64,000 nucleotides of DNA from Posidonia oceanica. Lineage: Eukaryota > Streptophyta > Magnoliopsida > Alismatales > Posidoniaceae. This document shows, one piece after another, positions 1-64,000 of this stretch. The position numbers and the translations under genes were made by a program. Location: positions 125,149,001 through 125,213,000 of the forward strand of contig JAZBRS010000029.1 in assembly GCA_037176725.1 (NCBI GenBank), given 5' to 3'. The notes beneath the pieces are model-generated. The model was not told where the DNA came from, ran no database searches, and saw only the letters and a list, made by a program, of their open reading frames with translations. Numbering within the stretch: the first letter of the stretch is position 1; each line of letters opens with the position of its first letter.

Positions 1-508
1 GTGTAGAGGCCATGTGCAATGTCAGAGGAGGGCGTGGCCATTGGCAGGAGGCCAGCGAAGGCGAGGCGGTGGCTGACACGGGCGGCGGAAGTCAGGCTTG
101 GCAGTGAGACGTGTGAGAGCTTGTTTTGGGCTGAAATGGAGGAGATGGGTAGTAAGTGAGGCTTGGAAGGTAGTGGATGGCGTGGAGTGGAGGAAGGGAT
201 AGGTAGTAAGTGTGGGGAGGTGGTGGAGTGGACGGGCAGTGAGCCGAAGGGAGCGGAGCTGCCGCTGCTGCACTCGAGTTGTTGGACGCCAGACCAGAGG
301 GCGTCCAACGTTGGACGCTGGCATAGGCCGCGTCCAACGTTGGACGCTGCCTGTTCCAGCGTCCAACACACTCAGGTGGCCAAAGCTGGAAATGGGCTTG
401 GGCTTGGGCCTAGAAGTGTTGTAAAAGGTGCAAATAGCTTAGGTAAAGGCTTCTAGGGTTTGGGCAAGGTTTTGGGGCTAGAAAATGAGTTGAAAAAATG
501 GGATGCCA
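1..508 (-). mobile_element. LTR fragment, minus orientation (start of an LTR related to LTR C)
   Basis: Read on the minus strand, this stretch matches the beginning of the LTR that ends at 50583: a pyrimidine- and CCCAAG-rich leader, a CTAGGCCCAA block, then the GTTGGACGC inverted-arm array. The right boundary near 508 is inferred from a degraded TG..CCCATTTT start. Its left part runs off the window. It interrupts or truncates element T1 upstream of the protease. The family match is visible by eye; the exact edge is uncertain. Confidence 0.55.
281..367. repeat. 29-bp-period inverted-arm array (GTTGGACGC-N11-GCGTCCAAC, 3 units)
   Basis: Three back-to-back units start at 281, 310 and 339. Each has 9-bp arms GTTGGACGC and GCGTCCAAC around a different 11-nt centre. 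Where units abut they make the perfect 18-bp palindrome GCGTCCAACGTTGGACGC (301-318 and 330-347). Confidence 0.9.
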
Positions 509-1317
509 TTCCAGAGTCCACACGAGCCTGCAAAAGAGAACAACCAACTTCCTGGCTGTCAGAATGGGGTGTCTATATTACCAAAGTTCAAAAAGCCAAT
601 CAACAATTTGAACGAGAAGATATCGTCTTCAAAGATTCTAAGCTTCCGCCTCCGCATAAGCAAGAGCTGCCGCTTATCATCATAGTGGGCATCAATGACC
701 ATGTGCTGCAAGGAGTATTAGTCGACACTGGAGCAAGTCGGAGCCTCAGTTCTCTTTCCACACTCCAGAGTCTAGGGCTCAATGAAGATGAGCTAGACAA
801 AACCCCCTTTATGTGCACCAGGCTTGACCAGAACGAGAAATTGGCACTAGGAACAGTACCTATGGAAATCACAGTGGGTCCTTTGACCAGTATCACTACG
901 GTGATCATTATGAAGGAGGAAGTCCTAGAACCCCTCATCCTCGGGAGGTCTTGGCTAGCAGAGGTCGGAGTCGTGGCATCTCCAGTTCACCAATTGCTAA
1001 AGTTCAAATATAAGGGAGTGGTTGTTAGCATTTCTGCGAATTGCCTAGGGGTTTTATGCAAATTCAAAGTGCCTGAGCCTCAAATCGCAACCCTTCGAGA
1101 AAAAGAGGAATCGCAACATCTGCCATGGAGGAAATCAACACTGTGGGCTCCCAAGCCGCTATCACCACCGGTCTCCCCAATCTTCAGAGCAGCTAGGCCA
1201 CCATCAGGTCAACTGTCGGCCCTCAAGGCACTAAGCTCACAAAATATCTCGGTATTTCGGAATGCTACTACCCCATCATCTCCAATCTTCCGAACACCGA
1301 CAGAGCAACCAGCCTGA
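460..1317 (+). pseudogene. First retropepsin-like aspartic protease domain of T1 polyprotein
   Basis: The frame is open from 460 to a TGA at 1315; the first codons lie in the LTR fragment. The aspartic protease motif VDTGAS is encoded at about 721-738, followed by a LILGRSWL flap-side motif near 940-960, as in plant retropepsins that cleave Gag-Pol. A basic, Ser/Pro-rich tail follows. The same frame continues beyond the stop through two more stops to a second protease, so this is part of one ancestral reading frame and not a separate insertion. The terminal TGA is one transition from CGA. A normal Ty3 element has only one protease. Confidence 0.75.
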
Positions 1318-2172
1318 GCCATGAAACCACCAGAGCTTGGTTGATCCATGCAAAAGAAGCCTATCTTTGCCTGGCCACACAAGAGGGAAGAGTTAGGTAG
1401 CCAAACCAAAGAGAATGAGGCCGCAACACCTATTACTAGAGGAGGGAGGTTATCAAACCGAATCATGCCACCAGCGGAGCAAGTAGAGCCAGTCAGACCT
1501 TAAGAAGGACCCGGGCCAGCAAAATATGACATCCTGGTGCAATTAAAGAAGACACAAGCTAGGATCTCAATTTATGATCTCATAAACAGCTCGATCCAAC
1601 AACGGAAGGCTCTGCAAGAAGTGCTAGAGAAGGCCCAAGTCGCTTCAGATATGCCAGCAGAGGAACTCCATGTTATAGCTACAGCAGCCTTTATAGAACC
1701 TATCATTACATTTGCTGATAGCGAGTTGGCACCAATAGAGAGGAGGAAAGCTCCATTGAATGTAACCATTTCTATAAACAATCATTTAATTTCTGAAGTG
1801 TTCATAGACACTGGTGCATTAATGAACATTTGCTCGCTAAATACCATACGAGCCTTAGGCGTGAATGAGGCCTCCTTGACCCCCATTGATATGACGATTG
1901 CTGGATATGATGACAGTAAAAGAAAAGCACACGGCAAGTGGACCACAAAGATAGGGATAGGACCAACCCAGGTTCTAACCCAACTAATCGTCATAGATAT
2001 AAACGTCCCAAATCAGATCATCCTAGGGAGACAGTGGCTGGACAGTTTAAAAGGAGTATCATCTCCTCGGCACCAATGCCTAAAATTCCCTCACAATGGG
2101 AAAATTATCAAAATAGTAGGGGACATACCAGGCAAAGACGCAGAGGCAAATGTGATATACCTGGCGCACTAG
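1318..2172 (+). pseudogene. Second retropepsin-like protease domain of T1 polyprotein
   Basis: This continues the frame of the preceding protease. After stops near 1348 and 1501 it reads a conserved pre-protease helix (YDIL..L..T.A.IS.YDLI..S...RKAL), then FIDTGA at about 1801-1818 and IILGRQWL near 2020-2040. Pre-protease helix plus retropepsin is the usual Tat arrangement, so this is probably the standard protease and the upstream one is the extra. The closing TAG at 2170 is followed in frame by the G-patch segment. The two proteases are clearly diverged, so the duplication is old. Confidence 0.8.
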
Positions 2173-2178
2173 TTTAGT

Positions 2179-2442
2179 GTGCGAGAAAAACCGACCCGTG
2201 CCGAGAAAGGAAAGAACATAGTGTCTATGGTCGAGCTAAGGGACAAGTGGGCTAAGCCTAGGTTATTTCACAAGAAGAAGGAACCCTCGAAAAGCAAAAG
2301 ACCCTCCATGAGTGTGGGATGGGAGATCATGAGGAGAATTGGCTACAAGGAAGGCCAGGGCTTAGGCCCAGAAGGAAAAGGAATGAAGGAGCCGGTAAAG
2401 GCTTGTGACAGAGAAGGGAAGGGAGGACTCGGCTTCGACTAG
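2179..2442 (+). pseudogene. G-patch domain downstream of protease (T1)
   Basis: The same reading frame as the protease encodes a basic, Lys-rich linker and then a G-patch: GWEIMRRIGYKEGQGLG and GKGMKEPV, with glycines at the expected spacing. G-patches are nucleic-acid-binding modules. They also lie C-terminal to the protease in betaretroviruses, so the position is sensible. The segment ends in TAG (2440-2442), and the frame continues after it. Confidence 0.75.
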
Positions 2443-3000
2443 TTCCCTGACAGACGACCATTACAGTGGAATCTACAAAGACATTTCACCAGTGTAGGGA
2501 TCTTCGATCCAAATTCATCCCCACTGGGAAATATTATTTTGGTGATATCAACCAAACACACTCTCCAAAGTGCAGAGGACACAGCCGATGAAAACATTTT
2601 CGGCTTATTCCAAACACTTGAATTGCTAGCAGAGCCTCATGAAGGCCAGACTGCAAGAGAGTCAACAGCAGAGCCTCATGAAGGTCAGACTGTAGCAGCA
2701 GAGCCTCACGAAGGTCATACTGCAATAGAGTTGCCAACAAAGCCTCACGAAGGTTAGACTGCAACATCGCCGCCACCACTGTTAGATGCATCGGCCCCCG
2801 AACCTCCGGACAAGCCACCTATTTCTCCTTCTTCTCCCTCTTCTTCCGGCACCACCGCTTCCAAGTCTCCGCTTCCTCCACCTCCAAACATCTCTTCCTC
2901 TTTGGAGCAACTGACGGGGCAAACTCTACGCAAGTCACAACGACTTGTAGATAGGGTTCGCCGCCTCATGGTGAATCTCTCTGAAGGTCTGCAGCCTTAA
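2443..3000 (+). pseudogene. Polyprotein linker with peptide repeats and Pro/Ser-rich tail (T1)
   Basis: The frame continues through a TAG at 2755 (CAG-derived by context) to a TAA at 2998. It contains four AEPHEGQT-like repeats, then a Pro/Ser-rich stretch (about 2770-2900) and a basic segment ending in NLSEGLQP. No enzyme domain is seen. It probably served as a flexible spacer between protease/G-patch and RT. Beyond about 3085 this frame breaks down and the RT frame (+1) takes over. Confidence 0.5.
2629..2770 (+). repeat. In-frame repeat encoding AEPHEGQT, 4 units
   Basis: Units beginning GCAGAGCCTCA(T/C)GAAGG start at 2629, 2668, 2698 and 2737 (spacing 39, 30, 39 bp, all multiples of three), so the frame is kept. 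Confidence 0.85.
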
Positions 3001-3010
3001 AGGCCTGAAA

Positions 3011-3712
3011 TTGACCCTGACCCAGGGGCAGATCATGAGCTTTTCGAAGATAGTGGGAATGTCGACCATGATGAGCCCGCCTAGGAAGGCTCCTACCTCT
3101 ACTGATGGAGGTAACTCTAGGGGCATCCCCCTAGATTCTGTAAATAAAACTTTATTTAATTCTGCATTGTTTTCGTTTCCTAGGAATAAAAGTGATTTAC
3201 TTTCTGTTTTCAATAAGGGAGAGAATCACCATGTTAGCTCTAGCAGCTCGCAGTCAACTTCGACCACCGCTTCCAAAACTGTGCGCATGTGTCAATACAC
3301 GGAGGCATTGCCTCAGGAGCTAGTTACTACTAACATGGTCTTCCTAGTAGAAGAATTTGACTGGTTTGGGAAGTGTGCAGGGATAGAGGCATACGAGCTG
3401 GTTAGCTGCAGTGATGAGGAAGAAGATCAGGAAGCCGACTCAGACCTCCTTAAGCACCTCATGGACAAATATGATGAGCAAACAAAGGTAGCTGAAGAAG
3501 AGACCGCGGAGGTCAATCTGGGGACCATAGAAGAGCCAAAATCAATACTAATAAGTGCAAGTTTGAGGCCAAAAGAACGGGAGGAAATGGTGCAAATCTT
3601 GAAGGAGTTTGTGGATGTATTGGCCTTCAAGTACGAAGACATGCCTGGCCTACAATCAGCTCTAGTGGAACACCTACTTCCACTAAACTCTGGAGCCAAA
3701 CCCGTCAAGTAG
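3011..3712 (+). pseudogene. RT N-terminal linker (T1 pol)
   Basis: An open frame ends in a TAG at 3710. The first part is low-complexity. The second is an acidic stretch (EEEDQEADSD) followed by LRPKEREEMVQILKEF and AFKYEDMPGL, the conserved lead-in to RT in Tat-type elements, where the incoming strand would enter RT. The TAG is one transition from CAG, and the same frame continues into RT with a further CGA-to-TGA stop near 3722. Confidence 0.65.
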
Positions 3713-4345
3713 AAATTGAGGTGATTAAGGCCGGAGCTCGCGCTTAAAGTCAAAGAAGAAATTGACAAGCTCCATAAAGCAAAGTTCATCAGGGTGGTTG
3801 TGTACTCCAGTTGGGTCTCAAACATAGTGCCGGTGGCCAAGAAGGATGGGAAAGTTCGAGTTTGCATTGACTATCACAATCTCAACACTGCTTGTCCCAA
3901 AGACGACTTCCTTTTGCCGCATATTGACTTACTAGTGGACAATATAGCGGGATTTGAGATGCTATCATTCATGGATGCTTTCTCCGGTTACAACCAGATC
4001 AAGCTAGCAGAAGAAGACCAAGAGAAGACATCGTTCATCACACCATGGGAGACATACTGGTATGTGGTCATGCCATTTGGTCTCAAGAACGCCGGCACAA
4101 CATATCAGAGAGCAATGATGGCCATCTTCCACGACATGATGCACGATTGCATGGAAGTGTATGTCGATGACATCCTGGTCAAATCAAGGACAAGGGAAGG
4201 GCACTTCGAAGCATTGAGAAGGGTACTGAGCAGAGCAAGGCAATACCAGCTAAAAATGAACTCGAAGAAGTGCGTGTTTGGTGTGACAGCTGGGAAGCTA
4301 CTGGGCTTCATCATCAGTAAAAGAGGAATTGAGGTAGACCCATAG
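3713..4345 (+). pseudogene. Reverse transcriptase domain (T1 pol)
   Basis: RT copies element RNA to cDNA. Visible motifs in order are: SSWVSNIVPVAKKDGKVRVC (fingers), DYHNLN, FMDAFSGYNQI (first catalytic Asp), the VMPFGLKNAGTTYQRAM block, the catalytic YVDDIL near 4160-4180, and KCVFGV..GKLLGFIIS. All three catalytic Asp codons are intact. The frame is stopped by TAG at 4343-4345, where relatives have Gln or Asp, and resumes in frame. It belongs to the Ty3/gypsy group, Tat lineage. Confidence 0.92.
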
Positions 4346-4873
4346 AAGGCTAGAGCAATAGCACAAATGCCTCCTCCTCGAAACATCAAGGAACTCAGAG
4401 GACTCATCGGCCGCTTGCAGTTTATCAGAAGATTCATCTCACAACATGCCGACCAATGTAAGCCGTTCTATGAGCTATTAAAAGGAGGAAGGGAATTTAC
4501 TTGGGATGAGAAGTGCCAGAAAGCTTTTGATGAGCTCAAAGCATACCCCATGAGCCCTCCAGTCTTATCAGTACCTGTATCAGGGAGGCCTTTGTTGCTT
4601 TATATGGCAGTCACTGCATCATCATTAGGAGTAGTGCTAGCCCAACATGATGAGGACGGAAAGAAGGAAAAGGCTATCTACTACCTGAGTAGAACCTTCT
4701 TGGATTATGAAGAGAAGTACACAGCCATAGAAAAGCATTGCTTGGCCTTGGTATGGGCATCCCAAAAGCTGAAACACTACTTCCTAGCCCATAAAGTCCG
4801 TTACATTGCCAAGATGGATCCAATCAAGTACATGTTCGAGAAACCAGCCCTCTCAGGAAGGTTGGCAAGATGA
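4346..4873 (+). pseudogene. Ty3-type RNase H domain (T1 pol)
   Basis: This is in frame with RT. The connection has the LRGLIGRLQFIRRFI motif, and RNase H reads SLGVVLAQHDEDGKK, SRTFLDYEEKYTAIEKHCLA and LKHYF. RNase H would remove the RNA strand after minus-strand synthesis. The frame ends in TGA at 4871, where relatives have Trp (LARW). The first RNase H Asp of the usual YxDAS motif reads Met-Ala-Val-Thr-Ala-Ser here, so a catalytic residue looks lost, as is known for the first RNase H of dual-RNase H elements. Confidence 0.85.
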
Positions 4874-5595
4874 CATCTCCCCCTCACTGAGTTTGACCTG
4901 CAATATGTATCTCAGAAAGCGATCAAGGGGCAAGCCATTGCAGATCACTTGGCGGGATTACCCATAGAAGACTATCAACTAGTCCAAATAGACTTCCCCG
5001 ATGAGGAGATACTGGAAATACAAGCTACAGAGTCTCCCACTCAACAGTGGACTCTCTATTTTGATGGAGCACTCAACAAACAAAGGGCAGGCATCGGCGT
5101 AGCACTTCTCACCCCAAAAGGAGTTCTCATCCCTAGGGTTGTGCAGCTAAACTTCGCCGTAATTACCAACAATGTTGCAGAATACGAGGCCTTGATCCTT
5201 GGATTACGCCTAGCACTGGAGCTAGAAGCAAAGCAGTTAAAACTCATCGGAGACTCCTAGTTGGTTCTAAGGCAAATTCTGAACAAATATAGAACCCTCA
5301 ACCCAAGGCTAGAAGAGTACAAAGGCGTTGCTCGCCTACTATTGGCCCGGTTCCAACAAGTAGTATATGTCCATACCCTCTGGAGTCATAACCTGCTAGC
5401 CGATGCCCTCACTTCGTTGGCCTCCTCGATCGAGTTCCCCATCAATATCCAAGAACAAACAATCATGGTATGGCAACACGGGACATCCACCATTGACTCA
5501 ACTGAGCCATGGGCTGTGGAGCTCAGACAGAAAATTGGGGAATCAAAAGTAACCAAGTTTGAAGTTTGCTACAATATAGAGGATGATGGGAACCC
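4874..5595 (+). pseudogene. Second, archaeal-type RNase H (aRH) domain (T1 pol)
   Basis: In frame with the previous domain. WTLYFDGALNKQRAGIGVAL carries the first catalytic Asp. NNVAEYEALILGLRLALE carries the Glu, LIGDS (5249-5257) the second Asp, and HNLLADALTSLAS the final Asp. This extra RNase H between the Ty3 RNase H and integrase defines Tat-lineage elements. A TAG at 5258 directly follows GDS, where relatives have Gln. Four acidic residues are present, so the fold would have been catalytic before the stop arose. A one-base deletion near 5600 shifts the next part to another frame. Confidence 0.85.
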
Positions 5596-6834
5596 ATGGT
5601 TCTTTACATCCGGAATTACATCCAAGACGGGACCTTCCCTGATTATGCAACTTCACAAGACAGAGAGGCAGTTAGGAGGATGGCCACAAGATACTTTATG
5701 AGAGCCGGAGTCCTTTTCAAAAGGTCTTTCAGCGGAATAGAGCTGCGCTGCGTCACTTACGAGGAAGTTGAAGTTATCATTGGAGAAATGCATGAAGGAA
5801 TATGTGGAGGACACATCAGTTCTCAGTTTATGGCAAAAATGATACTGCGCAAAGGGTACTACTAGCCCACAATGGAGGCAGATTATGCAAACAATGTGAG
5901 AAGGTGCAGGCAGTGCCAGATCCATACAGACAGAATACATGCACCAGCATCAGAGCTAAACCCAACACAAGCAGTGTGGCCTTTCTCCATGTGGGCATTC
6001 GATGTCGTAGGACCCTTCGACACCGAAAAGAAGAATAGGTTCATACTCACAGCCATTGTGTACTTCACCAAATGGGCTGAAGCAGAAGCGTTCACCGAGA
6101 TCAAAGCTTCAAATCTTTGCAAGTTCGTATGGAAAAATATCCTCTCAAGGTTCGGAATCCCAAAGAGACTAGTAGCAGACAATGGCGCAATCTTCATATC
6201 CCAAGACTTCAAAAAGCTCTGTAAGAAATTTAAGATTGAATTGCATCATTCATCGCCATATTACCCCCAAGGTAATGGACAAGCTGAAGCTACTAATAAA
6301 ACATTAATCCGAATCCTTAAGAAAATGGTAGGAGGAGCCAAGGGACTTGATTGGACAGATAAGCTAGTTGATACCTTATGGGCCTATCGAACCTCCATAA
6401 CAACGCCTACGGGTCAAACCCCGTTTGCGCTTACTTATGGTATGGAGACAGTAGTCTCATTTGAGATCTTGATCCCCTCATCTAGGATACAATTCGATGA
6501 TGAGGTAAATGCCGAGGATACGAGTCAATTATTAAGTCTACAATTAGATTTGCTAGATGAGAAGTGGTTGCAAGCAGCTGAGCATGCACGCCTCTACCAA
6601 GAATGACTTGCAAGAGCATATAAGAAGAAAGTAATTGAACGTAAATTCAATGTTGGTGAATGGGTGCTTAAAGAAATCCTTCCTCGCAAGCATGGGAAAC
6701 TGAGACTAAATTGGGAAGGACCATACTTGGTGGTTGAGGCATATCCGGGTAATGCCTATTATTTGGCCAGAGAGGATGGCACTAGGCTTGAATATCCCTG
6801 GAATGCACTGCACCTCAAGTGGTACTACCCTTGA
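5596..6834 (+). pseudogene. Integrase with zinc finger, DDE core and GPY/F tail (T1 pol)
   Basis: After the frameshift near 5600 the frame encodes an HHCC finger (HEGICGGH ... CRQC), the catalytic DDE triad (FDVVGPF, ADNGAIF, PQGNGQAEATNK) and the GPY/F module (NWEGPYLVV), ending naturally at TGA 6832-6834 after HLKWYYP. Integrase would insert the cDNA and make the 5-bp duplications seen nearby. Stops at 5863 (TAG for Trp) and 6604 (TGA for Arg) break it. Both are transitions, in CHG and CpG context respectively. No chromodomain is visible. Confidence 0.9.
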
Positions 6835-8214
6835 CATGCACACTGAGCCATTAGAGCACCCGTGCTTGAGGACCTACTATTTCCAAAGCCTAAGAGTCAT
6901 ACCTTAAGCTCACCTCACAAACACCTTGTGAGAGAAGGAGGGAAAATGGTCCGACACTGAGATAGAGGCAAAACCATAAGGAGCCCCCTCCCAGTCCATG
7001 AACAACAAGTCCGCACACATCCCTTGAGTCAGACATGTTACCTTAGTACAAATCGGGTAGGCGTCTAAGGTCAAAACTTAGAAGCGCAGAAAAGAGGGGA
7101 GAGTACCAAATATAGGAGTGTCTCGGTCCGTCAAGGAACGAGTATCCAATGGCTGAGCACTCAAACGAGGTGAGACTACTTGCCAAAATACCCAGGAAAA
7201 AAAGAAGAAAAGAAGGCAGCGAAGAAGCTGTCCATGTGCAAGAAAAGAAAGAGAATGGAAAAGAAGGCATCAAAGAAGCTGTCCAAGAGTCAAAACTAAA
7301 AAAAAAAACTGGGAAAATACTGAGATGCAGTAGGAATCAACCTTGAACTGGGAGGGGTATAGGCTTCAAATCTTCAACTGACATCTTAGGATAGGACATT
7401 GACCTTCCTTCCACCTACATCCTGCACTGTACACATTAGAGGCAAGGGGCAGAAGCCTAGGTCTAGAGGCAGTTAGGTGCCAAAGCAAGCTTGTAGTATC
7501 CATGGCTCTGAGATGCACAAGGGACCAAACTGTCAAGGTTTTCCAATCATGGGGTCTCCTGTTTCCCAACTTCTTAGAAGATTCTTCTTCCTCTACAAAA
7601 ATCGAAAAAATGATAAAGTCAAAAATCCAAAAAAATGATAGTCAAAAATCTGATAAAACCAAAAGTCCAAAAAAATGATAAAACCATAAAGTCCAAAAAA
7701 AATGATAAAGTCAAAAATCCAAAAAAATGATAAAATGAAAAATCCAAAAAATAGCAAAAGATCAAAAATCCAAAAATAGTGAGTAGAGTAAAATCTACCC
7801 AACCAACATCACCTCTTGAAACCGATAACAAGTAAGGCCGATGATGCAAAAATCTAGGAAATTTTACGACTCCGCGTCGTACTTGACCCCTCATATCTAG
7901 GATAGTCACTTGGTATTCACCTACGAGCCAAGACTGCAATTTCAAGAAGAAATAGTCCCTCGTTAGGCATATAATCTTTAGACAACAAAGCTGAGGCCAA
8001 TGCTTGTTATTCAAAACCTAAGTTTTCCTCAGTTTTTCATTGCATTAAGACTTGTTCTTTCATAGCATTAGGTTTGTTTAAAGTATGCATTGTATATAGG
8101 TTGTTACCAAGTTTCCTATAGCCATTTTGGTTTCACTGTGTTAAGGAGGTATCTGAGTTTTTAGAGGTCACTTTGGACTAGGGGCAATAATACCCCTAGA
8201 TGGAATAACAAATT
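6835..8214 (+). other. Non-coding spacer of T1 after pol
   Basis: No credible gene. It holds A/G-rich copies of AAGAAGCTGTCCA (about 7200-7300) and an A-rich minisatellite (7600-7785). Element A has the same two features at the same distance after its pol end, so the spacer is an element component. Confidence 0.7.
7600..7785 (+). repeat. A-rich minisatellite (AAAAATCCAAAAAAATGATAA-like)
   Basis: About eight imperfect units combining AAATCCAAAAAA and ATGATAAA(G/C). The counterpart in element A is at 22235-22415 with ATCATATAACCC in place of ATGATAAA. Confidence 0.85.
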
Positions 8215-8370
8215 TGCCAAGATTGTGCAGAAGAACAGTTCAGAGGCGTTAAACGACCAAATATCAGCGTCCAACATTGGACGCACCATCTGAAGCGTAT
8301 AACGACCAACAAAGGAATATTGGACGCATGTTATTACGCGTCTTACGTTTTAACAGTGACTTAAACTGCA
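8215..8370. repeat. Left copy of direct repeat beside antisense gene a (inverted-arm units)
   Basis: Contains cassettes of the GTTGGACGC/GCGTCCAAC type at 8248-8275, 8276-8303 and 8319-8346 (28 nt each). It ends in ATTACGCGT...TTTTAACAGTGACTTA, which recurs at 10230-10262 on the other side of gene a. Confidence 0.75.
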
Positions 8371-8538
8371 GAATTCTGATAAAGGGCCCTTGATCCAATG
8401 TCGAAGCCACCAGGGAGTATTTCTAAACTTAACACAGTCCAAAGCATGTGAATAAAGATGAAATAAGAAAGAGATCTTTTATTTCCTTGAGAGATAAAGA
8501 TACATGGTCCAAAAATGAGATGAACTACAAGATATTGC

Positions 8539-9885
8539 CTATTTAATTGGCCTCTTCCTTTTCTTGCGCAACACGCCGGTCGCTTCAACCCACTCCTCGG
8601 GCTTGGGCAGCAACCTTGAATACCAGTCCCAGTGCACGTCCTCCCGCAGTAGGCAGCAAATCAAAGGAGTAGCTGAGGTCCCATCTAAATCATCATGGTG
8701 GTCCAGAGACGACCAAAGAGCCTGGATGTAGTACACCATCACTGCATCAGATGGAAGACCGCACTCCCGAGCCTGGATGCGAGGAATAGAACTCAGCCGA
8801 GGCGGCACCCCTTTCTTCCGCCCCACCATCTCAAAACAGCGATGGGAGTTGTACACCACAAAGTGAGTGGGCCCTATCAACTCCAACTCAATTGAAGAGC
8901 CTTGCACCTGGTGCTTATGATAGAAAGGTGTGGAAGGTGCGAAGACATCAATAGGGGCAGAAGATAAAGAACAAACCCTTTCCTCGATCAAATCAGTCCT
9001 CGCAGGCCCGAGCCTCGGGCAATGGACCTACAGCCACTTGGAAAGAAGAAAAGGAGAGCCTACAAAGTCCCCTCTAGTTGAGACACTGGTCAGACCAAGG
9101 TATGTAGCCGCAAGGATGACGACCGAAGGAGAATGCCAGAAGTGCTCAGTCAGGCCTATTAGAAACTCAGTATGGTAGACATCCAAAGAGAAGTCTCTGG
9201 AGACAAACACAGTAAGGCCTCCTATCAGCAAGTGCAGACACATCAGCAACTGATCCTGGGAAGCGGAGTCCTCAATCCGTCGAAAGTTGTAGTACAAATG
9301 TGCCAAGTTGAGTCTACGACTTCTAATCATCGAGAAAGTAGGCGAAGCAGTGAAGATACGGTCAATGAATGTCTGCATATCTGCTGTCCCGTATGGCAAT
9401 GGAAAATCAATATCTGGTCGGGCCGCTCCAATCTGAGTCACACCAAGCAGGCCATGAACATCTTCCACTAGGATTGTCATCTCACAGCCCCCAAGGAAGA
9501 AGGTATGAGTTTCAGTACTCCAAAAAGCGCATGAAGCATGGAGTAGAGGCCAGTCCAAGGGGGTGTCCAATAAATCCAAAAGTCCACCAAAGCATGTACG
9601 GGTCAAAATGGATTTCCTTTCCCGAGCCTAAAGTACAAAGTCCTTCACCTAAGGAGAATAGTAAGGGAAGTCATTATCAAAGCAGGGCGTTTTTGTGAAG
9701 TTGAGGAGTTCCTGCGAACAAATTTGAAAGCATGAGGAACAAGAGAGAATGGAAGGACCAATGAAGGAAAATCATACCTTCCCCGCTTTGATATGGAACA
9801 TCATATGCCCTTCAATCTCCTCCAAAGGTTTTGCACCTCCCTTCTTGTTGTGCATGAAAACGTTGGGGACTGAACTAGAAGTCAT
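8539..9885 (-). pseudogene. Antisense gene a of T1: two-exon plant mobile domain (PMD) protein
   Basis: Exon 1 is 9885-9778 (ATG, 36 codons, donor AAG|GTATGA). The acceptor is probably CTTAG at 9649 (or TTTAG at 9628), and exon 2 runs to the stop at 8539. The protein has the PMD signature (LDWPLLHASCAFW, CEMTILVEDVHGLLG, then GLTSVSTRGDFVGSPFLLSKW) and a basic C-terminus. It lies opposite to pol, between pol and the 3' LTR. TAG stops at 9028-9026 (and 9630-9628 if the first acceptor is used) are CAG-derived. The homologue in element A (28284-29642) has the same two-exon plan. PMD proteins are associated with transposons and with silencing factors such as MAIN; the role here is unknown. Confidence 0.78.
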
Positions 9886-10104
9886 GAGAGCAAGGGAGAA
9901 GAGGGGAAGAAGCTCAAGCCAAGAGAAAAGTGCACCAACAAGCAAGGATGCAAGGGGCAAGTGTGCACAAATTCCAAGGGGTGGCCAGACTTTTATAAGC
10001 ACAGGGAAAATCGTGGGAAATCTCCCCACATGGGCATTGAGAAAATTTCAAAGCATTCCAGAAGATTAGCCAAGAACAAGAAAGGAAAGAAAAAATTCTG
10101 GGCT

Positions 10105-10262
10105 CGCTTCGTTGTACGCGAGATACAGCACGTCCAACGTTAGCCGCACCATGTCAGGTGCATAACGTTCAAATCAGCTTTCCATCGCTAGACGCAAAAT
10201 ATCTAGCAGATAACGTTGTCCGCACTAGATTACGCGTACAACATTTTATCAGTGACTTAGGT
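10105..10262. repeat. Right copy of direct repeat beside antisense gene a
   Basis: Degenerate counterpart of 8215-8370. It contains an ACGTCCAACGTT palindrome core (10131-10142), further GATAACGTT/GCATAACGTT arms, and the ending ATTACGCGT..CAACATTTTATCAGTGACTTA. It lies upstream of gene a with respect to that gene's direction. Confidence 0.65.
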
Positions 10263-10720
10263 CACTGAACTTGGCTGAAGCTCTCTCTAATCCGTGATTA
10301 AGTGGCATAAACCTTTTTTATCAGTCCTAGAGGTTCATTTAAGTTGAAATACACGTGTGAGCAGTGGTTTCATATTTCTTGGACATCCGGGTCATTCAGA
10401 ATCACGGGTTATTCATTTCATCAAGTTAATGGCTTGCTAAGGCGTCGACAACTTCAGAACTTGATTTTAAAGCTTCCAGGTGAAATCTTTCTTTACATCT
10501 ATGTCATTTACATCTTATTTCACATGAATATGCTGGTTTCAAGTTAATTTGAATTAAGGGCCATTATTTTGCTATATTGGTCACTTAAGCTCATTTTAAC
10601 TCTGAGAAAGGTATTTTAAAGAGACATTTGACAAGTTTTGTTGAGTGCGCAGAAATCTATATCATTTCAAAATATAATTGTTCTACAAGATCACCGGGGC
10701 ATACCCCTGAAGTACAAGAA
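10263..10720. other. No gene seen
   Basis: AT-rich spacer between the upstream side of gene a and the 3' end of gene b. I see no conserved motif here. Confidence 0.5.
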
Positions 10721-13615
10721 CTAAGAACCACTCTCTCCCTCACCCTCGGGAGCTGAAGGAGCCGAAAAAGGAGCTGTAGGAGGCCGAGGCAACTGGCGAA
10801 CGGAAAGGCCCGACGGAGCCTTAGAAACAAATCGGGAGTGGTGGCTACCCGACTGGTGGCTCGGTGCAGGAGGAACGATCTCCCCCAGCCTAGCACTAGA
10901 CTCGCAAGCATACATCCGGTAGTGCCCTAGCTCTGCCTGAAGCTGAGAGGTGAACACCTTTGTTCCTTGCCTACTCTGAGAAAGGAAATGATCAAAATAT
11001 CAGACACAAGCAAGGACATAGAAATAAAAGAGCACTGAATCAAATCATACTGCCTGAGTCCGGGCAATCTCAGCGTCTTTGTCAACAACCTGCTACTCCA
11101 GCTCCCTGAGCCGAGCAGCCTGAGAAACAGAAGTCTCCTCCTGCTGTTCCAACTCCCGGATCCAAGCAGCCTGAGAAGCAACGGTCCCCTCCAGCTCCTC
11201 CAACCTCCCAACGGAGCTAGCAGCAATGAAGTTACCAGCTTGCTCCTTCAGTTCACTCTCCAGATAAGCAACCTACAAGCGGTAATGTCAAAACCAGGGA
11301 GAATTCAGCTAAAAGACAGAAAGGAAAAATAAAGACATTTATACCTTATCCTGGAGACGGGAGATCTCCTCTGAATGGTCCGGAGGAGGGGTGGTGCTAG
11401 TTGAGGGCTACAAAGAAAGGAAATACAGTCAACTACAGTTCATAATCAGACTACAAAAGCTACAAGAAATATAAAGATACCTGAGAGGCAGAAGCGCGCA
11501 GGCTCTCGATCTCTCCGGTCAGAGCAGAGAGCTGCTGAGTCAGACTACGCTTCCGCTGAGCCCGCTCATCATCCGCCTTCAGTTGCGAAAGAAGGAAATC
11601 AAGTTAGCAAGTTATCAAATGTGAATCAGCAATTTACAAAATGAAATTCAAAAGCTCACCGCTATCTCCAACTGGGCTCGGTAAGACTGAGCCTCCCCTA
11701 GCAGGGCCGCTCGAGACATCACGGCCTCCCTGGGATTTGTGTCCCCCAAAGGAAGGTTCCCGCGCCCGAGGAAGTGGGACCGGTGGAAAACCATCAAAGA
11801 AGAGAACTCTGTATCCATCCACGTGGCCCACGCCACCTCGTCCTCCTCCGTCATGTCTATCGGGGAGGGAGAACCACATCAAGCCCAGTCCAGGAGCTGG
11901 GGACCGTAGACGTCCATCCAATGGCGAGCACGACTGCCCCCACCGCGTGTCTCTCGCCAAACTCTATGAGGGGGAGGTAGAGGCTGAATCTGCCAGTGCC
12001 CCAGCTGTCGTAGCGCCCTGCCGATCTGCTGGAAATGGCAGTGGTTCCAGCAATGAATCCACACGTCTCGATCAAAAATTGCTCGGTCACGGGCAATCTC
12101 AGGAACGTCTGCATGCTCTCCCTCAACATATGGACGCTAGATTACCTAAAGGGAGTAATACATGTCAGGAAGCAGCATAAATGAATAAACAGAAGCTGAA
12201 AAGTCAGAAGAAGGTGAATTACCTGTGCCGGGACCAGAAGCTCGAAAAGCAGACGACCGACATAGCAGTTGTCATTCGCAGGCTCGAGGGCTTGCTCAGC
12301 AACAACCCAGAATAATCCTCGAGGGAAGGGAATGCCGGCTAGAGGAACTAGAGGAGGGGCAGGACACAAGAAAATGAAGTGGTCCCATGCCCACATCTGC
12401 ACAGAAAACGAGAAAACTTTCAGTAACACATAATATTCAGCGATATTTCTGAAAGTTACAAATTTAAGCATGCATTTTTACCTGAAGAAATGGTAGATTC
12501 CTGCCTAGCTAGCGAGAACTGCCATCCGTAAAGCGGAAGAGCGTGGAGTATAAGTGCGCCAGGCTGGCCGCACCCCAAGCATACTGCCCCACCCGATCCA
12601 AATCCGCTAGAAGAGGCAGGAAGATGACAAACAGCTTGGAAGAAGCATGGGAGAAGAGGACCTCCCCAAACAACACCAACAGGAAAGCCCTGAGCTGCTG
12701 GTCAGCCTCCGCGCCTAGCCCAACCACCGTTGCTGTCAACTCCTCAACCCAGCGGATCACGGAAGAAATAAATACAAGCTGGTGCTCGTGCATAGTCACC
12801 TGCTTGCCTACTAGCTCCCTCACCATACCGATGTAATCTGAGCGAACCTGTCCAGTCACCGGGCGGCTTGTCACCTGTAGGCCAGTCAACTGGGCCATGA
12901 CCTCCAGTGAAAGGACGAACTCGCCCACCCTCGTGACTATGGAGCTAGTCCGGAAGTTATACCGCTCCGCCACTGCCTCCAGAAACATGGGCGAAGGGGA
13001 AAGTTAGGAATGGACAAGAAGTGTCCAAATCCCATCTCTCCTAGGCGCTCCTACTGAAAGGGAGCCAGCATGTCATAGGACCGGCGGACCTGTCCCCAGT
13101 AGCACCGAATCACCGCCGGGGCCCGACTCTGCAAAGAGAAAAGAAAAGAATTGTCAAGCAGCTGAATAATTAAACTAAATGAGGAAAAGATTAAAAGGAA
13201 GGTTACTTGTCCTTTCAAGGCCAAAGTAGCAGTGGCATACTCCAACAGAGACGCGTCCCTACCCGGTCCCGATGCTTGAACCTTATCACGGGGAATCTGG
13301 GCCCGTCAAAAGTCCGGGGGATCCATGGCATCACCCTCCTCCTCTTGCCGGACGAAGTCTAGAATATTGCAGTACCACCCGTCGTCCTCGCCAAACTGGG
13401 CGACTAAAGGATCGACAGGCGCCGTCTCGGGCACCTCCTCCTCGGAAACTGTCTCCTTCGAGTCCTCCTCCTCAGAACTGCTGGAATCACTGGAACCCGC
13501 ACTCGGAATTGCCCCGGTCTCTGCAGCACCATCGCTGGTAGCCCCCTCCTCTGTCGGTATGGCCACAGCACCTACGGCCCCCGCCTCGACCTCCGTGGCA
13601 TCGTCACCCACTACC
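10721..13615 (-). pseudogene. Antisense gene b of T1: multi-exon MAIN/PP7-long-form-like PMD protein with coiled-coil tail
   Basis: Exons by GT-AG junctions that keep phase: 13615-13207, 13128-12482, 12396-12223, 12145-11660, 11576-11481, 11407-11345, 11272-11051 and 10975-10721 (stop). The N-terminus is acidic (SSDSSSSEEEDSKE). The PMD core reads MGFGHFLSI, VGEFVLSLEVMAQLTGL, WAWDHFIF and RPYVEGEHAD. The tail is Glu/Leu-rich coiled coil ending in a Pro-rich tip. A first exon matching that of element A is not found; the triplicated repeat 13651-14020 lies where it should be. In-frame stops (in TAG and TGA form) and one indel near 12995 break it. Gene b of element A has the same exon order and near-equal exon sizes. 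Confidence 0.78.
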
Positions 13616-13650
13616 CTGGAGCACAACCGGATAAACAAAGCCAAGCCAAC

Positions 13651-14020
13651 GGTATTAGTAGACCCATCGTTCACTAACTCCTGGGTCAGAAGATGACGGT
13701 CTCTGTCGAGAATGTAGGCAACATTTGATGAAAGGACACCTGATTTTGGCAAATCAAGTGAATGGTATTAGTGGACCCATCGTTCACTAACTCCCGGGTC
13801 ACAAAACGACGGTCTCCGTCGAGAATGTAGGCAACATTTAGTGAAAGGATACCTAATTGTGACAAATAGAGCCAACGCGGCTAACAGAGAAGAGATCAAT
13901 CCCCTTTTGCCTGGGAGCATCATGGACCTCTCGCTCACCAACCCGCGTATCATAAGATGACAGTCCCTGTGGAGAGTGTAGGCTACACTTGCTGAAAGGG
14001 CACCCGATTATGACAAATTG
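13651..14020. repeat. Triplicated segment of about 110-150 bp
   Basis: Units begin near 13651, 13764 and 13913. Each has TAGTGGACCCATCGTTCACTA-like sequence, a GACGGTCTC(T/C)GTCGAGAATGTAGGCAACA block and a GAAAGGACACCTGATT-like end. It sits just upstream of antisense gene b and may have replaced its first exon. Confidence 0.75.
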
Positions 14021-14255
14021 CATTCATGCATGTGTCAGTCCGCCTTAGGTAGTGAGAAAAATTCCTGAGCCAATCCGGTATACAAATTAAAGCTGGCAAT
14101 GATGGAGGAACCTCATTATCTAGGGTCATGCATTGCATGTCATGATCACCTCCTTTGCATTCCTGTCAACACGCTTCCATGCATAGCGCATTGTATTGTA
14201 TTCGCATTGTATCGCATTTGCATTGAGTGATCGTCGGAAACATTAGCTATCCATC

Positions 14256-14418
14256 TTTTAAGTTTGACCCCCGTGGGCAACCCTCATGGCAAGTCTTTTA
14301 GTTTGACCCCCGCGGGCAACTCCCGTGGCAAGTTTTTTAGTTTGACCCCCGCAGGCAACCACCGCGGACATGTCTTTAGTTTGTTCCCCTTGGGCAATTC
14401 CCTTGGCCATGTTTCCTT
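14256..14418 (+). repeat. Tandem repeat of about 40 bp, 4 units, before the 3' LTR
   Basis: Units read TTTTAGTTTGACCCCCGCGGGCAAC followed by (C/T)CCCGTGGCAAGT-like sequence. Each unit holds facing CCCGCGGG- and CCGTGG-type G/C blocks. It ends about 130 bp before the polypurine tract. Confidence 0.85.
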
Positions 14419-14547
14419 AGCTGACCCTCATTGTGTCTTGTCCAAGTCTAATGGCAGCAGGCATTGGATTTCATTTAGAATCTCTAGGTAGCGCCACACA
14501 GGGGTATCGTCTCACCTTGTAGATAGCTTCGTACCGAAGCCATCTTC

Positions 14548-14561
14548 AAGGAGGGGCAATC
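14548..14561 (+). promoter_or_regulatory. Polypurine tract of T1
   Basis: AAGGAGGGGCAATC directly abuts the 3' LTR start. Near-identical tracts precede the 3' LTRs of A (30651-30663), B (46088-46101) and C (50584-50597, minus). It primes plus-strand DNA synthesis. Confidence 0.85.
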
Positions 14562-15749
14562 TATAGATACCCCGTTTTGACACTTCCTTCATGGTAGTAT
14601 AGTTTATTACATTGGGTCGCCCCTAGAAGCTCTTGGCTCAATCCAAGGCATCTCACTTGAGCCAAACACCTATTCTCTAGTTCGAAACGTTAACCCTATT
14701 TAAACCTTAAATGTCAGCAGCTTGAATGTCCTTCTTTTCTTGACCAAATTTGGAAGAGGGACTGACTGAGGGTGTTATACGCTGGATTCCCAGCTTATAA
14801 CGTTGGTCGTTGGTTTTCCAGTGGCTAACATTGGCCACTGGTTTTCCAATGTCTAACGTGGGAACCCAGTCAGCCCCAAACTTTCTTTATTTGGCCAAAT
14901 ACAAAATCCGTGTTTTTGCCTTCTTTAGACTTTGTTGACCAGTCAATGCAATTAACACCAGCTTAATGACATTTAATCGAGTTTTAATTTGGGGATATTC
15001 CTTGATCCTGGCAGCTGTGCTTCGGAGGTTGTTATCTGCTGGATTTCCACCGTATAACACCCCTGAATTGGAAAGTTTGCTAGTCTATTCATTCAATTCC
15101 TTTTTATTACCCCCACAGGGTTAAGAGACGGATTTTTGGAGAGAGGTGAGATTTCTGAGAATTGAAATAGTGGAGAGATCCCTAGAGAGAGAAACCACAT
15201 TTTGAGAGAACTTTGAGAAAGTGGATAGAGTCTTTGAAAGAGCTTGAGTCTCCCTTTGTCATCAGTAGCATCATGTCGACATATCTTGCACTCCATGTAT
15301 AGATAAAAAGGGGACTCTCTTAAATTTTCTCTTTTCATATCATATGTTTAATTCCATAGTATAATCAAGCATATTCATTTCATATATTGATGTAGCTAGG
15401 TATACATTTCCATTAGTTGCAACCGGGGGGATCAAACCCCTCGGGTAAGTATTTCGTTGTGTCTCTTTATGTCCCTTTTTATTTATTCTGAATAAGTTAC
15501 TACACCATATTGATCCAAATTTGCATCATTTCTATTTGTTTTGTTAACATTTGTCATACAAGGAGGAAGAAGAAAGAAGAAGAGATTCACCAAGCATGGG
15601 CACCCTTGGGCAACGCAGGCGTTGTCTCAAGGTAGCTGAACCCACAACCATCACACATCTCCCCAAGGAGTCTCGAGGGCCAGCAAAAGCAAATCGAGAG
15701 TGGCGATCACACTGACTTCAACACACGTGGAGTGGAGAAGTCAGATACA
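14562..15749 (+). mobile_element. 3' LTR of T1
   Basis: Starts TATAGATACCCCGTTTTGAC (TG degraded to TA by a transition) right after the polypurine tract and ends near GTCAGATACA. The length is about 1.19 kb. It contains inverted-arm units (14774-14857, 15031-15058) and a PBS-like TGGCGATCAC at 15701-15710, 40 bp before its end. The right edge is inferred from where element D gag sequence resumes. Confidence 0.75.
14774..14857. repeat. 28-bp-period inverted-arm array in T1 LTR (3 units)
   Basis: Units at 14774, 14802 and 14830, each 9-nt arm, N10, 9-nt arm (for example GTTATACGC...GCTTATAAC). A fourth isolated unit, GTTATCTGC-N10-CCGTATAAC, is at 15031-15058. Confidence 0.8.
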
Positions 15750-16062
15750 ACAAAAGGGGACCCCGAGAAGGAGCAAATAGAAACAAAGAAGCAAGTCTCT
15801 TCTTCTCCCGACCGAAACCCTATATCCACACTTGGCGGCACAGTGTAAGTGCTTCCTGGGGTAGGCGTAATTATTGGGCCTTGGTGAAAGCTTGGGAAAG
15901 AAGGTCCATACGTGGATAGAATTTGTGGATTAGAGGGGTTAGAGGTATTGTGTTGGGTCATGAATCGATGGGTTACTTCCTCTTCCCCCTCACTCTCTCC
16001 TTTGTAGGGTTGACTGTCGCCATAGCTTGGTGTTGAAACCACCGAAGTATTGAAGAGGAACT
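15750..16062 (-). pseudogene. Gag fragment of element D (downstream piece)
   Basis: Read on the minus strand, this continues the Gag that starts at 32238 and is interrupted by element A; the frame is kept across the target duplication. It encodes a Pro/Ser-rich Gag N-terminus (for example STYGPSFPSFHQGPIITPTP). It ends abruptly at about 15750, where the LTR of T1 begins, so the rest of D should lie to the left of T1, outside the window. Confidence 0.75.
16058..16062. repeat. Target site duplication of element A (left), GAACT
   Basis: GAACT directly precedes the 5' LTR and is repeated at 32179-32183 directly after the 3' LTR. Removing the insertion rejoins element D gag in frame. Confidence 0.95.
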
Positions 16063-16409
16063 TGTAGATATCCTATTTTCGCATTTCTGAGAGTTCTTTT
16101 GAGGATAGAAACCTTAAGGCGCCCCAAATCTCATGCCTAAGTTTGATAACACATCTTCCCGACTTCTTTAAAGCATCCCTAGACCCTACCTAGACTCAGG
16201 TTGTTGGCTGTGGCAGAGGTAACTCGCTCAGGCTCAAGACAAGTCCAAATACCCTAGGTATCCTTCACTTCAACTCAGATTTAAAATTAGATTTGAGTTA
16301 ACAGAGATGCTTCCTTGATTTCATACGCTATCTGTAGTTTCCCAGCCTCCCATCTTGTTTCCTCTGGCAAAAACCTAGGAAAATAGCTAAAAATGACCTA
16401 GGCAAGTTA

Positions 16410-16570
16410 GTAGCCACCTGGGGAGGCGACCCACATAGTAGCCACCTAAGGCGGCGACTACAACTATCGCCCATTTCCTAGCCGACTACACTAGCAGCCA
16501 TCCGAGGAGGTGGCTCAGTCAGAAGCCATCTCAGGAGGCAACCCATGTGGACGTCAACTGGAAAGGCGAC
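16410..16570. repeat. 28-bp-period array of 21-nt inverted-arm cassettes (6 units)
   Basis: Unit starts are 16410, 16438, 16466, 16494, 16522 and 16550, exactly 28 apart. Each unit is a variant of GTCGCC-N9-GGCGAC (21 nt) followed by 7 variable bases. The 3' LTR copy (31021, 31049, 31077, 31105, 31133, 31161) has the same period and some better-preserved arms, for example GTCGCC at 31077. Confidence 0.9.
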
Positions 16571-16939
16571 TGGGTGATCGTGGGTAGCAGTTGCTCCCCA
16601 CTATCCCCTCAACTCTCAGGCGCCAGCTCATCAAGCGACTGAATGGTTGTGGAACCGCCTCGGTCTGCCCACGATCTTTGATCATCAGGCGTCACTCAAT
16701 GCGGCGACTAGCGATCGTGGCTCCTTTCGAACCGCGTTTCCACAGTTATTTCCCACTCCCCCCTCGACTATTAGGCGCCAGCTCATGCGGCGACTAAAAG
16801 TCGTGGCCTCGTTCTCGGGTCGTCCCCCACTTTGACCAAGCGGTTGCTAGGTTTAGGCGCCACTCCAACTGGCAACTCAAACTAACTGCCATTTTTCTAG
16901 AATTTTCTGAACTCCAACCGTCCCTACACCCCTAGAGTC

Positions 16940-16947
16940 TATAAATA
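16940..16947 (+). promoter_or_regulatory. TATA box of LTR A
   Basis: TATAAATA in a C-rich setting, with purine-rich AGAGAG sequence starting about 40 bp downstream, as expected around a plant LTR start site. The same octamer is in the 3' LTR at 31551-31558. Confidence 0.75.
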
Positions 16948-17509
16948 GACCCCCTAGGCTGGTGGTTTGAGGGTCGGAATTTTAGAAAGAGAAATTCCCC
17001 CAGAGAGGAACTTTCAAAAAGAGACAGAGCCCTGTCAGTTGTGAGCCACCTTCAGAAAGCTAGTTTTCCAATCCAGAAACACTATCTCCTCTCCCCAATA
17101 GGCTACCAACCTGAGCTTCTACCTCCAATCCGGGAATCCTCAGCTACGCTGGAGCTCCGACCGTGCTTCCTTCCAACCTCATTGCACACAGCATAAGGGT
17201 GAAAGGGAGTATCTTCTTCCAATCTAGTTTCTTACTACATCTCTTTACATTCCTTAGCATAGGATCATAGCATATGCATACGGGGAACAACCCCCCGTTA
17301 GTATTTATTTTCTTTTAGTCATGTCGTTTCATTCACCTCTGTTACTGATACTACATCGAAGCTAATCTATGTTGTTTTGTTTTGAAGGAAAGGAAGGAAC
17401 TCACGCAGCACGAGGAAGCTGCTAGACGACATCCTACCGTCGATCTAGTGGTCCGAGGACCCGCATCAACATAATCTCCCCCCAGGTGTCTTGTCTGCCC
17501 AGAGACGAG

Positions 17510-17519
17510 TGGTGATCAC
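17510..17519 (+). other. PBS-like decamer inside LTR A
   Basis: TGGTGATCAC (TGGCGATCAC in the 3' LTR at 32093-32102) repeats the first ten bases of the PBS at 17596, 86 bp upstream. The same internal copy occurs in LTR D (33693-33702, minus) and in the T1 LTR (15701-15710). Confidence 0.7.
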
Positions 17520-17595
17520 AACAAAGGCTGTCGACGTCGTGGAAGCACTGACATCTCCTTAAACACCCCCCCGAATTCCACATCTACAAATTAAG

Positions 17596-17613
17596 TGGCG
17601 ATCACGGTGGGAC
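17596..17613 (+). promoter_or_regulatory. Primer binding site of element A
   Basis: TGGCGATCACGGTGGGAC lies 7 bp after the 5' LTR. Element D has TGGCAATCACGGTGGGAC at the same place, so the site is conserved. It begins with TGG, as expected opposite the tRNA CCA end. The primer tRNA is not identified here. Confidence 0.75.
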
Positions 17614-17838
17614 TCGGCTTTAGCCAACCCCGTGCTACATGAGTCAGTTCCTCCCTTTCTTTCCATTATCCTCATAGATTTAGGAGTAGTTTTTTTAGGT
17701 TCGGATAATCGTGTGCTTAGGTTTTCACGATATCCCGAACCTTTTTCGTTTTTTCTCTCCTTCTGTTTCTGACGTCAGTAAAATCCCAAGCTCCAACAGC
17801 TCGGGCTATTTTACTGAGGTTAGGAGATTGTGCTGTGA

Positions 17839-17915
17839 GCCGCCAGTCCTGGCAGCGTCTCTTTGAGCCGCTCCTCAAGAGGGCGACTGAAAGAGACGCC
17901 GTTTAAGCAGGCATC
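17839..17915. repeat. 28-bp-period inverted-arm array (3 units) in leader of A
   Basis: Units start at 17839, 17867 and 17895. The arms are degraded forms of GTCGCC/GGCGAC (GCCGCC/AGCGTC, GCCGCT/GGCGAC, GACGCC/GGCATC), but each unit is exactly 21 nt and the period is exactly 28. Confidence 0.85.
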
Positions 17916-18626
17916 TCCCTCAGTCTGGTTTTTTTTTACTGCAGACCTCTTGGTTTTTTCCTGTATTTTGTGTTGTGTTTTTAGATCTGCAGTAGCACTA
18001 AAAAATAAAAACAACTTCCCATGTCCACTGTATTCTAGTTTTTTAATGGTTTTTAGCTTTGCTTGTGTCCACCCTTAAGGTGGAAACTAATTGTTTAGTA
18101 TTAAAGTGGAAGTCCCTTGAGGAAGTCTTCCTCTAGCTATAACAGTTAACCTGAGCGAACCCAGGCCAGTGCAAGTCGCTCTCCCATACTCAGTGTTAGC
18201 TGCAATAGTTAGATCAAGATCTCAAGGTGTCCCAAGTATTGTTATTGGCTTCTCTCTCTCTCTGAGCCAATAGTGAAACTTGGTAGATACTTTACACCTT
18301 AGTACTTTGTGTTTGTTTATTGCTTTTTGGTTTGTTAAGTGCCGAGCCTAAGGACAGAATCCTAGGTGGAGGGTCCCTCTTTAGAGAGACAAGCCCCCCA
18401 TCTAGGCCCCTCTTGGTGGACCCTAGTGAAGGTCAAGGAGGAGTACCTTAAAGCCAACCAATCCCAGTTGCTTATGACCCACGCAGGTTTAATTAATCAA
18501 TCCATTAATTAAACACCTAAACAAGTAAAAGCAACGCATTGTTTGAAACCTGCTCTCGTTTTCCTTCTTGACTGTTGCGTGGTCTGTCCAAGACAGACCC
18601 GGTTTGCTGATTGAACCAGGGGCACA

Positions 18627-18703
18627 GCTGCCAATTCAGGAGGCGCCTCGCTGAGCTGCCGGTGAAATCGGTGACTTGTCAGGCCACCTGTAAAACAGGC
18701 GAC
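18627..18703. repeat. 28-bp-period inverted-arm array (3 units) in leader of A
   Basis: Units start at 18627, 18655 and 18683, with arms GCTGCC/GGCGCC, GCTGCC/GGTGAC and GCCACC/GGCGAC, 21 nt each. Confidence 0.85.
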
Positions 18704-18879
18704 TAGAAGGGGATTACGATTCAGTGCATTGTTTGCAGGGATTAGGCATACTACTAATCACAGGGCTATAAGCACAGACTGTTTCAATTTCTGTTAGCTT
18801 TTCTTCAAATTCTATCGAGTCTGTATTAATTAGTGTTCCTCGAGTCTGTAATTTCTTTTTTTATCTCCTGTAATAGTCT

Positions 18880-18990
18880 AGAAAAGCAAAAGCAAAAAAA
18901 AGAAAAGGAAAAAGAGAAACAAAAAAAAAAGACAAAAGAAAAGAAAAAAGAGAAAGAAGAAAAAAAAAAGAAAAAAGAAAAAAAGAAAGT
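18880..18990 (+). repeat. A/G-rich low-complexity tract before gag
   Basis: About 110 bp of AAAAGAAAAAGAG-like sequence ending 20 bp before the gag ATG. It would translate as a poly-Lys/Glu peptide, so I do not count it as part of Gag. Confidence 0.9.
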
Positions 18991-19009
18991 ACAAAGAACA
19001 TTGGAGCGC

Positions 19010-20473
19010 ATGAGCACTACCTCTACCTCCATGGCACAGCAAGGCCAAGGCCCGGATGGATCTTTCATCAGAGGCTTAGCCTCACAAATGGAAAGGCCAG
19101 GAACCCCCGGCTTCTCACTAGCCACCGGCCGGCGAAAATTCCCGCATACCTCCATCCCCTTCGATTACCACACTGATACAAACGAAGAAGGAGGGGAGGC
19201 GGATCAGTCCCGAACAATAGACATCCCGCCCGAGTTCACACGTCCCGAGGCAACTTCTAATGTTGTGCCTCTCGTTGTGACTACTTCCTACCCCATTGAG
19301 GAGGAGACCTATGAGGTCCGGCAATCCCTGGCTCATCAACAACATTTCATGCACACAAACCCACAAACCTCCACCCTCCAAGAACACCACAACCACCTAT
19401 TCCATACGCCCATCTACACGACGCCCACCAACCCTTATATCCACCCAACTCCACCATATGCAACCCCATACCTGCCACAACCACCCGCTAACGTGCCATA
19501 CTACCCCACTCCACCTCCACCACCATTCTTCTATCCACAACAACCTCCCATTAACACACCTTACTGCCCTACACGACCTCAATCATCATTCTTCCATCCA
19601 CAACATAACCCATCACTACCACCATTCCCACCAACACACCAGCACCCGAGCCAGGGGCATTACGCCGCACCAGGGACTGATCTTAAGAGAATGATTGCCG
19701 AAGCATTAACGGAGGCCGGGGTCACTTCCAAGACGCCCATTGGCTACGACATCTCCAAGTTCCCTCACTTTGCCCTTCTCCCAGGGTTTAAAATGCCAAA
19801 AATGAGAAGATATAACGGTACAGAGGATCCCAGGAACCACATAGCTGCCTTTACTATGGATACTCTACCATACCGTTATGACGTCGGGCTCATTACATAC
19901 CTCTTCTTCAAAACGCTTGAGGGAGAAGCCTTAAAGTGGTTTGACACCCTGACTTCCTATGATCTCCAAGATTTTAGGATAATTGAGGAGAAATTTCTAA
20001 ATCAATATAGTCACCGGGTGCCACACAAACCCACTGCAGGCGACCTCACAGTTGAGAGGATGAGGTTGAATGAGGACTTCGTCACCTTCGCTAGCCGGTG
20101 GAGGGACATGGCCGCTAGATCAGAGTACTACATACCTGAAGGCCAAGTCGTGGAAATAATCGCAAGAAATACCACGGGAGCACTCAGAGCTGGACTGTTG
20201 ATAGGTGACTTCCACACCTATCCACAGTTATATGAGCGGGCCGCCAAGGTGATGCGGAACAGAGAAGAGCTACCATTCCTGGAGCTCGAAGCAAAAAGCC
20301 GGAAGAAGACTACAGGACATACCATAGAAGCTGTCATTGGCAACATGGCACAACTAACCACACAGCATCAGAGGGGATGGAAAGGGCAGCCCTTCCAACA
20401 GCCTCAATATAAAGTGGAACCACAGGGGCAGAATTCCAACAGTTCCAACCCCAGCACCCTAATCCCCTGGTAA
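19010..20473 (+). CDS. Gag protein of element A
   Basis: Start at ATG 19010 (MSTTSTSMAQ), chosen because element D gag begins with the same peptide. The frame is intact for 487 codons. Residues about 50-220 are Pro/His/Tyr-rich; about 260-420 are the retrotransposon Gag domain (MPKMRRYNGTEDPRNH, GEALKWFDTL, FLNQYS, FASRWRDMAARS). Gag forms the virus-like particle that packages RNA. It runs to a stop at 20471 after a one-base shift near 20430; the knuckle (CxxH-type) lies in the next frame. An intact Gag in an element without RT fits a Gag-only, pol-dependent parasite. Confidence 0.88.
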   Translation: MSTTSTSMAQQGQGPDGSFIRGLASQMERPGTPGFSLATGRRKFPHTSIPFDYHTDTNEEGGEADQSRTIDIPPEFTRPEATSNVVPLVVTTSYPIEEETYEVRQSLAHQQHFMHTNPQTSTLQEHHNHLFHTPIYTTPTNPYIHPTPPYATPYLPQPPANVPYYPTPPPPPFFYPQQPPINTPYCPTRPQSSFFHPQHNPSLPPFPPTHQHPSQGHYAAPGTDLKRMIAEALTEAGVTSKTPIGYDISKFPHFALLPGFKMPKMRRYNGTEDPRNHIAAFTMDTLPYRYDVGLITYLFFKTLEGEALKWFDTLTSYDLQDFRIIEEKFLNQYSHRVPHKPTAGDLTVERMRLNEDFVTFASRWRDMAARSEYYIPEGQVVEIIARNTTGALRAGLLIGDFHTYPQLYERAAKVMRNREELPFLELEAKSRKKTTGHTIEAVIGNMAQLTTQHQRGWKGQPFQQPQYKVEPQGQNSNSSNPSTLIPW

Positions 20474-21510
20474 ATGCTCAACAGGGGCAGAACAGCGGTC
20501 AATACAAAGCACCACCTCAAGGGCAAAGGGACTACCACAACGTTCCTCCTCCACAGGCACCTAGAGGACCAAGGAGACAAAGCTACCCACCACTTCCAGA
20601 GACGATCCCAAACATCTTCAGGATGCTGATCGAAAGTGGGGACTTACAACTCCCAGTGCCAAAACCGAATGCTCCCAACGTAAACATGACCAAGTACTAT
20701 GTCTACCACCAGAAAAACGGGCACACACTTGAGGAATGTTATGTGTTAAAAGATCGAATATACGATCTAAATGATAAGGGACAAATAATGTGGTCAGCCC
20801 TCAAGGACAGATTGAAAGAGGCTAGGACGGGACAGCACAAGTTGCAGATACACCAGAACCCTCTGCCTAATCACCCGGTGGTGCACCTAGAGATAGAAGA
20901 CAACCCACCTGAAGCCAAGACCGTCACCATGTGCCTGATTGAATCAGAACCAGAGCTGGCTTCCTCCATTGTGGAAAGCAACATCATTAAAAAGATGGTA
21001 GAAGACGCTAAGGGATCAGATTGGTCAGATAAGCTTGTTAATGCATTATGGGCATACTGCACCACCATAAGGACAGCAACAGGTCAAACCCCCTATGCTT
21101 TAGCCTTTGGTATGGAAGCAGTGGTCCCATACGAGATCCTGATCCCCTCATTAAGAGTTAAGATTGATAGGAGAATGTCTGCCGAAGAAAAGAGGCAAGC
21201 TTTACTCCATCTAGAACTCCTTGATGAGAAACGGCTGACAGCCACCGAGCATACGTGTGTCTACCAACAAAGGTTAACCAAGGCTTACCAGAAGAAAGTA
21301 ATCGAACGCAAGTTTAAAATTGGTGATCTAGTGCTTAAAGAAGTGTTGCCCTACAATAAGCCCCACCCTAAGGGAAAGTTAAAGCCAAATTGGGAAGGAC
21401 CCTACATAGTGGTTGCTGTATATCCAGGGAATGCTTATCGACTGTCCCATAACGGAATGGATCTTCTTGACCCTTGGAATGCAATGCACCTGAAAAAGTA
21501 CTACCCTTGA
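20434..21510 (+). pseudogene. Gag C-terminus fused to integrase C-terminus by internal deletion (element A)
   Basis: This frame is open from about 20434 to TGA 21508-21510. It reads the Gag tail with the YYVYHQKNGHTLEECYVLK knuckle, an acidic stretch, then from about 20985 the integrase C-terminal region (GSDWSDKLVNALWAY, TGQTPYALAFGMEAVVPYEI, NWEGPYIVV, HLKKYYP). The integrase part aligns with T1 from about 6320 to 6834. Everything between Gag and the last part of integrase is gone, yet the frame is uninterrupted across the join. No catalytic DDE residues remain. The GPY/F tail could still bind chromatin or integrase partners, which is speculative. Confidence 0.88.
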
Positions 21511-22960
21511 TCAGCATGTCTATATCACTAAAGAGACCTAGGGCCTAACACCAAGCCAGAAAAGAGAGAGACTCCCAAAGCCAATAGGAAGAGGAACACT
21601 TGGGGAACCCATGCCTTGTCCTGTCTCCACATACACACCGCACGGGAAGGTAAGGAAAAAGTAGGCTCGGAGCGGAGGCTTAGAGTACGAACTGCTTGCC
21701 AAAGCAACTTAGAAAGCGTCAAGAAAAGACGGCGGCAAAAAAACCGCCCAAACAGAGAGGAAAGAAGGCAGCAAAGAAACTGTCCAAGTAAGGAACCAAC
21801 GAAAAGAGACAGTAAAAGAAACTGTCCAACTAAAAGAGGTCAGCAAAGAGCTGTCCAAAGAGTAGAAAAGAGCATGGCAAAAGCTGTCTGTGCATCTAAA
21901 AGTATAAACCATAGAAAGACGCATTAAGGACTAAAGAAAGGCAAGCAGGAATCAAGGCCTAAGCCAAAACCGAGAGTCCACTAAATCCCGAAACTTCCCC
22001 TGACCTATTCTCACTAAACAGGCAAGGAGTAAGCAACCCCAGGTGGTCAAGGACTGAAAAGGCCCAGGGAGTAGCAACCCAAGTAAGGACTGGTGTGTGG
22101 ACCGAAGTCTTTAAAAAAGGGTGCAGGCATGACCCAAGGGACACACCCGCAAATGTAAGGCCCACTCATCCGGTTGAAACAAACCCCAAGGCTAATGCTT
22201 AAGATAGGTACTCATCTTTCCCCATTAGAAGAACTAAAAATCCAAAAAAATCATAAAACCCAAACAAAAAAATCATATAACCTAAAAAACCAAAAAAATA
22301 ATATAACCCAAAAACCAAAAAAATCATATAACCCAAAATCCAAAAAAAATCGTATAACCCAAAAACCAAAAAAATCATATAACCCAAACACCAAAAAAAA
22401 TTACAAAACTTAGAAAGAAAAAACCAAAACATCCAACCTACATACAAGTGAAAACTTAGTAAGTGGGAAAACAGGAATTAACATCTGGCCGATGATGCAA
22501 CCATCGACTCACCAGGATTCGGAGTTAGCGTCCTACTCAAGCATGTCTCACGACTTGGGTGCGCTCTCTCAACAAAGACATTACTAGCATAATGATCTTT
22601 AGAGCATCCACGGATGACTCATAATCAGCGTCTACTGGGCTCTGATTTCCATCTCTTTAGCTGAGGCCAGAAATTAATTCCCTCCACCCATTTAAAATAA
22701 GCATGCATTAACATCTGTCATGTCCTTTGTTAATTAATTAACTTAGCCTAAATCTTTTCCATTTGACATACTTTCTCTTCGATTAATTAGTTAACTTAGC
22801 CAAATCTTTCGCCAAGGGAGGTATGCTCATTGATTACTAACAAGAAAAGTAAGCATGTGCAGGAAGCAAAGAGAAAAAAAAAACCTTTCATATGAATATT
22901 CACAAGTATAGACTCTGGCAAAAGAAAAGTACAGACTCTGACAAAAGGAAAGGTACAAGC
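21511..22960 (+). other. Non-coding spacer of element A with minisatellite
   Basis: It has repeated AAGAAACTGTCCAA motifs (about 21740-21890), then the A-rich minisatellite 22235-22415 (ATCATATAACCCAAAA-like units), then AT-rich sequence with two TTAATTA(A)TTAACTTAGCC copies near 22730-22805. Same order as the T1 spacer. No gene. Confidence 0.75.
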
Positions 22961-25900
22961 TCAATGGCCGGACTTGCCGCTACCCTCACGTCCGCCGCCT
23001 GGAGGCCTCGGTGCGGGCTGCGCCACAGAAGATGTCGCTCCACTTCGACTCCTCTCCCGAGACTCCCTCAAGATGGAGCGAACCATCTCAAGGTGGGGAG
23101 AAGACCGCGCTCTCGCAATTTGCTCAGCCGTCAAGATCCTAGAATGCCCCGACCCCGCAGGAGCTGCAGTAACAGGAGCAGGCATCAGATCAGCCACATC
23201 AGCACCAGGAAGCACTGTCGCAACCACTGTCTCTGTCTACATCAGCCGTATCTCCATTTCCCGCATCTGCCGCCCATGGAAATCGCTCAACTAAAATAAA
23301 ACAAATCACAGAATAAGAGCAGTTTATAAACAGAAAAGCAGAAAGGCTAGCTACAACTAAAGCATTAAAGACAAAACAGAAATACCCTTCTCAGGGAAGA
23401 AGCCTCAAACTGAGCCCTGGCCGTTGCTGCATCAGATGCCGCCACACGAGCCTCTAACTCCTGGATGCGGTTGTCATGCTCCCACTCTACCTGACTGAGA
23501 CGCCCCTGTAGCTCCTCGGCACTCCCCAAGGCATCGTCCAGCTGGCTCTGAGTAGGACCAGTGGCCGGGGGTGTGTGGATCAAATCCATCATTGCCTGAA
23601 TCTGCACAATGAAGCCATACGAGTTAGAGGACAGATATTTACAAGTACTTAAAGCAAGAAAAGTGCGGAAATACCTCTGAATCGTGAGCCCGAACCTCCT
23701 CAGCAAGCACACCCTTGGCATGGGAAGCGGTTGGACCTGTGGTGGTAGTAGGGGCAGGCTCAGCACTTGTTGAGGCACCCTTGGCCTGTATCAGAGCAAA
23801 GATGACAATTAGACAAGAAGAAACAGGCACCAACAACTGACAAAGGGAAACACTACTCACTCATGCTCGAAGCTCATCCATCTGGGACAGGAGCTCGTCC
23901 CTCTCCCTCACCAGCTCCACCACTCTCAAGGAGTGCTCCTCCTGCTGAGTCCTGCACACCTCAGTCATCCCCTCTGAAGTGTCCATCTACACAAACAAGG
24001 GAGATGCATAAGCAAGTGAACAAGTAAAGGAGCAGTCGAATAACACAACAGCGAAAGGGATTGCTTACCAGCTCCTCAATATGGCTGCGGGCCATCGCCA
24101 ACTCGTGACGGAGGTCGCCGACGCTCTCATTAGGACCAGTGCCCATCAGTACATTGGAGCGACCATAAAAGACGTCACGGTGGAAGACGATCAGACGGCT
24201 AAACTTAGAATCAAACTAGGTCCTCCACGGCGCCTCTGTCTCTACAGAACCACCAGAAAGGGGCTCTGTGCCACCCGAGCGCCAATTCCCGAGCTGCTCT
24301 CCAAACCGCTGAGGAGCATCGCTCCGACCACCCGAAATGGATCCCCGAGAGCAATCCATAGGACCCACCGCCAGAATGACCTGTTGAAGGCCGAACTGTC
24401 GCAGGACACGGTCCACCTGAATGTAGTGACATCGGAAGAGGCTAAAAAGCCAGCACTCCCGAAAGAACAAGTGGGAACCGCGCACCACAGGCTCCTCATC
24501 AGCATGCTCACCCTCAGAGTAGGGTCTCCAGACAACCTGCAAGCACAAATTAGTCAGAAACCAGTAAACTGTGCAAGAGAGAGAGACCTAAGCACTAAAA
24601 CTCACCCACTCCTCTGGGAGGATCTCTAACAGGAAGCGGCCCAGATGTCTCACAGGGCGAATCTGCTCCGGAGCCAGCTGCACCTCGCTCCACTGCCAAG
24701 CCCAGGGAAACTTGACGGGACCATCTCCTGGCACTCCAGGTCAGAGGTACACGAAGTGCTCAAAGATCCAGGTCAGTCACACAAAGCAACAATTCCAAGT
24801 CAGTAACAGTCAAACAAACAGAAGGCAAGCAAATAAATAAAGCACAAACCTGGAAAAGAGGCAGACAGCCTGAAAGAGAGCGGGTCTGGCCCGCAGCAAA
24901 AGATTCCAGCCGGGAGATCAAATAGACCAACACGGCTGAGCCCCAAGAGTATCTACCAATCCTCTCCACCTGAAGAAGGAGAGGAGCAAAATCGGCATGT
25001 AACATCTGAGAAGATGTGCCGAAGAAGAGCCTATGAAACAGAATGGACAAAAAGAGCTGGAGCTGCTGATCCGCTATCTCCGGGGTCACCTCGTCAACAA
25101 GAAGAAGGTCGTCCAGTCGATCCTTCAGCCACTTGATGTTGACGCGTGTATGGAAGCGACTAGAAGGGGGAGGTCGTGCACCATAACAAGCCTCTAGCTC
25201 GGCACCATAGTCAGGCTGCAAAGGCACTATCACAGGCTCTCCGTCAATCCTCAGACCCACCAGCCGCACTACGTCCTCCAGGGTAATCATCATCTCACCT
25301 ACGCAAAAGATGAAGCTACCGGAACTCCTGTTGTACCTCTCAGCAAAAGAAAGCAGCAGTCCCAAGTGAATCTCAAAAGGCATGATCTCCAAGAAGTGGC
25401 CGAAGCCCATCCCCGCAAGTCTTGCCCGCTGGAACTCTGGGAGGTCAAGGTACATCTCGTGCAAGTCAGCCCAGCTAGAGCGCGCCCACCTTGACAATGG
25501 CATCTGGTATAAAAAAAAACATTAAAAACATTAGTGACTTAATAATAATCAAACAAAGTAACTTAATAAAAGCCGAAAGACACATAGACCTCACCTGTCC
25601 TAGCTCTGCGAGCTCCACCACTGTACGAGCTCTCCTGGGAGGAGAAGGGGACGCACCTGGATCAGGAGCACCCCCGTCACCAACCTCAGGCGGGACAGGA
25701 GACGATGCACGTGGCTGCCTCGCCTGGAGCTTGCAGGGACGAGAGGAACTCGCCTCCGCAGTGGAAGGACCGGCCTCATCCCTCCTCGTCTCAGCCTCCT
25801 CGTCAGAAGCCCTGAAATGGTATCACAAGTAGAGCATAGTCAGATAAAACCATTAATAATTCTCTTAATTGTTTCCCTAAACGCTAAGTAGTCCACATAA

Positions 25901-27728
25901 CCAACAAAAAGGGAAAGAAATGCATCACTTTAACTAACCAACTTAAACTTAAAACCCATCCTTTTAAAACCCATCTTTTTAATCAACCCATCTTTTTAAA
26001 ACCCATCTTTTTAAAACCCATCTTTTTAAACCCATCTTTTTAATCAACCCATCTTTTTAACCCGTCTTTTAAAATCAATCCTTTTTAAAATCAATCCTTT
26101 TAAAAATCAATCCTTTTAAATCAATCCTTTTAAAAATCAATCCTTTGAAAATCGATCCTTTTAAAAATCAACCTTTGAAAATCAATCCTTTTAAAGTCAA
26201 TCCTTTTTAAAATCAATCCTTTTAAAAAATCAATCTTTGTAAATCAATCTTTTAAAAATCAATCTTTTAAAAATCAATCTTTTTAAAAAATCAATCAATC
26301 TTCTTTTTAAAATCCACCTTTTAGGCCCATTTCTTTTAAATCCATCTTTTTAAACCTATCCTTCAAAGATCAATCTTTTAAGGTTATAAAAAAAGAAAAA
26401 GAAGAAGAGAAGATCATCCTTTTAAAACTCTAATATCCTAACTTTAAAATTCAAGACCCAACTCTAAACCAACTTAAACCTTTCACTAATCCATTTAGGT
26501 AACAAAAACATCATTTTCAATTAACAAACCAATTTGAACTTAAAAGTAAACCTTAAATTCAAAAGTCAAATTTAAAAACAAACATTGAACCCTAATTCTA
26601 ACTCTCACTCTAAAAAATCCTTAAATCCAAAAGTTTGAAGCCTTAGGATCCGACTTTTAATTTAATCCTTTTAAACAGATCTATCACTAACTTCAAACCA
26701 ATCCATTAAAATCAGAAATTAACCCCTCAAGTTAAAATAGAATGGTTAATTCAATTGTTAAAAGATTAAGTCTCTTAAAAATTCTGGGAAAAATTTGCCA
26801 TAACCTCCCCTATAATTTCGACTAAAAAATTTTATTTTCCTGCAAATTAACAACATAAATACATTCCACAAAGAAAGATTGAATAAACGATCACATTTCA
26901 CACCAAAATGGGTAACCATCCACATTTAAACACCAACATTCACATCTAACATTCACATTCCCATTTCACATTCACATTAACTTTCCCAATTCACATTCAC
27001 ATTTCACATTTCACATTCACATTCACATTCACATTTTCTTTCACATTTACATCAAGAATAACTTTAAACAACTGAATTTGCATAAACCTAAACTAAACCA
27101 AACTTAAACCTAAAACTCCGCGATAAGAACTTAAAGTTCAGTTTTTCCAGAACAACAGAACTAAAATAACAGAATTGATTAAAACAAAACTAATAACATA
27201 AACAAAAGAATTAACAACAAAAGTTAGGGATTAATTACAACAAAATTCACTAAGCTAAACAACAGAATTTAAGAATAATAAAATTACAACAAAATTTAAT
27301 TAATTACAACGAAATTCAATAAGAAGTAAACTAAGTAACAAACGGCATTTAGTTAGACTACACTAATCACAATAGGATTTAAAACTAAATTAATTAAGCT
27401 AAACATGATTCAATTAAATTAAGTAAAAACTAAAAACAAGAAACTGAATTTTAATCAGAATTTCTAAACTAAAACTAAACTAGAATTCCTATAATAATCC
27501 TAAGTCTAAATCCTAAGTCTAATCCTAATTACATTCCTATTTCAAAAAAATAACAAACAAATAAATAAAATCGGAAAAAGGGGAAGGAAAGGAAGACTAC
27601 CTTCGTCGCCGGCGAGATCCATCGCTCGGGCCACCCGCACTGCCACCTTCATCGCCGCTCGCCATCGGAGAGGAGGAAGGAGGAGCAGGAACGTCCACGC
27701 CGTCACCCTCGCTGCTGTCGCTAGCCAT
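22961..27728 (-). pseudogene. Antisense gene b of element A: nine-exon MAIN/PP7-long-form-like PMD protein
   Basis: Exons: 27728-27601 (ATG, MASDSSEGDG), 25811-25595, 25503-24850, 24773-24606, 24536-24069, 23986-23861, 23785-23675, 23601-23386 and 23290-22961 (stop). All junctions keep phase, and all are GT-AG except the exon 4 acceptor (TG for AG). About 805 codons. PMD core: MGFGHFLEIMPF, VGEMMITLEDVVRLVGLRIDG, WRPYSEGEHAD and YIQVDRVLRQFGLQQVI (the last typical of MAIN and PP7-long-form proteins). The C-terminus is coiled coil and Pro/Gly-rich. Stops in exons 4, 5, 6 and 9 are C-to-T type. The 1.8-kb first intron is AT-rich repeats. In T1 the same gene lies on the other side of gene a. Confidence 0.82.
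25866..27596. repeat. AT-rich repeats in first intron of antisense gene b (A)
   Basis: AATCAATCCTTTTAAA / AACCCATCTTTTTAAA units fill 25970-26400. A CACATT hexamer repeat fills about 26925-27050. The rest is AT-rich with no gene. Confidence 0.8.
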
Positions 27729-27915
27729 CAGAGGGAGGAGGAAGGAAGAGCACCCCCACGCCGCCGCCACCGCACCACGCCGGAGCCCGCACACCGCCGC
27801 CGCCGCACCCAGCCGGAGGAGCACGCACGCCGGAGAGAGGGGGAAGGAAGAAGAGAAGTTTGAAGCCACTGGAAAAGGGGGCAACTGCCAGTTTTGGCTA
27901 CTGACTCGTAACCTG

Positions 27916-28079
27916 GTCGCCAGTAGAAGGGGTGACTCAGTCAGACGCCTCTTCAACAGGCGCCTTACCCAGCTCTTCGCGCGTCAACTTTCCCGCCTCG
28001 ATTTGAACCCTTTGAAAGAGCACGAACCTAGTCGCCCTAAAAAGAGGTGACTCAACAGGACGCCAGAAAGGACGGCGGC
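27916..28079. repeat. Inverted-arm cassettes between antisense genes a and b (A)
   Basis: Two pairs of 21-nt units: 27916 and 27944 (28 apart), 28031 and 28059 (28 apart). Best unit: GTCGCC-N9-GGTGAC at 27916-27936. It lies upstream of gene b and downstream of gene a. Confidence 0.85.
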
Positions 28080-28283
28080 TAACAACGGCAGAGGGTTTTT
28101 ATCCCTTAATTCCCCCATAAAACACGAACCGATACATTAACAAACGACAAAACACAATTCAGAAGCTAAAATATGATTCAACCCAAAATGTAATTCAAGA
28201 ACTGAAACATAATTCAACCCGAACTTAAACTTAAAAGCTAAGACATGGTTCAACCCAACTTAAAATTAAAATTCAAAACATAA

Positions 28284-29642
28284 TCAGCCATGCAGTGCCA
28301 TGCTTGAGCGGTTGAGCCCAAGCATCTTCAGGAATTCCTGCTTATCATCAACATACTTCTGAGGAGTGGGGCAGCACCATGCGTACCACTTCACGTACTT
28401 CGCCTCTTGGGACTCTCGAGCAGTTGCAGAAAGCCGAGGTGCACTCAGAGACACTCGCCTACTGATATAAACCCAACAGGCTATGTACTCCAGGACCATC
28501 CGCTCATCCTGGTCACCGTCTTCCTTGCGAATGCGGATCAGAGGGGTCAGAACTGCATCAGCCTGGACAACTAGCTCCTGATTCAGCAGACGAGAGCAAC
28601 AATGGATGGGATACAGCACAAACGATGTGGCACCCGCCAGGACAAGCTCAAGGTCACTGTGAGCTGTGCTCATCACCCGCGCTTTATGAGCTCCAGGTAG
28701 CTTCGAAACAAAGTCAAAATCCTGTAGTGACAAGTGTCCCAGACGGAGACCAGAGTCATGGAAGCTCAGACCTGTGAAATCTGTATCACAACAGCAATGG
28801 GACATGAACCAACTGTGCAGCAACAGTGGGGAACCGAAGAATTTCCCTGAACAAGAGGCACTGGTGAGCCCCTCCATGGTGTAAGCCAGCACAGCAGGAG
28901 CCAAGCACAAATCTGGACGAACAGCGACCAACATCAGGAGATCCATATGGTGAAGATCCATTGTGAAATTTGCATCTACAAACAAGGCAAGGCTGCCAAC
29001 TGCCACAAACAAGCACTTCCTTAGCTCTGCTTCAGCAAGTTGTCTGGTGCTAAGAACCTCCCACAGGCCTCGAAGAAAGAGTCTCCCCGAGTGCATCAAA
29101 GCCTTGCTAGCCTCCAGGTCCATTGCTAAATACTCGCCTATCTTCCTGGAACCCACTGTCTCGACGGAAATGGCAAAGCGATCATCTGCCGCCTCAGTAG
29201 ATTCCGCCGCCAACCCAAGCAAAGAGGATACCTCCTCACACGTAATCAATGTCTCTCCACAAGGAAGATTGAAGGTGTTGGAGGAACCATTCCAAAAAAC
29301 CATCAAGGCGTGCAACAATGGCCAAGGCACAGTCGTGCGAATCAAGTCAAGGAGCTTGTCAAAACCACTACACCCGAAGAGATGTCTGTTGTTCTCTGCA
29401 CAATTGATCAAGCCAGCCACCCATGGCAGAGTATACCGAAAGGAATTGTGGAAATCCAGGCATCCCGTGAGGTTCACTACAGCCTAAACAAGCAACCTTC
29501 AGAGGCTAAACCACAAAGAAAGCATGCAAAGACTAAGAGGAGAACATACCTGGTCATTCCAGATAGCTTTCATCAAGTGGTTGGGGATATCAATCACCCT
29601 CTTCACTTGGAAGGTCGGAGAAGAGAAGGAAGGAAGCTTCAT
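28284..29642 (-). CDS. Antisense gene a of element A: two-exon PMD protein, apparently intact
   Basis: Exon 1 is 29642-29550 (ATG, 31 codons, donor CAG|GTATGT). The intron is 29549-29484 (66 bp, acceptor TTTAG). Exon 2 is 29483-28284 and ends in a stop. The 430-codon product has no internal stop, unlike most frames here. PMD features: VPWPLLHALMVFWNG, CGETLITCEEVSSLLGL, LFVDANFTMDLHHMDLL, GLTSASCSGKFFGSPLLLHSW, and a KYVKWYAWCCPTPQKYVDD end. The homologue in T1 (8539-9885) keeps the exon plan but is stopped. PMD proteins include MAIN and MAIL1, which act in gene and transposon silencing. Whether this one helps the element or counters host silencing is open. Confidence 0.82.
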
Positions 29643-29771
29643 GGTCAAGATAAGGGGTTTACTTGTGCAGAATGTTTCCTGAAAAGTAAGGACGCCCGTC
29701 TTTTATCTCTCCCTATCAAAAGAATCAGAGTTTAAAACGGTTTTTGAATTAAATAAGCCAGGAAATCGCGC

Positions 29772-29820
29772 GTCGCCACAAAAAGCAGCGACTGGTTCAG
29801 TCGCCCATGAAAGTGGCGAC
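29772..29820. repeat. Inverted-arm cassettes upstream of antisense gene a (A)
   Basis: Units at 29772-29792 (GTCGCC-N9-AGCGAC) and 29800-29820 (perfect GTCGCC-N9-GGCGAC), 28 apart, 130-180 bp upstream of the gene a ATG. Confidence 0.9.
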
Positions 29821-29842
29821 TAAACCATCAGGACGGACTACT

Positions 29843-30650
29843 GCTAAGCCAAAGAGTGAACTCTTGCCTTGAGTTCACGCACCACCCCCCGCAACTACTG
29901 CAAACACCAGACGACACATCGGATTGGCAAGTGAAGGGTTCACTCCCTCACCCGGTTCTCTTTGCACGGAACCTCTTTATTTGCCAAATCGAGCTGTGGG
30001 ACGACGGTCCTTTCCAGAGAGTGCCGGTCACACTCCAGGATGAAAAACACTTGACCACAATGAATTGCATTCATTCATTTTGCATATGTCCATATGGTTT
30101 GGGACCAATCGTACCCCGTCGGCCTAACCTAGCATATGGACCATTCATTGCATTGCGTGTTGACCTTGCATTATCATAGTATGTTTGAATCATCCATCCA
30201 TGCATTTTCTCATATCATTGGAAGTGAAGCATGGACGGAGCATCATTCTTCAAGTGTGTTAGAAACCCTTCAGGCATAGGATTCTCCTAGAGCTAACCCA
30301 GTTCGTACCTATCCTCTGATCAATTCCAATCTGAGTAAAGTCTTAAACAAGATGTCACACTCTCCTTTCGATCGTGCTGGAATAACATCCTGCGATTTCC
30401 CCCTTAGTGCTTGCCCGTTGGAACACACATGGTTGACCTGGTCTTGACTTCGGCTACGACACAAGATCCGAAACCGACTTGACCCCTCCATGCCTGAGTC
30501 TCCAATTTGATGGCAATTTAAACCCTCTTTTTATCTTTTATTTGGCTACTTCAATGACAAATTGTTTGAGATAGAGCTCCCCCTTTTCAGGAAATGCTCA
30601 ATAGGACATCGTTCTTGCCTTGGACCCGATCTTGTTCCAAGATCAACTCC
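29843..30650. other. No gene seen; spacer before 3' LTR of A
   Basis: Mixed-composition sequence, including CATTCATTTTGCAT-type motifs near 30065-30235, as also found before the T1 3' LTR. Nothing coding is recognised. Confidence 0.5.
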
Positions 30651-30663
30651 AAGGAGGGGCATC
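30651..30663 (+). promoter_or_regulatory. Polypurine tract of element A
   Basis: AAGGAGGGGCATC directly before the 3' LTR; the same tract as in T1 with one base fewer. Confidence 0.9.
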
Positions 30664-32178
30664 TGTAGATATCCTATTTTCGCATTTCTGAGAGTTCTTT
30701 TGAGGGTAGAAACCTTGAGGTGCCCCAAATCTCATGCCTAAGTTTGATAACACATCTTCCAGATACTCCTCGACTTCTTTAAAGCATCACTAGACCCTAC
30801 CTAGACTCAAGTTGTTAGCTGTGGCAGAGCTAACTCGCTCGGGCTCATGACAAGTCCAAGTACCCTGGGTATCCTTCACTTCAACTCAGATTTAAAATTA
30901 GATTTGAGTTAACAGAGATGCTTCCTTGATTTCATAGGCTATCTGTAGTTTCCCAGCCTCCCATCTTGTTTCCTCTGGCAAAAACCCAGGAAAAGAGCTA
31001 AAAACGACCAAGGCAAGTTAGTAGCCACTTAGGGAGGCGACCCACATAGTAGCCACCTAAGGCGGCGACTACAACTGTCGCCCATTTCCCAGCCGACAAC
31101 ACTAGCAGCCATCCGAGGAGGCGGCTCAATCAGAAGCCATCTCAGGAGGCGACCCATGTGGATGTCAACTGGAAAGGCAACTGGGCAATCGTGGGCAACG
31201 GTTGCTCCCCACTATCCCCTCAACTCTCAGGCGCCAGCTTATCAGGCGACTGGACGGTTGTGGAACCGCCTCGATCTTCCCACGATCTTTGATAATCAGG
31301 CGTCACTCAATGCGGCGACTAGCGATCGTGGCTCCTTTCGAACTGCTTTTCCACAGTTATTTCGCACTCCCCCCTTGACCGTTAGGCGCCAGCTCATGCG
31401 GTGATTAAAAGTCGTGGCCTCGTTCTCGGGTCGTCCCCTACTTTGACCAAGCGGTTGCTAGGTTTAGGCGCCACTCCAACCGGCGACTCAAACTAACTGC
31501 CATTTTTCTAAAATTTTCTGAACTCCAACCGTCCCTACACCCCTAGAGTCTATAAATAGACCCCCTAGGCTGGTGGTTTGAGGGTCGGAATTTTAGAAAG
31601 AGAAATCCCCCTAGAGAGGAACTTCCAAAAAGAGACAGAGCCCTGTCAGTTGTGAGCCACCTTCAGAGACCTAGTTTTCCAATCCAGAAACACTATCTCC
31701 TCTCCCCAATAGGCTACCAACCTGAGCTTCTACCTCCAATCCGGGAATCCTCAGCTACGCTGGAGCTCCGACCGTGCTTCCTTCCAACCTCATTGCACAC
31801 AGCATAAGGGTGAAAGGGAGTATCTTCTTCCAATCTAGTTTCTTACTACATCTCTTTACATTCCTTAGCATAGGATCATAGCATATGCATACGGGGAACA
31901 ACCCCCGGTCAGTATTTATTTTCTTTTAGTCATGTCGTTTCATTCACCTCTGTTACTAATACTACACCGAAGCTAATCTATGTTGTTTTGTTTTGAAGGA
32001 AAGGAAGGAACTCACGCAGCACGAGGAAGCCGCTAGACGACATCCTGCCGTCGATCTAGTGGTCCGAGGTGTCTTGTCTGCCCAGAGATGAGTGGCGATC
32101 ACAACAAAGGCTGTCGATATCGTGGAAGCGCTGACATCTCCTTAAACACCCCCCCCCCCCCCGAATTCCACATCTACA
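30664..32178 (+). mobile_element. 3' LTR of element A
   Basis: 1515 bp, the partner of 16063-17588. It carries the six-unit array at 31021-31181 and a TATA box at 31551-31558. Near its end it lacks about 28 bp present in the 5' copy and has a longer run of C before GAATTCCACATCTACA. Confidence 0.95.
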
Positions 32179-32183
32179 GAACT
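32179..32183. repeat. Target site duplication of element A (right), GAACT
   Basis: Matches 16058-16062 exactly. Confidence 0.95.
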
Positions 32184-32238
32184 CATGTCGGCCCATAAAA
32201 CTGTTTGCTTGAGCCATGGATGTTGAGGTGGTTGACAT
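32179..32238 (-). pseudogene. Gag start of element D
   Basis: ATG at 32238; 20 codons beginning MSTTSTSMAQ, like element A gag, then broken at the GAACT target site. The frame continues at 16057 downwards. Confidence 0.85.
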
Positions 32239-33602
32239 ACTCAAAGTGGCTCTACTTCTTAAGTTATTACAAGCTCTTAGAAAGGAAATTACAAACTCTA
32301 CTCCTACCTACACTATTACAAGTATCTTGAAAAAGAAAATACAGACTCGATGCAATAAAATACATAAGAAAAGTAGGTTACAACTCTTTTAAGCAAACCA
32401 ACCTGCAAATAAGGCATGGAAAGTGATCTGCCTCAATTCGCCTTTTCGAATGGCGACAGAACTCGTCGCTGCTTAGATAGGCGATAGGGTCAGATGATCG
32501 TAAGACAAGTGACTAATGTGCCTGCTCAGACAGCAACTGTAGTCTGTTCTCAACAGATCACACGTCAGAAAATGCTGATTAAAAAAACAAGTTTCAAGCA
32601 GAACGTCGGTTCTACTTGTTGGAATAGTTAATTAATCAATTAATTTAACCTACGTTCTCTCAACTGTTAGGTTCCTAGGTTGGGGGTAAGGATAACTTCA
32701 TGGGATCTAAAGGTCATGCAATAAGATTCAAACTCTTCAGGTACCGCTCTTTGACCTTCGTTAGGGTCCACCAAGAGAGCCTAAGTGGCGGGTTTGTCTC
32801 TCTATAGAGGGGCCCGCAACCTATGATTCTGTCCTTAAGGTTGTATCCTAACAAACCATAAAGCGGTAAATAAACACAAAATACTAGAGTATCAAGTATC
32901 TATCAAGGATTATTATTGACTCAAGGAGAAGAAAGGAGTCAATAACAAAACCTTAGGACACCTTGAGTTCTTAATCTAACTATCACAACCAAACACAGAG
33001 TATGGGAGAGCGACTTACACTCGCCTGGTTCACTCGGCTTGATTGTTCTAGCTAGAAAGTGATTCCCCCAAGGAACTTTAACTCTAATATCAGAAAAATA
33101 GTTTCCACCCTAGTGGTGGACACAAACAGACCTAGAAACCGTAAAAAAATTAAAAACACAGTGGACAGAAAATTTTGTTATTTTCATGCGACTGTAGATC
33201 TAAAACACAATGTAAATAGGGGAAAAAATGAAGGATCTGCATGGAAACTGTATCCAGATCCAGTCGCCGATTGTAGAGGTGCCTAGGTGAGTCGCCACAT
33301 ACAAGTGTGATGAGACCAGGCACCGCGTAAACAGACGGCTAGATCTGGAAGCTTTCTGTCGTCAGGATAGAGCCAATCTAGTCATCGAAGCTATAGACAC
33401 CGAAGTTATTCGTTGTCGTAAGTAGAGATGACTAGATATGGGGTCTTTTCTAACGTCAGAAGAAAAAAAAATCCGATAAAGGGTTTAGGTGTCGTGAAAC
33501 CCTATACGCACGACAACCAAACCGAAAACAACACCTAGATCTAAGAAAATAAATGAGGAAAGGAAAGGGTGATGCTCACGTAGCACGGAGGGTTGGCTCA
33601 AG
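32239..33602 (-). other. Leader of element D
   Basis: No gene. It carries inverted-arm cassettes at 32437, 32465 and 32493 (28 apart; the first is TTCGCC-N9-GGCGAC, the third is weak) and at 33263 and 33291 (28 apart). The arrangement matches the leader of element A read in the other direction. Confidence 0.7.
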
Positions 33603-33623
33603 CCGGTCCCACCGTGATTGCCA
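33603..33623 (-). promoter_or_regulatory. Primer binding site of element D
   Basis: On the minus strand it reads TGGCAATCACGGTGGGACCGG, 4 bp after the inferred LTR end. Same site as in element A with one transition. Confidence 0.75.
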
Positions 33624-33627
33624 CTTC

Positions 33628-35503
33628 TATGGATGTTGGAATTGGGGGGTTGGATGAAGTAGTCGATGCTTCCACGTACGTCGACGACTTAGGTGATCGC
33701 CACTTGTCGATTTGTTGTACCAACTAACAAGATGCAGGTGGGAGATATGTATGGATGTGGGTCGTCGGCTCACTAGATCAATGGCAGGATGTCGTCCAGC
33801 GGTGTTCTCGTGCTACGTGATTTTTTCCTTTCCTTCTACACAAATAGAATAGATCTGGGTAAGTCTGGGTATAGTAAACAATATGAGAAAGAGCATAGAA
33901 TAATATAAGCAAATGAATTTAATACTAACCGGAGTAGTTCCCTGCATGCATATGCTATGTGTCCTAATTAAGGAATATAATAATGAAATAAAAAGTAAAT
34001 TAGAATCAAATACTCTCTTTACCCTCGTGCTGTATGCTGTGGGATAAGGAAGTGGAGACATGGACGAAGCTCCGACAAGGCTAGGGATGATCTCTGGGAT
34101 CTCACACAAAATGGGGTAGAGCAGAGGGGCAATGGATCACTCAGAATCTCTCTCTCCCAAAGTAATGGTCTCTCAAAGCTCTCTCTCAATCTAGGAATTT
34201 CACCACTCTAGGAAGTGCCTCTCCTTGAGCTCTAGCTCTCAGAGCCTTTTTATAGAGGTGTGGGGCTCGAATGGATAGGATCTAGGAAGTTTCTAGAGAC
34301 AAATCAGATATTTTAGCAAGTCGCCGCATGGACAGGCGACAGGCATAAGTATCCCATTTTAATGACGTGGAAATGACGTGGAAGCTCGCTAATCAGATAA
34401 GAAAATGGGCCACATCAGCAGATCGCCGCTATGAACGGCGTCGAGCTAACATGGGGACGACATGGAGGATCAGATTAAAAGATAACAGAAAAGTCCATGT
34501 CAGCAGGTCGCTGATGAATAAGGCGCCTAGCCTCAGATATTTTATGTTTAATGACGTCGAAATGACGTAGAGGATAAGATTAAAATATCCATAGAGTCTA
34601 GTCGCCGCATTCTACGGCATCGAGCTACTGGAATATTCTAGACTTATTTTAAATGTGGTTTTGAGTTTAAAAGAGGAACAACACATTAAACACGTGGTAA
34701 TTAATTCAAAACCAAGATAGAATTCAGTCTTCTAGGATTTTCTAGGACTTTCCTTAATTTATTGCTATTTTTATATGATATACATGATATACCATGTATT
34801 TAAGTACTAGAAAAATCATAGAAATAATAATAATTATGGGAAAAACGTTATAACACTTTATAAAAATCCCATATATGATATCAAAGTCCAAGATAACGAA
34901 ATATGTTGAGAGAGAGTGGCAGAATATTCATCGCCTATTATTATGGCGACAACACAGACTAGTCACCTATTGAGATGGCGACTAGTGGTGTCACCGAATA
35001 GAGAGGCAACAAGCTAGTCTTTTTGTATTTTCATCCACGTCTTTTATATTAATCTAGAGAAATATGTTAAAAACCCTGAAAACTTTGAAAATTCCATGAA
35101 ATTATAAAAACAACTTCTTTAACATTAAGATACTCTAATCTATCACTAATTTGAGTGCAATGAGAGTATTAACTCTGCCACAGCTAATAAATTCTCATTA
35201 AATAAGGTCAAAGGGACTCAAACTTGCCAATAGTTTAAGCAGAATAAGGGTATTAGCTCTACCACAGCTAATAGACTTATGCCGAGAAAAGTGTTCAAGG
35301 TACTCAAACTTGCCACTAGTTTGAGCGTGTCAGCTCAGCCACAGCTAACGACCTTGAATCAAGTAAAATCAAGTAATGTTTTTAAGTAAATCATGGAAAA
35401 TCTGAAAAATATGATATAAGATCCTTAGTCATGTGATTCAGGATGCCTTAAAGGTTTCCTATCCTTAATGAACTCTTGGAAATACGAAAATGGAATATCT
35501 ACA
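33628..35503 (-). mobile_element. 5' LTR of element D
   Basis: On the minus strand it starts TGTAGATATTCCATTTTCG at 35503 and ends near CATCCATA at 33628; about 1.88 kb. The first 100 bases match LTR A closely. TATAAAAA at 34254-34247 is a likely TATA box. It contains eight 21-nt inverted-arm cassettes and an internal PBS-like decamer (33693-33702). Confidence 0.88.
34320..35010. repeat. 21-nt inverted-arm cassettes in LTR D (8 units)
   Basis: Units, each exactly 21 nt: 34320-34340 (perfect GTCGCC-N9-GGCGAC), 34422-34442, 34507-34527, 34601-34621, 34930-34950, 34962-34982 and 34990-35010, plus a weaker one nearby. Spacing is irregular except for the last pair (28). The central 9 bases all differ. 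Confidence 0.88.
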
Positions 35504-35688
35504 ATATCATGTCACAAATAGTGTATAATCATATCATAATCATATCTCATTACATATTGGAACATAGCACATTACACACTGAAACATGTCTAATTACATA
35601 TTTATTTATATCTCATTACATATCTAATTATGTCACATTATGTATTGAATCATGTCACCCCGTTCAAGAATCATATCTCATTACATAA
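35504..35688. other. Short AT-rich stretch between elements D and C
   Basis: About 185 bp with repeated TCATATCTCATTACATA and CATGTC(A/T)(C/A)ATTA motifs. It is not part of either LTR and may be a scrap of older sequence or a minisatellite. Confidence 0.6.
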
Positions 35689-36126
35689 TGTGAATGCCTG
35701 TCCCCGGAGATCCGGACCTGCGAGGGCCTGAAAGAGAGAGGTCTTCACAGAAGAGCGGCGAAGAGGAAAACAAAAGATAAAGCAAAACGGAGTCGCCACC
35801 TAGTCTATTCAATCGAGAGACGAAGAAAATCGGGGAAATGCAAAAAAACATGCAAATGAATGCAATGCTATGCAAAATGTATGACTCGTGCCAAGGATGA
35901 GGGCAAAATAGTCACTGCGGGCCAAAGAAAGGGTAAGGATTCCTGTTACGCACGGGGAAGGTATTAGGAACCCCCGACACGCTCGAGGAATCGGTCTTTC
36001 TTGCCTAATCTCGCTCGCATTTGCAGGAATGTCGGCAATGCTTGCCTATAACTGTACGCCCAGGAGGCGAGGGATACTATGCCATGCTATGAATACTTTA
36101 CTTGCTCAAAATGCCTAAGTGCCGTG
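35689..36126 (-). mobile_element. 3' LTR of element C, distal piece
   Basis: Starts TGTGAATGCCTG (minus: ...CAGGCATTCACA) and matches 63511-63950 base for base with scattered changes. It is cut at 36126 by element B and continues at 48486. Confidence 0.9.
36122..36126. repeat. Target site duplication of element B (left), CCGTG
   Basis: CCGTG here and TCGTG at 48481-48485 (one C-to-T). The unoccupied site is present as ...AAGTGCCGTGTATGGG near 63949 in the other LTR of C. Confidence 0.9.
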
Positions 36127-38557
36127 TGTAGACACCCCATTTTGACACTTAGCGGTAGATCAAACTTGGAGAAAGCAAGCTCAGAAACTGCGGATTCAAC
36201 CTTTTCCCTAAAACCCAACCTTTCCACTCAAACTGACCCAATTTGACCTAAAACCAAATCCCATTCAAAAACTACCCCAAACCTACCCAAAACAATTCAT
36301 TTCCCATTTCCAAAACCAACCAAAACCTCCAACCAAGCCCAAGCCCGTTTCTAGCCCAGCTACTGAATTACACGTCTGGTCGCCGCATGCATAGGCGACT
36401 GAGCCCTGTCGTCAGGATCAGCGGCGACTGAGTTTGGTGCCAGATGTTGGGGCGACTCGACAGTAAATCAGCATACCTCCCAAGCTCCCCTGCTACCGGC
36501 CATCGGCCACCTGACACCCGTCCCATCGCCACTTACTCACCGCTACCTCCAAGCGTTACGTGCCAAGAACCACTTACTCTCTGGCACGGCGTCACCTCTC
36601 GCCGGCAGACAACCCGCACTCACAGTCCTCACTGCCACCCGCCGGACATCCTGCCACCGGTGACCTCGACCTACAACCATCAACTCCCTCGACTGCCACC
36701 CACACTCACAACCACTCTCTGACCCTCCCTCTGCTGATGTCAGCTCTTGCTAGAGCTAATAGGTGGAGGACACTCATCGAAACCCAAGAGAGGATTCCAG
36801 AACAGACGCCCTAGCCATTCCCATGCAAACCATGGAGAACCCATTCGACAGCCGACTTGCACCTCTCCTCCTCTCTCGCCGCTTGCTCCAAAGCGCAATT
36901 GAGGAACCCAAATACCTTCACACACCCCCCAGCAACATTCCCAACCCTTCCAACTCCCTTCTAGCATCCTAGATTGCCGCGACAACCCCAAACTCACCGC
37001 CTCCTTGCCGCCACCGATCGACATCTCCAATGGCCGCACCTCAGCTCCGAACTCCCCCAAACTCCGGGCACACCTCCGCGAGGATGCCACGAACGCATCC
37101 AAATCATCCCGCACGCCCACTGTCGCCTCCTCCACCGCTGCAACCTCCACGCTGGCAAGCTCCGACGAGCTAGGTCGGGGGGCACATCTATGCATCCCCG
37201 CAGGTGAGTAACTCTACCATTACCTTCGTGTCTTCTTTGGCATGCTTTTTAGCTATGAAATTAGATTTTACAATAGCTTAACCAGCCATTCATGACCATC
37301 TTCTCTGGAGCCGGAGGCCTGCCAGGTTAGGCGCTGCGTGATGTGGTGACTAGCCTGTGCCTCCGACTGTCGTTTGGCCGGACTTTGGGTCGCCGCTCCA
37401 GCCGACCTAGAGCTCCGTTTTCCTTAATTTTTGCATGCTTGTTATCATGAATGCTTGCTCTGTAAGATTGCATGTTTAGATTTCAATTTAGCTTTGCCAT
37501 GTGTTCCAGATCTAGTCTCAAAGGTGATTGTTTGGAACAAGGATTTGCGGTGCTGTCGCCGTTGACAGCGGCGACTCACCTGCAACTTCCGATCGTTCCT
37601 CTGGCCAACTTTGGACTGCCATATCTTGCGACCTAGGCATCCTTTTTGTTGTCTATTTGTTTGCTTGTCTTCCTCATCATGCCCTCTTTACGACCATGCC
37701 TCTAGATTTCAATTTCACATCACGTAGCTAGCCTGTTTTTGGCTGTGAAGGCCACTGTCTAGCAGAGCTGTAAGCCTCTCTACCGCTGCTGTCCCAAGCG
37801 ACAGGCTCAGGCACCTCTCACCCAGGCGACTAGTCCCAATAGCTACTCTGATCGGCGATCAAGTTCCTCGCCGATCCCCCTAGCGACAGGCTCCGGTGCC
37901 TCTCAGGCTGGCGACTGGCCTTGCAGTTCAGACAGTGGCTGAGCCACCTTGTTTGCCGCATTACGCTTTAATCATTTCGCTCGCCCGTTTTTAGACCTTG
38001 TTTTCCGGGCTTTATTTATCGTCGCTTAGTCGCATTTTTGCCTTAATCAATTTTCTAGCATACCTTAATCATGCATCATAACATCATAACATGTCTAGCA
38101 AGCTCAAGCATTCATTAGGCATTCATAGCATCTCTCGCCCCTTGGGCGTACAGTAAGGCATTCAATTGCTAAAATCCTGCATATGCGAGGGTTAAGCCTA
38201 AGAAAGACTGATTCTTCAGACGTGTCGGGGGTGCCTAACACCTTCCCCGCACGTAACAGGAGTCCTTGCCCTTTCTCTTGGCACACAATGACCATTATGC
38301 CCTCATCCTAGGCACGAGTCATATCATTGCATCTTTTTGCATGGTTTCCATGCATTTCCCCGATTTTCCTTGTCTCTCGATTTAATAGACACGGTGGCAA
38401 CTCTGATTTAGTCTTATCTTTCTTTTTTCCCTCTTTTTCCAGCGTTTCCGAGTAGAGCATCCCTCCTCGGGTCCAGCCGCTAATAGAAGCCTAATTTCGG
38501 TCGGTGCACGTGAGCTTTGGCATCGTGCATGACGCGTCGATTTCCAGGGTTACTACA
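36127..38557 (+). mobile_element. 5' LTR of element B
   Basis: 2431 bp. It contains inverted-arm cassettes at 36379, 36408 and 36436 and a perfect one at 37555-37575. Near the end it has the conserved GTGCCTAACACCTTCCCC block (38231-38248) shared with LTRs C and E. Confidence 0.93.
36379..36456. repeat. Inverted-arm array in LTR B (3 units)
   Basis: 36379-36399 perfect GTCGCC-N9-GGCGAC; 36408-36428 GTCGTC/GGCGAC; 36436-36456 GGTGCC/GGCGAC; spacing 29 then 28. Another perfect unit is at 37555-37575. The 3' LTR copies are degraded by transitions. Confidence 0.88.
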
Positions 38558-38558
38558 G

Positions 38559-38576
38559 TGGTGACTCTGCTGGAGA
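38559..38576 (+). promoter_or_regulatory. Primer binding site of element B
   Basis: TGGTGACTCTGCTGGAGA, one base after the LTR. It corresponds to TGGCGACTCCGCTAGGGG of element C, a different PBS class from elements A and D. Ogre-type elements are reported to use tRNA-Arg; not verified here. Confidence 0.75.
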
Positions 38577-39705
38577 TTTTAGACTCCGGCTTTCGTTTTG
38601 GCTTTTCGCCCGCTTAGTTTTCTCACTTCACTTGCCTTGTGCCTTTGCATGCCTTGCTTGCTTGCCTATCTGCTTTACTTACTTTATCTCTTGCATGATG
38701 CTATGTTTGCTTGCATTGCTCTATTTCCCCCGTTACATGTCTAAATATTTGCTTGGCGCAATAATACATGCCTTTTGGGTCGTGAATGCTTCGTTTCACA
38801 CACTTGCTATGCCACTACACATGCACATACCATGTATTCTTGCCTTTTGATATGATAAGTGCTTTTCCTTCACCATCATGTCCACAACACTTGCACATGC
38901 CATGCACATGCTTTTTACCTTACTATGTGATTACTTACATGCCATGACTTTTTGTTTCTTTCCCCTTCATACTTATGCCATGCCTAGGATAGTAGAAACA
39001 TGCTTACTCCCCTTTTGCTTAATCTAAAAGCTACAATAAAGCCAAGTAATAACATTTAAGCACAACTAGAGCCAAAACATGCAATTTTCCCCTTTTGCTA
39101 AAAAAAATGCAAGTAAAAAACTTTAAAGCATACTCGCATGTTTGTTCATACTAGAAAGCATGCATTCTTCTCATCTGAGTCCACCCACAGTCTGCGAAGG
39201 ACAGTCCTGGCCTCTTGCCCCACTGCTTTAGCATGGCGCAAGTCAGTCGGTCTGTCCCCTTTGTCAGGGGTCGTGTCAGTGCTAGTGGAGGGTACCACCC
39301 ACGCTTTAGCGAGGTCGAGGCCACCAACGCACCACCCCGTTACTGCCTGAGCTCTGGCCAGAATCTAGATGGGGACCCTACTTTTTCTGACCTGCAGTCA
39401 ATAAATCCATTACCCATGAGTGCGTCCTGGTAGGTCATCTACTCAGGACATGCTTGTTGAGAGAGTGCATATTAGAGCATTCATCTGCATGTGTGCCATT
39501 CATGCCACCTATAATATACTTTCTTGCATCCAACCTCTAACGCCTTTACTCTTTTTGCAGGTAGGTGTAGGACCCGCTGCCAGGACCCTGAGCGTCCCTC
39601 CTCTATGTCTCTGAGCTATTCGTCGCTTCCGACACCAGCTCCCTTTTAGGTCTCGCGTCTTTACCTTTTCGTCGCAGCCTTGCCTTCACTCGCACTCAGT
39701 CAGTG
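38577..39705 (+). other. Leader of element B
   Basis: TTGC/CATGC-rich sequence without a gene. Its reverse complement resembles the leader of element C at 62205-63489. Confidence 0.6.
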
Positions 39706-42150
39706 ATGGCCCAGTTTGCCGGTGAGTCCCCTTATTTCTGTTGCCTCGGAGGGGTTTACCGCTTTGGTCCCTCTGATGTTCGCTTCGACTCCCTTCGTGC
39801 CCCCCATGACGCCAGGATTCCTTCCTATGGTATCTAGGGCACCCCAGTATGTTGCGGGCCATTGGTAGACCTACGCCCCTCCGGATCCAGTCGCTGAGTC
39901 TATCTTGATGACCACCACTCGCGTTCCAGAGGCGCCACTGACCCCTCTGTCCTAGGGCTACGTCGCTTTCGACGCCCCTTCTGCTGCGGCGACCTTTGCC
40001 ATAGGTTCCTGACCTCTTGAATCTGGTCCCCTACCGGTCCTGCAACTCAGTATACCACTGACGGGATGCTTGAGGTGTAGTATCGGCACCTGATGGAGAC
40101 TGCCCAGAGACTTCAGGGTATGGCTCTATCAGTTCGCCCTACTTTGATTCCTGCTGCTCCTGAGGTACCTCTGCAGCCTGCTCCTTTCTACACTACACTC
40201 CTGCCTAGACCATCGCCCCAACTACTCATTGCTCCGGTGATGGGGGCACGGCTTCTGCCTCTTGCATCTGCACAATACTATGCACTGCATGCAACTCCGC
40301 CACCTGGTGATCAGTCTTTCGGGCTAGTTGAAGCACAATACCCCACAGCATGCTACCCGGCACCGCGCCTGCGCAGCAACTGTTGCTCCAGCACTCTGCA
40401 CCTCCCATTGCACAGCATATTATCTATCCATCCCCCTGCATTAGATTCAGACCCCAGCATACATTCCTACATACACCACACCATTGCACGGATACGCCGG
40501 CCATCACATCGCGCCACCAGGTGATGCGATGGTGGATCCGGAGGAGCACCCCTGTGCGACCCAGACGGCGTATGTGGTCCCTGCCCCTGCTGCCTCACCA
40601 CCTGCGGCAACCAATCCATACCCCATCAATGACAGGATGGACGTTCTAAAGAAAGCACTACATCTAGTGCAGGGCACGGACCACCAGTCCTACCAATTCC
40701 GAGACCTTTGTCTCTTTCCAGAGACCGCACTCCCTTCGAAGTTTCGTATCCCGAAATTCAATAAATACAATGGTAGAGGCTGTCCCATTTCGCATCTGAA
40801 AGCATACTGTAGGGACCTTGCTCAGCTTCAGGCTGACAAAAGGCTCCTTATCCACCTGTTTCAGAAGAGTTTGACCGGCCCCGCGCTCAAGTAGTTCACT
40901 TCCCTTGACATGGCTGCGATTCAAACTTGGACTAATCTTTCTCAGGCTTTCCTTGAGTAGTATGCTTTCAACCTCGACTTGATCCCCAAGGGGGAGGATC
41001 TTGTCACCATCCGGTAGAGGCCCCAAGAGCCATACGGGGAGTATGTCGGTCGCTGGCATTCCATAGCCGCCCAGGTCAAAGATAGACCCTCTGAAGAGGA
41101 ATCTATCGAGATGATCATAAAAGGGGCATTGCCAGCGACTGGGACTCTACTTTGCATTTAGCACATCACTAGTCATGCATCGCTGATTAGGGTTGGCACC
41201 CACGTGGAGAGCTCACTGCGAAGTGGGCATTTCCCCACACTTTCTGCATTCACTAGGCAGGCCAACACCAGCAATCGCCGCAGCAGCAGCAACAACAACA
41301 ACCCCACTCCAGACTGCTCCGAGTAGCACTCCAAAGCATACACCGATCCTCCCGAAGAGCCTGCATATGCAGCAAGTCAGCCAGACCCTTTTCTGCTAGA
41401 GCACGCACCTAACTATGCACCCACTGCACACACTGCCACCGTCGAGCCCGTGCATCACGTCGCACCTGCTCGGCAAGGACTCTAACCAGGGCAAAGATGA
41501 CCTCGTCAGGCTGAGTGTGATTACACCCCTTTGCCCGAACCGCTAAGCGTAATCTTCCCTTAAGTTGAGTCGCTCTTGAGACTCCTGGCTATCCGTTCGT
41601 CACCGAACCCCCCTCCATGGTGGCATGATACGGATCAGTTCTGCAATTTCCATCGGGCCACCGGACACTCGACGGATGACTGCCTCACTCTCCGGGACGC
41701 CGTTCAGCACTTGATCGATCGCAGGATCATCAGCGTTGGCGCACAGGAAGCAGCACTTGCACATACACCTGCACTTACACTCGCACACCCCAGTGTAGCT
41801 GACCCTTCCTCTTCTGAGCCTGCAGGCTTCGCAGTTGCCGGAACCTTGGCGGTATATTCTAGACTTTTCTGAGTCCAGCTCCACCCTGGTGGATCCTTCC
41901 GATCCCGTCGGTGCAATCTCCTTTTCCTTCTTTTCCTAACTCATCCGAGGGACGCTTGGAGATGCAGCGGAAGCGTCGACAGCAAGCCTAGTTGCAGTGC
42001 CATCTAGGTTAGCTCCTCCTCCAACCTTAGCAGCCCTAGTGCTCTCTGCACTGCCATCAGCAGCCCAAGTGCTCCCCGCACTGCCAACAGTGGACCTCGC
42101 CGACAGCATCAGTAGCATAGGGATGGACCCAGCACCTCCCTCCCGAGGTT
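39706..42150 (+). pseudogene. Decayed gag of element B
   Basis: Probable start ATG 39706 (MAQFAGESP). The frame is broken by many TAG stops and at least one shift near 40350-40480. Recognisable parts are: a Pro-rich N-terminus, then a Gag core (KALHLVQGTDHQSY, LPSKFRIPKFNKYNGRGCP, RLLIHLFQKSLTGPALK at about 40640-40890), and a CxxH-type knuckle (CNFHRATGHSTDDCLTLRD near 41640-41700). Element C has the same Gag in better condition. Gag would build the particle; this copy cannot. Confidence 0.85.
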
Positions 42151-42326
42151 GCTGACAGGTAAGTCCCTCTTACCTCTCTTTTTATTTCTGCATTGTCTTT
42201 TCTTTTCTTTTCATTTTGTTTTGTTTTTATGCTTTCTCGCCTTGTCAGAAAATCATAAAAAAAAAGCATAAAATCAACAAAACCTAAAATCATGCATTCC
42301 TTTTTGCCTCATGCATTCATAGCATT

Positions 42327-42625
42327 CGGGCTGGCACCCCTAACTGCTCGGCGATAGGTCCATTAACCTGTCATCATCGAGCTGGCACCCCTAACTGCTC
42401 AGCGATAGGTCTGTTAACATGTCACCATCGGGCTGGCAGCCCCAACTACTCGGCGATAAGTCCTTCAACTTATCATCCGGGCTGATATCCCAAACTATTC
42501 GGCGATAGGTCCGTCAACTTATCATCAGGGCTGATATCTCAAACTATTCGGCGATAGGTCCATCAACTCATCATCGGGCTGATATCCCAAACTATTCGGT
42601 GATAGGTCCATCAACCTATCACCCT
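42327..42625 (+). repeat. Hairpin array, about 6 units of about 50 bp (element B)
   Basis: Each unit has GGGCTG(A/G)(T/C)A...CCC(T/A)AACT(A/G)(T/C)TCGGCGATAGGTC, then (C/T)ATCAAC(T/C)TATCATC. The arms GGCGATAGGT and AC(T/C)TATC can pair around CC(G/A)TCA. More units lie at 43989-44095, 44241-44406 and 44707-44853; the cleanest is GGTGATAGGTCC...AACCTATCACC near 44263-44288. Confidence 0.85.
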
Positions 42626-42639
42626 GCACATACATGCCA

Positions 42640-43988
42640 CTCTCTCACATATCTATCATTTTCTGCATGCATTTTTCATCTTCTGCATATACATGTCATC
42701 TCTTGCATCCCATAAAATACAAAAGCACCAAAAAAATCAAGAAAATCTAAAAACACCAAAAATATTTTCTTCGCCTTTCTGCTGGTTTTCCCTTTTTATG
42801 TTTTCCTAAACAAAAAACCATAAAAATACAAAACCCACATACATTTGTATAATTAGAAACCTGGCTTTGGACAAACAAGCAGTGCCTAGAGGATGTCAAG
42901 CAGTGACAATCTCAAGCAGGTCTCACCCGAGCAGTGCCATCTCTTGCATGTGGCTACATAGTGAGACTGAGAGCAGAACAAAGCTTCCAAAGCGAGATCC
43001 ACCTTATCAAGAGAGTTCACCGAACATGGAGAGGACCAAAGCAGAGCGGAGCATAGCCAGAGGCTGTCTGCACATTGTAGAGGCTGAAGGTGTACGCCGA
43101 ACTCTCAATGCCTCACCTGGGACCGCTACCCCAAAAGGGCGAAGACATGCATATCGAAAAGAATAGAGATCATGTGAGCAAAAAAATATGATAACATGAT
43201 ATGCATGCTGGGCATAAAAGAAAACTAAAGACAGAAGTTGAAGAAAGAAGGCGCCCACGAGAGGAGTGACTCGGATGAGCATCAAAGCCCTCTCAACTTT
43301 CAACTCCAAGCGCCACACTAGCAACTGCACGGGATACATTATCAGGAGGACTTGGCCCCACCCTCCGAGCGCAGCAGCACGCTTCAATCGCTTATGTAGA
43401 CAACAACTACCCCCTGGCAAGCTAGATGCAACTCCAGTCACTCAAAAGGGGAAAAGAAATAACATTCCGTGAGCGTCAAAAGCGGTAGCTGGTCCCCGAG
43501 GAATTGAGACAGAGGCTTTGAAGCCACATCCAACGCTTCTGCTACCCACAGGCAGCCGAAGGCTATACTCTACAAAGCTAAGGCCTCATCCTGAACCAAG
43601 AGCGAAAAGAGAGCCACCGACCACAACTCAGCATGGCATTGATCGAGAATCGAGAATCTCCTGAGTCAGAAAGTGCAGAAGCACCCTCTCAACACAACTG
43701 CTTTTGAGTCCAAAGCCACCAAAACATGCATACTGTAATATATTTTTATCTTCCCTTCCCTCAGTTTTCGAAAACCAGAGCCAAGGACGAGCACTTTTGC
43801 CCGCCTCGCTCAGAGGCTCCGCGCTTTTCAAATTTTGCCGCCTACCACGTTGGGTAGGTCCGTGATGATCGGCATGTCCATTGTTTGTCACTCTGTGACG
43901 TTGCATTGCATGCCTGAGCTGAGACCATTGCACACCCACTACGATGGATTCCCTTTTTTCTCTCTGCATCATTCTACATTCCTTACAT
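42640..43988 (+). other. Non-coding internal sequence of element B
   Basis: No gene. It is closely similar, in reverse complement, to element C 52500-53830, including the stretch around 43100-43400. Conservation between copies alone does not show coding. Confidence 0.6.
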
Positions 43989-44240
43989 GCGGGCTAGCAC
44001 CCCTAAACTGCTCGAAGATGGGTCCGTCAACCTATCATTTTGCATCTGGGCTGATATTCCTAACTATTCAGCGATAAGTCCATCAACTTATCATCCACCA
44101 TTCATCCACCATTCATCCATCATTCATCCATCCATCCTTCACATTTTGATGCCAGAGGCACTTAGGCAGTCCCCTGGTATCTTCCCTGATACCAGGGGCA
44201 TCTTTTGTACTGTCCTGTGGTAACACCCCCCTCATCTCAT

Positions 44241-44853
44241 CGGGTTGGCAGCCCTAGCTGCTCGGTGATAGGTCCGATAACCTATCACCCTGCATTATCT
44301 CATTGCATTCTCCACCGGCATTGTACCTCGCATGGTGAGCCCTTACATCCATTTCATTGCATTCAGGCTGGTACCCCTAACTACTCGACCGACAAACCCG
44401 TTAGTGTTGTCTCCACCTTCCATTTTGATGCCATGGCACTTCGGCTGTCCCCTAGTATCGTTCACCGCATCTTTATTTTGCTGCCCCATGGTATCCCATT
44501 TCCATCTGCATCGGGCTGACATCCTCAATTGTTACGGGAGCATTTACGGACCTCTGTCACACCTTCAGGTATGATATTTCCGTTGCATTCATGGTTACAA
44601 GTCATCCCACTTGTCACCACCTCTCTTGCCTAATAGACTCGCTAGCCTGTCAATGCCTTCGATACCAGGTGCGTTTGGCAACCCCTTGGCATCATCTCAC
44701 CCCCATTCGGGCTGATAGCCCTAACTATCCGGTGATAAGTCCATTAACTCCTCGTCAGGCCGATACTCCCCAACTATCCAGTGATGAGTCCGTCAACTCC
44801 TCAAAGGGCCGATACTCCCTAACTATCCGACGATAGGTCCGTTAACTTATCAC
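44241..44853 (+). repeat. Further hairpin-array units of element B
   Basis: Units at 44241-44290, 44365-44406 and 44707-44853, spaced by unique sequence. Arms vary (GGTGATAGGT/ACCTATCACC, GGTGATAAGT, CAGTGATGAGT) while the facing arm tends to follow. Confidence 0.75.
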
Positions 44854-44902
44854 CCTTCTTCATAGTGTAATAGCATTCTGTTGCATGACATTAGCATCTC
44901 AT

Positions 44903-45530
44903 CATCACACGGACATCGTGTGCTTAGGATTTGAACCCCTGGTTTATGTATTGCCTAAGGTAGCATCCTTGGCACCCGCAAGACTTTCGTAGCTTGCTGG
45001 CTTTGGATGGCACCCGCAGTAGTGCATGGCCCTGGGATCGTTATTTCGGTTTCGTGTGCCCAACGTTCCATTGTATATACCCTGCATTTCACTGCATAAC
45101 ATCAGCATCTCATTTGCATACCATCATATAGCTTTCTTGTATCCTCCGTAGAGTCGGTCCTAGTATTGCATCTCATCATCACACGGACATCGCGTGCTTA
45201 GGATCCGAACCCCTGGTTCGTGTATTGCTTAAGGTACCATCCTCAGCACCCGCAAGACTTTCGCAGCTTGCCGGCTTTGGATGGCATCCGCAGTAGTGTG
45301 CGGCCCAAGATCGTTTTCTCGGTTCCGCATGCCCAGCATTCCATTGTATATACACTGCATTTCACTGCATAACATCGCGCGCTTAGGATTCGAACCCTTG
45401 GTTCGCGTATTGCCTAAGGTAGCATCCTCAGCACCCGCAAAACTTTCGCAGCTTGCCGGCTTTGGATGATACTTGCAGTGGTGCGCGGCCCAGGATCGGT
45501 TTCTCGATTTCGCGTGCCCCATTGCATAAC
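44903..45530 (+). repeat. Segment of about 200 bp repeated three times (element B)
   Basis: Each copy runs from CATCACACGGACATCG(C/T)GTGCTTAGGAT-(C/T)CGAACCC to the TGCCGGCTTTGGAT block and a GTATATAC(A/C)CTGCATTTCACTGCATAACAT end. The minus strand carries a GGTTCG(A/G)ATCC box. Two copies are in element C (50971-51122, 51238-51400). Confidence 0.8.
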
Positions 45531-46087
45531 ATTTACATCCTTATTGCGCTGCTACACCTCTATAGTCATTACACCAACTTCCACGCTTCATTTCCCGGGC
45601 ATTACGTGCCCACCATCGCATGCACATCCACTGCATCTTACTTTCAGCATCTTTACATCCAACCTTTTACTTTCAACACTTGCATTGCCTGCGTCTACAA
45701 CAAAAGCTTGGCAAACGGCACCCCTGTGCTAGAGCTGTACACCGCTCAGCGCACCCGGTTGTCCGACTTTCCCAAGGTACTGCCCGACGACCATTGCATT
45801 GCATTTTCCGCCTTTTCTGCGTGCATGCATCACCCGCTTTCCCCCAGAAGAGTACAACGCAATGAGCATTAGCGTAGACATCACATTTGCATTAGCACTG
45901 TGCAATAGTCTTTGCATTGGCACAGCATTCTAGTGTTCGCATATGCATCTACATTCGGCGACGAGTCATGATTTTTGGTGCATCTGCCAAATGAGTGACT
46001 CACATCCATAAAAACTGGCCTCTTATCGGTGTTAGAGGGGGTGTCTTGTCAACCCTGAGCCGTGGTCTCGCTACGCTTGACCTCGCT
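45531..46087 (+). other. No gene seen; end of element B internal region
   Basis: GCATTG-rich sequence leading to the polypurine tract. Confidence 0.5.
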
Positions 46088-46101
46088 CAGGGAAGGGCAT
46101 C
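46088..46101 (+). promoter_or_regulatory. Polypurine tract of element B
   Basis: CAGGGAAGGGCATC directly before the 3' LTR. Confidence 0.9.
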
Positions 46102-48480
46102 TGTAGACACCCCATTTTGACAACTGGCGGCAGATCAAACTTGGAGAAAGCAAGCTCGGAAATTGTGGATTCAACCTTTTCACTAAAACCCAACCTTTCC
46201 ACTCAAACTGACCCAATTTGACCTAAAACCAAATCCCATTCCAAAACTACCCCAAACCTACCCAAAACAATTCATTTCCCATTTCCAAAACCAACCTAAA
46301 CCTCCAACCAAGCCCAAGCCTGTTTGCAGCCTAGCAACTAAATTACACATCTGGTCACCGCATGCATAGGCAACTGAGCCTTGTCGCCAAGATCAGTGGT
46401 GACTGAGTTAAGTGCTAGGTGCTGGGGTGACTCGACTGTAAATCAGCAGATCTCGCAAGCTCCCCTGCCACCGGCCATCGGCCACCTGACACCCATCCCT
46501 TCGCCACTTACTCGCCGCTACCTCCACGCGCTACGTGCTAAGAACCACTTACTCTCTGGTACGACGTCACCTCTCATCGGCGGACAACCCGCACTCACTG
46601 CCCTCACTACCACCAACCGAACTTCCTGCCACCGACGACCTCGACCTGCAACCATCAACTCCCTCAACTACCACCCACACTCACAGCCACTCTCTGACCC
46701 TCCCTCTGCCACTGTCAGCTTGCCAGAGCTAATAGGTGGAGGACACCCATCGAAACCCAAGAGAGGATTCCAGAACAGACACCCCGGCCATTCCCTTGCA
46801 AACCAAGGAGAACCCATTTGACAACTGACTTGCACCTCTCCTCTTCTCTCGCCGCTTGCTCCAAAGCGCAATTGAGGAACCCAAACACCTTCACACACAC
46901 CCCAGCAACATTCCCAGCCCTTCCAATTCCCTTCTAGCATCCCGGACCACCGCGACAACCCCGAGCTCACCGCCTCCTTCCTACTACCGGCCAACATCTC
47001 CAAAGGCCGTACCTCAGCTCCGAACTCCCCCAAACACTGGGCACACCTCCTAGATCATCCCGCGCGCCTGCCGTCGCCTCCTCCGCCGCAACAACCTCCA
47101 CGCCGGCGAGCTCCGATGAGCTAGGTTGGGGGGCACATCTGTGCATCCCCGCAGGTGAGTAACTCTACCATTACCTTCGTGTCTTCTTTGGCATGCTTTT
47201 TAGCTATTAAATTAGATTTTATAGTAGCTTAGCCGGCCATTCATGGCCATCTTCTTCGGAGCCAGAGGCCTGCCAGGTTAGGTGCCGTGTGATGCGGCAA
47301 CTAGCTTGTGCCTCCGACTGTCGTTTGGTCGGACTTTGGGCCGCCGCTCCGGCCGACCTAGAGCTCCGTTTTCCTTGATTTTTGCATGCTTGTTATCATG
47401 AATGCTTGCTCTGTAAGATTGCATGCTTAGATTTCAATTTAGCTTTGCCATGCGTTCCAGATCTGGTCTCAAATGTGACTGTTTGGAACAAGGATTTACG
47501 GTGCTGACGGCAGCGACTCACCTGCAACTTCTGAGCGTTCCTCCGGCCAACTTTGGACTGCCATATCTTGAGACCTAGGCATCCTTTTTGTTGTCTATTT
47601 GTTTGCTTGTCTTCCTCATCATGCCCTCTTTACGACCATGCCTCTAGATTTCAATTTCGCATCACGTAGCTAGCCCTTTTTCAGCAGTGAAGGCCAATGT
47701 CTGGCAGAACCGTAAGCCTCTCTGCCGCCGCTGTCCCAAGCGATAGGCTCAGGCGCCTCTCACCCAGGCGACTAGCCCCAGTAGCTGCTCTAACTGGCAA
47801 CCAAGTTCCTCACCGATCTCACCAACGACAGGCTTCAGCCCCTTTCAGGCCGGTGACTGGCCTTGCAGTTCAAACAGTGGCTGAGCCACCTTGTCTACTG
47901 CATTGCGCTTTGATCATTTCGCTCGCCCGTTTTCAGACCTTGTTTTCCGCACTTTGTTTATCGCCACTTAGTCGCGTTTTCACCTTAATCAATTTTCTAG
48001 CATACGTTAATCATGCATCATAACATCATAACATGTCTAGCAAGCTCAAGCATTCATTAGGCATTCATAGCATCTCTCGCCTCTTGGGCGTACAGCAACG
48101 CATTCAATTGCTAAAATCCTGCATATGCGAGCGTTAAGCCTAAGAAAGACCAATTCTTCGGACGTGTCGGGGGTGCGTCCTTGCCCTTTCTCTAGGCACG
48201 CAATGACCATTATGTCCTCATCCTAGGCACGAGTCATAGCATTACATATCATTGCATCTTTTTGCATGATTTCCATGCATTTCCCCAATTTTCCTTATCT
48301 CCCGATTTAATAACACGGTGGCGACTCTGATTTAGTCTTATCTTTTTTTTCCCTCTTTTTCCAGCATTTCCGAGTAGAGCATCCCTCGTCAGGTCCAACC
48401 GCTAATAGCAACCTAATTTCGATCGATGCATGCGAGCTTTGGCATCGTGCATAGACGCGCCGATTTCCAAGGTTACTACA
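46102..48480 (+). mobile_element. 3' LTR of element B
   Basis: 2379 bp, the partner of 36127-38557. It has lost about 28 bp in the conserved CTAACACCTTCCCC block near 48178, and its inverted-arm cassettes are damaged. Confidence 0.93.
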
Positions 48481-48485
48481 TCGTG
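48481..48485. repeat. Target site duplication of element B (right), TCGTG
   Basis: Matches CCGTG at 36122 except for one C-to-T change. Confidence 0.9.
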
Positions 48486-50583
48486 TATGGGAATTAAACG
48501 TGCAGTGTATGTGCTCAGCAGTACTGCTAGTGTTCCGAATGGGGCGGGCCCTGGTTTGTAAGAACTCCAGACAGTAAGCATCATTATCCTAAATGCAATG
48601 TAGGTAAGAAATCAAAATGCTGAAGAAAGCCATGCAATGCGAATAGCGACACGCGATGGAAAACAAGTCTGAGGCGAAAAACCACGAGAAAGCAGGCGAT
48701 GCAAGGCGTAAAATAGGAAATAGGAGTCCGACAGCATGCATGGGTGTCAAGGCATGTACCGGGAGCGACAAAGTGCGGAAAACAATGTTCGAATCGAGAA
48801 ATCATGCTTGAAAACAGGATGTAACAGATAAAACAGGATGTAACAGATTAAACTGTTGGACACTGGAATCACCAACGTCTAACGTTGGACACTGCGATCT
48901 TCAGCATCCAACACCTAAAGTTTGATTTTGAAAATACGCATGCAAACACTGATAAATAATGATTTTAATCTCATGTAGCACCTAAAGATACATAGATCAT
49001 GCTACATGAACAAACAAGAAGCTAAAATGCAGAGGATCAAAACGTCAAGGATCGACAGTAAATCAAACATCGAACAGCAACGTTATACGCCTAGCATCCT
49101 GCGTCCAATGTTGGACGTAGGATACCCAGCGTCCAACGAACCAAGCCAGATTAAGACAGAAAGAGCATTTGAAATAAAATGCAATTAGGAGAAGCAAAGT
49201 ACTAGATCCAAGGCATAATACAGATATGTGTGCTGATGCTAATGCATGCTTAAAGTAATATGGCCAGGAAACAAATGATCACATTATGAGAGAATAATGA
49301 ACTAAAAGGGAACAGGGTCGTTGGACGATGGGGTTGGCAGCGTCCTACGTTGGACGCTCCAAATCCTGCGTCCAACACCCTGAACCAAGTTCAAACAGAA
49401 ATGCACTAGATTTAACATGCATTTTAAAAGAAATGAAACATGAGATTACAACATAAGTGGATACATGTGTGAGAAGTGTATGCACAATGATTTAGATCTC
49501 AACAAACATTTTAATCTACTTGCAAAAGAAAGAAAGCAGCAAATGAGCAACAAAGGCATTGGACGCTAGGAATGGTAGCCTCCTATGTTGGACGCACCAA
49601 CTCCAGCATCCAACACGTTGAGATGCTTCAAATCATGCATAGGCAATCAAATCGATTGAAAATCTAAAACTAGCTAGCCAATAAGCAAGAGCATGCAATA
49701 ACGATCACAGACATGCATTTAAAGCAAGAAATAGTCAACTGGTTCGCTCTACCCGCCTCCTCCCTCTTGCTGCTGGAATTCATGGCTTTTCAGGCCACCA
49801 GAGCGGCCAAAAAGCCACGAAGCCCGACTGTAGTGCTTTGTGAGGGCGAGGGAGGAGTGAGGAGCTAAGGAGGAGGAGGTGTCTACCTATAATGCACGCT
49901 GGAGATGTTGCGGTGCTGATGTATGCGTCCGGTCGGAGTCGGCTGCCGATGAGTGGTTGACGAGCCTGGAGAGTGGTCTAGAAGCCCGAGGAAGGTGCGA
50001 GAAGCTCCGGTTCACTCTAGGGAACACTCTGGATCACACAAGGGAGGCTGGGAGGCTCTAGTATGCTCTCAATTCTCTCTAGATTCCGTCTGAACGTTGT
50101 TGATGCTGTGTCTGGGTTGGTTGAGCTTTTGGTTTTGTTTAGTCAAGCTTGCTAGACTGCTCAGGTGGCAAGGCATGGTGGGGGTGTCTCGGCAAGGTGT
50201 AGAGGCATGGAGGGGAGATCGTGGGGGGCTATTAGTGGCCATAGAAGTCAAACGGAGGTCGTGCGCGCGTTGGTTTTTGTCTCGGTGTATTGGATGCTTG
50301 CCTGGGTGCATCCAACATTGTACGCTGGAATGTAAAGCGTCTAACGTTGGACATTGGCTCGTGCAGCGTCCAACACTCCAGAGATGTTTTGAGTCGTTGT
50401 TTATGGGATTTTGGCTTGGGTTGGCTTGAAGTTGTTTTGGGCCTAGGGTTTGGTGGGCTTTGGTGGGTTTGGGTAGGTTTGAGAGTTTAGGAATAGGTTT
50501 GGGGTCAGGTCCACCAGACCATAATCCGAGCAAGCCTCCAGAGGAATCCGTCGACGTCCAATCGTCAAAATGGGGTGTCTACA
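48486..50583 (-). mobile_element. 3' LTR of element C, proximal piece
   Basis: On the minus strand the LTR begins TGTAGACACCCCATTTTGAC at 50583 and runs to 48486, then continues after element B. It carries five clusters of GTTGGACGC-type inverted-arm units. Confidence 0.9.
48855..50374. repeat. 28/29-bp-period inverted-arm clusters in LTR C
   Basis: Clusters at 48855-48912, 49082-49137, 49320-49376, 49558-49614 (two units each) and 50289-50374 (three units). Arms follow GTTGGACGC / GCGTCCAAC with N10 or N11 centres; for example 49349-49376. The clusters are about 230 bp apart, with unrelated DNA between. Confidence 0.88.
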
Positions 50584-50597
50584 GATGTCCCTCCCTG
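50584..50597 (-). promoter_or_regulatory. Polypurine tract of element C
   Basis: On the minus strand it reads CAGGGAGGGACATC, directly before the LTR start. Confidence 0.88.
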
Positions 50598-50970
50598 AGC
50601 GAGGTCAAGGAGACCGAGGCCGCTGCTAAAGGTTGACAAGACACCCCTCTTGACGCCAACAGGAGCACAAAGTTACTGTGGGCGTGAGTCACTTATTCAG
50701 TGGATGCACCGAGAGTCATGATTCGTTGCCGCAATGAGGATGCTGATGTGATGCTTACGCTAATGCGATACTTACACTAACGCTCATTGCGCTGTACTCA
50801 ACTAAGGGGACACGGGTGATGCATGCACGTGATAGTGGTGGAAAATGCAATGCAAAAGGTCACCGAGTAGTACTTAGGGAAAGCCAGACGATGAAAGTAC
50901 GCTGAGCCAAAGTAGCTTTAGCGTGGGTTTGGTATCGAATGCAAGATGCTGTGGATGTGCATGCGGTGGC

Positions 50971-51400
50971 GGGCACGCAATGCCAAGGAAGCGATCCTGG
51001 GCCGTGCACTACCGCGGGTGTTATCTCAAGCTGGCTGGCTGTAAGGAAGCTGCGAAACGCTGAAGATATCATTTTAAGCAATGCGCGAACCAGGGGTTCG
51101 ATTCCTAAGTATGCCATGTCTGGGAAAGCGGAATGTGGGAGTTGGTGTGATGACTGCAGGGAGTATAGCCGCGCAATGAGAATGCAATGTGATGCTGTGT
51201 TATGCAGTGAAATGCAGTGTGTATACAGTGTGACGTTGGGCACACGAAACCGAGAAAACAATCCTGGCCGTGCACTACCGCGGGTGCTATCCAAAGTTGG
51301 CAAGCAGCGCAGAGTTACGAGTGCTGAGGATGCTACCTTAAGCAATATGTGAACCAGGGGTTCGAATCCTAAGCGCGCGATGTCCGTGTGATGATGAAAT
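50971..51400 (-). repeat. Two copies of the 200-bp segment (element C)
   Basis: Counterpart of 44903-45530 in element B. On the plus strand the copies hold GGTTCGATTCC (51095-51105) and GGTTCGAATCC (51359-51369), each preceded about 60 bp upstream by TGGC(A/T)..-like sequence. Confidence 0.78.
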
Positions 51401-51504
51401 GCAACACTAGAACTGACTCCACGGGGGATACAAAGAAGCTACATGATGTCATGTAATGAGATGCTAATGCTATGCAACAGAATGTTATTACACTATGATG
51501 AAAG

Positions 51505-51895
51505 GTGATAAGTTAACGGACCTATCGTCGGATAGTTGGGGATTATCAGCCCTATGAGGAGTTAATGGACTCATCACCGGATAGTTAGGGATTATCGGTC
51601 CTGTGAGGAGTTAACGGACTCATCACCGGATAGTTAGGGCTATCAGCCCGATGAGGAGTTAACAGACTCATCACCGGATAGTTAGGGCTATCAACCCGCG
51701 AGGAGTTAACGGACTCATCATCGGATAGTTAGGGCTATCAGCCCATGAGGAGTTAACGGATTCATCACCGGATAGTTAGGGCTATCAGCCTGCAAGGAGT
51801 TAATGGACACATCACCGAATAGTTAGGATTATCAGCCCGATGAGGAGTTAACGGACTCATCACTGGATAGTTAGGGCTATCGACCCGCGAGGATG
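51505..51895 (-). repeat. Hairpin array of 47-49-bp units, about 8 units (element C)
   Basis: GAGGAGTTAACGGACTCATCACCGG followed by ATAGTTAGGGCTATCAGCCC repeats with starts near 51555, 51604, 51652, 51699, 51746, 51793 and 51841. Each unit has facing arms GATGAG/CTCATC, GATAG/CTATC and GGGCT/AGCCC. It is the reverse-strand equivalent of the array in element B. Confidence 0.88.
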
Positions 51896-52168
51896 GTGAC
51901 AGGCCAGCGAGTCTGTCGGGCAAGAGGGGTGATCACAAGTGGGATGACTTGTAACCACAAATGCAAAGGGAAAACCTTACCCAAAGGTGTGGTAGAGGTC
52001 TGTAGATGCTCCCGTAACAGTTAGGGATGTCAGCCTGGATGCAGATAGAAATGTGATACCAGAGGGCAGCCAAATAAAGATGCCCCTGGTATCGATGAAA
52101 GATACCAGGGGACAGCCGAAGCACCCTTGGCATTGAAATGCAAAGTGGAGACAAAACTAACGTGTTTA

Positions 52169-52470
52169 CCAGACGAGTAGTTAGGGCTAGCTGCCCGGTG
52201 ATGAGTTGACGGACTCATCGTCGGATAGTTAGGGGTATCAGCTAGTGGGTGACATTTTAACGGGTGTCGATCAAACAGTTAGGGCTGCCAGCCTGGATAG
52301 ACATGAAGTTGCTAGACATAATAATGGGTGTTACCGAGCAGTTAGGGCTGCCAGCCCGATGATAAGTTAACGGACTCATCGTTGGATAGTTAGGCCTATT
52401 ACCCCAATAAAGACATTTTGACGGGCATCAACTGGGCAGTTACAGCTGCCAGTCCGGTGTAATGAGATGG
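52169..52470 (-). repeat. Further hairpin-array units (element C)
   Basis: Mixed units with GGATAGTTAGGGGTATC and GGCAGTTA(G/C)(G/A)GCTGCCAGCC cores. The stem changes from GATAG/CTATC to GGCAG/CTGCC while still pairing. Confidence 0.8.
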
Positions 52471-53844
52471 ATGTAAGGGCTTACCGTGCAATGTGGAATG
52501 CCAGTGGGGAATGCAATGGGTAAATGCGATGTAGCGCCATGGAGTGACGAACGAGGGACATGCTGGTCAACAAGGGCCTACCCAATGCAGTGGGCAGCCA
52601 AAATTTGAAAAGCGCAAAGCCTCTGAGCGAGGGTCAGGCAAAAGTGCTCGTCTTTGACTCCGATTTTCGAAAACAGAAGAAGGGGAAGGTAGGTTATTAT
52701 GCATGTATGTATTTGTGGCTTAGGATTCAATGCAGTTGATGCCGAGAGGATGCTTCTGTACTTCCTGATTCAGGAGATCTCGATCCTTGAGCAATGCCAT
52801 GTCGAGTTGTGATTGGTGGCTCTCATTCTCACTCTTGATTCGACATGAGGCCTCAGTTTTGCAGAGTATAGTCTTTGGCTGCATATAGGTAGCAGAAGCG
52901 TTGAATGTAGCTTCATAGCCTCTGTCTTAATTCCTCAGGGACTGACTACTGCTTTTGACGCTCTCGGATGCATATTTCTTTTCCCCTCTTGAGTGACTGG
53001 AGCTGCATCTAGCCTGCCAGGGATGTAGGGTTATTGTCTGCACAGAGGATTGGAGCGTGCTGCTTTGCTCGGAGGGTGGGGCCAGGTCCTCCTGATCATG
53101 CTTCCCGTGCAGTTGGCAATGTGGTGCTTGGAGTTGAAAGTTGAGGGGGCTTTGATGCTTCTCCGAGTCACTCCTCTCATGGGTGCCTTCTTTCTTCAGC
53201 TTCTTTCTTCATTTTTTCTTTTCTGCCCAGCATGCATATCTTGTTATCATATTTTTTTCCTCACATGATCTCTATTCTTTCGAATATGCATGACTTCGCC
53301 CTCTTGGAGTAGCAGTCCTAGGTGAGGCGTTAAGAGTTCGACTGGTCAGCGTACACCTTCGGCCTCTGCAATGTGTACAGATAACCTTTGGCTATGCTTT
53401 GCTCTGCTTTAGTCCTCTCCATGTCTAGTGGACTCTTTTGACAGGGTGGATCTTGCTTCTAGGAGTTTTTAGCTCAGCGAGATGCTCTGTTCTGCTCTAA
53501 GTGTCACTCTGTGGCCACATGCAAAGAGATGGCGCTGCTCGGGTGAGACTTGCCTGAGATTGTCGATGCTTGACATCCTCTCAGCGCTGCTTGTTGTCCA
53601 AAGCCGAGTTTTTGGATTATGCAAATGTTTATTTGTTTTGTGGATGTTTATACATGTTTTTGGGCTTTGTGGATTTTGTGATTTTTATGGTTTTTACTTT
53701 TTTAGAGAAACATAAAATCAAAACCAGCGGTAAGGGAAAGCATGTTTTTGTAGTTTTTGGTTTTTTGATTTTTTTTTTTTTGCTTTTGTCTTTTGTAGGG
53801 GAAATGATATGTGCATGCGGGAGGTGATATGTATGTGCAGGAAG
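52471..53844 (-). other. Non-coding internal sequence of element C
   Basis: Counterpart of element B 42640-43988. No gene. Confidence 0.6.
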
Positions 53845-54092
53845 ATAAGCTAACGGACCTATCGCCGGGCAGTTAGGACTGCCAGCCCAGTGATGAGTTG
53901 ACGGACCCATCGCCGGATAGTTAGGACTATCAGCCCAGATAGACATTTTGACGGGCGTCAACCAGACAGTTAGGACTGCCAACCCAGATAGACATTTTGA
54001 TGGGCGTCAACTAGGCAGTTAGGGCTGCCAGCCCGGTAAAGACATTTTGACGGGCATCAACCGGGCAGTTAGGGCTGCCAGCCCGATGTGGA
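53845..54092 (-). repeat. Hairpin array, about 5 units (element C)
   Basis: Units GACATTTTGACGGGC(A/G)TCAACC followed by GGGCAGTTAGGGCTGCCAGCCC near 53990-54085, with GGCAG/CTGCC and TTGA/TCAA arms; the first units have GATAG/CTATC instead. Confidence 0.85.
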
Positions 54093-54239
54093 TGAATGAA
54101 GAAGAAAGAAATACATGTTTTTAGGTTTTAATGGATTTTATATTTTTATGGGTTTTTCGATAGGCGAGAAAACGCAAAACAAAACCAAAAGAAAACAATG
54201 AAGGAAAGAAAAGGAAAGAGTAAGAGGGACTTACATGTC

Positions 54240-55654
54240 AGCAACCTCAAGATGGAGGTGCTGGGTCCGCTCCTACGCTACTGGCATTGTCAGTGGGGTC
54301 TGATGTCGGCAATGCGGGGAGCATTGGGGCTGCTGGAGCTGCTGATGGCAGTGCGGGGAGCACTGGAGCTGCTAATGGCAGTGCAGGGAGCACTGGAGCT
54401 GCTAGGGTTTAAGGGGAAGCTGACCTGGATGGTGCTGCGATCGGGCTCGTTAATGATGCTGTCGTTGCATCTCCGAGCATCCCCCGGGCGAGCTAAGAAA
54501 GGCAGGAAAAGGAGATTGCACCGATGGGATCGAAAGGATCCACCGAGGCAGAGCTGAACTCAGAGAAGACTGGAGTGAGGGAGAAGACCCCCGAGGTTCT
54601 GACATCTTTGAGGCCTGCAGGCTCGGAAGAGGAAGGGCCGGCTACACTAACTTGTGCAAGTGCTGGTGCAAGTGCAAGTGCAGGTGTCGGTGTATGTGAT
54701 GCCTCCTACGCGGCAACGCTGATGACCTTGTGGTCGATCAGGTGCTGGATGGCATCCCGCAGAGTGAGGCAGTCATCCATCGAGTGCCCCGAGGCTCGCT
54801 GGAAGTTGCAGAACTGATTCGTGTTATGCCACCGTGGAGGGGGATTCAGTGATGGACAGACAACAGGGAGTCTCAGGAGTGACTCAACCTGAGGGAAGAT
54901 AACGCTCAGTGGTTCGGCCAGAGGGGTGTAATCACACTCGGCTCTACGAGGTTGTCTTTGCCCTAGTGGGAGTCCTTGCCGAGCGGGTGCGACGTGATGC
55001 ACTAGCTCGACGGTGGCAGTGTGTGCAGTGTGTGCAAGACTATGTGCATAATCTAGCTGAGTAGAGTCTGGCTGACTCGCTGCAATGGCAGGCTCTATGG
55101 GAGGTTCGATGTATGCGATAGCGTGTTGTTCAGAGTAGTCGGCAATGGAGTCTCTGTTGCTGGTGCCGTCGCGGCGATTGTTGTTGGAGTTGTTGTTGAT
55201 CTGCCTGGCCAATGCAGTAAGTGCGGAAAAATTCCTACTTCACAGTGAGCTTTCCACACAGGCGCCAGTCCTAATCAGCGATGCAAGACTAGTGATTGGT
55301 TGAATGGCAAGTAGAGCCCCAGTCGCTGGCTGTGCCCCCTTGACGATCATGTCGATTGATTCCTCGACGGAGGGTCTATCTCTGATCTGGGTGGTTACGG
55401 AACACCAACGACCGACATACTCCACGAATGGTTCATGGGGCCTCTGCCGAATGGCGACAAGATCCTCTCACTTGGAGATCAAGTCGAGGTTGAAAGAATA
55501 CTACCCAAGGAAAGCCTGGGAAAGTCGTTCCAAGTCTGAATTGCGGCCATGTCAAGGGAAGTGAACCACTTCAGCGCGGGGCCGGTCAGACTCTTCTGGA
55601 GCAAATGAATCAGGAACCTGTCGTCAACCCGAAGCTAAGGAAGGTCTCTGCAGT
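54240..55654 (-). pseudogene. Gag C-terminal part of element C
   Basis: On the minus strand, after the E insertion, it reads the Gag core (LIHLLQKSLTGPALK, FVEYVGRW, QPATGALLAIQPITS), an Asn/Ser-rich linker, the knuckle (CNFQRASGHSMDDCLTLRD near 54790-54740) and an Ala/Pro-rich tail to about 54240. It has a few stops of the C-to-T kind, such as TGA for Arg after ESSL near 55240. It matches element B gag along its length. Confidence 0.83.
55650..55654. repeat. Target site duplication of solo LTR E (left), GCAGT
   Basis: GCAGT, repeated exactly at 61260-61264. Confidence 0.93.
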
Positions 55655-58600
55655 TGTTGACACCCCATTTTGATAGGCTGAATCAATGGAAATCTTCTAG
55701 TGGCTTCTGAACTCGAATCTAGGTCCAAACCTACACTTTTCCTCTCATCCTTCTCTCCAAATCAAGCCCAAACCTAACCTAGAATCACACCCATCTCCCA
55801 AGCCCAAAAACTACCCCAAAACCGTAGGAAAACTCACCCTTCCTAACCTAGAAAACCTACCAAAAAATCCTTAGAAATTTCAAACCAAAACCACTCCCAA
55901 AAACCTTAGAAAACCTAGGTAAAACTACCCTTTTTTACACCTCAAAATCCTTCCAAAACCTTCCAAAATCCAAATCAAAACCCTAGGTCCAACACTAGAG
56001 ACCTTAGGCCACACACTCACCAAATTTCACCTCTTTTCTAAGCCTCTAACCCCTTCATTTATCCAAATTATCCTTTTCTCTCTCCTAAATTATTCTTTTC
56101 TCTCTCCTTCTTATTCTCCTTCTTTTCACACCCTTCTCTCTCTTTTCCTTGCTTGGCTGTGGGCCCACCTTGTGCATCTCTCTTTCTTGTATTTTATTTG
56201 TATTTTTATTTTATTTTTAGCTTATTCCTTGATTTTCTAAAATTTATTTTCCTCCCTCTCCTCCCTTTCTTCCTTCCTTCTCCAATTCTTCCTTTACTTC
56301 TTCCTTTTCCCTTTCTTTTCCTTCCTTCCACTAAATCCTTAAAAAACCTTTAAAAACCTTTAAAACTCTAAAACAAAAGAGAAACAAATCAAAATCCTAA
56401 AAAGAGATAATTAAAAACTTAAACAAACAATTAAAAACAAAAACCTAACTAAATCCAACTAAAAAGGGAAATTAAGAATGCAATTTAAAAGATACAAAAC
56501 AAATAAAAAGAAAATGCTATTAAAAAACAAACAAAAACCAACATATAATCGAAACAAACCAAAAGTAAAAACCCTATTAAAAATAATCAAAAACAAATCC
56601 AAAAAAAGAAGAAAACAATTAAAAACATTAAGACAAGTAATTAAAAAATACTTAACAAATCTAAAAGAAACTATCAAAAAACTTGAAACAATTTAAAAAC
56701 ACTTAATTAAAAACTTAACAAGAAAATTTTAACTAAAAAATATTAAAAGAATTTAACAAACAAAATCAAAAAGCAATTTAAAAAAGACTTAAGAAAAAAT
56801 CCTAAAAACTAAAAAACTAAAACTCCCCCTAACTAATTAAAAAAGCAATCTATTAAAAAAGCCTAATTAAAAAATCCCAACTTAACCAGAAAAAACTTAA
56901 CAAGAAAAACTTAACTAAAAAACAATTAAAAAAACTTAACAAGCATTCAAACAAAATCAAAAACAATTTAGAGAAAAACTTAAATCCTAAAAAACTTGAA
57001 TCAAAGATTAAAACTCCTTCTAATCCTAATTAATTTAAAAACAAGCTTTAAAAACCTAATTAAAAATCCTAAACTTTAAAACAACCACTTTAAATTGTTT
57101 TCAAACTTTTCCATATTTCTATCCTATTTTTATTTTAATTTTCTTCTTTTTTTTCTTGCTTCTTCTTCTTCCTTTCTCCTTCCTTTTCTTTTTTACTTTT
57201 TTCTTTTCCTATTTGGCCAGCCCAGCCCAGCACTCGTCCCCCTCTTCCACCCTTCTTCCCTCCTTCTTCCTCTACCTCCTTCTCTGTGTTTTTCTTTTTT
57301 TTCTTCTTACACCTACTCCTGCAGTCGACAACTCATCCCAGACCTGCCGTCCTTGCACGCCCGCACGCCCCCTGCACCAGGCTGGACCGGCATGTGCCGC
57401 CAGCCTCAGCCGTGCGCCTGCAAGCCTCCTGCCACTCCCTCCTTTGCACTCAATTGCAGCCACCCAAAAACTAGTAGAGACCAGTAGCAACACACACCAG
57501 AAGCAACATCCTCAGATTGCCAGAACCTCTCCTCTTCCTTGTGCATTCCCAGAGCAAGAGCCAGCCGGAGAGAACCCAGAATCCACCCACTTCCTTTGCC
57601 AAAAATCAGCATTTCCTCCTCCTTCAGCCCACTGCAAACTAGAGCCCCCAACACCTTCCAAATCTCTCCCAATTCCTCCCCCAATCTCACCCAAATTTCC
57701 AGCATTACAGCCCTTCCTTCCACGCCCGAAACCATCCCAGAATTCACCCCCAACCACCTGATATCACCCACAGAACCCAACTTCACTTCCTTCGAAAATT
57801 CCCGACACCTCAGGCCTCTACTCCTTCCCAAACTCCACCTTCTAATCCACCAGAACACCACCTCTCTAACCCACCCAAGCATCAACCCAGTAGCTCACCA
57901 CACCTCCAACCAACCACAACAAACACTTACCTCATTTCCTGCTCGAAAATCACCACATCAGCAATCTTCCTCCACGAACCTTCACAGACCAATTTAATCC
58001 TCCAAACACCATCACCTAACCTCCAGAAGCCCGCCGGAAGCCTCTGCTCAGCCCGAGGAGCCACAGACCTCTCCCCCCACCTCAGACGACCAACAGTCCA
58101 CCCAACACAACCGATTTCTTCCATCGACCTGCAGAACTCCCGTCCGAGCATCCAGCGAGCTCCGGAGGACTCCGTGGAGCAGATCCAGACGTTCGCGAGC
58201 CGTTGGCGACGCTCGCATCAGCCGGACGACCACCGCCACTGTCTGCAGAACCCACCCACGTCGGGGGGACGTTCCAACCAGCAAAAAAGGTATTTTCCTT
58301 CTCCATTAGCTTAGCCTCCCTCCGCTCTTGCTTCCTAGCCCCTTAGACTAGGGTTCCAGTAGCCGTCGGCCGAAGTCAGCGCCGTCGTCCACTCTTCTTC
58401 TCCGGTGAGCTCGAAGACTGCCTCGCCGCTCCGGCCTGCAGAACGACCTTCCGATGGTCGTCCAAGCTCCGCACGACCTCCAGGAGTCCAGCCATGGCTT
58501 CAGATCCCACCGGCATCGCTCCAGTCGCCCGGTCTGCTTCAAAATCCCCTGCAGGCCTCCGCCGTCGTCTCCGACCAGCTTCAGGCCGCGTCACGGCCCG

Positions 58601-58929
58601 TCGATACCACCCAGACCTCCGCGAGTCTCCGGCGAACGCCCCTGGCCTCTCAGTGCCGCACCAGCACCCCCACTCCGCCTCCTCCGGCCACTGGTAGCCA
58701 CTGTGCTACAGCGGCCACTCCTCCTTCCTCGTCACTGTGCATTTATTTTTATTTAGCATACATATTTTGCCAAAAATTGCATCTCTGCCTTGTGTTTTTA
58801 TTATTTTGCTTTCCAGTCCTGCCATCGTTTAATAATCATTTAAATCTGATTAAAATCATATGAAATTGCATGAAAAACCTAAGGTTCTGTTTATTTGCTT
58901 ATTAGTCCTCCTACTGTATATTTCTTTAA

Positions 58930-59850
58930 GCTTTATTTTAGTTCAAGCCCTGCATGTTTTTTTTATTTACTTTTAGATCCTCTATAGTTACAGTTTATTT
59001 ACTTTTCTTTATTTCCAACCCAGTTATTTATTTTATTTGCGTTTCAGTCCATTTCCAGTTCATTTAAGTTTCTGTACATTTAATTTCTAGTCCTGCTGTT
59101 TATTTTATTTACTTATTGGTCCTGTTGTAGTTCAGATATAGTTTTTGTTCTTTATTTCTTAATCCAGCATCTTTTTATTTTTGCATTTCAATCCTTTGGT
59201 TGTTAAACTCATTTAATATTCTGTTTTTACCTTATGAAATTGCTGTTAAGTCCTGTTCTTTATTTTATTTGCCATCTAGTCCTCTGATCTGTTGTTAAAG
59301 CATTTAATTTCCATCTTTTCCTTACTGCATTGCATTTTTATCCTATGTTTTCTCATTTTTGCACTCAGGTCCTTCATCTGCATGCACAGCATCATTTTTC
59401 TTGCATTTTTGTTTATAAAATTGCATTTTAGACCCTGCATGTTTTAAAATCACACTTTAGTCCTCTGCATGTTTACAAATTTCATTTAAATGCATACTTT
59501 TGCTTATAAAATTGCATTTTAGCCCCTACATGTTTCAAAATTGCACATTAGTCCACTGATTGCATTCATAGAGCATTTGAGAACACATTTTACCTTATAA
59601 AATTGCATTTTAGCCCCTGCATGCTTCAAAATTGCACATTAGTCCTTCTCATGCTTTCAAAAATCATTTAAATGCATGTTTTACCTTATTAAATTGCATT
59701 TCAGACCCTGCATTTTATTAAATTGCATTCAGACCCTCAAGTTTTCAAAAACCTTGCATATAAGCCCCTAACTTTTCAAAATCCTTGCATTTAGGTCCTC
59801 AACTTTTTTCAAAACTTGCATTTAGGTCCTTAAGTTTTCTGAAAAGTCAT
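58930..59850 (+). repeat. Degenerate repeats in LTR E
   Basis: TTTATTTTATTTGC...AGTCC units give way to AAATTGCATTTTAG(C/A)CCCTGCATG and AAAATTGCACATTAGTCC units of about 45-60 bp. Confidence 0.75.
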
Positions 59851-60232
59851 TCTTAGGTCCTTTTCTGCATTTTTGCATGCATTGCACCCATACATCATTG
59901 CATTTGGCATCCTTGCACACACTTAAGTACTCCTAACTCCCATATGTGTGGAGGACCAGTTTTGCACACCCCTAGGACCCCTTTTACACTTAGATCCTTT
60001 CTTCTCCCCTGTTCTTGGCCCTTCTGCCTTGAAGCCTGCATATCTTCTGATCAGACCGCCAGATCTTCACAACCAAGTTACCTGGACGCCCCCGGTGGAG
60101 CGCACTTCAATGCAAACCAAGCACTTCTCAGATCAGGCTTCAGATCTCCAAGGTAAGTCCTCCTGAACTCCTGCACAACATCTTTTGCACATCATTTGCA
60201 TTGCATGGCTTTTTGATGTTTTGTTTCGCTTA

Positions 60233-60557
60233 TTTCTTACACCGTTTTGCGTGTCGACTTTGTTTCTTGCACCATTTTGCATGCCGACTTTTTTCTTCCA
60301 CCGTTTCGCATGCTTGCTTTGTTTCTTGTACCGTTTTGCGTGCTGACTTTGTTTCTTGTACCGTTTTGCATGCCCGCTTTGTTTCTTGCACCATTTTGCG
60401 TGCGATTTTGTTTCTTGCACCGTTTTGCATGCCTGCTTTGTTTCTTGTCCTGTTTTGCGTGCCTGCTTTGTTTCTTGCACCGTTTTATGTGCATGCTTTG
60501 TTTCTTGTACCGTTTTACATGTCGACTTTGTTTTTCGCACCGTTTTGCGTGTTTGAC
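60233..60557 (+). repeat. 30-bp tandem repeat, about 11 units, in LTR E
   Basis: Units of TTTCTTGCACCGTTTTGC(G/A)TGC plus C(C/T)GCTTTG. Because 30 is a multiple of three it leaves both strands open, giving spurious Cys/Phe-rich and Lys/Gln-rich frames. Confidence 0.92.
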
Positions 60558-61259
60558 ATTATTTTCTTCTACATGTCGCCCGCATTGCCTGGTTTTACCT
60601 ATGTTTTGTTTTATCGTCTGCATTTGCATATAAGGCAGTGATGCTTACTGCCTGGAGTTCTCACGGACTAGGGTTCGCCCGGTTCGGAACACAGGCAGTG
60701 CTGCTGAGCACTTAGATTGCACGTTTAATCCCTTGCATCGCATTTCATCACTTAGAGCACACCTATGAGCATTTAATTAGGCATTCATGGCACTTAGGCA
60801 TTCAAAGTCTGCATTTCCCTGCATATGCAAGCGTAAGCCTAGAAAGATCAATTCTCGGGCGTGTCAGGGGTGCCTAACACCTTCCCCACAAGTAACATGA
60901 GTCCTTGCCCTTTCTCTTGGCCCGCAATGACTATATTGCCCTTATCTTAGGCACGAGTCATATCATTTGCATTCATTTGCATCTCTTTTCTCTTGCATTG
61001 CATTGCATTGCATCTTTTGCTTGGTTTTGCGTGTATATTCACGTATTTCCCCGATTTTCCTTGTCTCTCGACTTAATAGACATAGTGGCGACTCTGAATT
61101 GTCTTATCTTCTTCTTTTCTTCCATTTTTTCCCTCTTTTAAGTGTTTTCGAGTTAAGTCTTCCTTCTCAGACACAGCCGCTAATAGTAAGCTTGATTCTG
61201 ATCGGTGCACGTGAGCTTTAGCAATGTGCATGGACGATCTGAGCACCGGGATTATTACA

Positions 61260-61264
61260 GCAGT
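61260..61264. repeat. Target site duplication of solo LTR E (right), GCAGT
   Basis: Matches 55650-55654. Confidence 0.93.
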
Positions 61265-62204
61265 ATGCCCTCAAATGCGAGATAGGGCAGCCTCTACCGT
61301 TGTACTTTTCGAATTCCGGGATGCGAAATTTCGAAGGGAGTGTCGCCTCTAGAAAGAGGCAGAGGTCCCAGAATCGGTAGGACTGGCGGTCCGTGCCTTG
61401 CACTTGATGAAGTGCTTTTTCTAGATTTCCCAACCTGGCGATGATGGGATCTGAAGTTGCTGCTAGCAATGGTTGTGCAGCAGAGGCAGGGGCAGCGTAC
61501 ACTGTATGGGTCGTGCGAAAGCGCTCCTCCGAATCCAGCATCACGCCACCTGGTGTCGAGGCATGAGGGCCAGCATACTCGTGCGAGGGTGAAAAGTGTT
61601 GTGAGATGCATGCGGTGGTCTGAACCTGATGCAAAGGGGATTGGTAGATAACATACTGTGCAGTGTAAGGTGCAATGTGGGGGAGCAGCAGTTGTGGCAC
61701 CGGCATGGTGCCGGGCGACAGGCCTAAGGGGTGCTGAGCTGCTGCCAATCCAAGAGACTGGCCACTAAATGAAGGAGTAGCATGTAGTGGATAGTGTTGT
61801 GTAGATGCAGGAGGTAGATAAGGCACCCTTATTGCCAGAGCTGTGAGGAGCTGGGGCAATGATAAGGGCAGAAGTGCAGTATAGTGAGCCTATAGAGCTA
61901 TAGTGGGCTGCACCGGAACCTCAGAGGTCGGACGGGAAGAGTGGGCCGCAGTCGGGTCAAGTGTAAGAGCCAGACCTCGCAGCCACTCGGCCTTAGCCAA
62001 CAAACGTTGTGCTTGCAAGGTAGGGAACTTGTCGACTGACGAGCTGGGATATAAAAGGGTGTTCGCCAAAGGGGGCACGGAAACAGAGGGGTCAATAGGA
62101 AGAGACCTTATGCAAGAGGCAGCCGCAGAAAGCTGGATTCCCAGGCTGGGAAGGTCCTGGGATGGAATAAAAGGCGACGCTCCTGGAGCCCGAGTGGCGG
62201 TCAC
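61265..62204 (-). pseudogene. Gag N-terminal part of element C
   Basis: The minus-strand frame runs from at least 62204 to the E insertion. It has a Ser/Pro-rich start, a TAG at 61892-61890 (CAG-derived), a Pro/Gln/His-rich region, then the conserved Gag core (KALHQVQGTDRQSYRFWDLC, LPSKFRIPEFEKYNGRGCP) ending in LRAYC at the insertion point. It continues at 55649. The true start codon is not clear. Confidence 0.8.
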
Positions 62205-63489
62205 CGTGGTTGACTCGGTGACAAGCTCCAGGTCGACTGGGGTTGACCCTTATTCCAGATAGAGAGGCTGAGAAGTCTCCTACACCAGAAGTGGAGAAGA
62301 GACAGCGGACGTCAAAGCAAGGGAAGGAGAGACCGAAATCGGTATCTCCTCTGATGCCAAAGAGGAAGAAGGCTCGTCGGTGTGCTGGACCATAACGGAC
62401 AACGAGCAAGTGCAAAAGGGTCTGCGGCTGAAGGCATAGACATAAGACCTAAGATGAGCTATTGTCGGAGGCAACAGATAGCTCAGAGACAAAGAGGAGG
62501 GACGCTCGAGGTCCTGGCTGAGGGACTCGCACCTACCTACAAAACAACAAAAGTGTTAGAGGATGAACGCAAAAAGAGTTATTAGGGGTGGCATGAATGG
62601 CACACGTGTAAAAATAAATGCCCTAATATGCGCTCTCTCACCATGCATGTCCTTAGTAGGCGGGCCTACTTAGACTTACTCATGGGTATGGGTTTTATTG
62701 ACTCCAGGTCAAAAAGTAAGGTCACCATTCTAAATCCTGACCAAAGCTCAAGTAGTGAACGGGTGGTGCGTTTGGAGCCTCGACCCTACCAGAACATGGG
62801 CTATACCCTCGACTAACACCGACACGACCCCAGACAAGGGGGGATAGACCGACCAACTCGCTCCACGCCAAAGCAGTGGAACAAGAGACCGAGACTGTCC
62901 TTCTCAGACTAAGTGGGTAGACTCAGGGATGAGAAGATGTATGCTTTCTAATATGATCAATCATGCGATATGCTTTAAAGTGTTTTACTTGCGTTTTATT
63001 TAACCAAGGGAGAAAATTACAAGTTTGGCTCTAGTTGTGCTTAAAATTTAAAGTTTTGGCTTTATTGTTGCTTTTAAATTAAGCCAAATGGGAGCAATCA
63101 TGTTCCTAATATCCTAGGCATGGCAAAAGCATGAAGGGGAAAGAAACAGAAAGTCATGGCATGCAAACAATCACACAACAAGGCAAAAGGCATATGCATG
63201 GCATGTGCAGGTGTTTGTGGACATGATAGTGAAAAGAAAACACTCATCTTATCAAAAGGCAGGTATACATGGCATGTGCATGTGTGGTGGCATAACATTT
63301 GTGTAAAACAAAGCATTTACTACTCAAAAAGCATGTATAATGCATAAACAAAGCAAACAAGGGCAATGTAAGCAGTAAAGCATGTAAATAGACATAAGGC
63401 AAGCAGTAAAGCAAGGAAGCAGGCACAAGGCAAGCAAAATGCGAAATCCAAGCAAGTAAGTAAACCAAAACGAAAGCCAGAGTCTTGTA
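62205..63489 (-). other. Leader of element C
   Basis: Corresponds to element B 38577-39705. No gene. CATGCC/GCATG-rich near 63100-63460. Confidence 0.6.
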
Positions 63490-63507
63490 CCCCTAGCGGA
63501 GTCGCCA
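63490..63507 (-). promoter_or_regulatory. Primer binding site of element C
   Basis: On the minus strand it reads TGGCGACTCCGCTAGGGG, 3 bp after the LTR end. Confidence 0.8.
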
Positions 63508-63510
63508 GCC

Positions 63511-64000
63511 TGTGAATGCCTGTCCTCGGAGATCCGGACTGGCAAGGGCCCGAAAGAGAGAGGTCTTCACGGAAGAGTGGCGAAGAGGAAAACAAAAGAT
63601 AAAGCAAAACGGAGTTGCCACCTAGTGTATTCAATCGGAAGACGAGGAAAATCAGGGAAATGCAAGAAAACATGCAAATGAATGCAATGCTATGCAAAAT
63701 GTATGACTCGTGCCAAGGACGAGGGCAAAACGGTAACTGCGGGCCAGAGAAAGGGCAAGGACTCCTGTTACGCATGGGGAAGGTATTAGGCACCCCCGAC
63801 ACGCCCGAGGAATCAGTCTTTCTTGGCTGATCTCGCTTGCATTTGCAGGAATGTCGGCAATGCTTGCCTATAACTGTACGCCCAGGGGGCGAGGGATGCT
63901 ATGTCATGCTATGAATGCTTTACTTGCTCAAAATGTCCAAGTGCCGTGTATGGGAATTAAACGTGCAGTCTATGTACTCAGCAGCGCTGCCAGTGTTCTG
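63511..64000 (-). mobile_element. 5' LTR of element C (partial, runs off window)
   Basis: Matches 35689-36126 and, without interruption, the start of 48486 onward. It therefore preserves the empty target site of element B at about 63949-63960. Confidence 0.92.

What the first reader, a model, noticed from the sequence alone, without database searches (positions are those of the whole stretch)
16410..16570. Strict 28-bp-period arrays of 21-nt inverted-arm cassettes (GTCGCC-N9-GGCGAC plus 7-nt spacer)
In LTR A six units start exactly 28 bp apart. The same 21+7 architecture recurs as pairs or triplets at 17839/17867/17895, 18627/18655/18683, 27916/27944, 28031/28059, 29772/29800, 32437/32465/32493, 33263/33291 and 34962/34990. 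Single perfect units are at 34320, 36379, 37555 and 29800. Arms are conserved and can pair; the central 9 nt and the 7-nt spacers differ every time. Exact length across different elements and positions (LTR, leader, beside antisense genes) implies constraint or a dedicated copying process. Possible roles are RNA hairpins for packaging or dimerisation, protein-binding sites with fixed helical phase, or small-RNA sources. I know of no named element with this design.
Basis: seen in the sequence. Interest (0 to 1): 0.85.

Follow-up and report, generated by a model that had tools for sequence, protein, structure and literature searches.

The report
Arrayed two-part motif in plant retrotransposons
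A short two-part DNA signal, often repeated every 28 letters in the control regions of jumping genes and present in tens of thousands of copies across this plant's genome, looks like a landing pad for an unidentified DNA-binding protein rather than the RNA hairpin first suspected.

Summary
GTCGCC-N9-GGCGAC (up to 2 mismatches) occurs 45 times in the window against a mean of 1 in shuffles; 11 pairs start exactly 28 bp apart against 0 in 200 shuffles. In the 2.96-Gb genome the exact motif occurs 37,261 times against 29 for a control pattern.

Arm pairing as the conserved property is not supported. GGCGCC-N9-GGCGAC, which breaks one arm pair, is as common (19,123 + 18,871), while the compensated GGCGCC-N9-GGCGCC occurs 218 times where independent halves predict about 9,700. 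Between element copies of three families the arms are conserved and the 9-nt centres diverge two to three times faster; two same-element LTR pairs show no such contrast.

Units lie in U3 upstream of TATA (elements A, C), in the leader, and upstream of an antisense plant-mobile-domain gene. Best reading: multimerised, oriented binding sites for a DNA-binding protein, host- or element-encoded, serving retrotransposon promoters. Nearest known kind: palindromic RM boxes of Sirevirus LTRs; core, half-site rule and 28-bp register differ. Function and binding protein are untested, and weak extended symmetry around single units leaves a structural role possible.

The parts
16063..17588 (+). 5' LTR of element A (TGTAGAT...ATCTACA); target-site duplication GAACT precedes it and follows the 3' LTR
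16410..16570 (.). six 21-nt units at 28-bp period in U3, about 0.35 kb from the LTR start
16619..16639 (+). oriented single unit, GGCGCC-type left half, 321 bp upstream of TATA
16688..16708 (+). oriented single unit, 252 bp upstream of TATA
16774..16794 (+). oriented single unit, 166 bp upstream of TATA; flanks also largely complementary
16856..16876 (+). oriented single unit, 84 bp upstream of TATA
16940..16947 (+). TATAAATA, presumed core promoter of LTR A
   Evidence: promoter role inferred
17596..17613 (+). primer-binding-site-like TGGCGATCACGGTGGGAC, 7 nt after the LTR
   Evidence: assignment by recalled resemblance
17839..17915 (.). three units (3, 2, 3 mismatches) at 28-bp period in the leader; the related inverted element C has a triplet in the same register at 33263-33339
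18627..18703 (.). three units (3, 3, 2 mismatches) at 28-bp period in the leader before the gag-like ORF; element C has a triplet at 32437-32513
27916..27964 (.). pair of units downstream of the 28284-29477(-) ORF
28031..28079 (.). second pair of units in the same interval
28284..29642 (-). antisense plant-mobile-domain (PMD) gene: ATG at 29642, first exon to 29550, 66-nt GT...AG intron, second exon from 29483 (predicted from sequence)
29772..29820 (.). pair of units 130-178 nt upstream of the ATG of the antisense PMD gene
30664..32178 (+). 3' LTR of element A with the same U3 units (31021-31487)
32437..32513 (.). leader triplet of inverted element C (1, 2, 6 mismatches; third member weak)
33263..33339 (.). 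leader triplet of inverted element C (2, 3, 4 mismatches)
34320..34621 (-). four single units of element C U3 (34320, 34422, 34507, 34601)
34930..35010 (-). three units of element C U3, spaced 32 and 28 bp
36379..36456 (.). three units (spacings 29, 28) near the start of LTR B; more decayed counterparts at 46354-46431 in its partner LTR
37555..37575 (.). exact single unit in LTR B
37810..37915 (.). further units of LTR B (37810, 37867, 37895; 2 mismatches each)

Best explanation
Each unit is an oriented two-part DNA site, G[T/G]CGCC-N9-GGCGAC(T). Copies are kept in the control regions of LTR retrotransposons of several families: as arrays in a 28-bp register near the start of U3, as single directional copies between the array and TATA, in the leader, and in front of an antisense PMD gene. 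The most likely mechanism is that a sequence-specific DNA-binding protein with two contact points 15 bp apart (a dimer or a multi-finger protein) reads the two hexamers, tolerates GGCGCC in one half but requires GGCGAC in the other, and gains avidity from repetition. Bound arrays would switch on, or protect from silencing, the LTR promoter and the antisense gene. Shown: sites, positions, register, half-site rule and conservation of arms between copies. Inferred: that a protein binds, that it acts on transcription, and which protein it is (host factor, or one encoded by autonomous relatives).
For: Genome-wide excess of 37,261 against 29. Half-site rule: T..A 37,261, G..A 19,123 + 18,871, G..C 218 where independent halves predict about 9,685; recognition, not pairing, fits. 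In three element families the arms diverge less than the centres: A 0.125 vs 0.271 (p 1.9e-8), C 0.149 vs 0.411 (p 1e-4), B 0.138 vs 0.389 (p 4e-5; Fisher tests that treat positions of related copies as independent). Between the two LTRs of one insertion the arms change no less than the flanks (A 0.075 vs 0.040, p 0.09; B 0.192 vs 0.086, p 0.004), so the conservation arises through transposition. In eight A-family LTR copies directional units stand at set distances before TATA: all four of 84, 166, 252 and 321 (each +/-1) in six copies, three of them within 3 bp in two. Directional units also prefer A at loop positions 1, 6 and 7 (51, 47 and 52 of 73 distinct loops). Units precede the antisense PMD gene, and element B, without a Pfam match in the 5 of 11 interior ORFs tested, has them too, as expected for a trans-acting reader.
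Against: No binding, expression or methylation data. The TATA distances come from related copies, not independent origins: of 87 directional units, 43 have a TATA[A/T]A within 21-400 bp, 30 of these are in the eight A-family copies at the distances named, and the other 13 have mostly other distances. Single units show a modest excess of complementary outer flanks (directional singles n = 28, z 3.2; symmetric singles n = 30, z 2.5; tandem n = 64, z 1.1), and some inner positions a weak pairing excess: positions 2-8 p 0.01, the other three none; positions 4-6 z 3.2, the other three at most 1.3; 10 of 14 double changes at paired loop positions stayed paired, against 4 of 13 in outer flanks. A bare half-site model does not predict these. 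Leader units lie downstream of the presumed start site. No known plant factor with this site was identified. The faster-than-flank change of centres is not explained by simple binding.
Confidence: 0.58

Rival explanations
1. The units are target sites of an element-encoded anti-silencing protein, as VANC binds its tandem motifs: autonomous relatives encode the reader (perhaps the antisense PMD protein) and both they and non-coding relatives carry the sites. This is the best explanation with a particular reader.
For: Units sit in non-coding regions and upstream of the antisense PMD gene; element B, without recognised coding domains in the ORFs tested, carries them; motif density is also what distinguishes VANC21 targets (PMC5735166, passages).
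Against: No DNA-binding activity of PMD was tested here; Arabidopsis MAIL1/MAIN, the proteins with a transposon-related domain, act in silencing, not anti-silencing (PMC5418596, start of abstract in the listings). A host factor explains the data equally well.
Confidence: 0.2
2. The units work as nucleic-acid hairpins (RNA in packaging or dimerisation, or extruded DNA), with arm sequence fixed by a hairpin-binding protein and a tolerated G.A mismatch.
For: Most arms pair; 6 of 8 folded arrays have z below -2.5, the other two -0.6 and -1.05; some single units have complementary outer flanks; 10 of 14 double changes at paired loop positions stayed paired.
Against: Compensated arms are missing genome-wide (218 vs about 9,685); 2 of 46 double-variant arms compensatory, 4.4 expected; in homologous arms 59 one-sided changes break and 56 make a pair, and 3 of 6 double changes at paired positions stay paired, too few to decide; predicted folds mix unit hairpins with pairing between units; U3 units upstream of TATA would be in RNA only at its 3' end (inference).
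Confidence: 0.13
3. The palindromes are mainly a hot spot for host small RNAs, as reported for maize Sirevirus palindromes, and centres vary to escape.
For: Centres change faster than flanking element DNA (A OR 2.8 p 4e-16; C OR 3.2 p 5e-6; B OR 1.9 p 0.007); maize Sirevirus palindromes attract small RNAs (PMC10760457, passages).
Against: No small-RNA data here; it does not explain conserved arms or the half-site rule; [quoted passage not shown]
Confidence: 0.06
4. Ordinary minisatellite expansion of one ancestral palindrome, drifting without function.
For: Head-to-tail register; tandem repeats are common in Retand elements (PMC11963269, abstract and passages).
Against: Units of an array do not share centres or spacers; arms stay conserved while centres diverge; triplets in the same register in A and C leaders.
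Confidence: 0.03

Closest known systems
RM boxes (palindromic repeated motifs) of Sirevirus (Ty1/copia) LTRs, PMC2829016
   Same: Multi-copy dyad-symmetric motif with CpG; at least 8 copies per element; clustered in the LTR upstream of TATA with further copies upstream of an extra gene (ENV there, antisense PMD here); proposed regulatory, untested.
   Different: In 12 of the 13 RMs of Table 3 the core is CGG-CCG with 4-6 bases between; here GTCGCC/GGCGAC with 9, mostly in a 28-bp register, one half allowed to be GGCGCC. No RT was found in element A; what it shows is a gag-like ORF, a weak Ty3-type integrase-tail match and antisense PMD.
VANC21 target motifs (YAGTATTAY) of VANDAL21 transposons, PMC5735166
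   Same: Short motif at high density in non-coding parts of a mobile element, evolving through tandem copies.
   Different: There binding and demethylation are shown and motifs are arrayed in one orientation; here two-part, LTR elements, no binder known.
BII boxes of the tobacco Tnt1 U3
   Same: U3 boxes of an LTR promoter; PMC3316501 (passages) says they bind defence-induced factors.
   Different: Ty1/copia; sequence and organisation differ (details of the BII repeat recalled, not read).
Tandem repeats and antisense ORFs of Retand elements, PMC11963269
   Same: Long Ty3-type elements with antisense ORFs between pol and 3' LTR and tandem repeats.
   Different: Those repeats are family-specific units of 8-100 bp in the internal region; 'hairpin' and 'inverted repeat' do not occur in that text, 'palindrom' occurs twice (not read). 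Their antisense domain is TRP28; here PMD.

Membership tests
Sirevirus RM boxes | repeated dyad-symmetric motif, at least 8 copies per element | tested here: met
   22 units (up to 4 mismatches) from the 5' LTR to the 3' LTR of element A
Sirevirus RM boxes | clustered in the LTR upstream of TATA, further copies before an extra gene | tested here: met
Sirevirus RM boxes | CGG-CCG core (12 of 13 published RMs) | tested here: not met
   core GTCGCC/GGCGAC; Table 3 of PMC2829016
Sirevirus RM boxes | carried by a Sirevirus (Ty1/copia) element | tested here: inconclusive
   no RT among the ORFs of element A tested; sub-threshold Ty3-type integrase tail (E 0.0015) and PMD; neighbour D, which lacks clear units, has Ty3 order RT before integrase
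RNA hairpin element | compensatory changes in the arms | tested here: not met
   alone too small to decide
VANC-type target array | bound by an element-encoded protein that removes methylation | not testable with these tools
   no binding or methylation data
VANC-type target array | dense motif copies in non-coding regions of the element | tested here: met
Retand/Tat-like element (host of the array) | antisense ORF between pol and 3' LTR | tested here: met
   antisense PMD ORFs before the 3' LTR of element A; most of pol was not found
Retand/Tat-like element (host of the array) | TRP28 domain in the antisense ORF | tested here: not met
   PMD (PF10536) found, no TRP28 (PF04195) match in the ORFs given
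Retand/Tat-like element (host of the array) | reverse transcriptase of that lineage | not tested
   no RT found in element A; no tree was built

The most novel reading that the evidence does not exclude
One two-part recognition code has been shared and kept by many LTR retrotransposon families of this genome, coding and non-coding, so that a single trans-acting protein, possibly the antisense-encoded PMD protein, activates or de-silences all of them: a VANC-like counter-silencing or master-activator system in Ty3-type retrotransposons, with variable centres changing under pressure from host small RNAs.
Probability: 0.2. Interest if true: 0.86.

Novelty: new variant of a known kind. Interest (0 to 1): 0.62.

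Why it matters
Tens of thousands of copies of one two-part site, in the sampled loci tied to LTR retrotransposons and in the best-studied family placed upstream of TATA, give a concrete handle on what drives, or un-silences, these elements in a 3-Gb genome: the reader protein can be fished with a defined 21-bp probe. Palindromic LTR boxes are known from copia-type Sireviruses; here the kind appears with another core, a strict 28-bp register and a half-site rule that can be tested in vitro, in elements one of which bears weak Ty3-type traces. The missing compensated form also shows how a striking palindrome can be mistaken for a hairpin.

Tried and rejected
Relatives outside this genome: a viral contigs pattern scan gave 5 contigs (L001-L005), which I did not examine; viral-contig searches with the RT ORF of element D and with the PMD ORF gave no relatives; the gag-like ORF gave no hit among 7,982 scored candidates. 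So conservation across species is untested.

RNA hairpin reading: tested by loop columns, arm doubles, homologous pair changes, genome counts and folding; rejected for the arms, not fully for the flanks of single units. The small loop tests are noisy: the largest excess among 12 position pairs was at an off-register control pair (2-7, p 0.0005).

Unbiased search for any-sequence 6-9-6 hairpins in tandem: loop 9 with distance 28 was the top combination (7) but barely above the next (6), because many arms are imperfect.

Ascertainment: the L030-L049 loci were chosen through the motif, so positions within 60 bases of the assumed search hit were left out; these places were entered by hand and are approximate. 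One search, a first version, and one search left out nothing. One search was given 8, 1, 8 and 5 loci (19 different ones of the 44 loci L006-L049), picked from the matches; L006 and L032, which also match, were not given, and L031 (A, C), L042, L048 and L049 (C) and L043 (B) yielded no arm positions. Spacers diverge clearly only in family A (0.287; B 3 of 14 positions, not significant; C none counted).

Counts of further arm variants were not obtained: GACGCC-N9-GGCGTC was asked repeatedly, GACGCC-N9-GGCGAC and GGCGCC-N9-GGCGTC once each, all answered busy; GTTGCC variants were never sent.

Full report
Setting. The window lies in a 2.96-Gb genome of unnamed origin (G000, contig 28). Plant mobile domain (PMD) ORFs and nested LTR retrotransposons mark it as plant nuclear DNA. 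Element A is a complete insertion: 5' LTR 16063-17588, 3' LTR 30664-32178, both TGTAGAT...ATCTACA, flanked by the 5-bp duplication GAACT; the LTRs align at about 95%. It has a gag-like ORF (my reading; no Pfam match) and, at 20413-21507, only a weak Ty3-type integrase-tail match (E 0.0015, below cut-off). No RT was found among its ORFs tested, so it looks non-autonomous. Two antisense PMD ORFs lie at 24760-25503 and 28284-29477; the second can be joined to a 5' exon with ATG at 29642 through a 66-nt GT...AG intron (predicted, no transcript seen). A related element C lies inverted at about 35503-32400. Element B (LTRs 36127-38557 and 46102-48480, 88%) gave no Pfam match in 5 of the 11 interior ORFs of at least 110 aa.

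Units occur at every listed place. 45 units with at most 2 mismatches against a mean of 0.99 in shuffles, 11 pairs at exactly 28 bp against none in 200 shuffles, and a sharp preference for a 9-nt centre rule out chance. Part of the number is duplication, as paired LTRs count twice.

It is a genome-wide system. The exact motif occurs 37,261 times against 29 for the reversed control. In twenty evenly spaced 10-kb stretches of one contig, 9 have at least one unit and 5 have six or more. In 308 kb of collected sequence, partly chosen through the motif, 218 units gave 64 pairs at 28 bp, 22 at 56, and 8 each at 32 and 84. Of the 50 listed GGCGAC-N{0,23}-GTCGCC places, 33 have a 7-nt and 6 an 11-nt spacer. 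Of 44 loci, 41 have a match of at least 100 bases to the window, not always in an LTR; L007, L020 and L044 have none. L007 and L044 carry units all the same; L044 has four near a TGTAGACACCCC start.

Arms are not constrained to pair. The second base of the left arm and the fifth of the right arm pair T-A in the motif. Counts: T..A 37,261; G..A 19,123 forward and 18,871 on the other strand; G..C, which would pair, 218. Independent halves predict 19,123 x 18,871 / 37,261, about 9,685. So one half must read GGCGAC and the other may read GTCGCC or GGCGCC. Only this pair was tested genome-wide. In the 308-kb sample 2 of 46 double-variant arms were compensatory against 4.4 expected. Among homologous copies 59 one-sided arm changes break a pair, 56 make one, and 3 of 6 double changes at paired positions stay paired, too few to decide. 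Evidence on the other side: single units have somewhat complementary outer flanks (z 3.2 and 2.5 after removal of near-duplicates; tandem units 1.1), a few loop positions show weak pairing excess, and 10 of 14 double changes at paired loop positions stayed paired, against 4 of 13 in outer flanks. Strand-switch correction of imperfect palindromes during reverse transcription could produce this without selection (my inference); a structural role for single units is not excluded.

Arms are under selection between transpositions. Between copies of the A, C and B families the arms diverge 0.125, 0.149 and 0.138, and the centres 0.271, 0.411 and 0.389 (Fisher p 1.9e-8, 1e-4 and 4e-5, optimistic because copies are related). 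Arms differ from flanks only in B (0.138 vs 0.254, p 0.004); in A and C they do not. Between the two LTRs of one insertion, where change is expected to be neutral, arms change no less than flanks (A 0.075 vs 0.040, p 0.09; B 0.192 vs 0.086, p 0.004) and do not differ from the centres. Arms are thus mutable, as CpG-bearing DNA in plants is expected to be, yet are retained in lineages that transpose. Centres change faster than the rest of the element (OR 2.8, 3.2 and 1.9), which I cannot explain fully: either the flanks are also constrained or the centres are favoured to change.

Position. Tandem units lie about 250-500 bases from the LTR start in A, B and C. Directional units (GGCGCC...GGCGAC) lie between them and TATA in A: in six LTR copies at 84, 166, 252 and 321 bp (each +/-1) before TATA, and in two further copies at three of these distances within 3 bp. 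These copies are homologous; of 87 directional units in all, 43 have a TATA[A/T]A within 21-400 bp, 30 of them in these eight copies at these distances, the rest mostly at other distances. Of 73 distinct directional loops from the list, 51 have A at position 1, 47 at 6 and 52 at 7. Other units lie in the leader (17839-17915, 18627-18703), with triplets in the same register in element C, and 130-178 nt upstream of the antisense PMD start codon. The units at 27916-28079 lie upstream of an antisense ATG at 27622, but that frame stops after 26 codons, so I make no claim of a second antisense start there.

Interpretation. A symmetric or directional pair of hexamers 15 bp apart, conserved in sequence but not in pairing, multimerised upstream of TATA and before an antisense gene, fits binding sites for a protein acting on transcription or chromatin.

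Comparison. Sirevirus RM boxes are the closest published kind (section 9 of PMC2829016 read; other passages): palindromic, 8-32 copies, upstream of TATA and upstream of the ENV gene. Core, spacing and half-site rule differ. I saw no Sirevirus feature in element A, but beyond Pfam domains I looked for none. The 2016 paper on maize Sirevirus palindromes is not held; I saw it only as cited in PMC10760457 and PMC5311732 (passages). VANC targets (passages of PMC5735166) and Tnt1 BII boxes (passages of PMC3316501) are functional analogues. PMD as the most frequent extra domain of Gypsy elements is reported in PMC9289625 (passages). Library searches for the hexamers with LTR terms (1,400 papers hold 3 of 4 terms, 12 listed) and for palindromic repeated motifs in Ty3 elements (2 papers) showed in their listings no report of this motif; the unlisted papers and the subscription literature were not seen.

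Noticed in passing
14798-14859: A second kind of 28-bp period in the LTR-like stretch near 14567: two copies of a TTGGCCACTGG-TTTT-CCAATGGC-type palindrome, different in sequence from the motif.
   Followed up: partly
28284-29642 (-): Antisense PMD gene inside element A with a small canonical intron (predicted); further PMD matches at 24760-25503 (-) and 12512-13003 (-), and weaker ones below the cut-off at 24219-24587 (-) and 9031-9627 (-).
   Followed up: partly
16063-32178: Element A is a complete 16-kb insertion with 5-bp duplication GAACT and about 5% LTR divergence, apparently without RT.
   Followed up: yes
36127-48480: Large LTR pair (about 2.4 kb each, 88% alike) around an interior without Pfam match in five of 11 ORFs tested; inverted relatives of the interior at 50-64 kb.
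   Followed up: partly
16663-16862: CpG observed/expected 1.18 in the stretch with directional units, against 0.62 for the window, recalling the CpG islands of RM boxes.
   Followed up: no
17596-17613: The primer-binding-site-like TGGCGA... shares its start with the right arm GGCGAC(T); tRNA-Arg-type sites of Ogre/Tat elements begin TGGCGACT (recalled). Coincidence or ancestry not tested.
   Followed up: no
17836-17918: Around the leader unit 17867 the spacers on both sides are also complementary, giving a long imperfect palindrome (fold z -3.8).
   Followed up: partly
L006, L009, window 34930-34990: A second spacing mode of 32 bp (11-nt spacer) recurs beside the 28-bp one.
   Followed up: no
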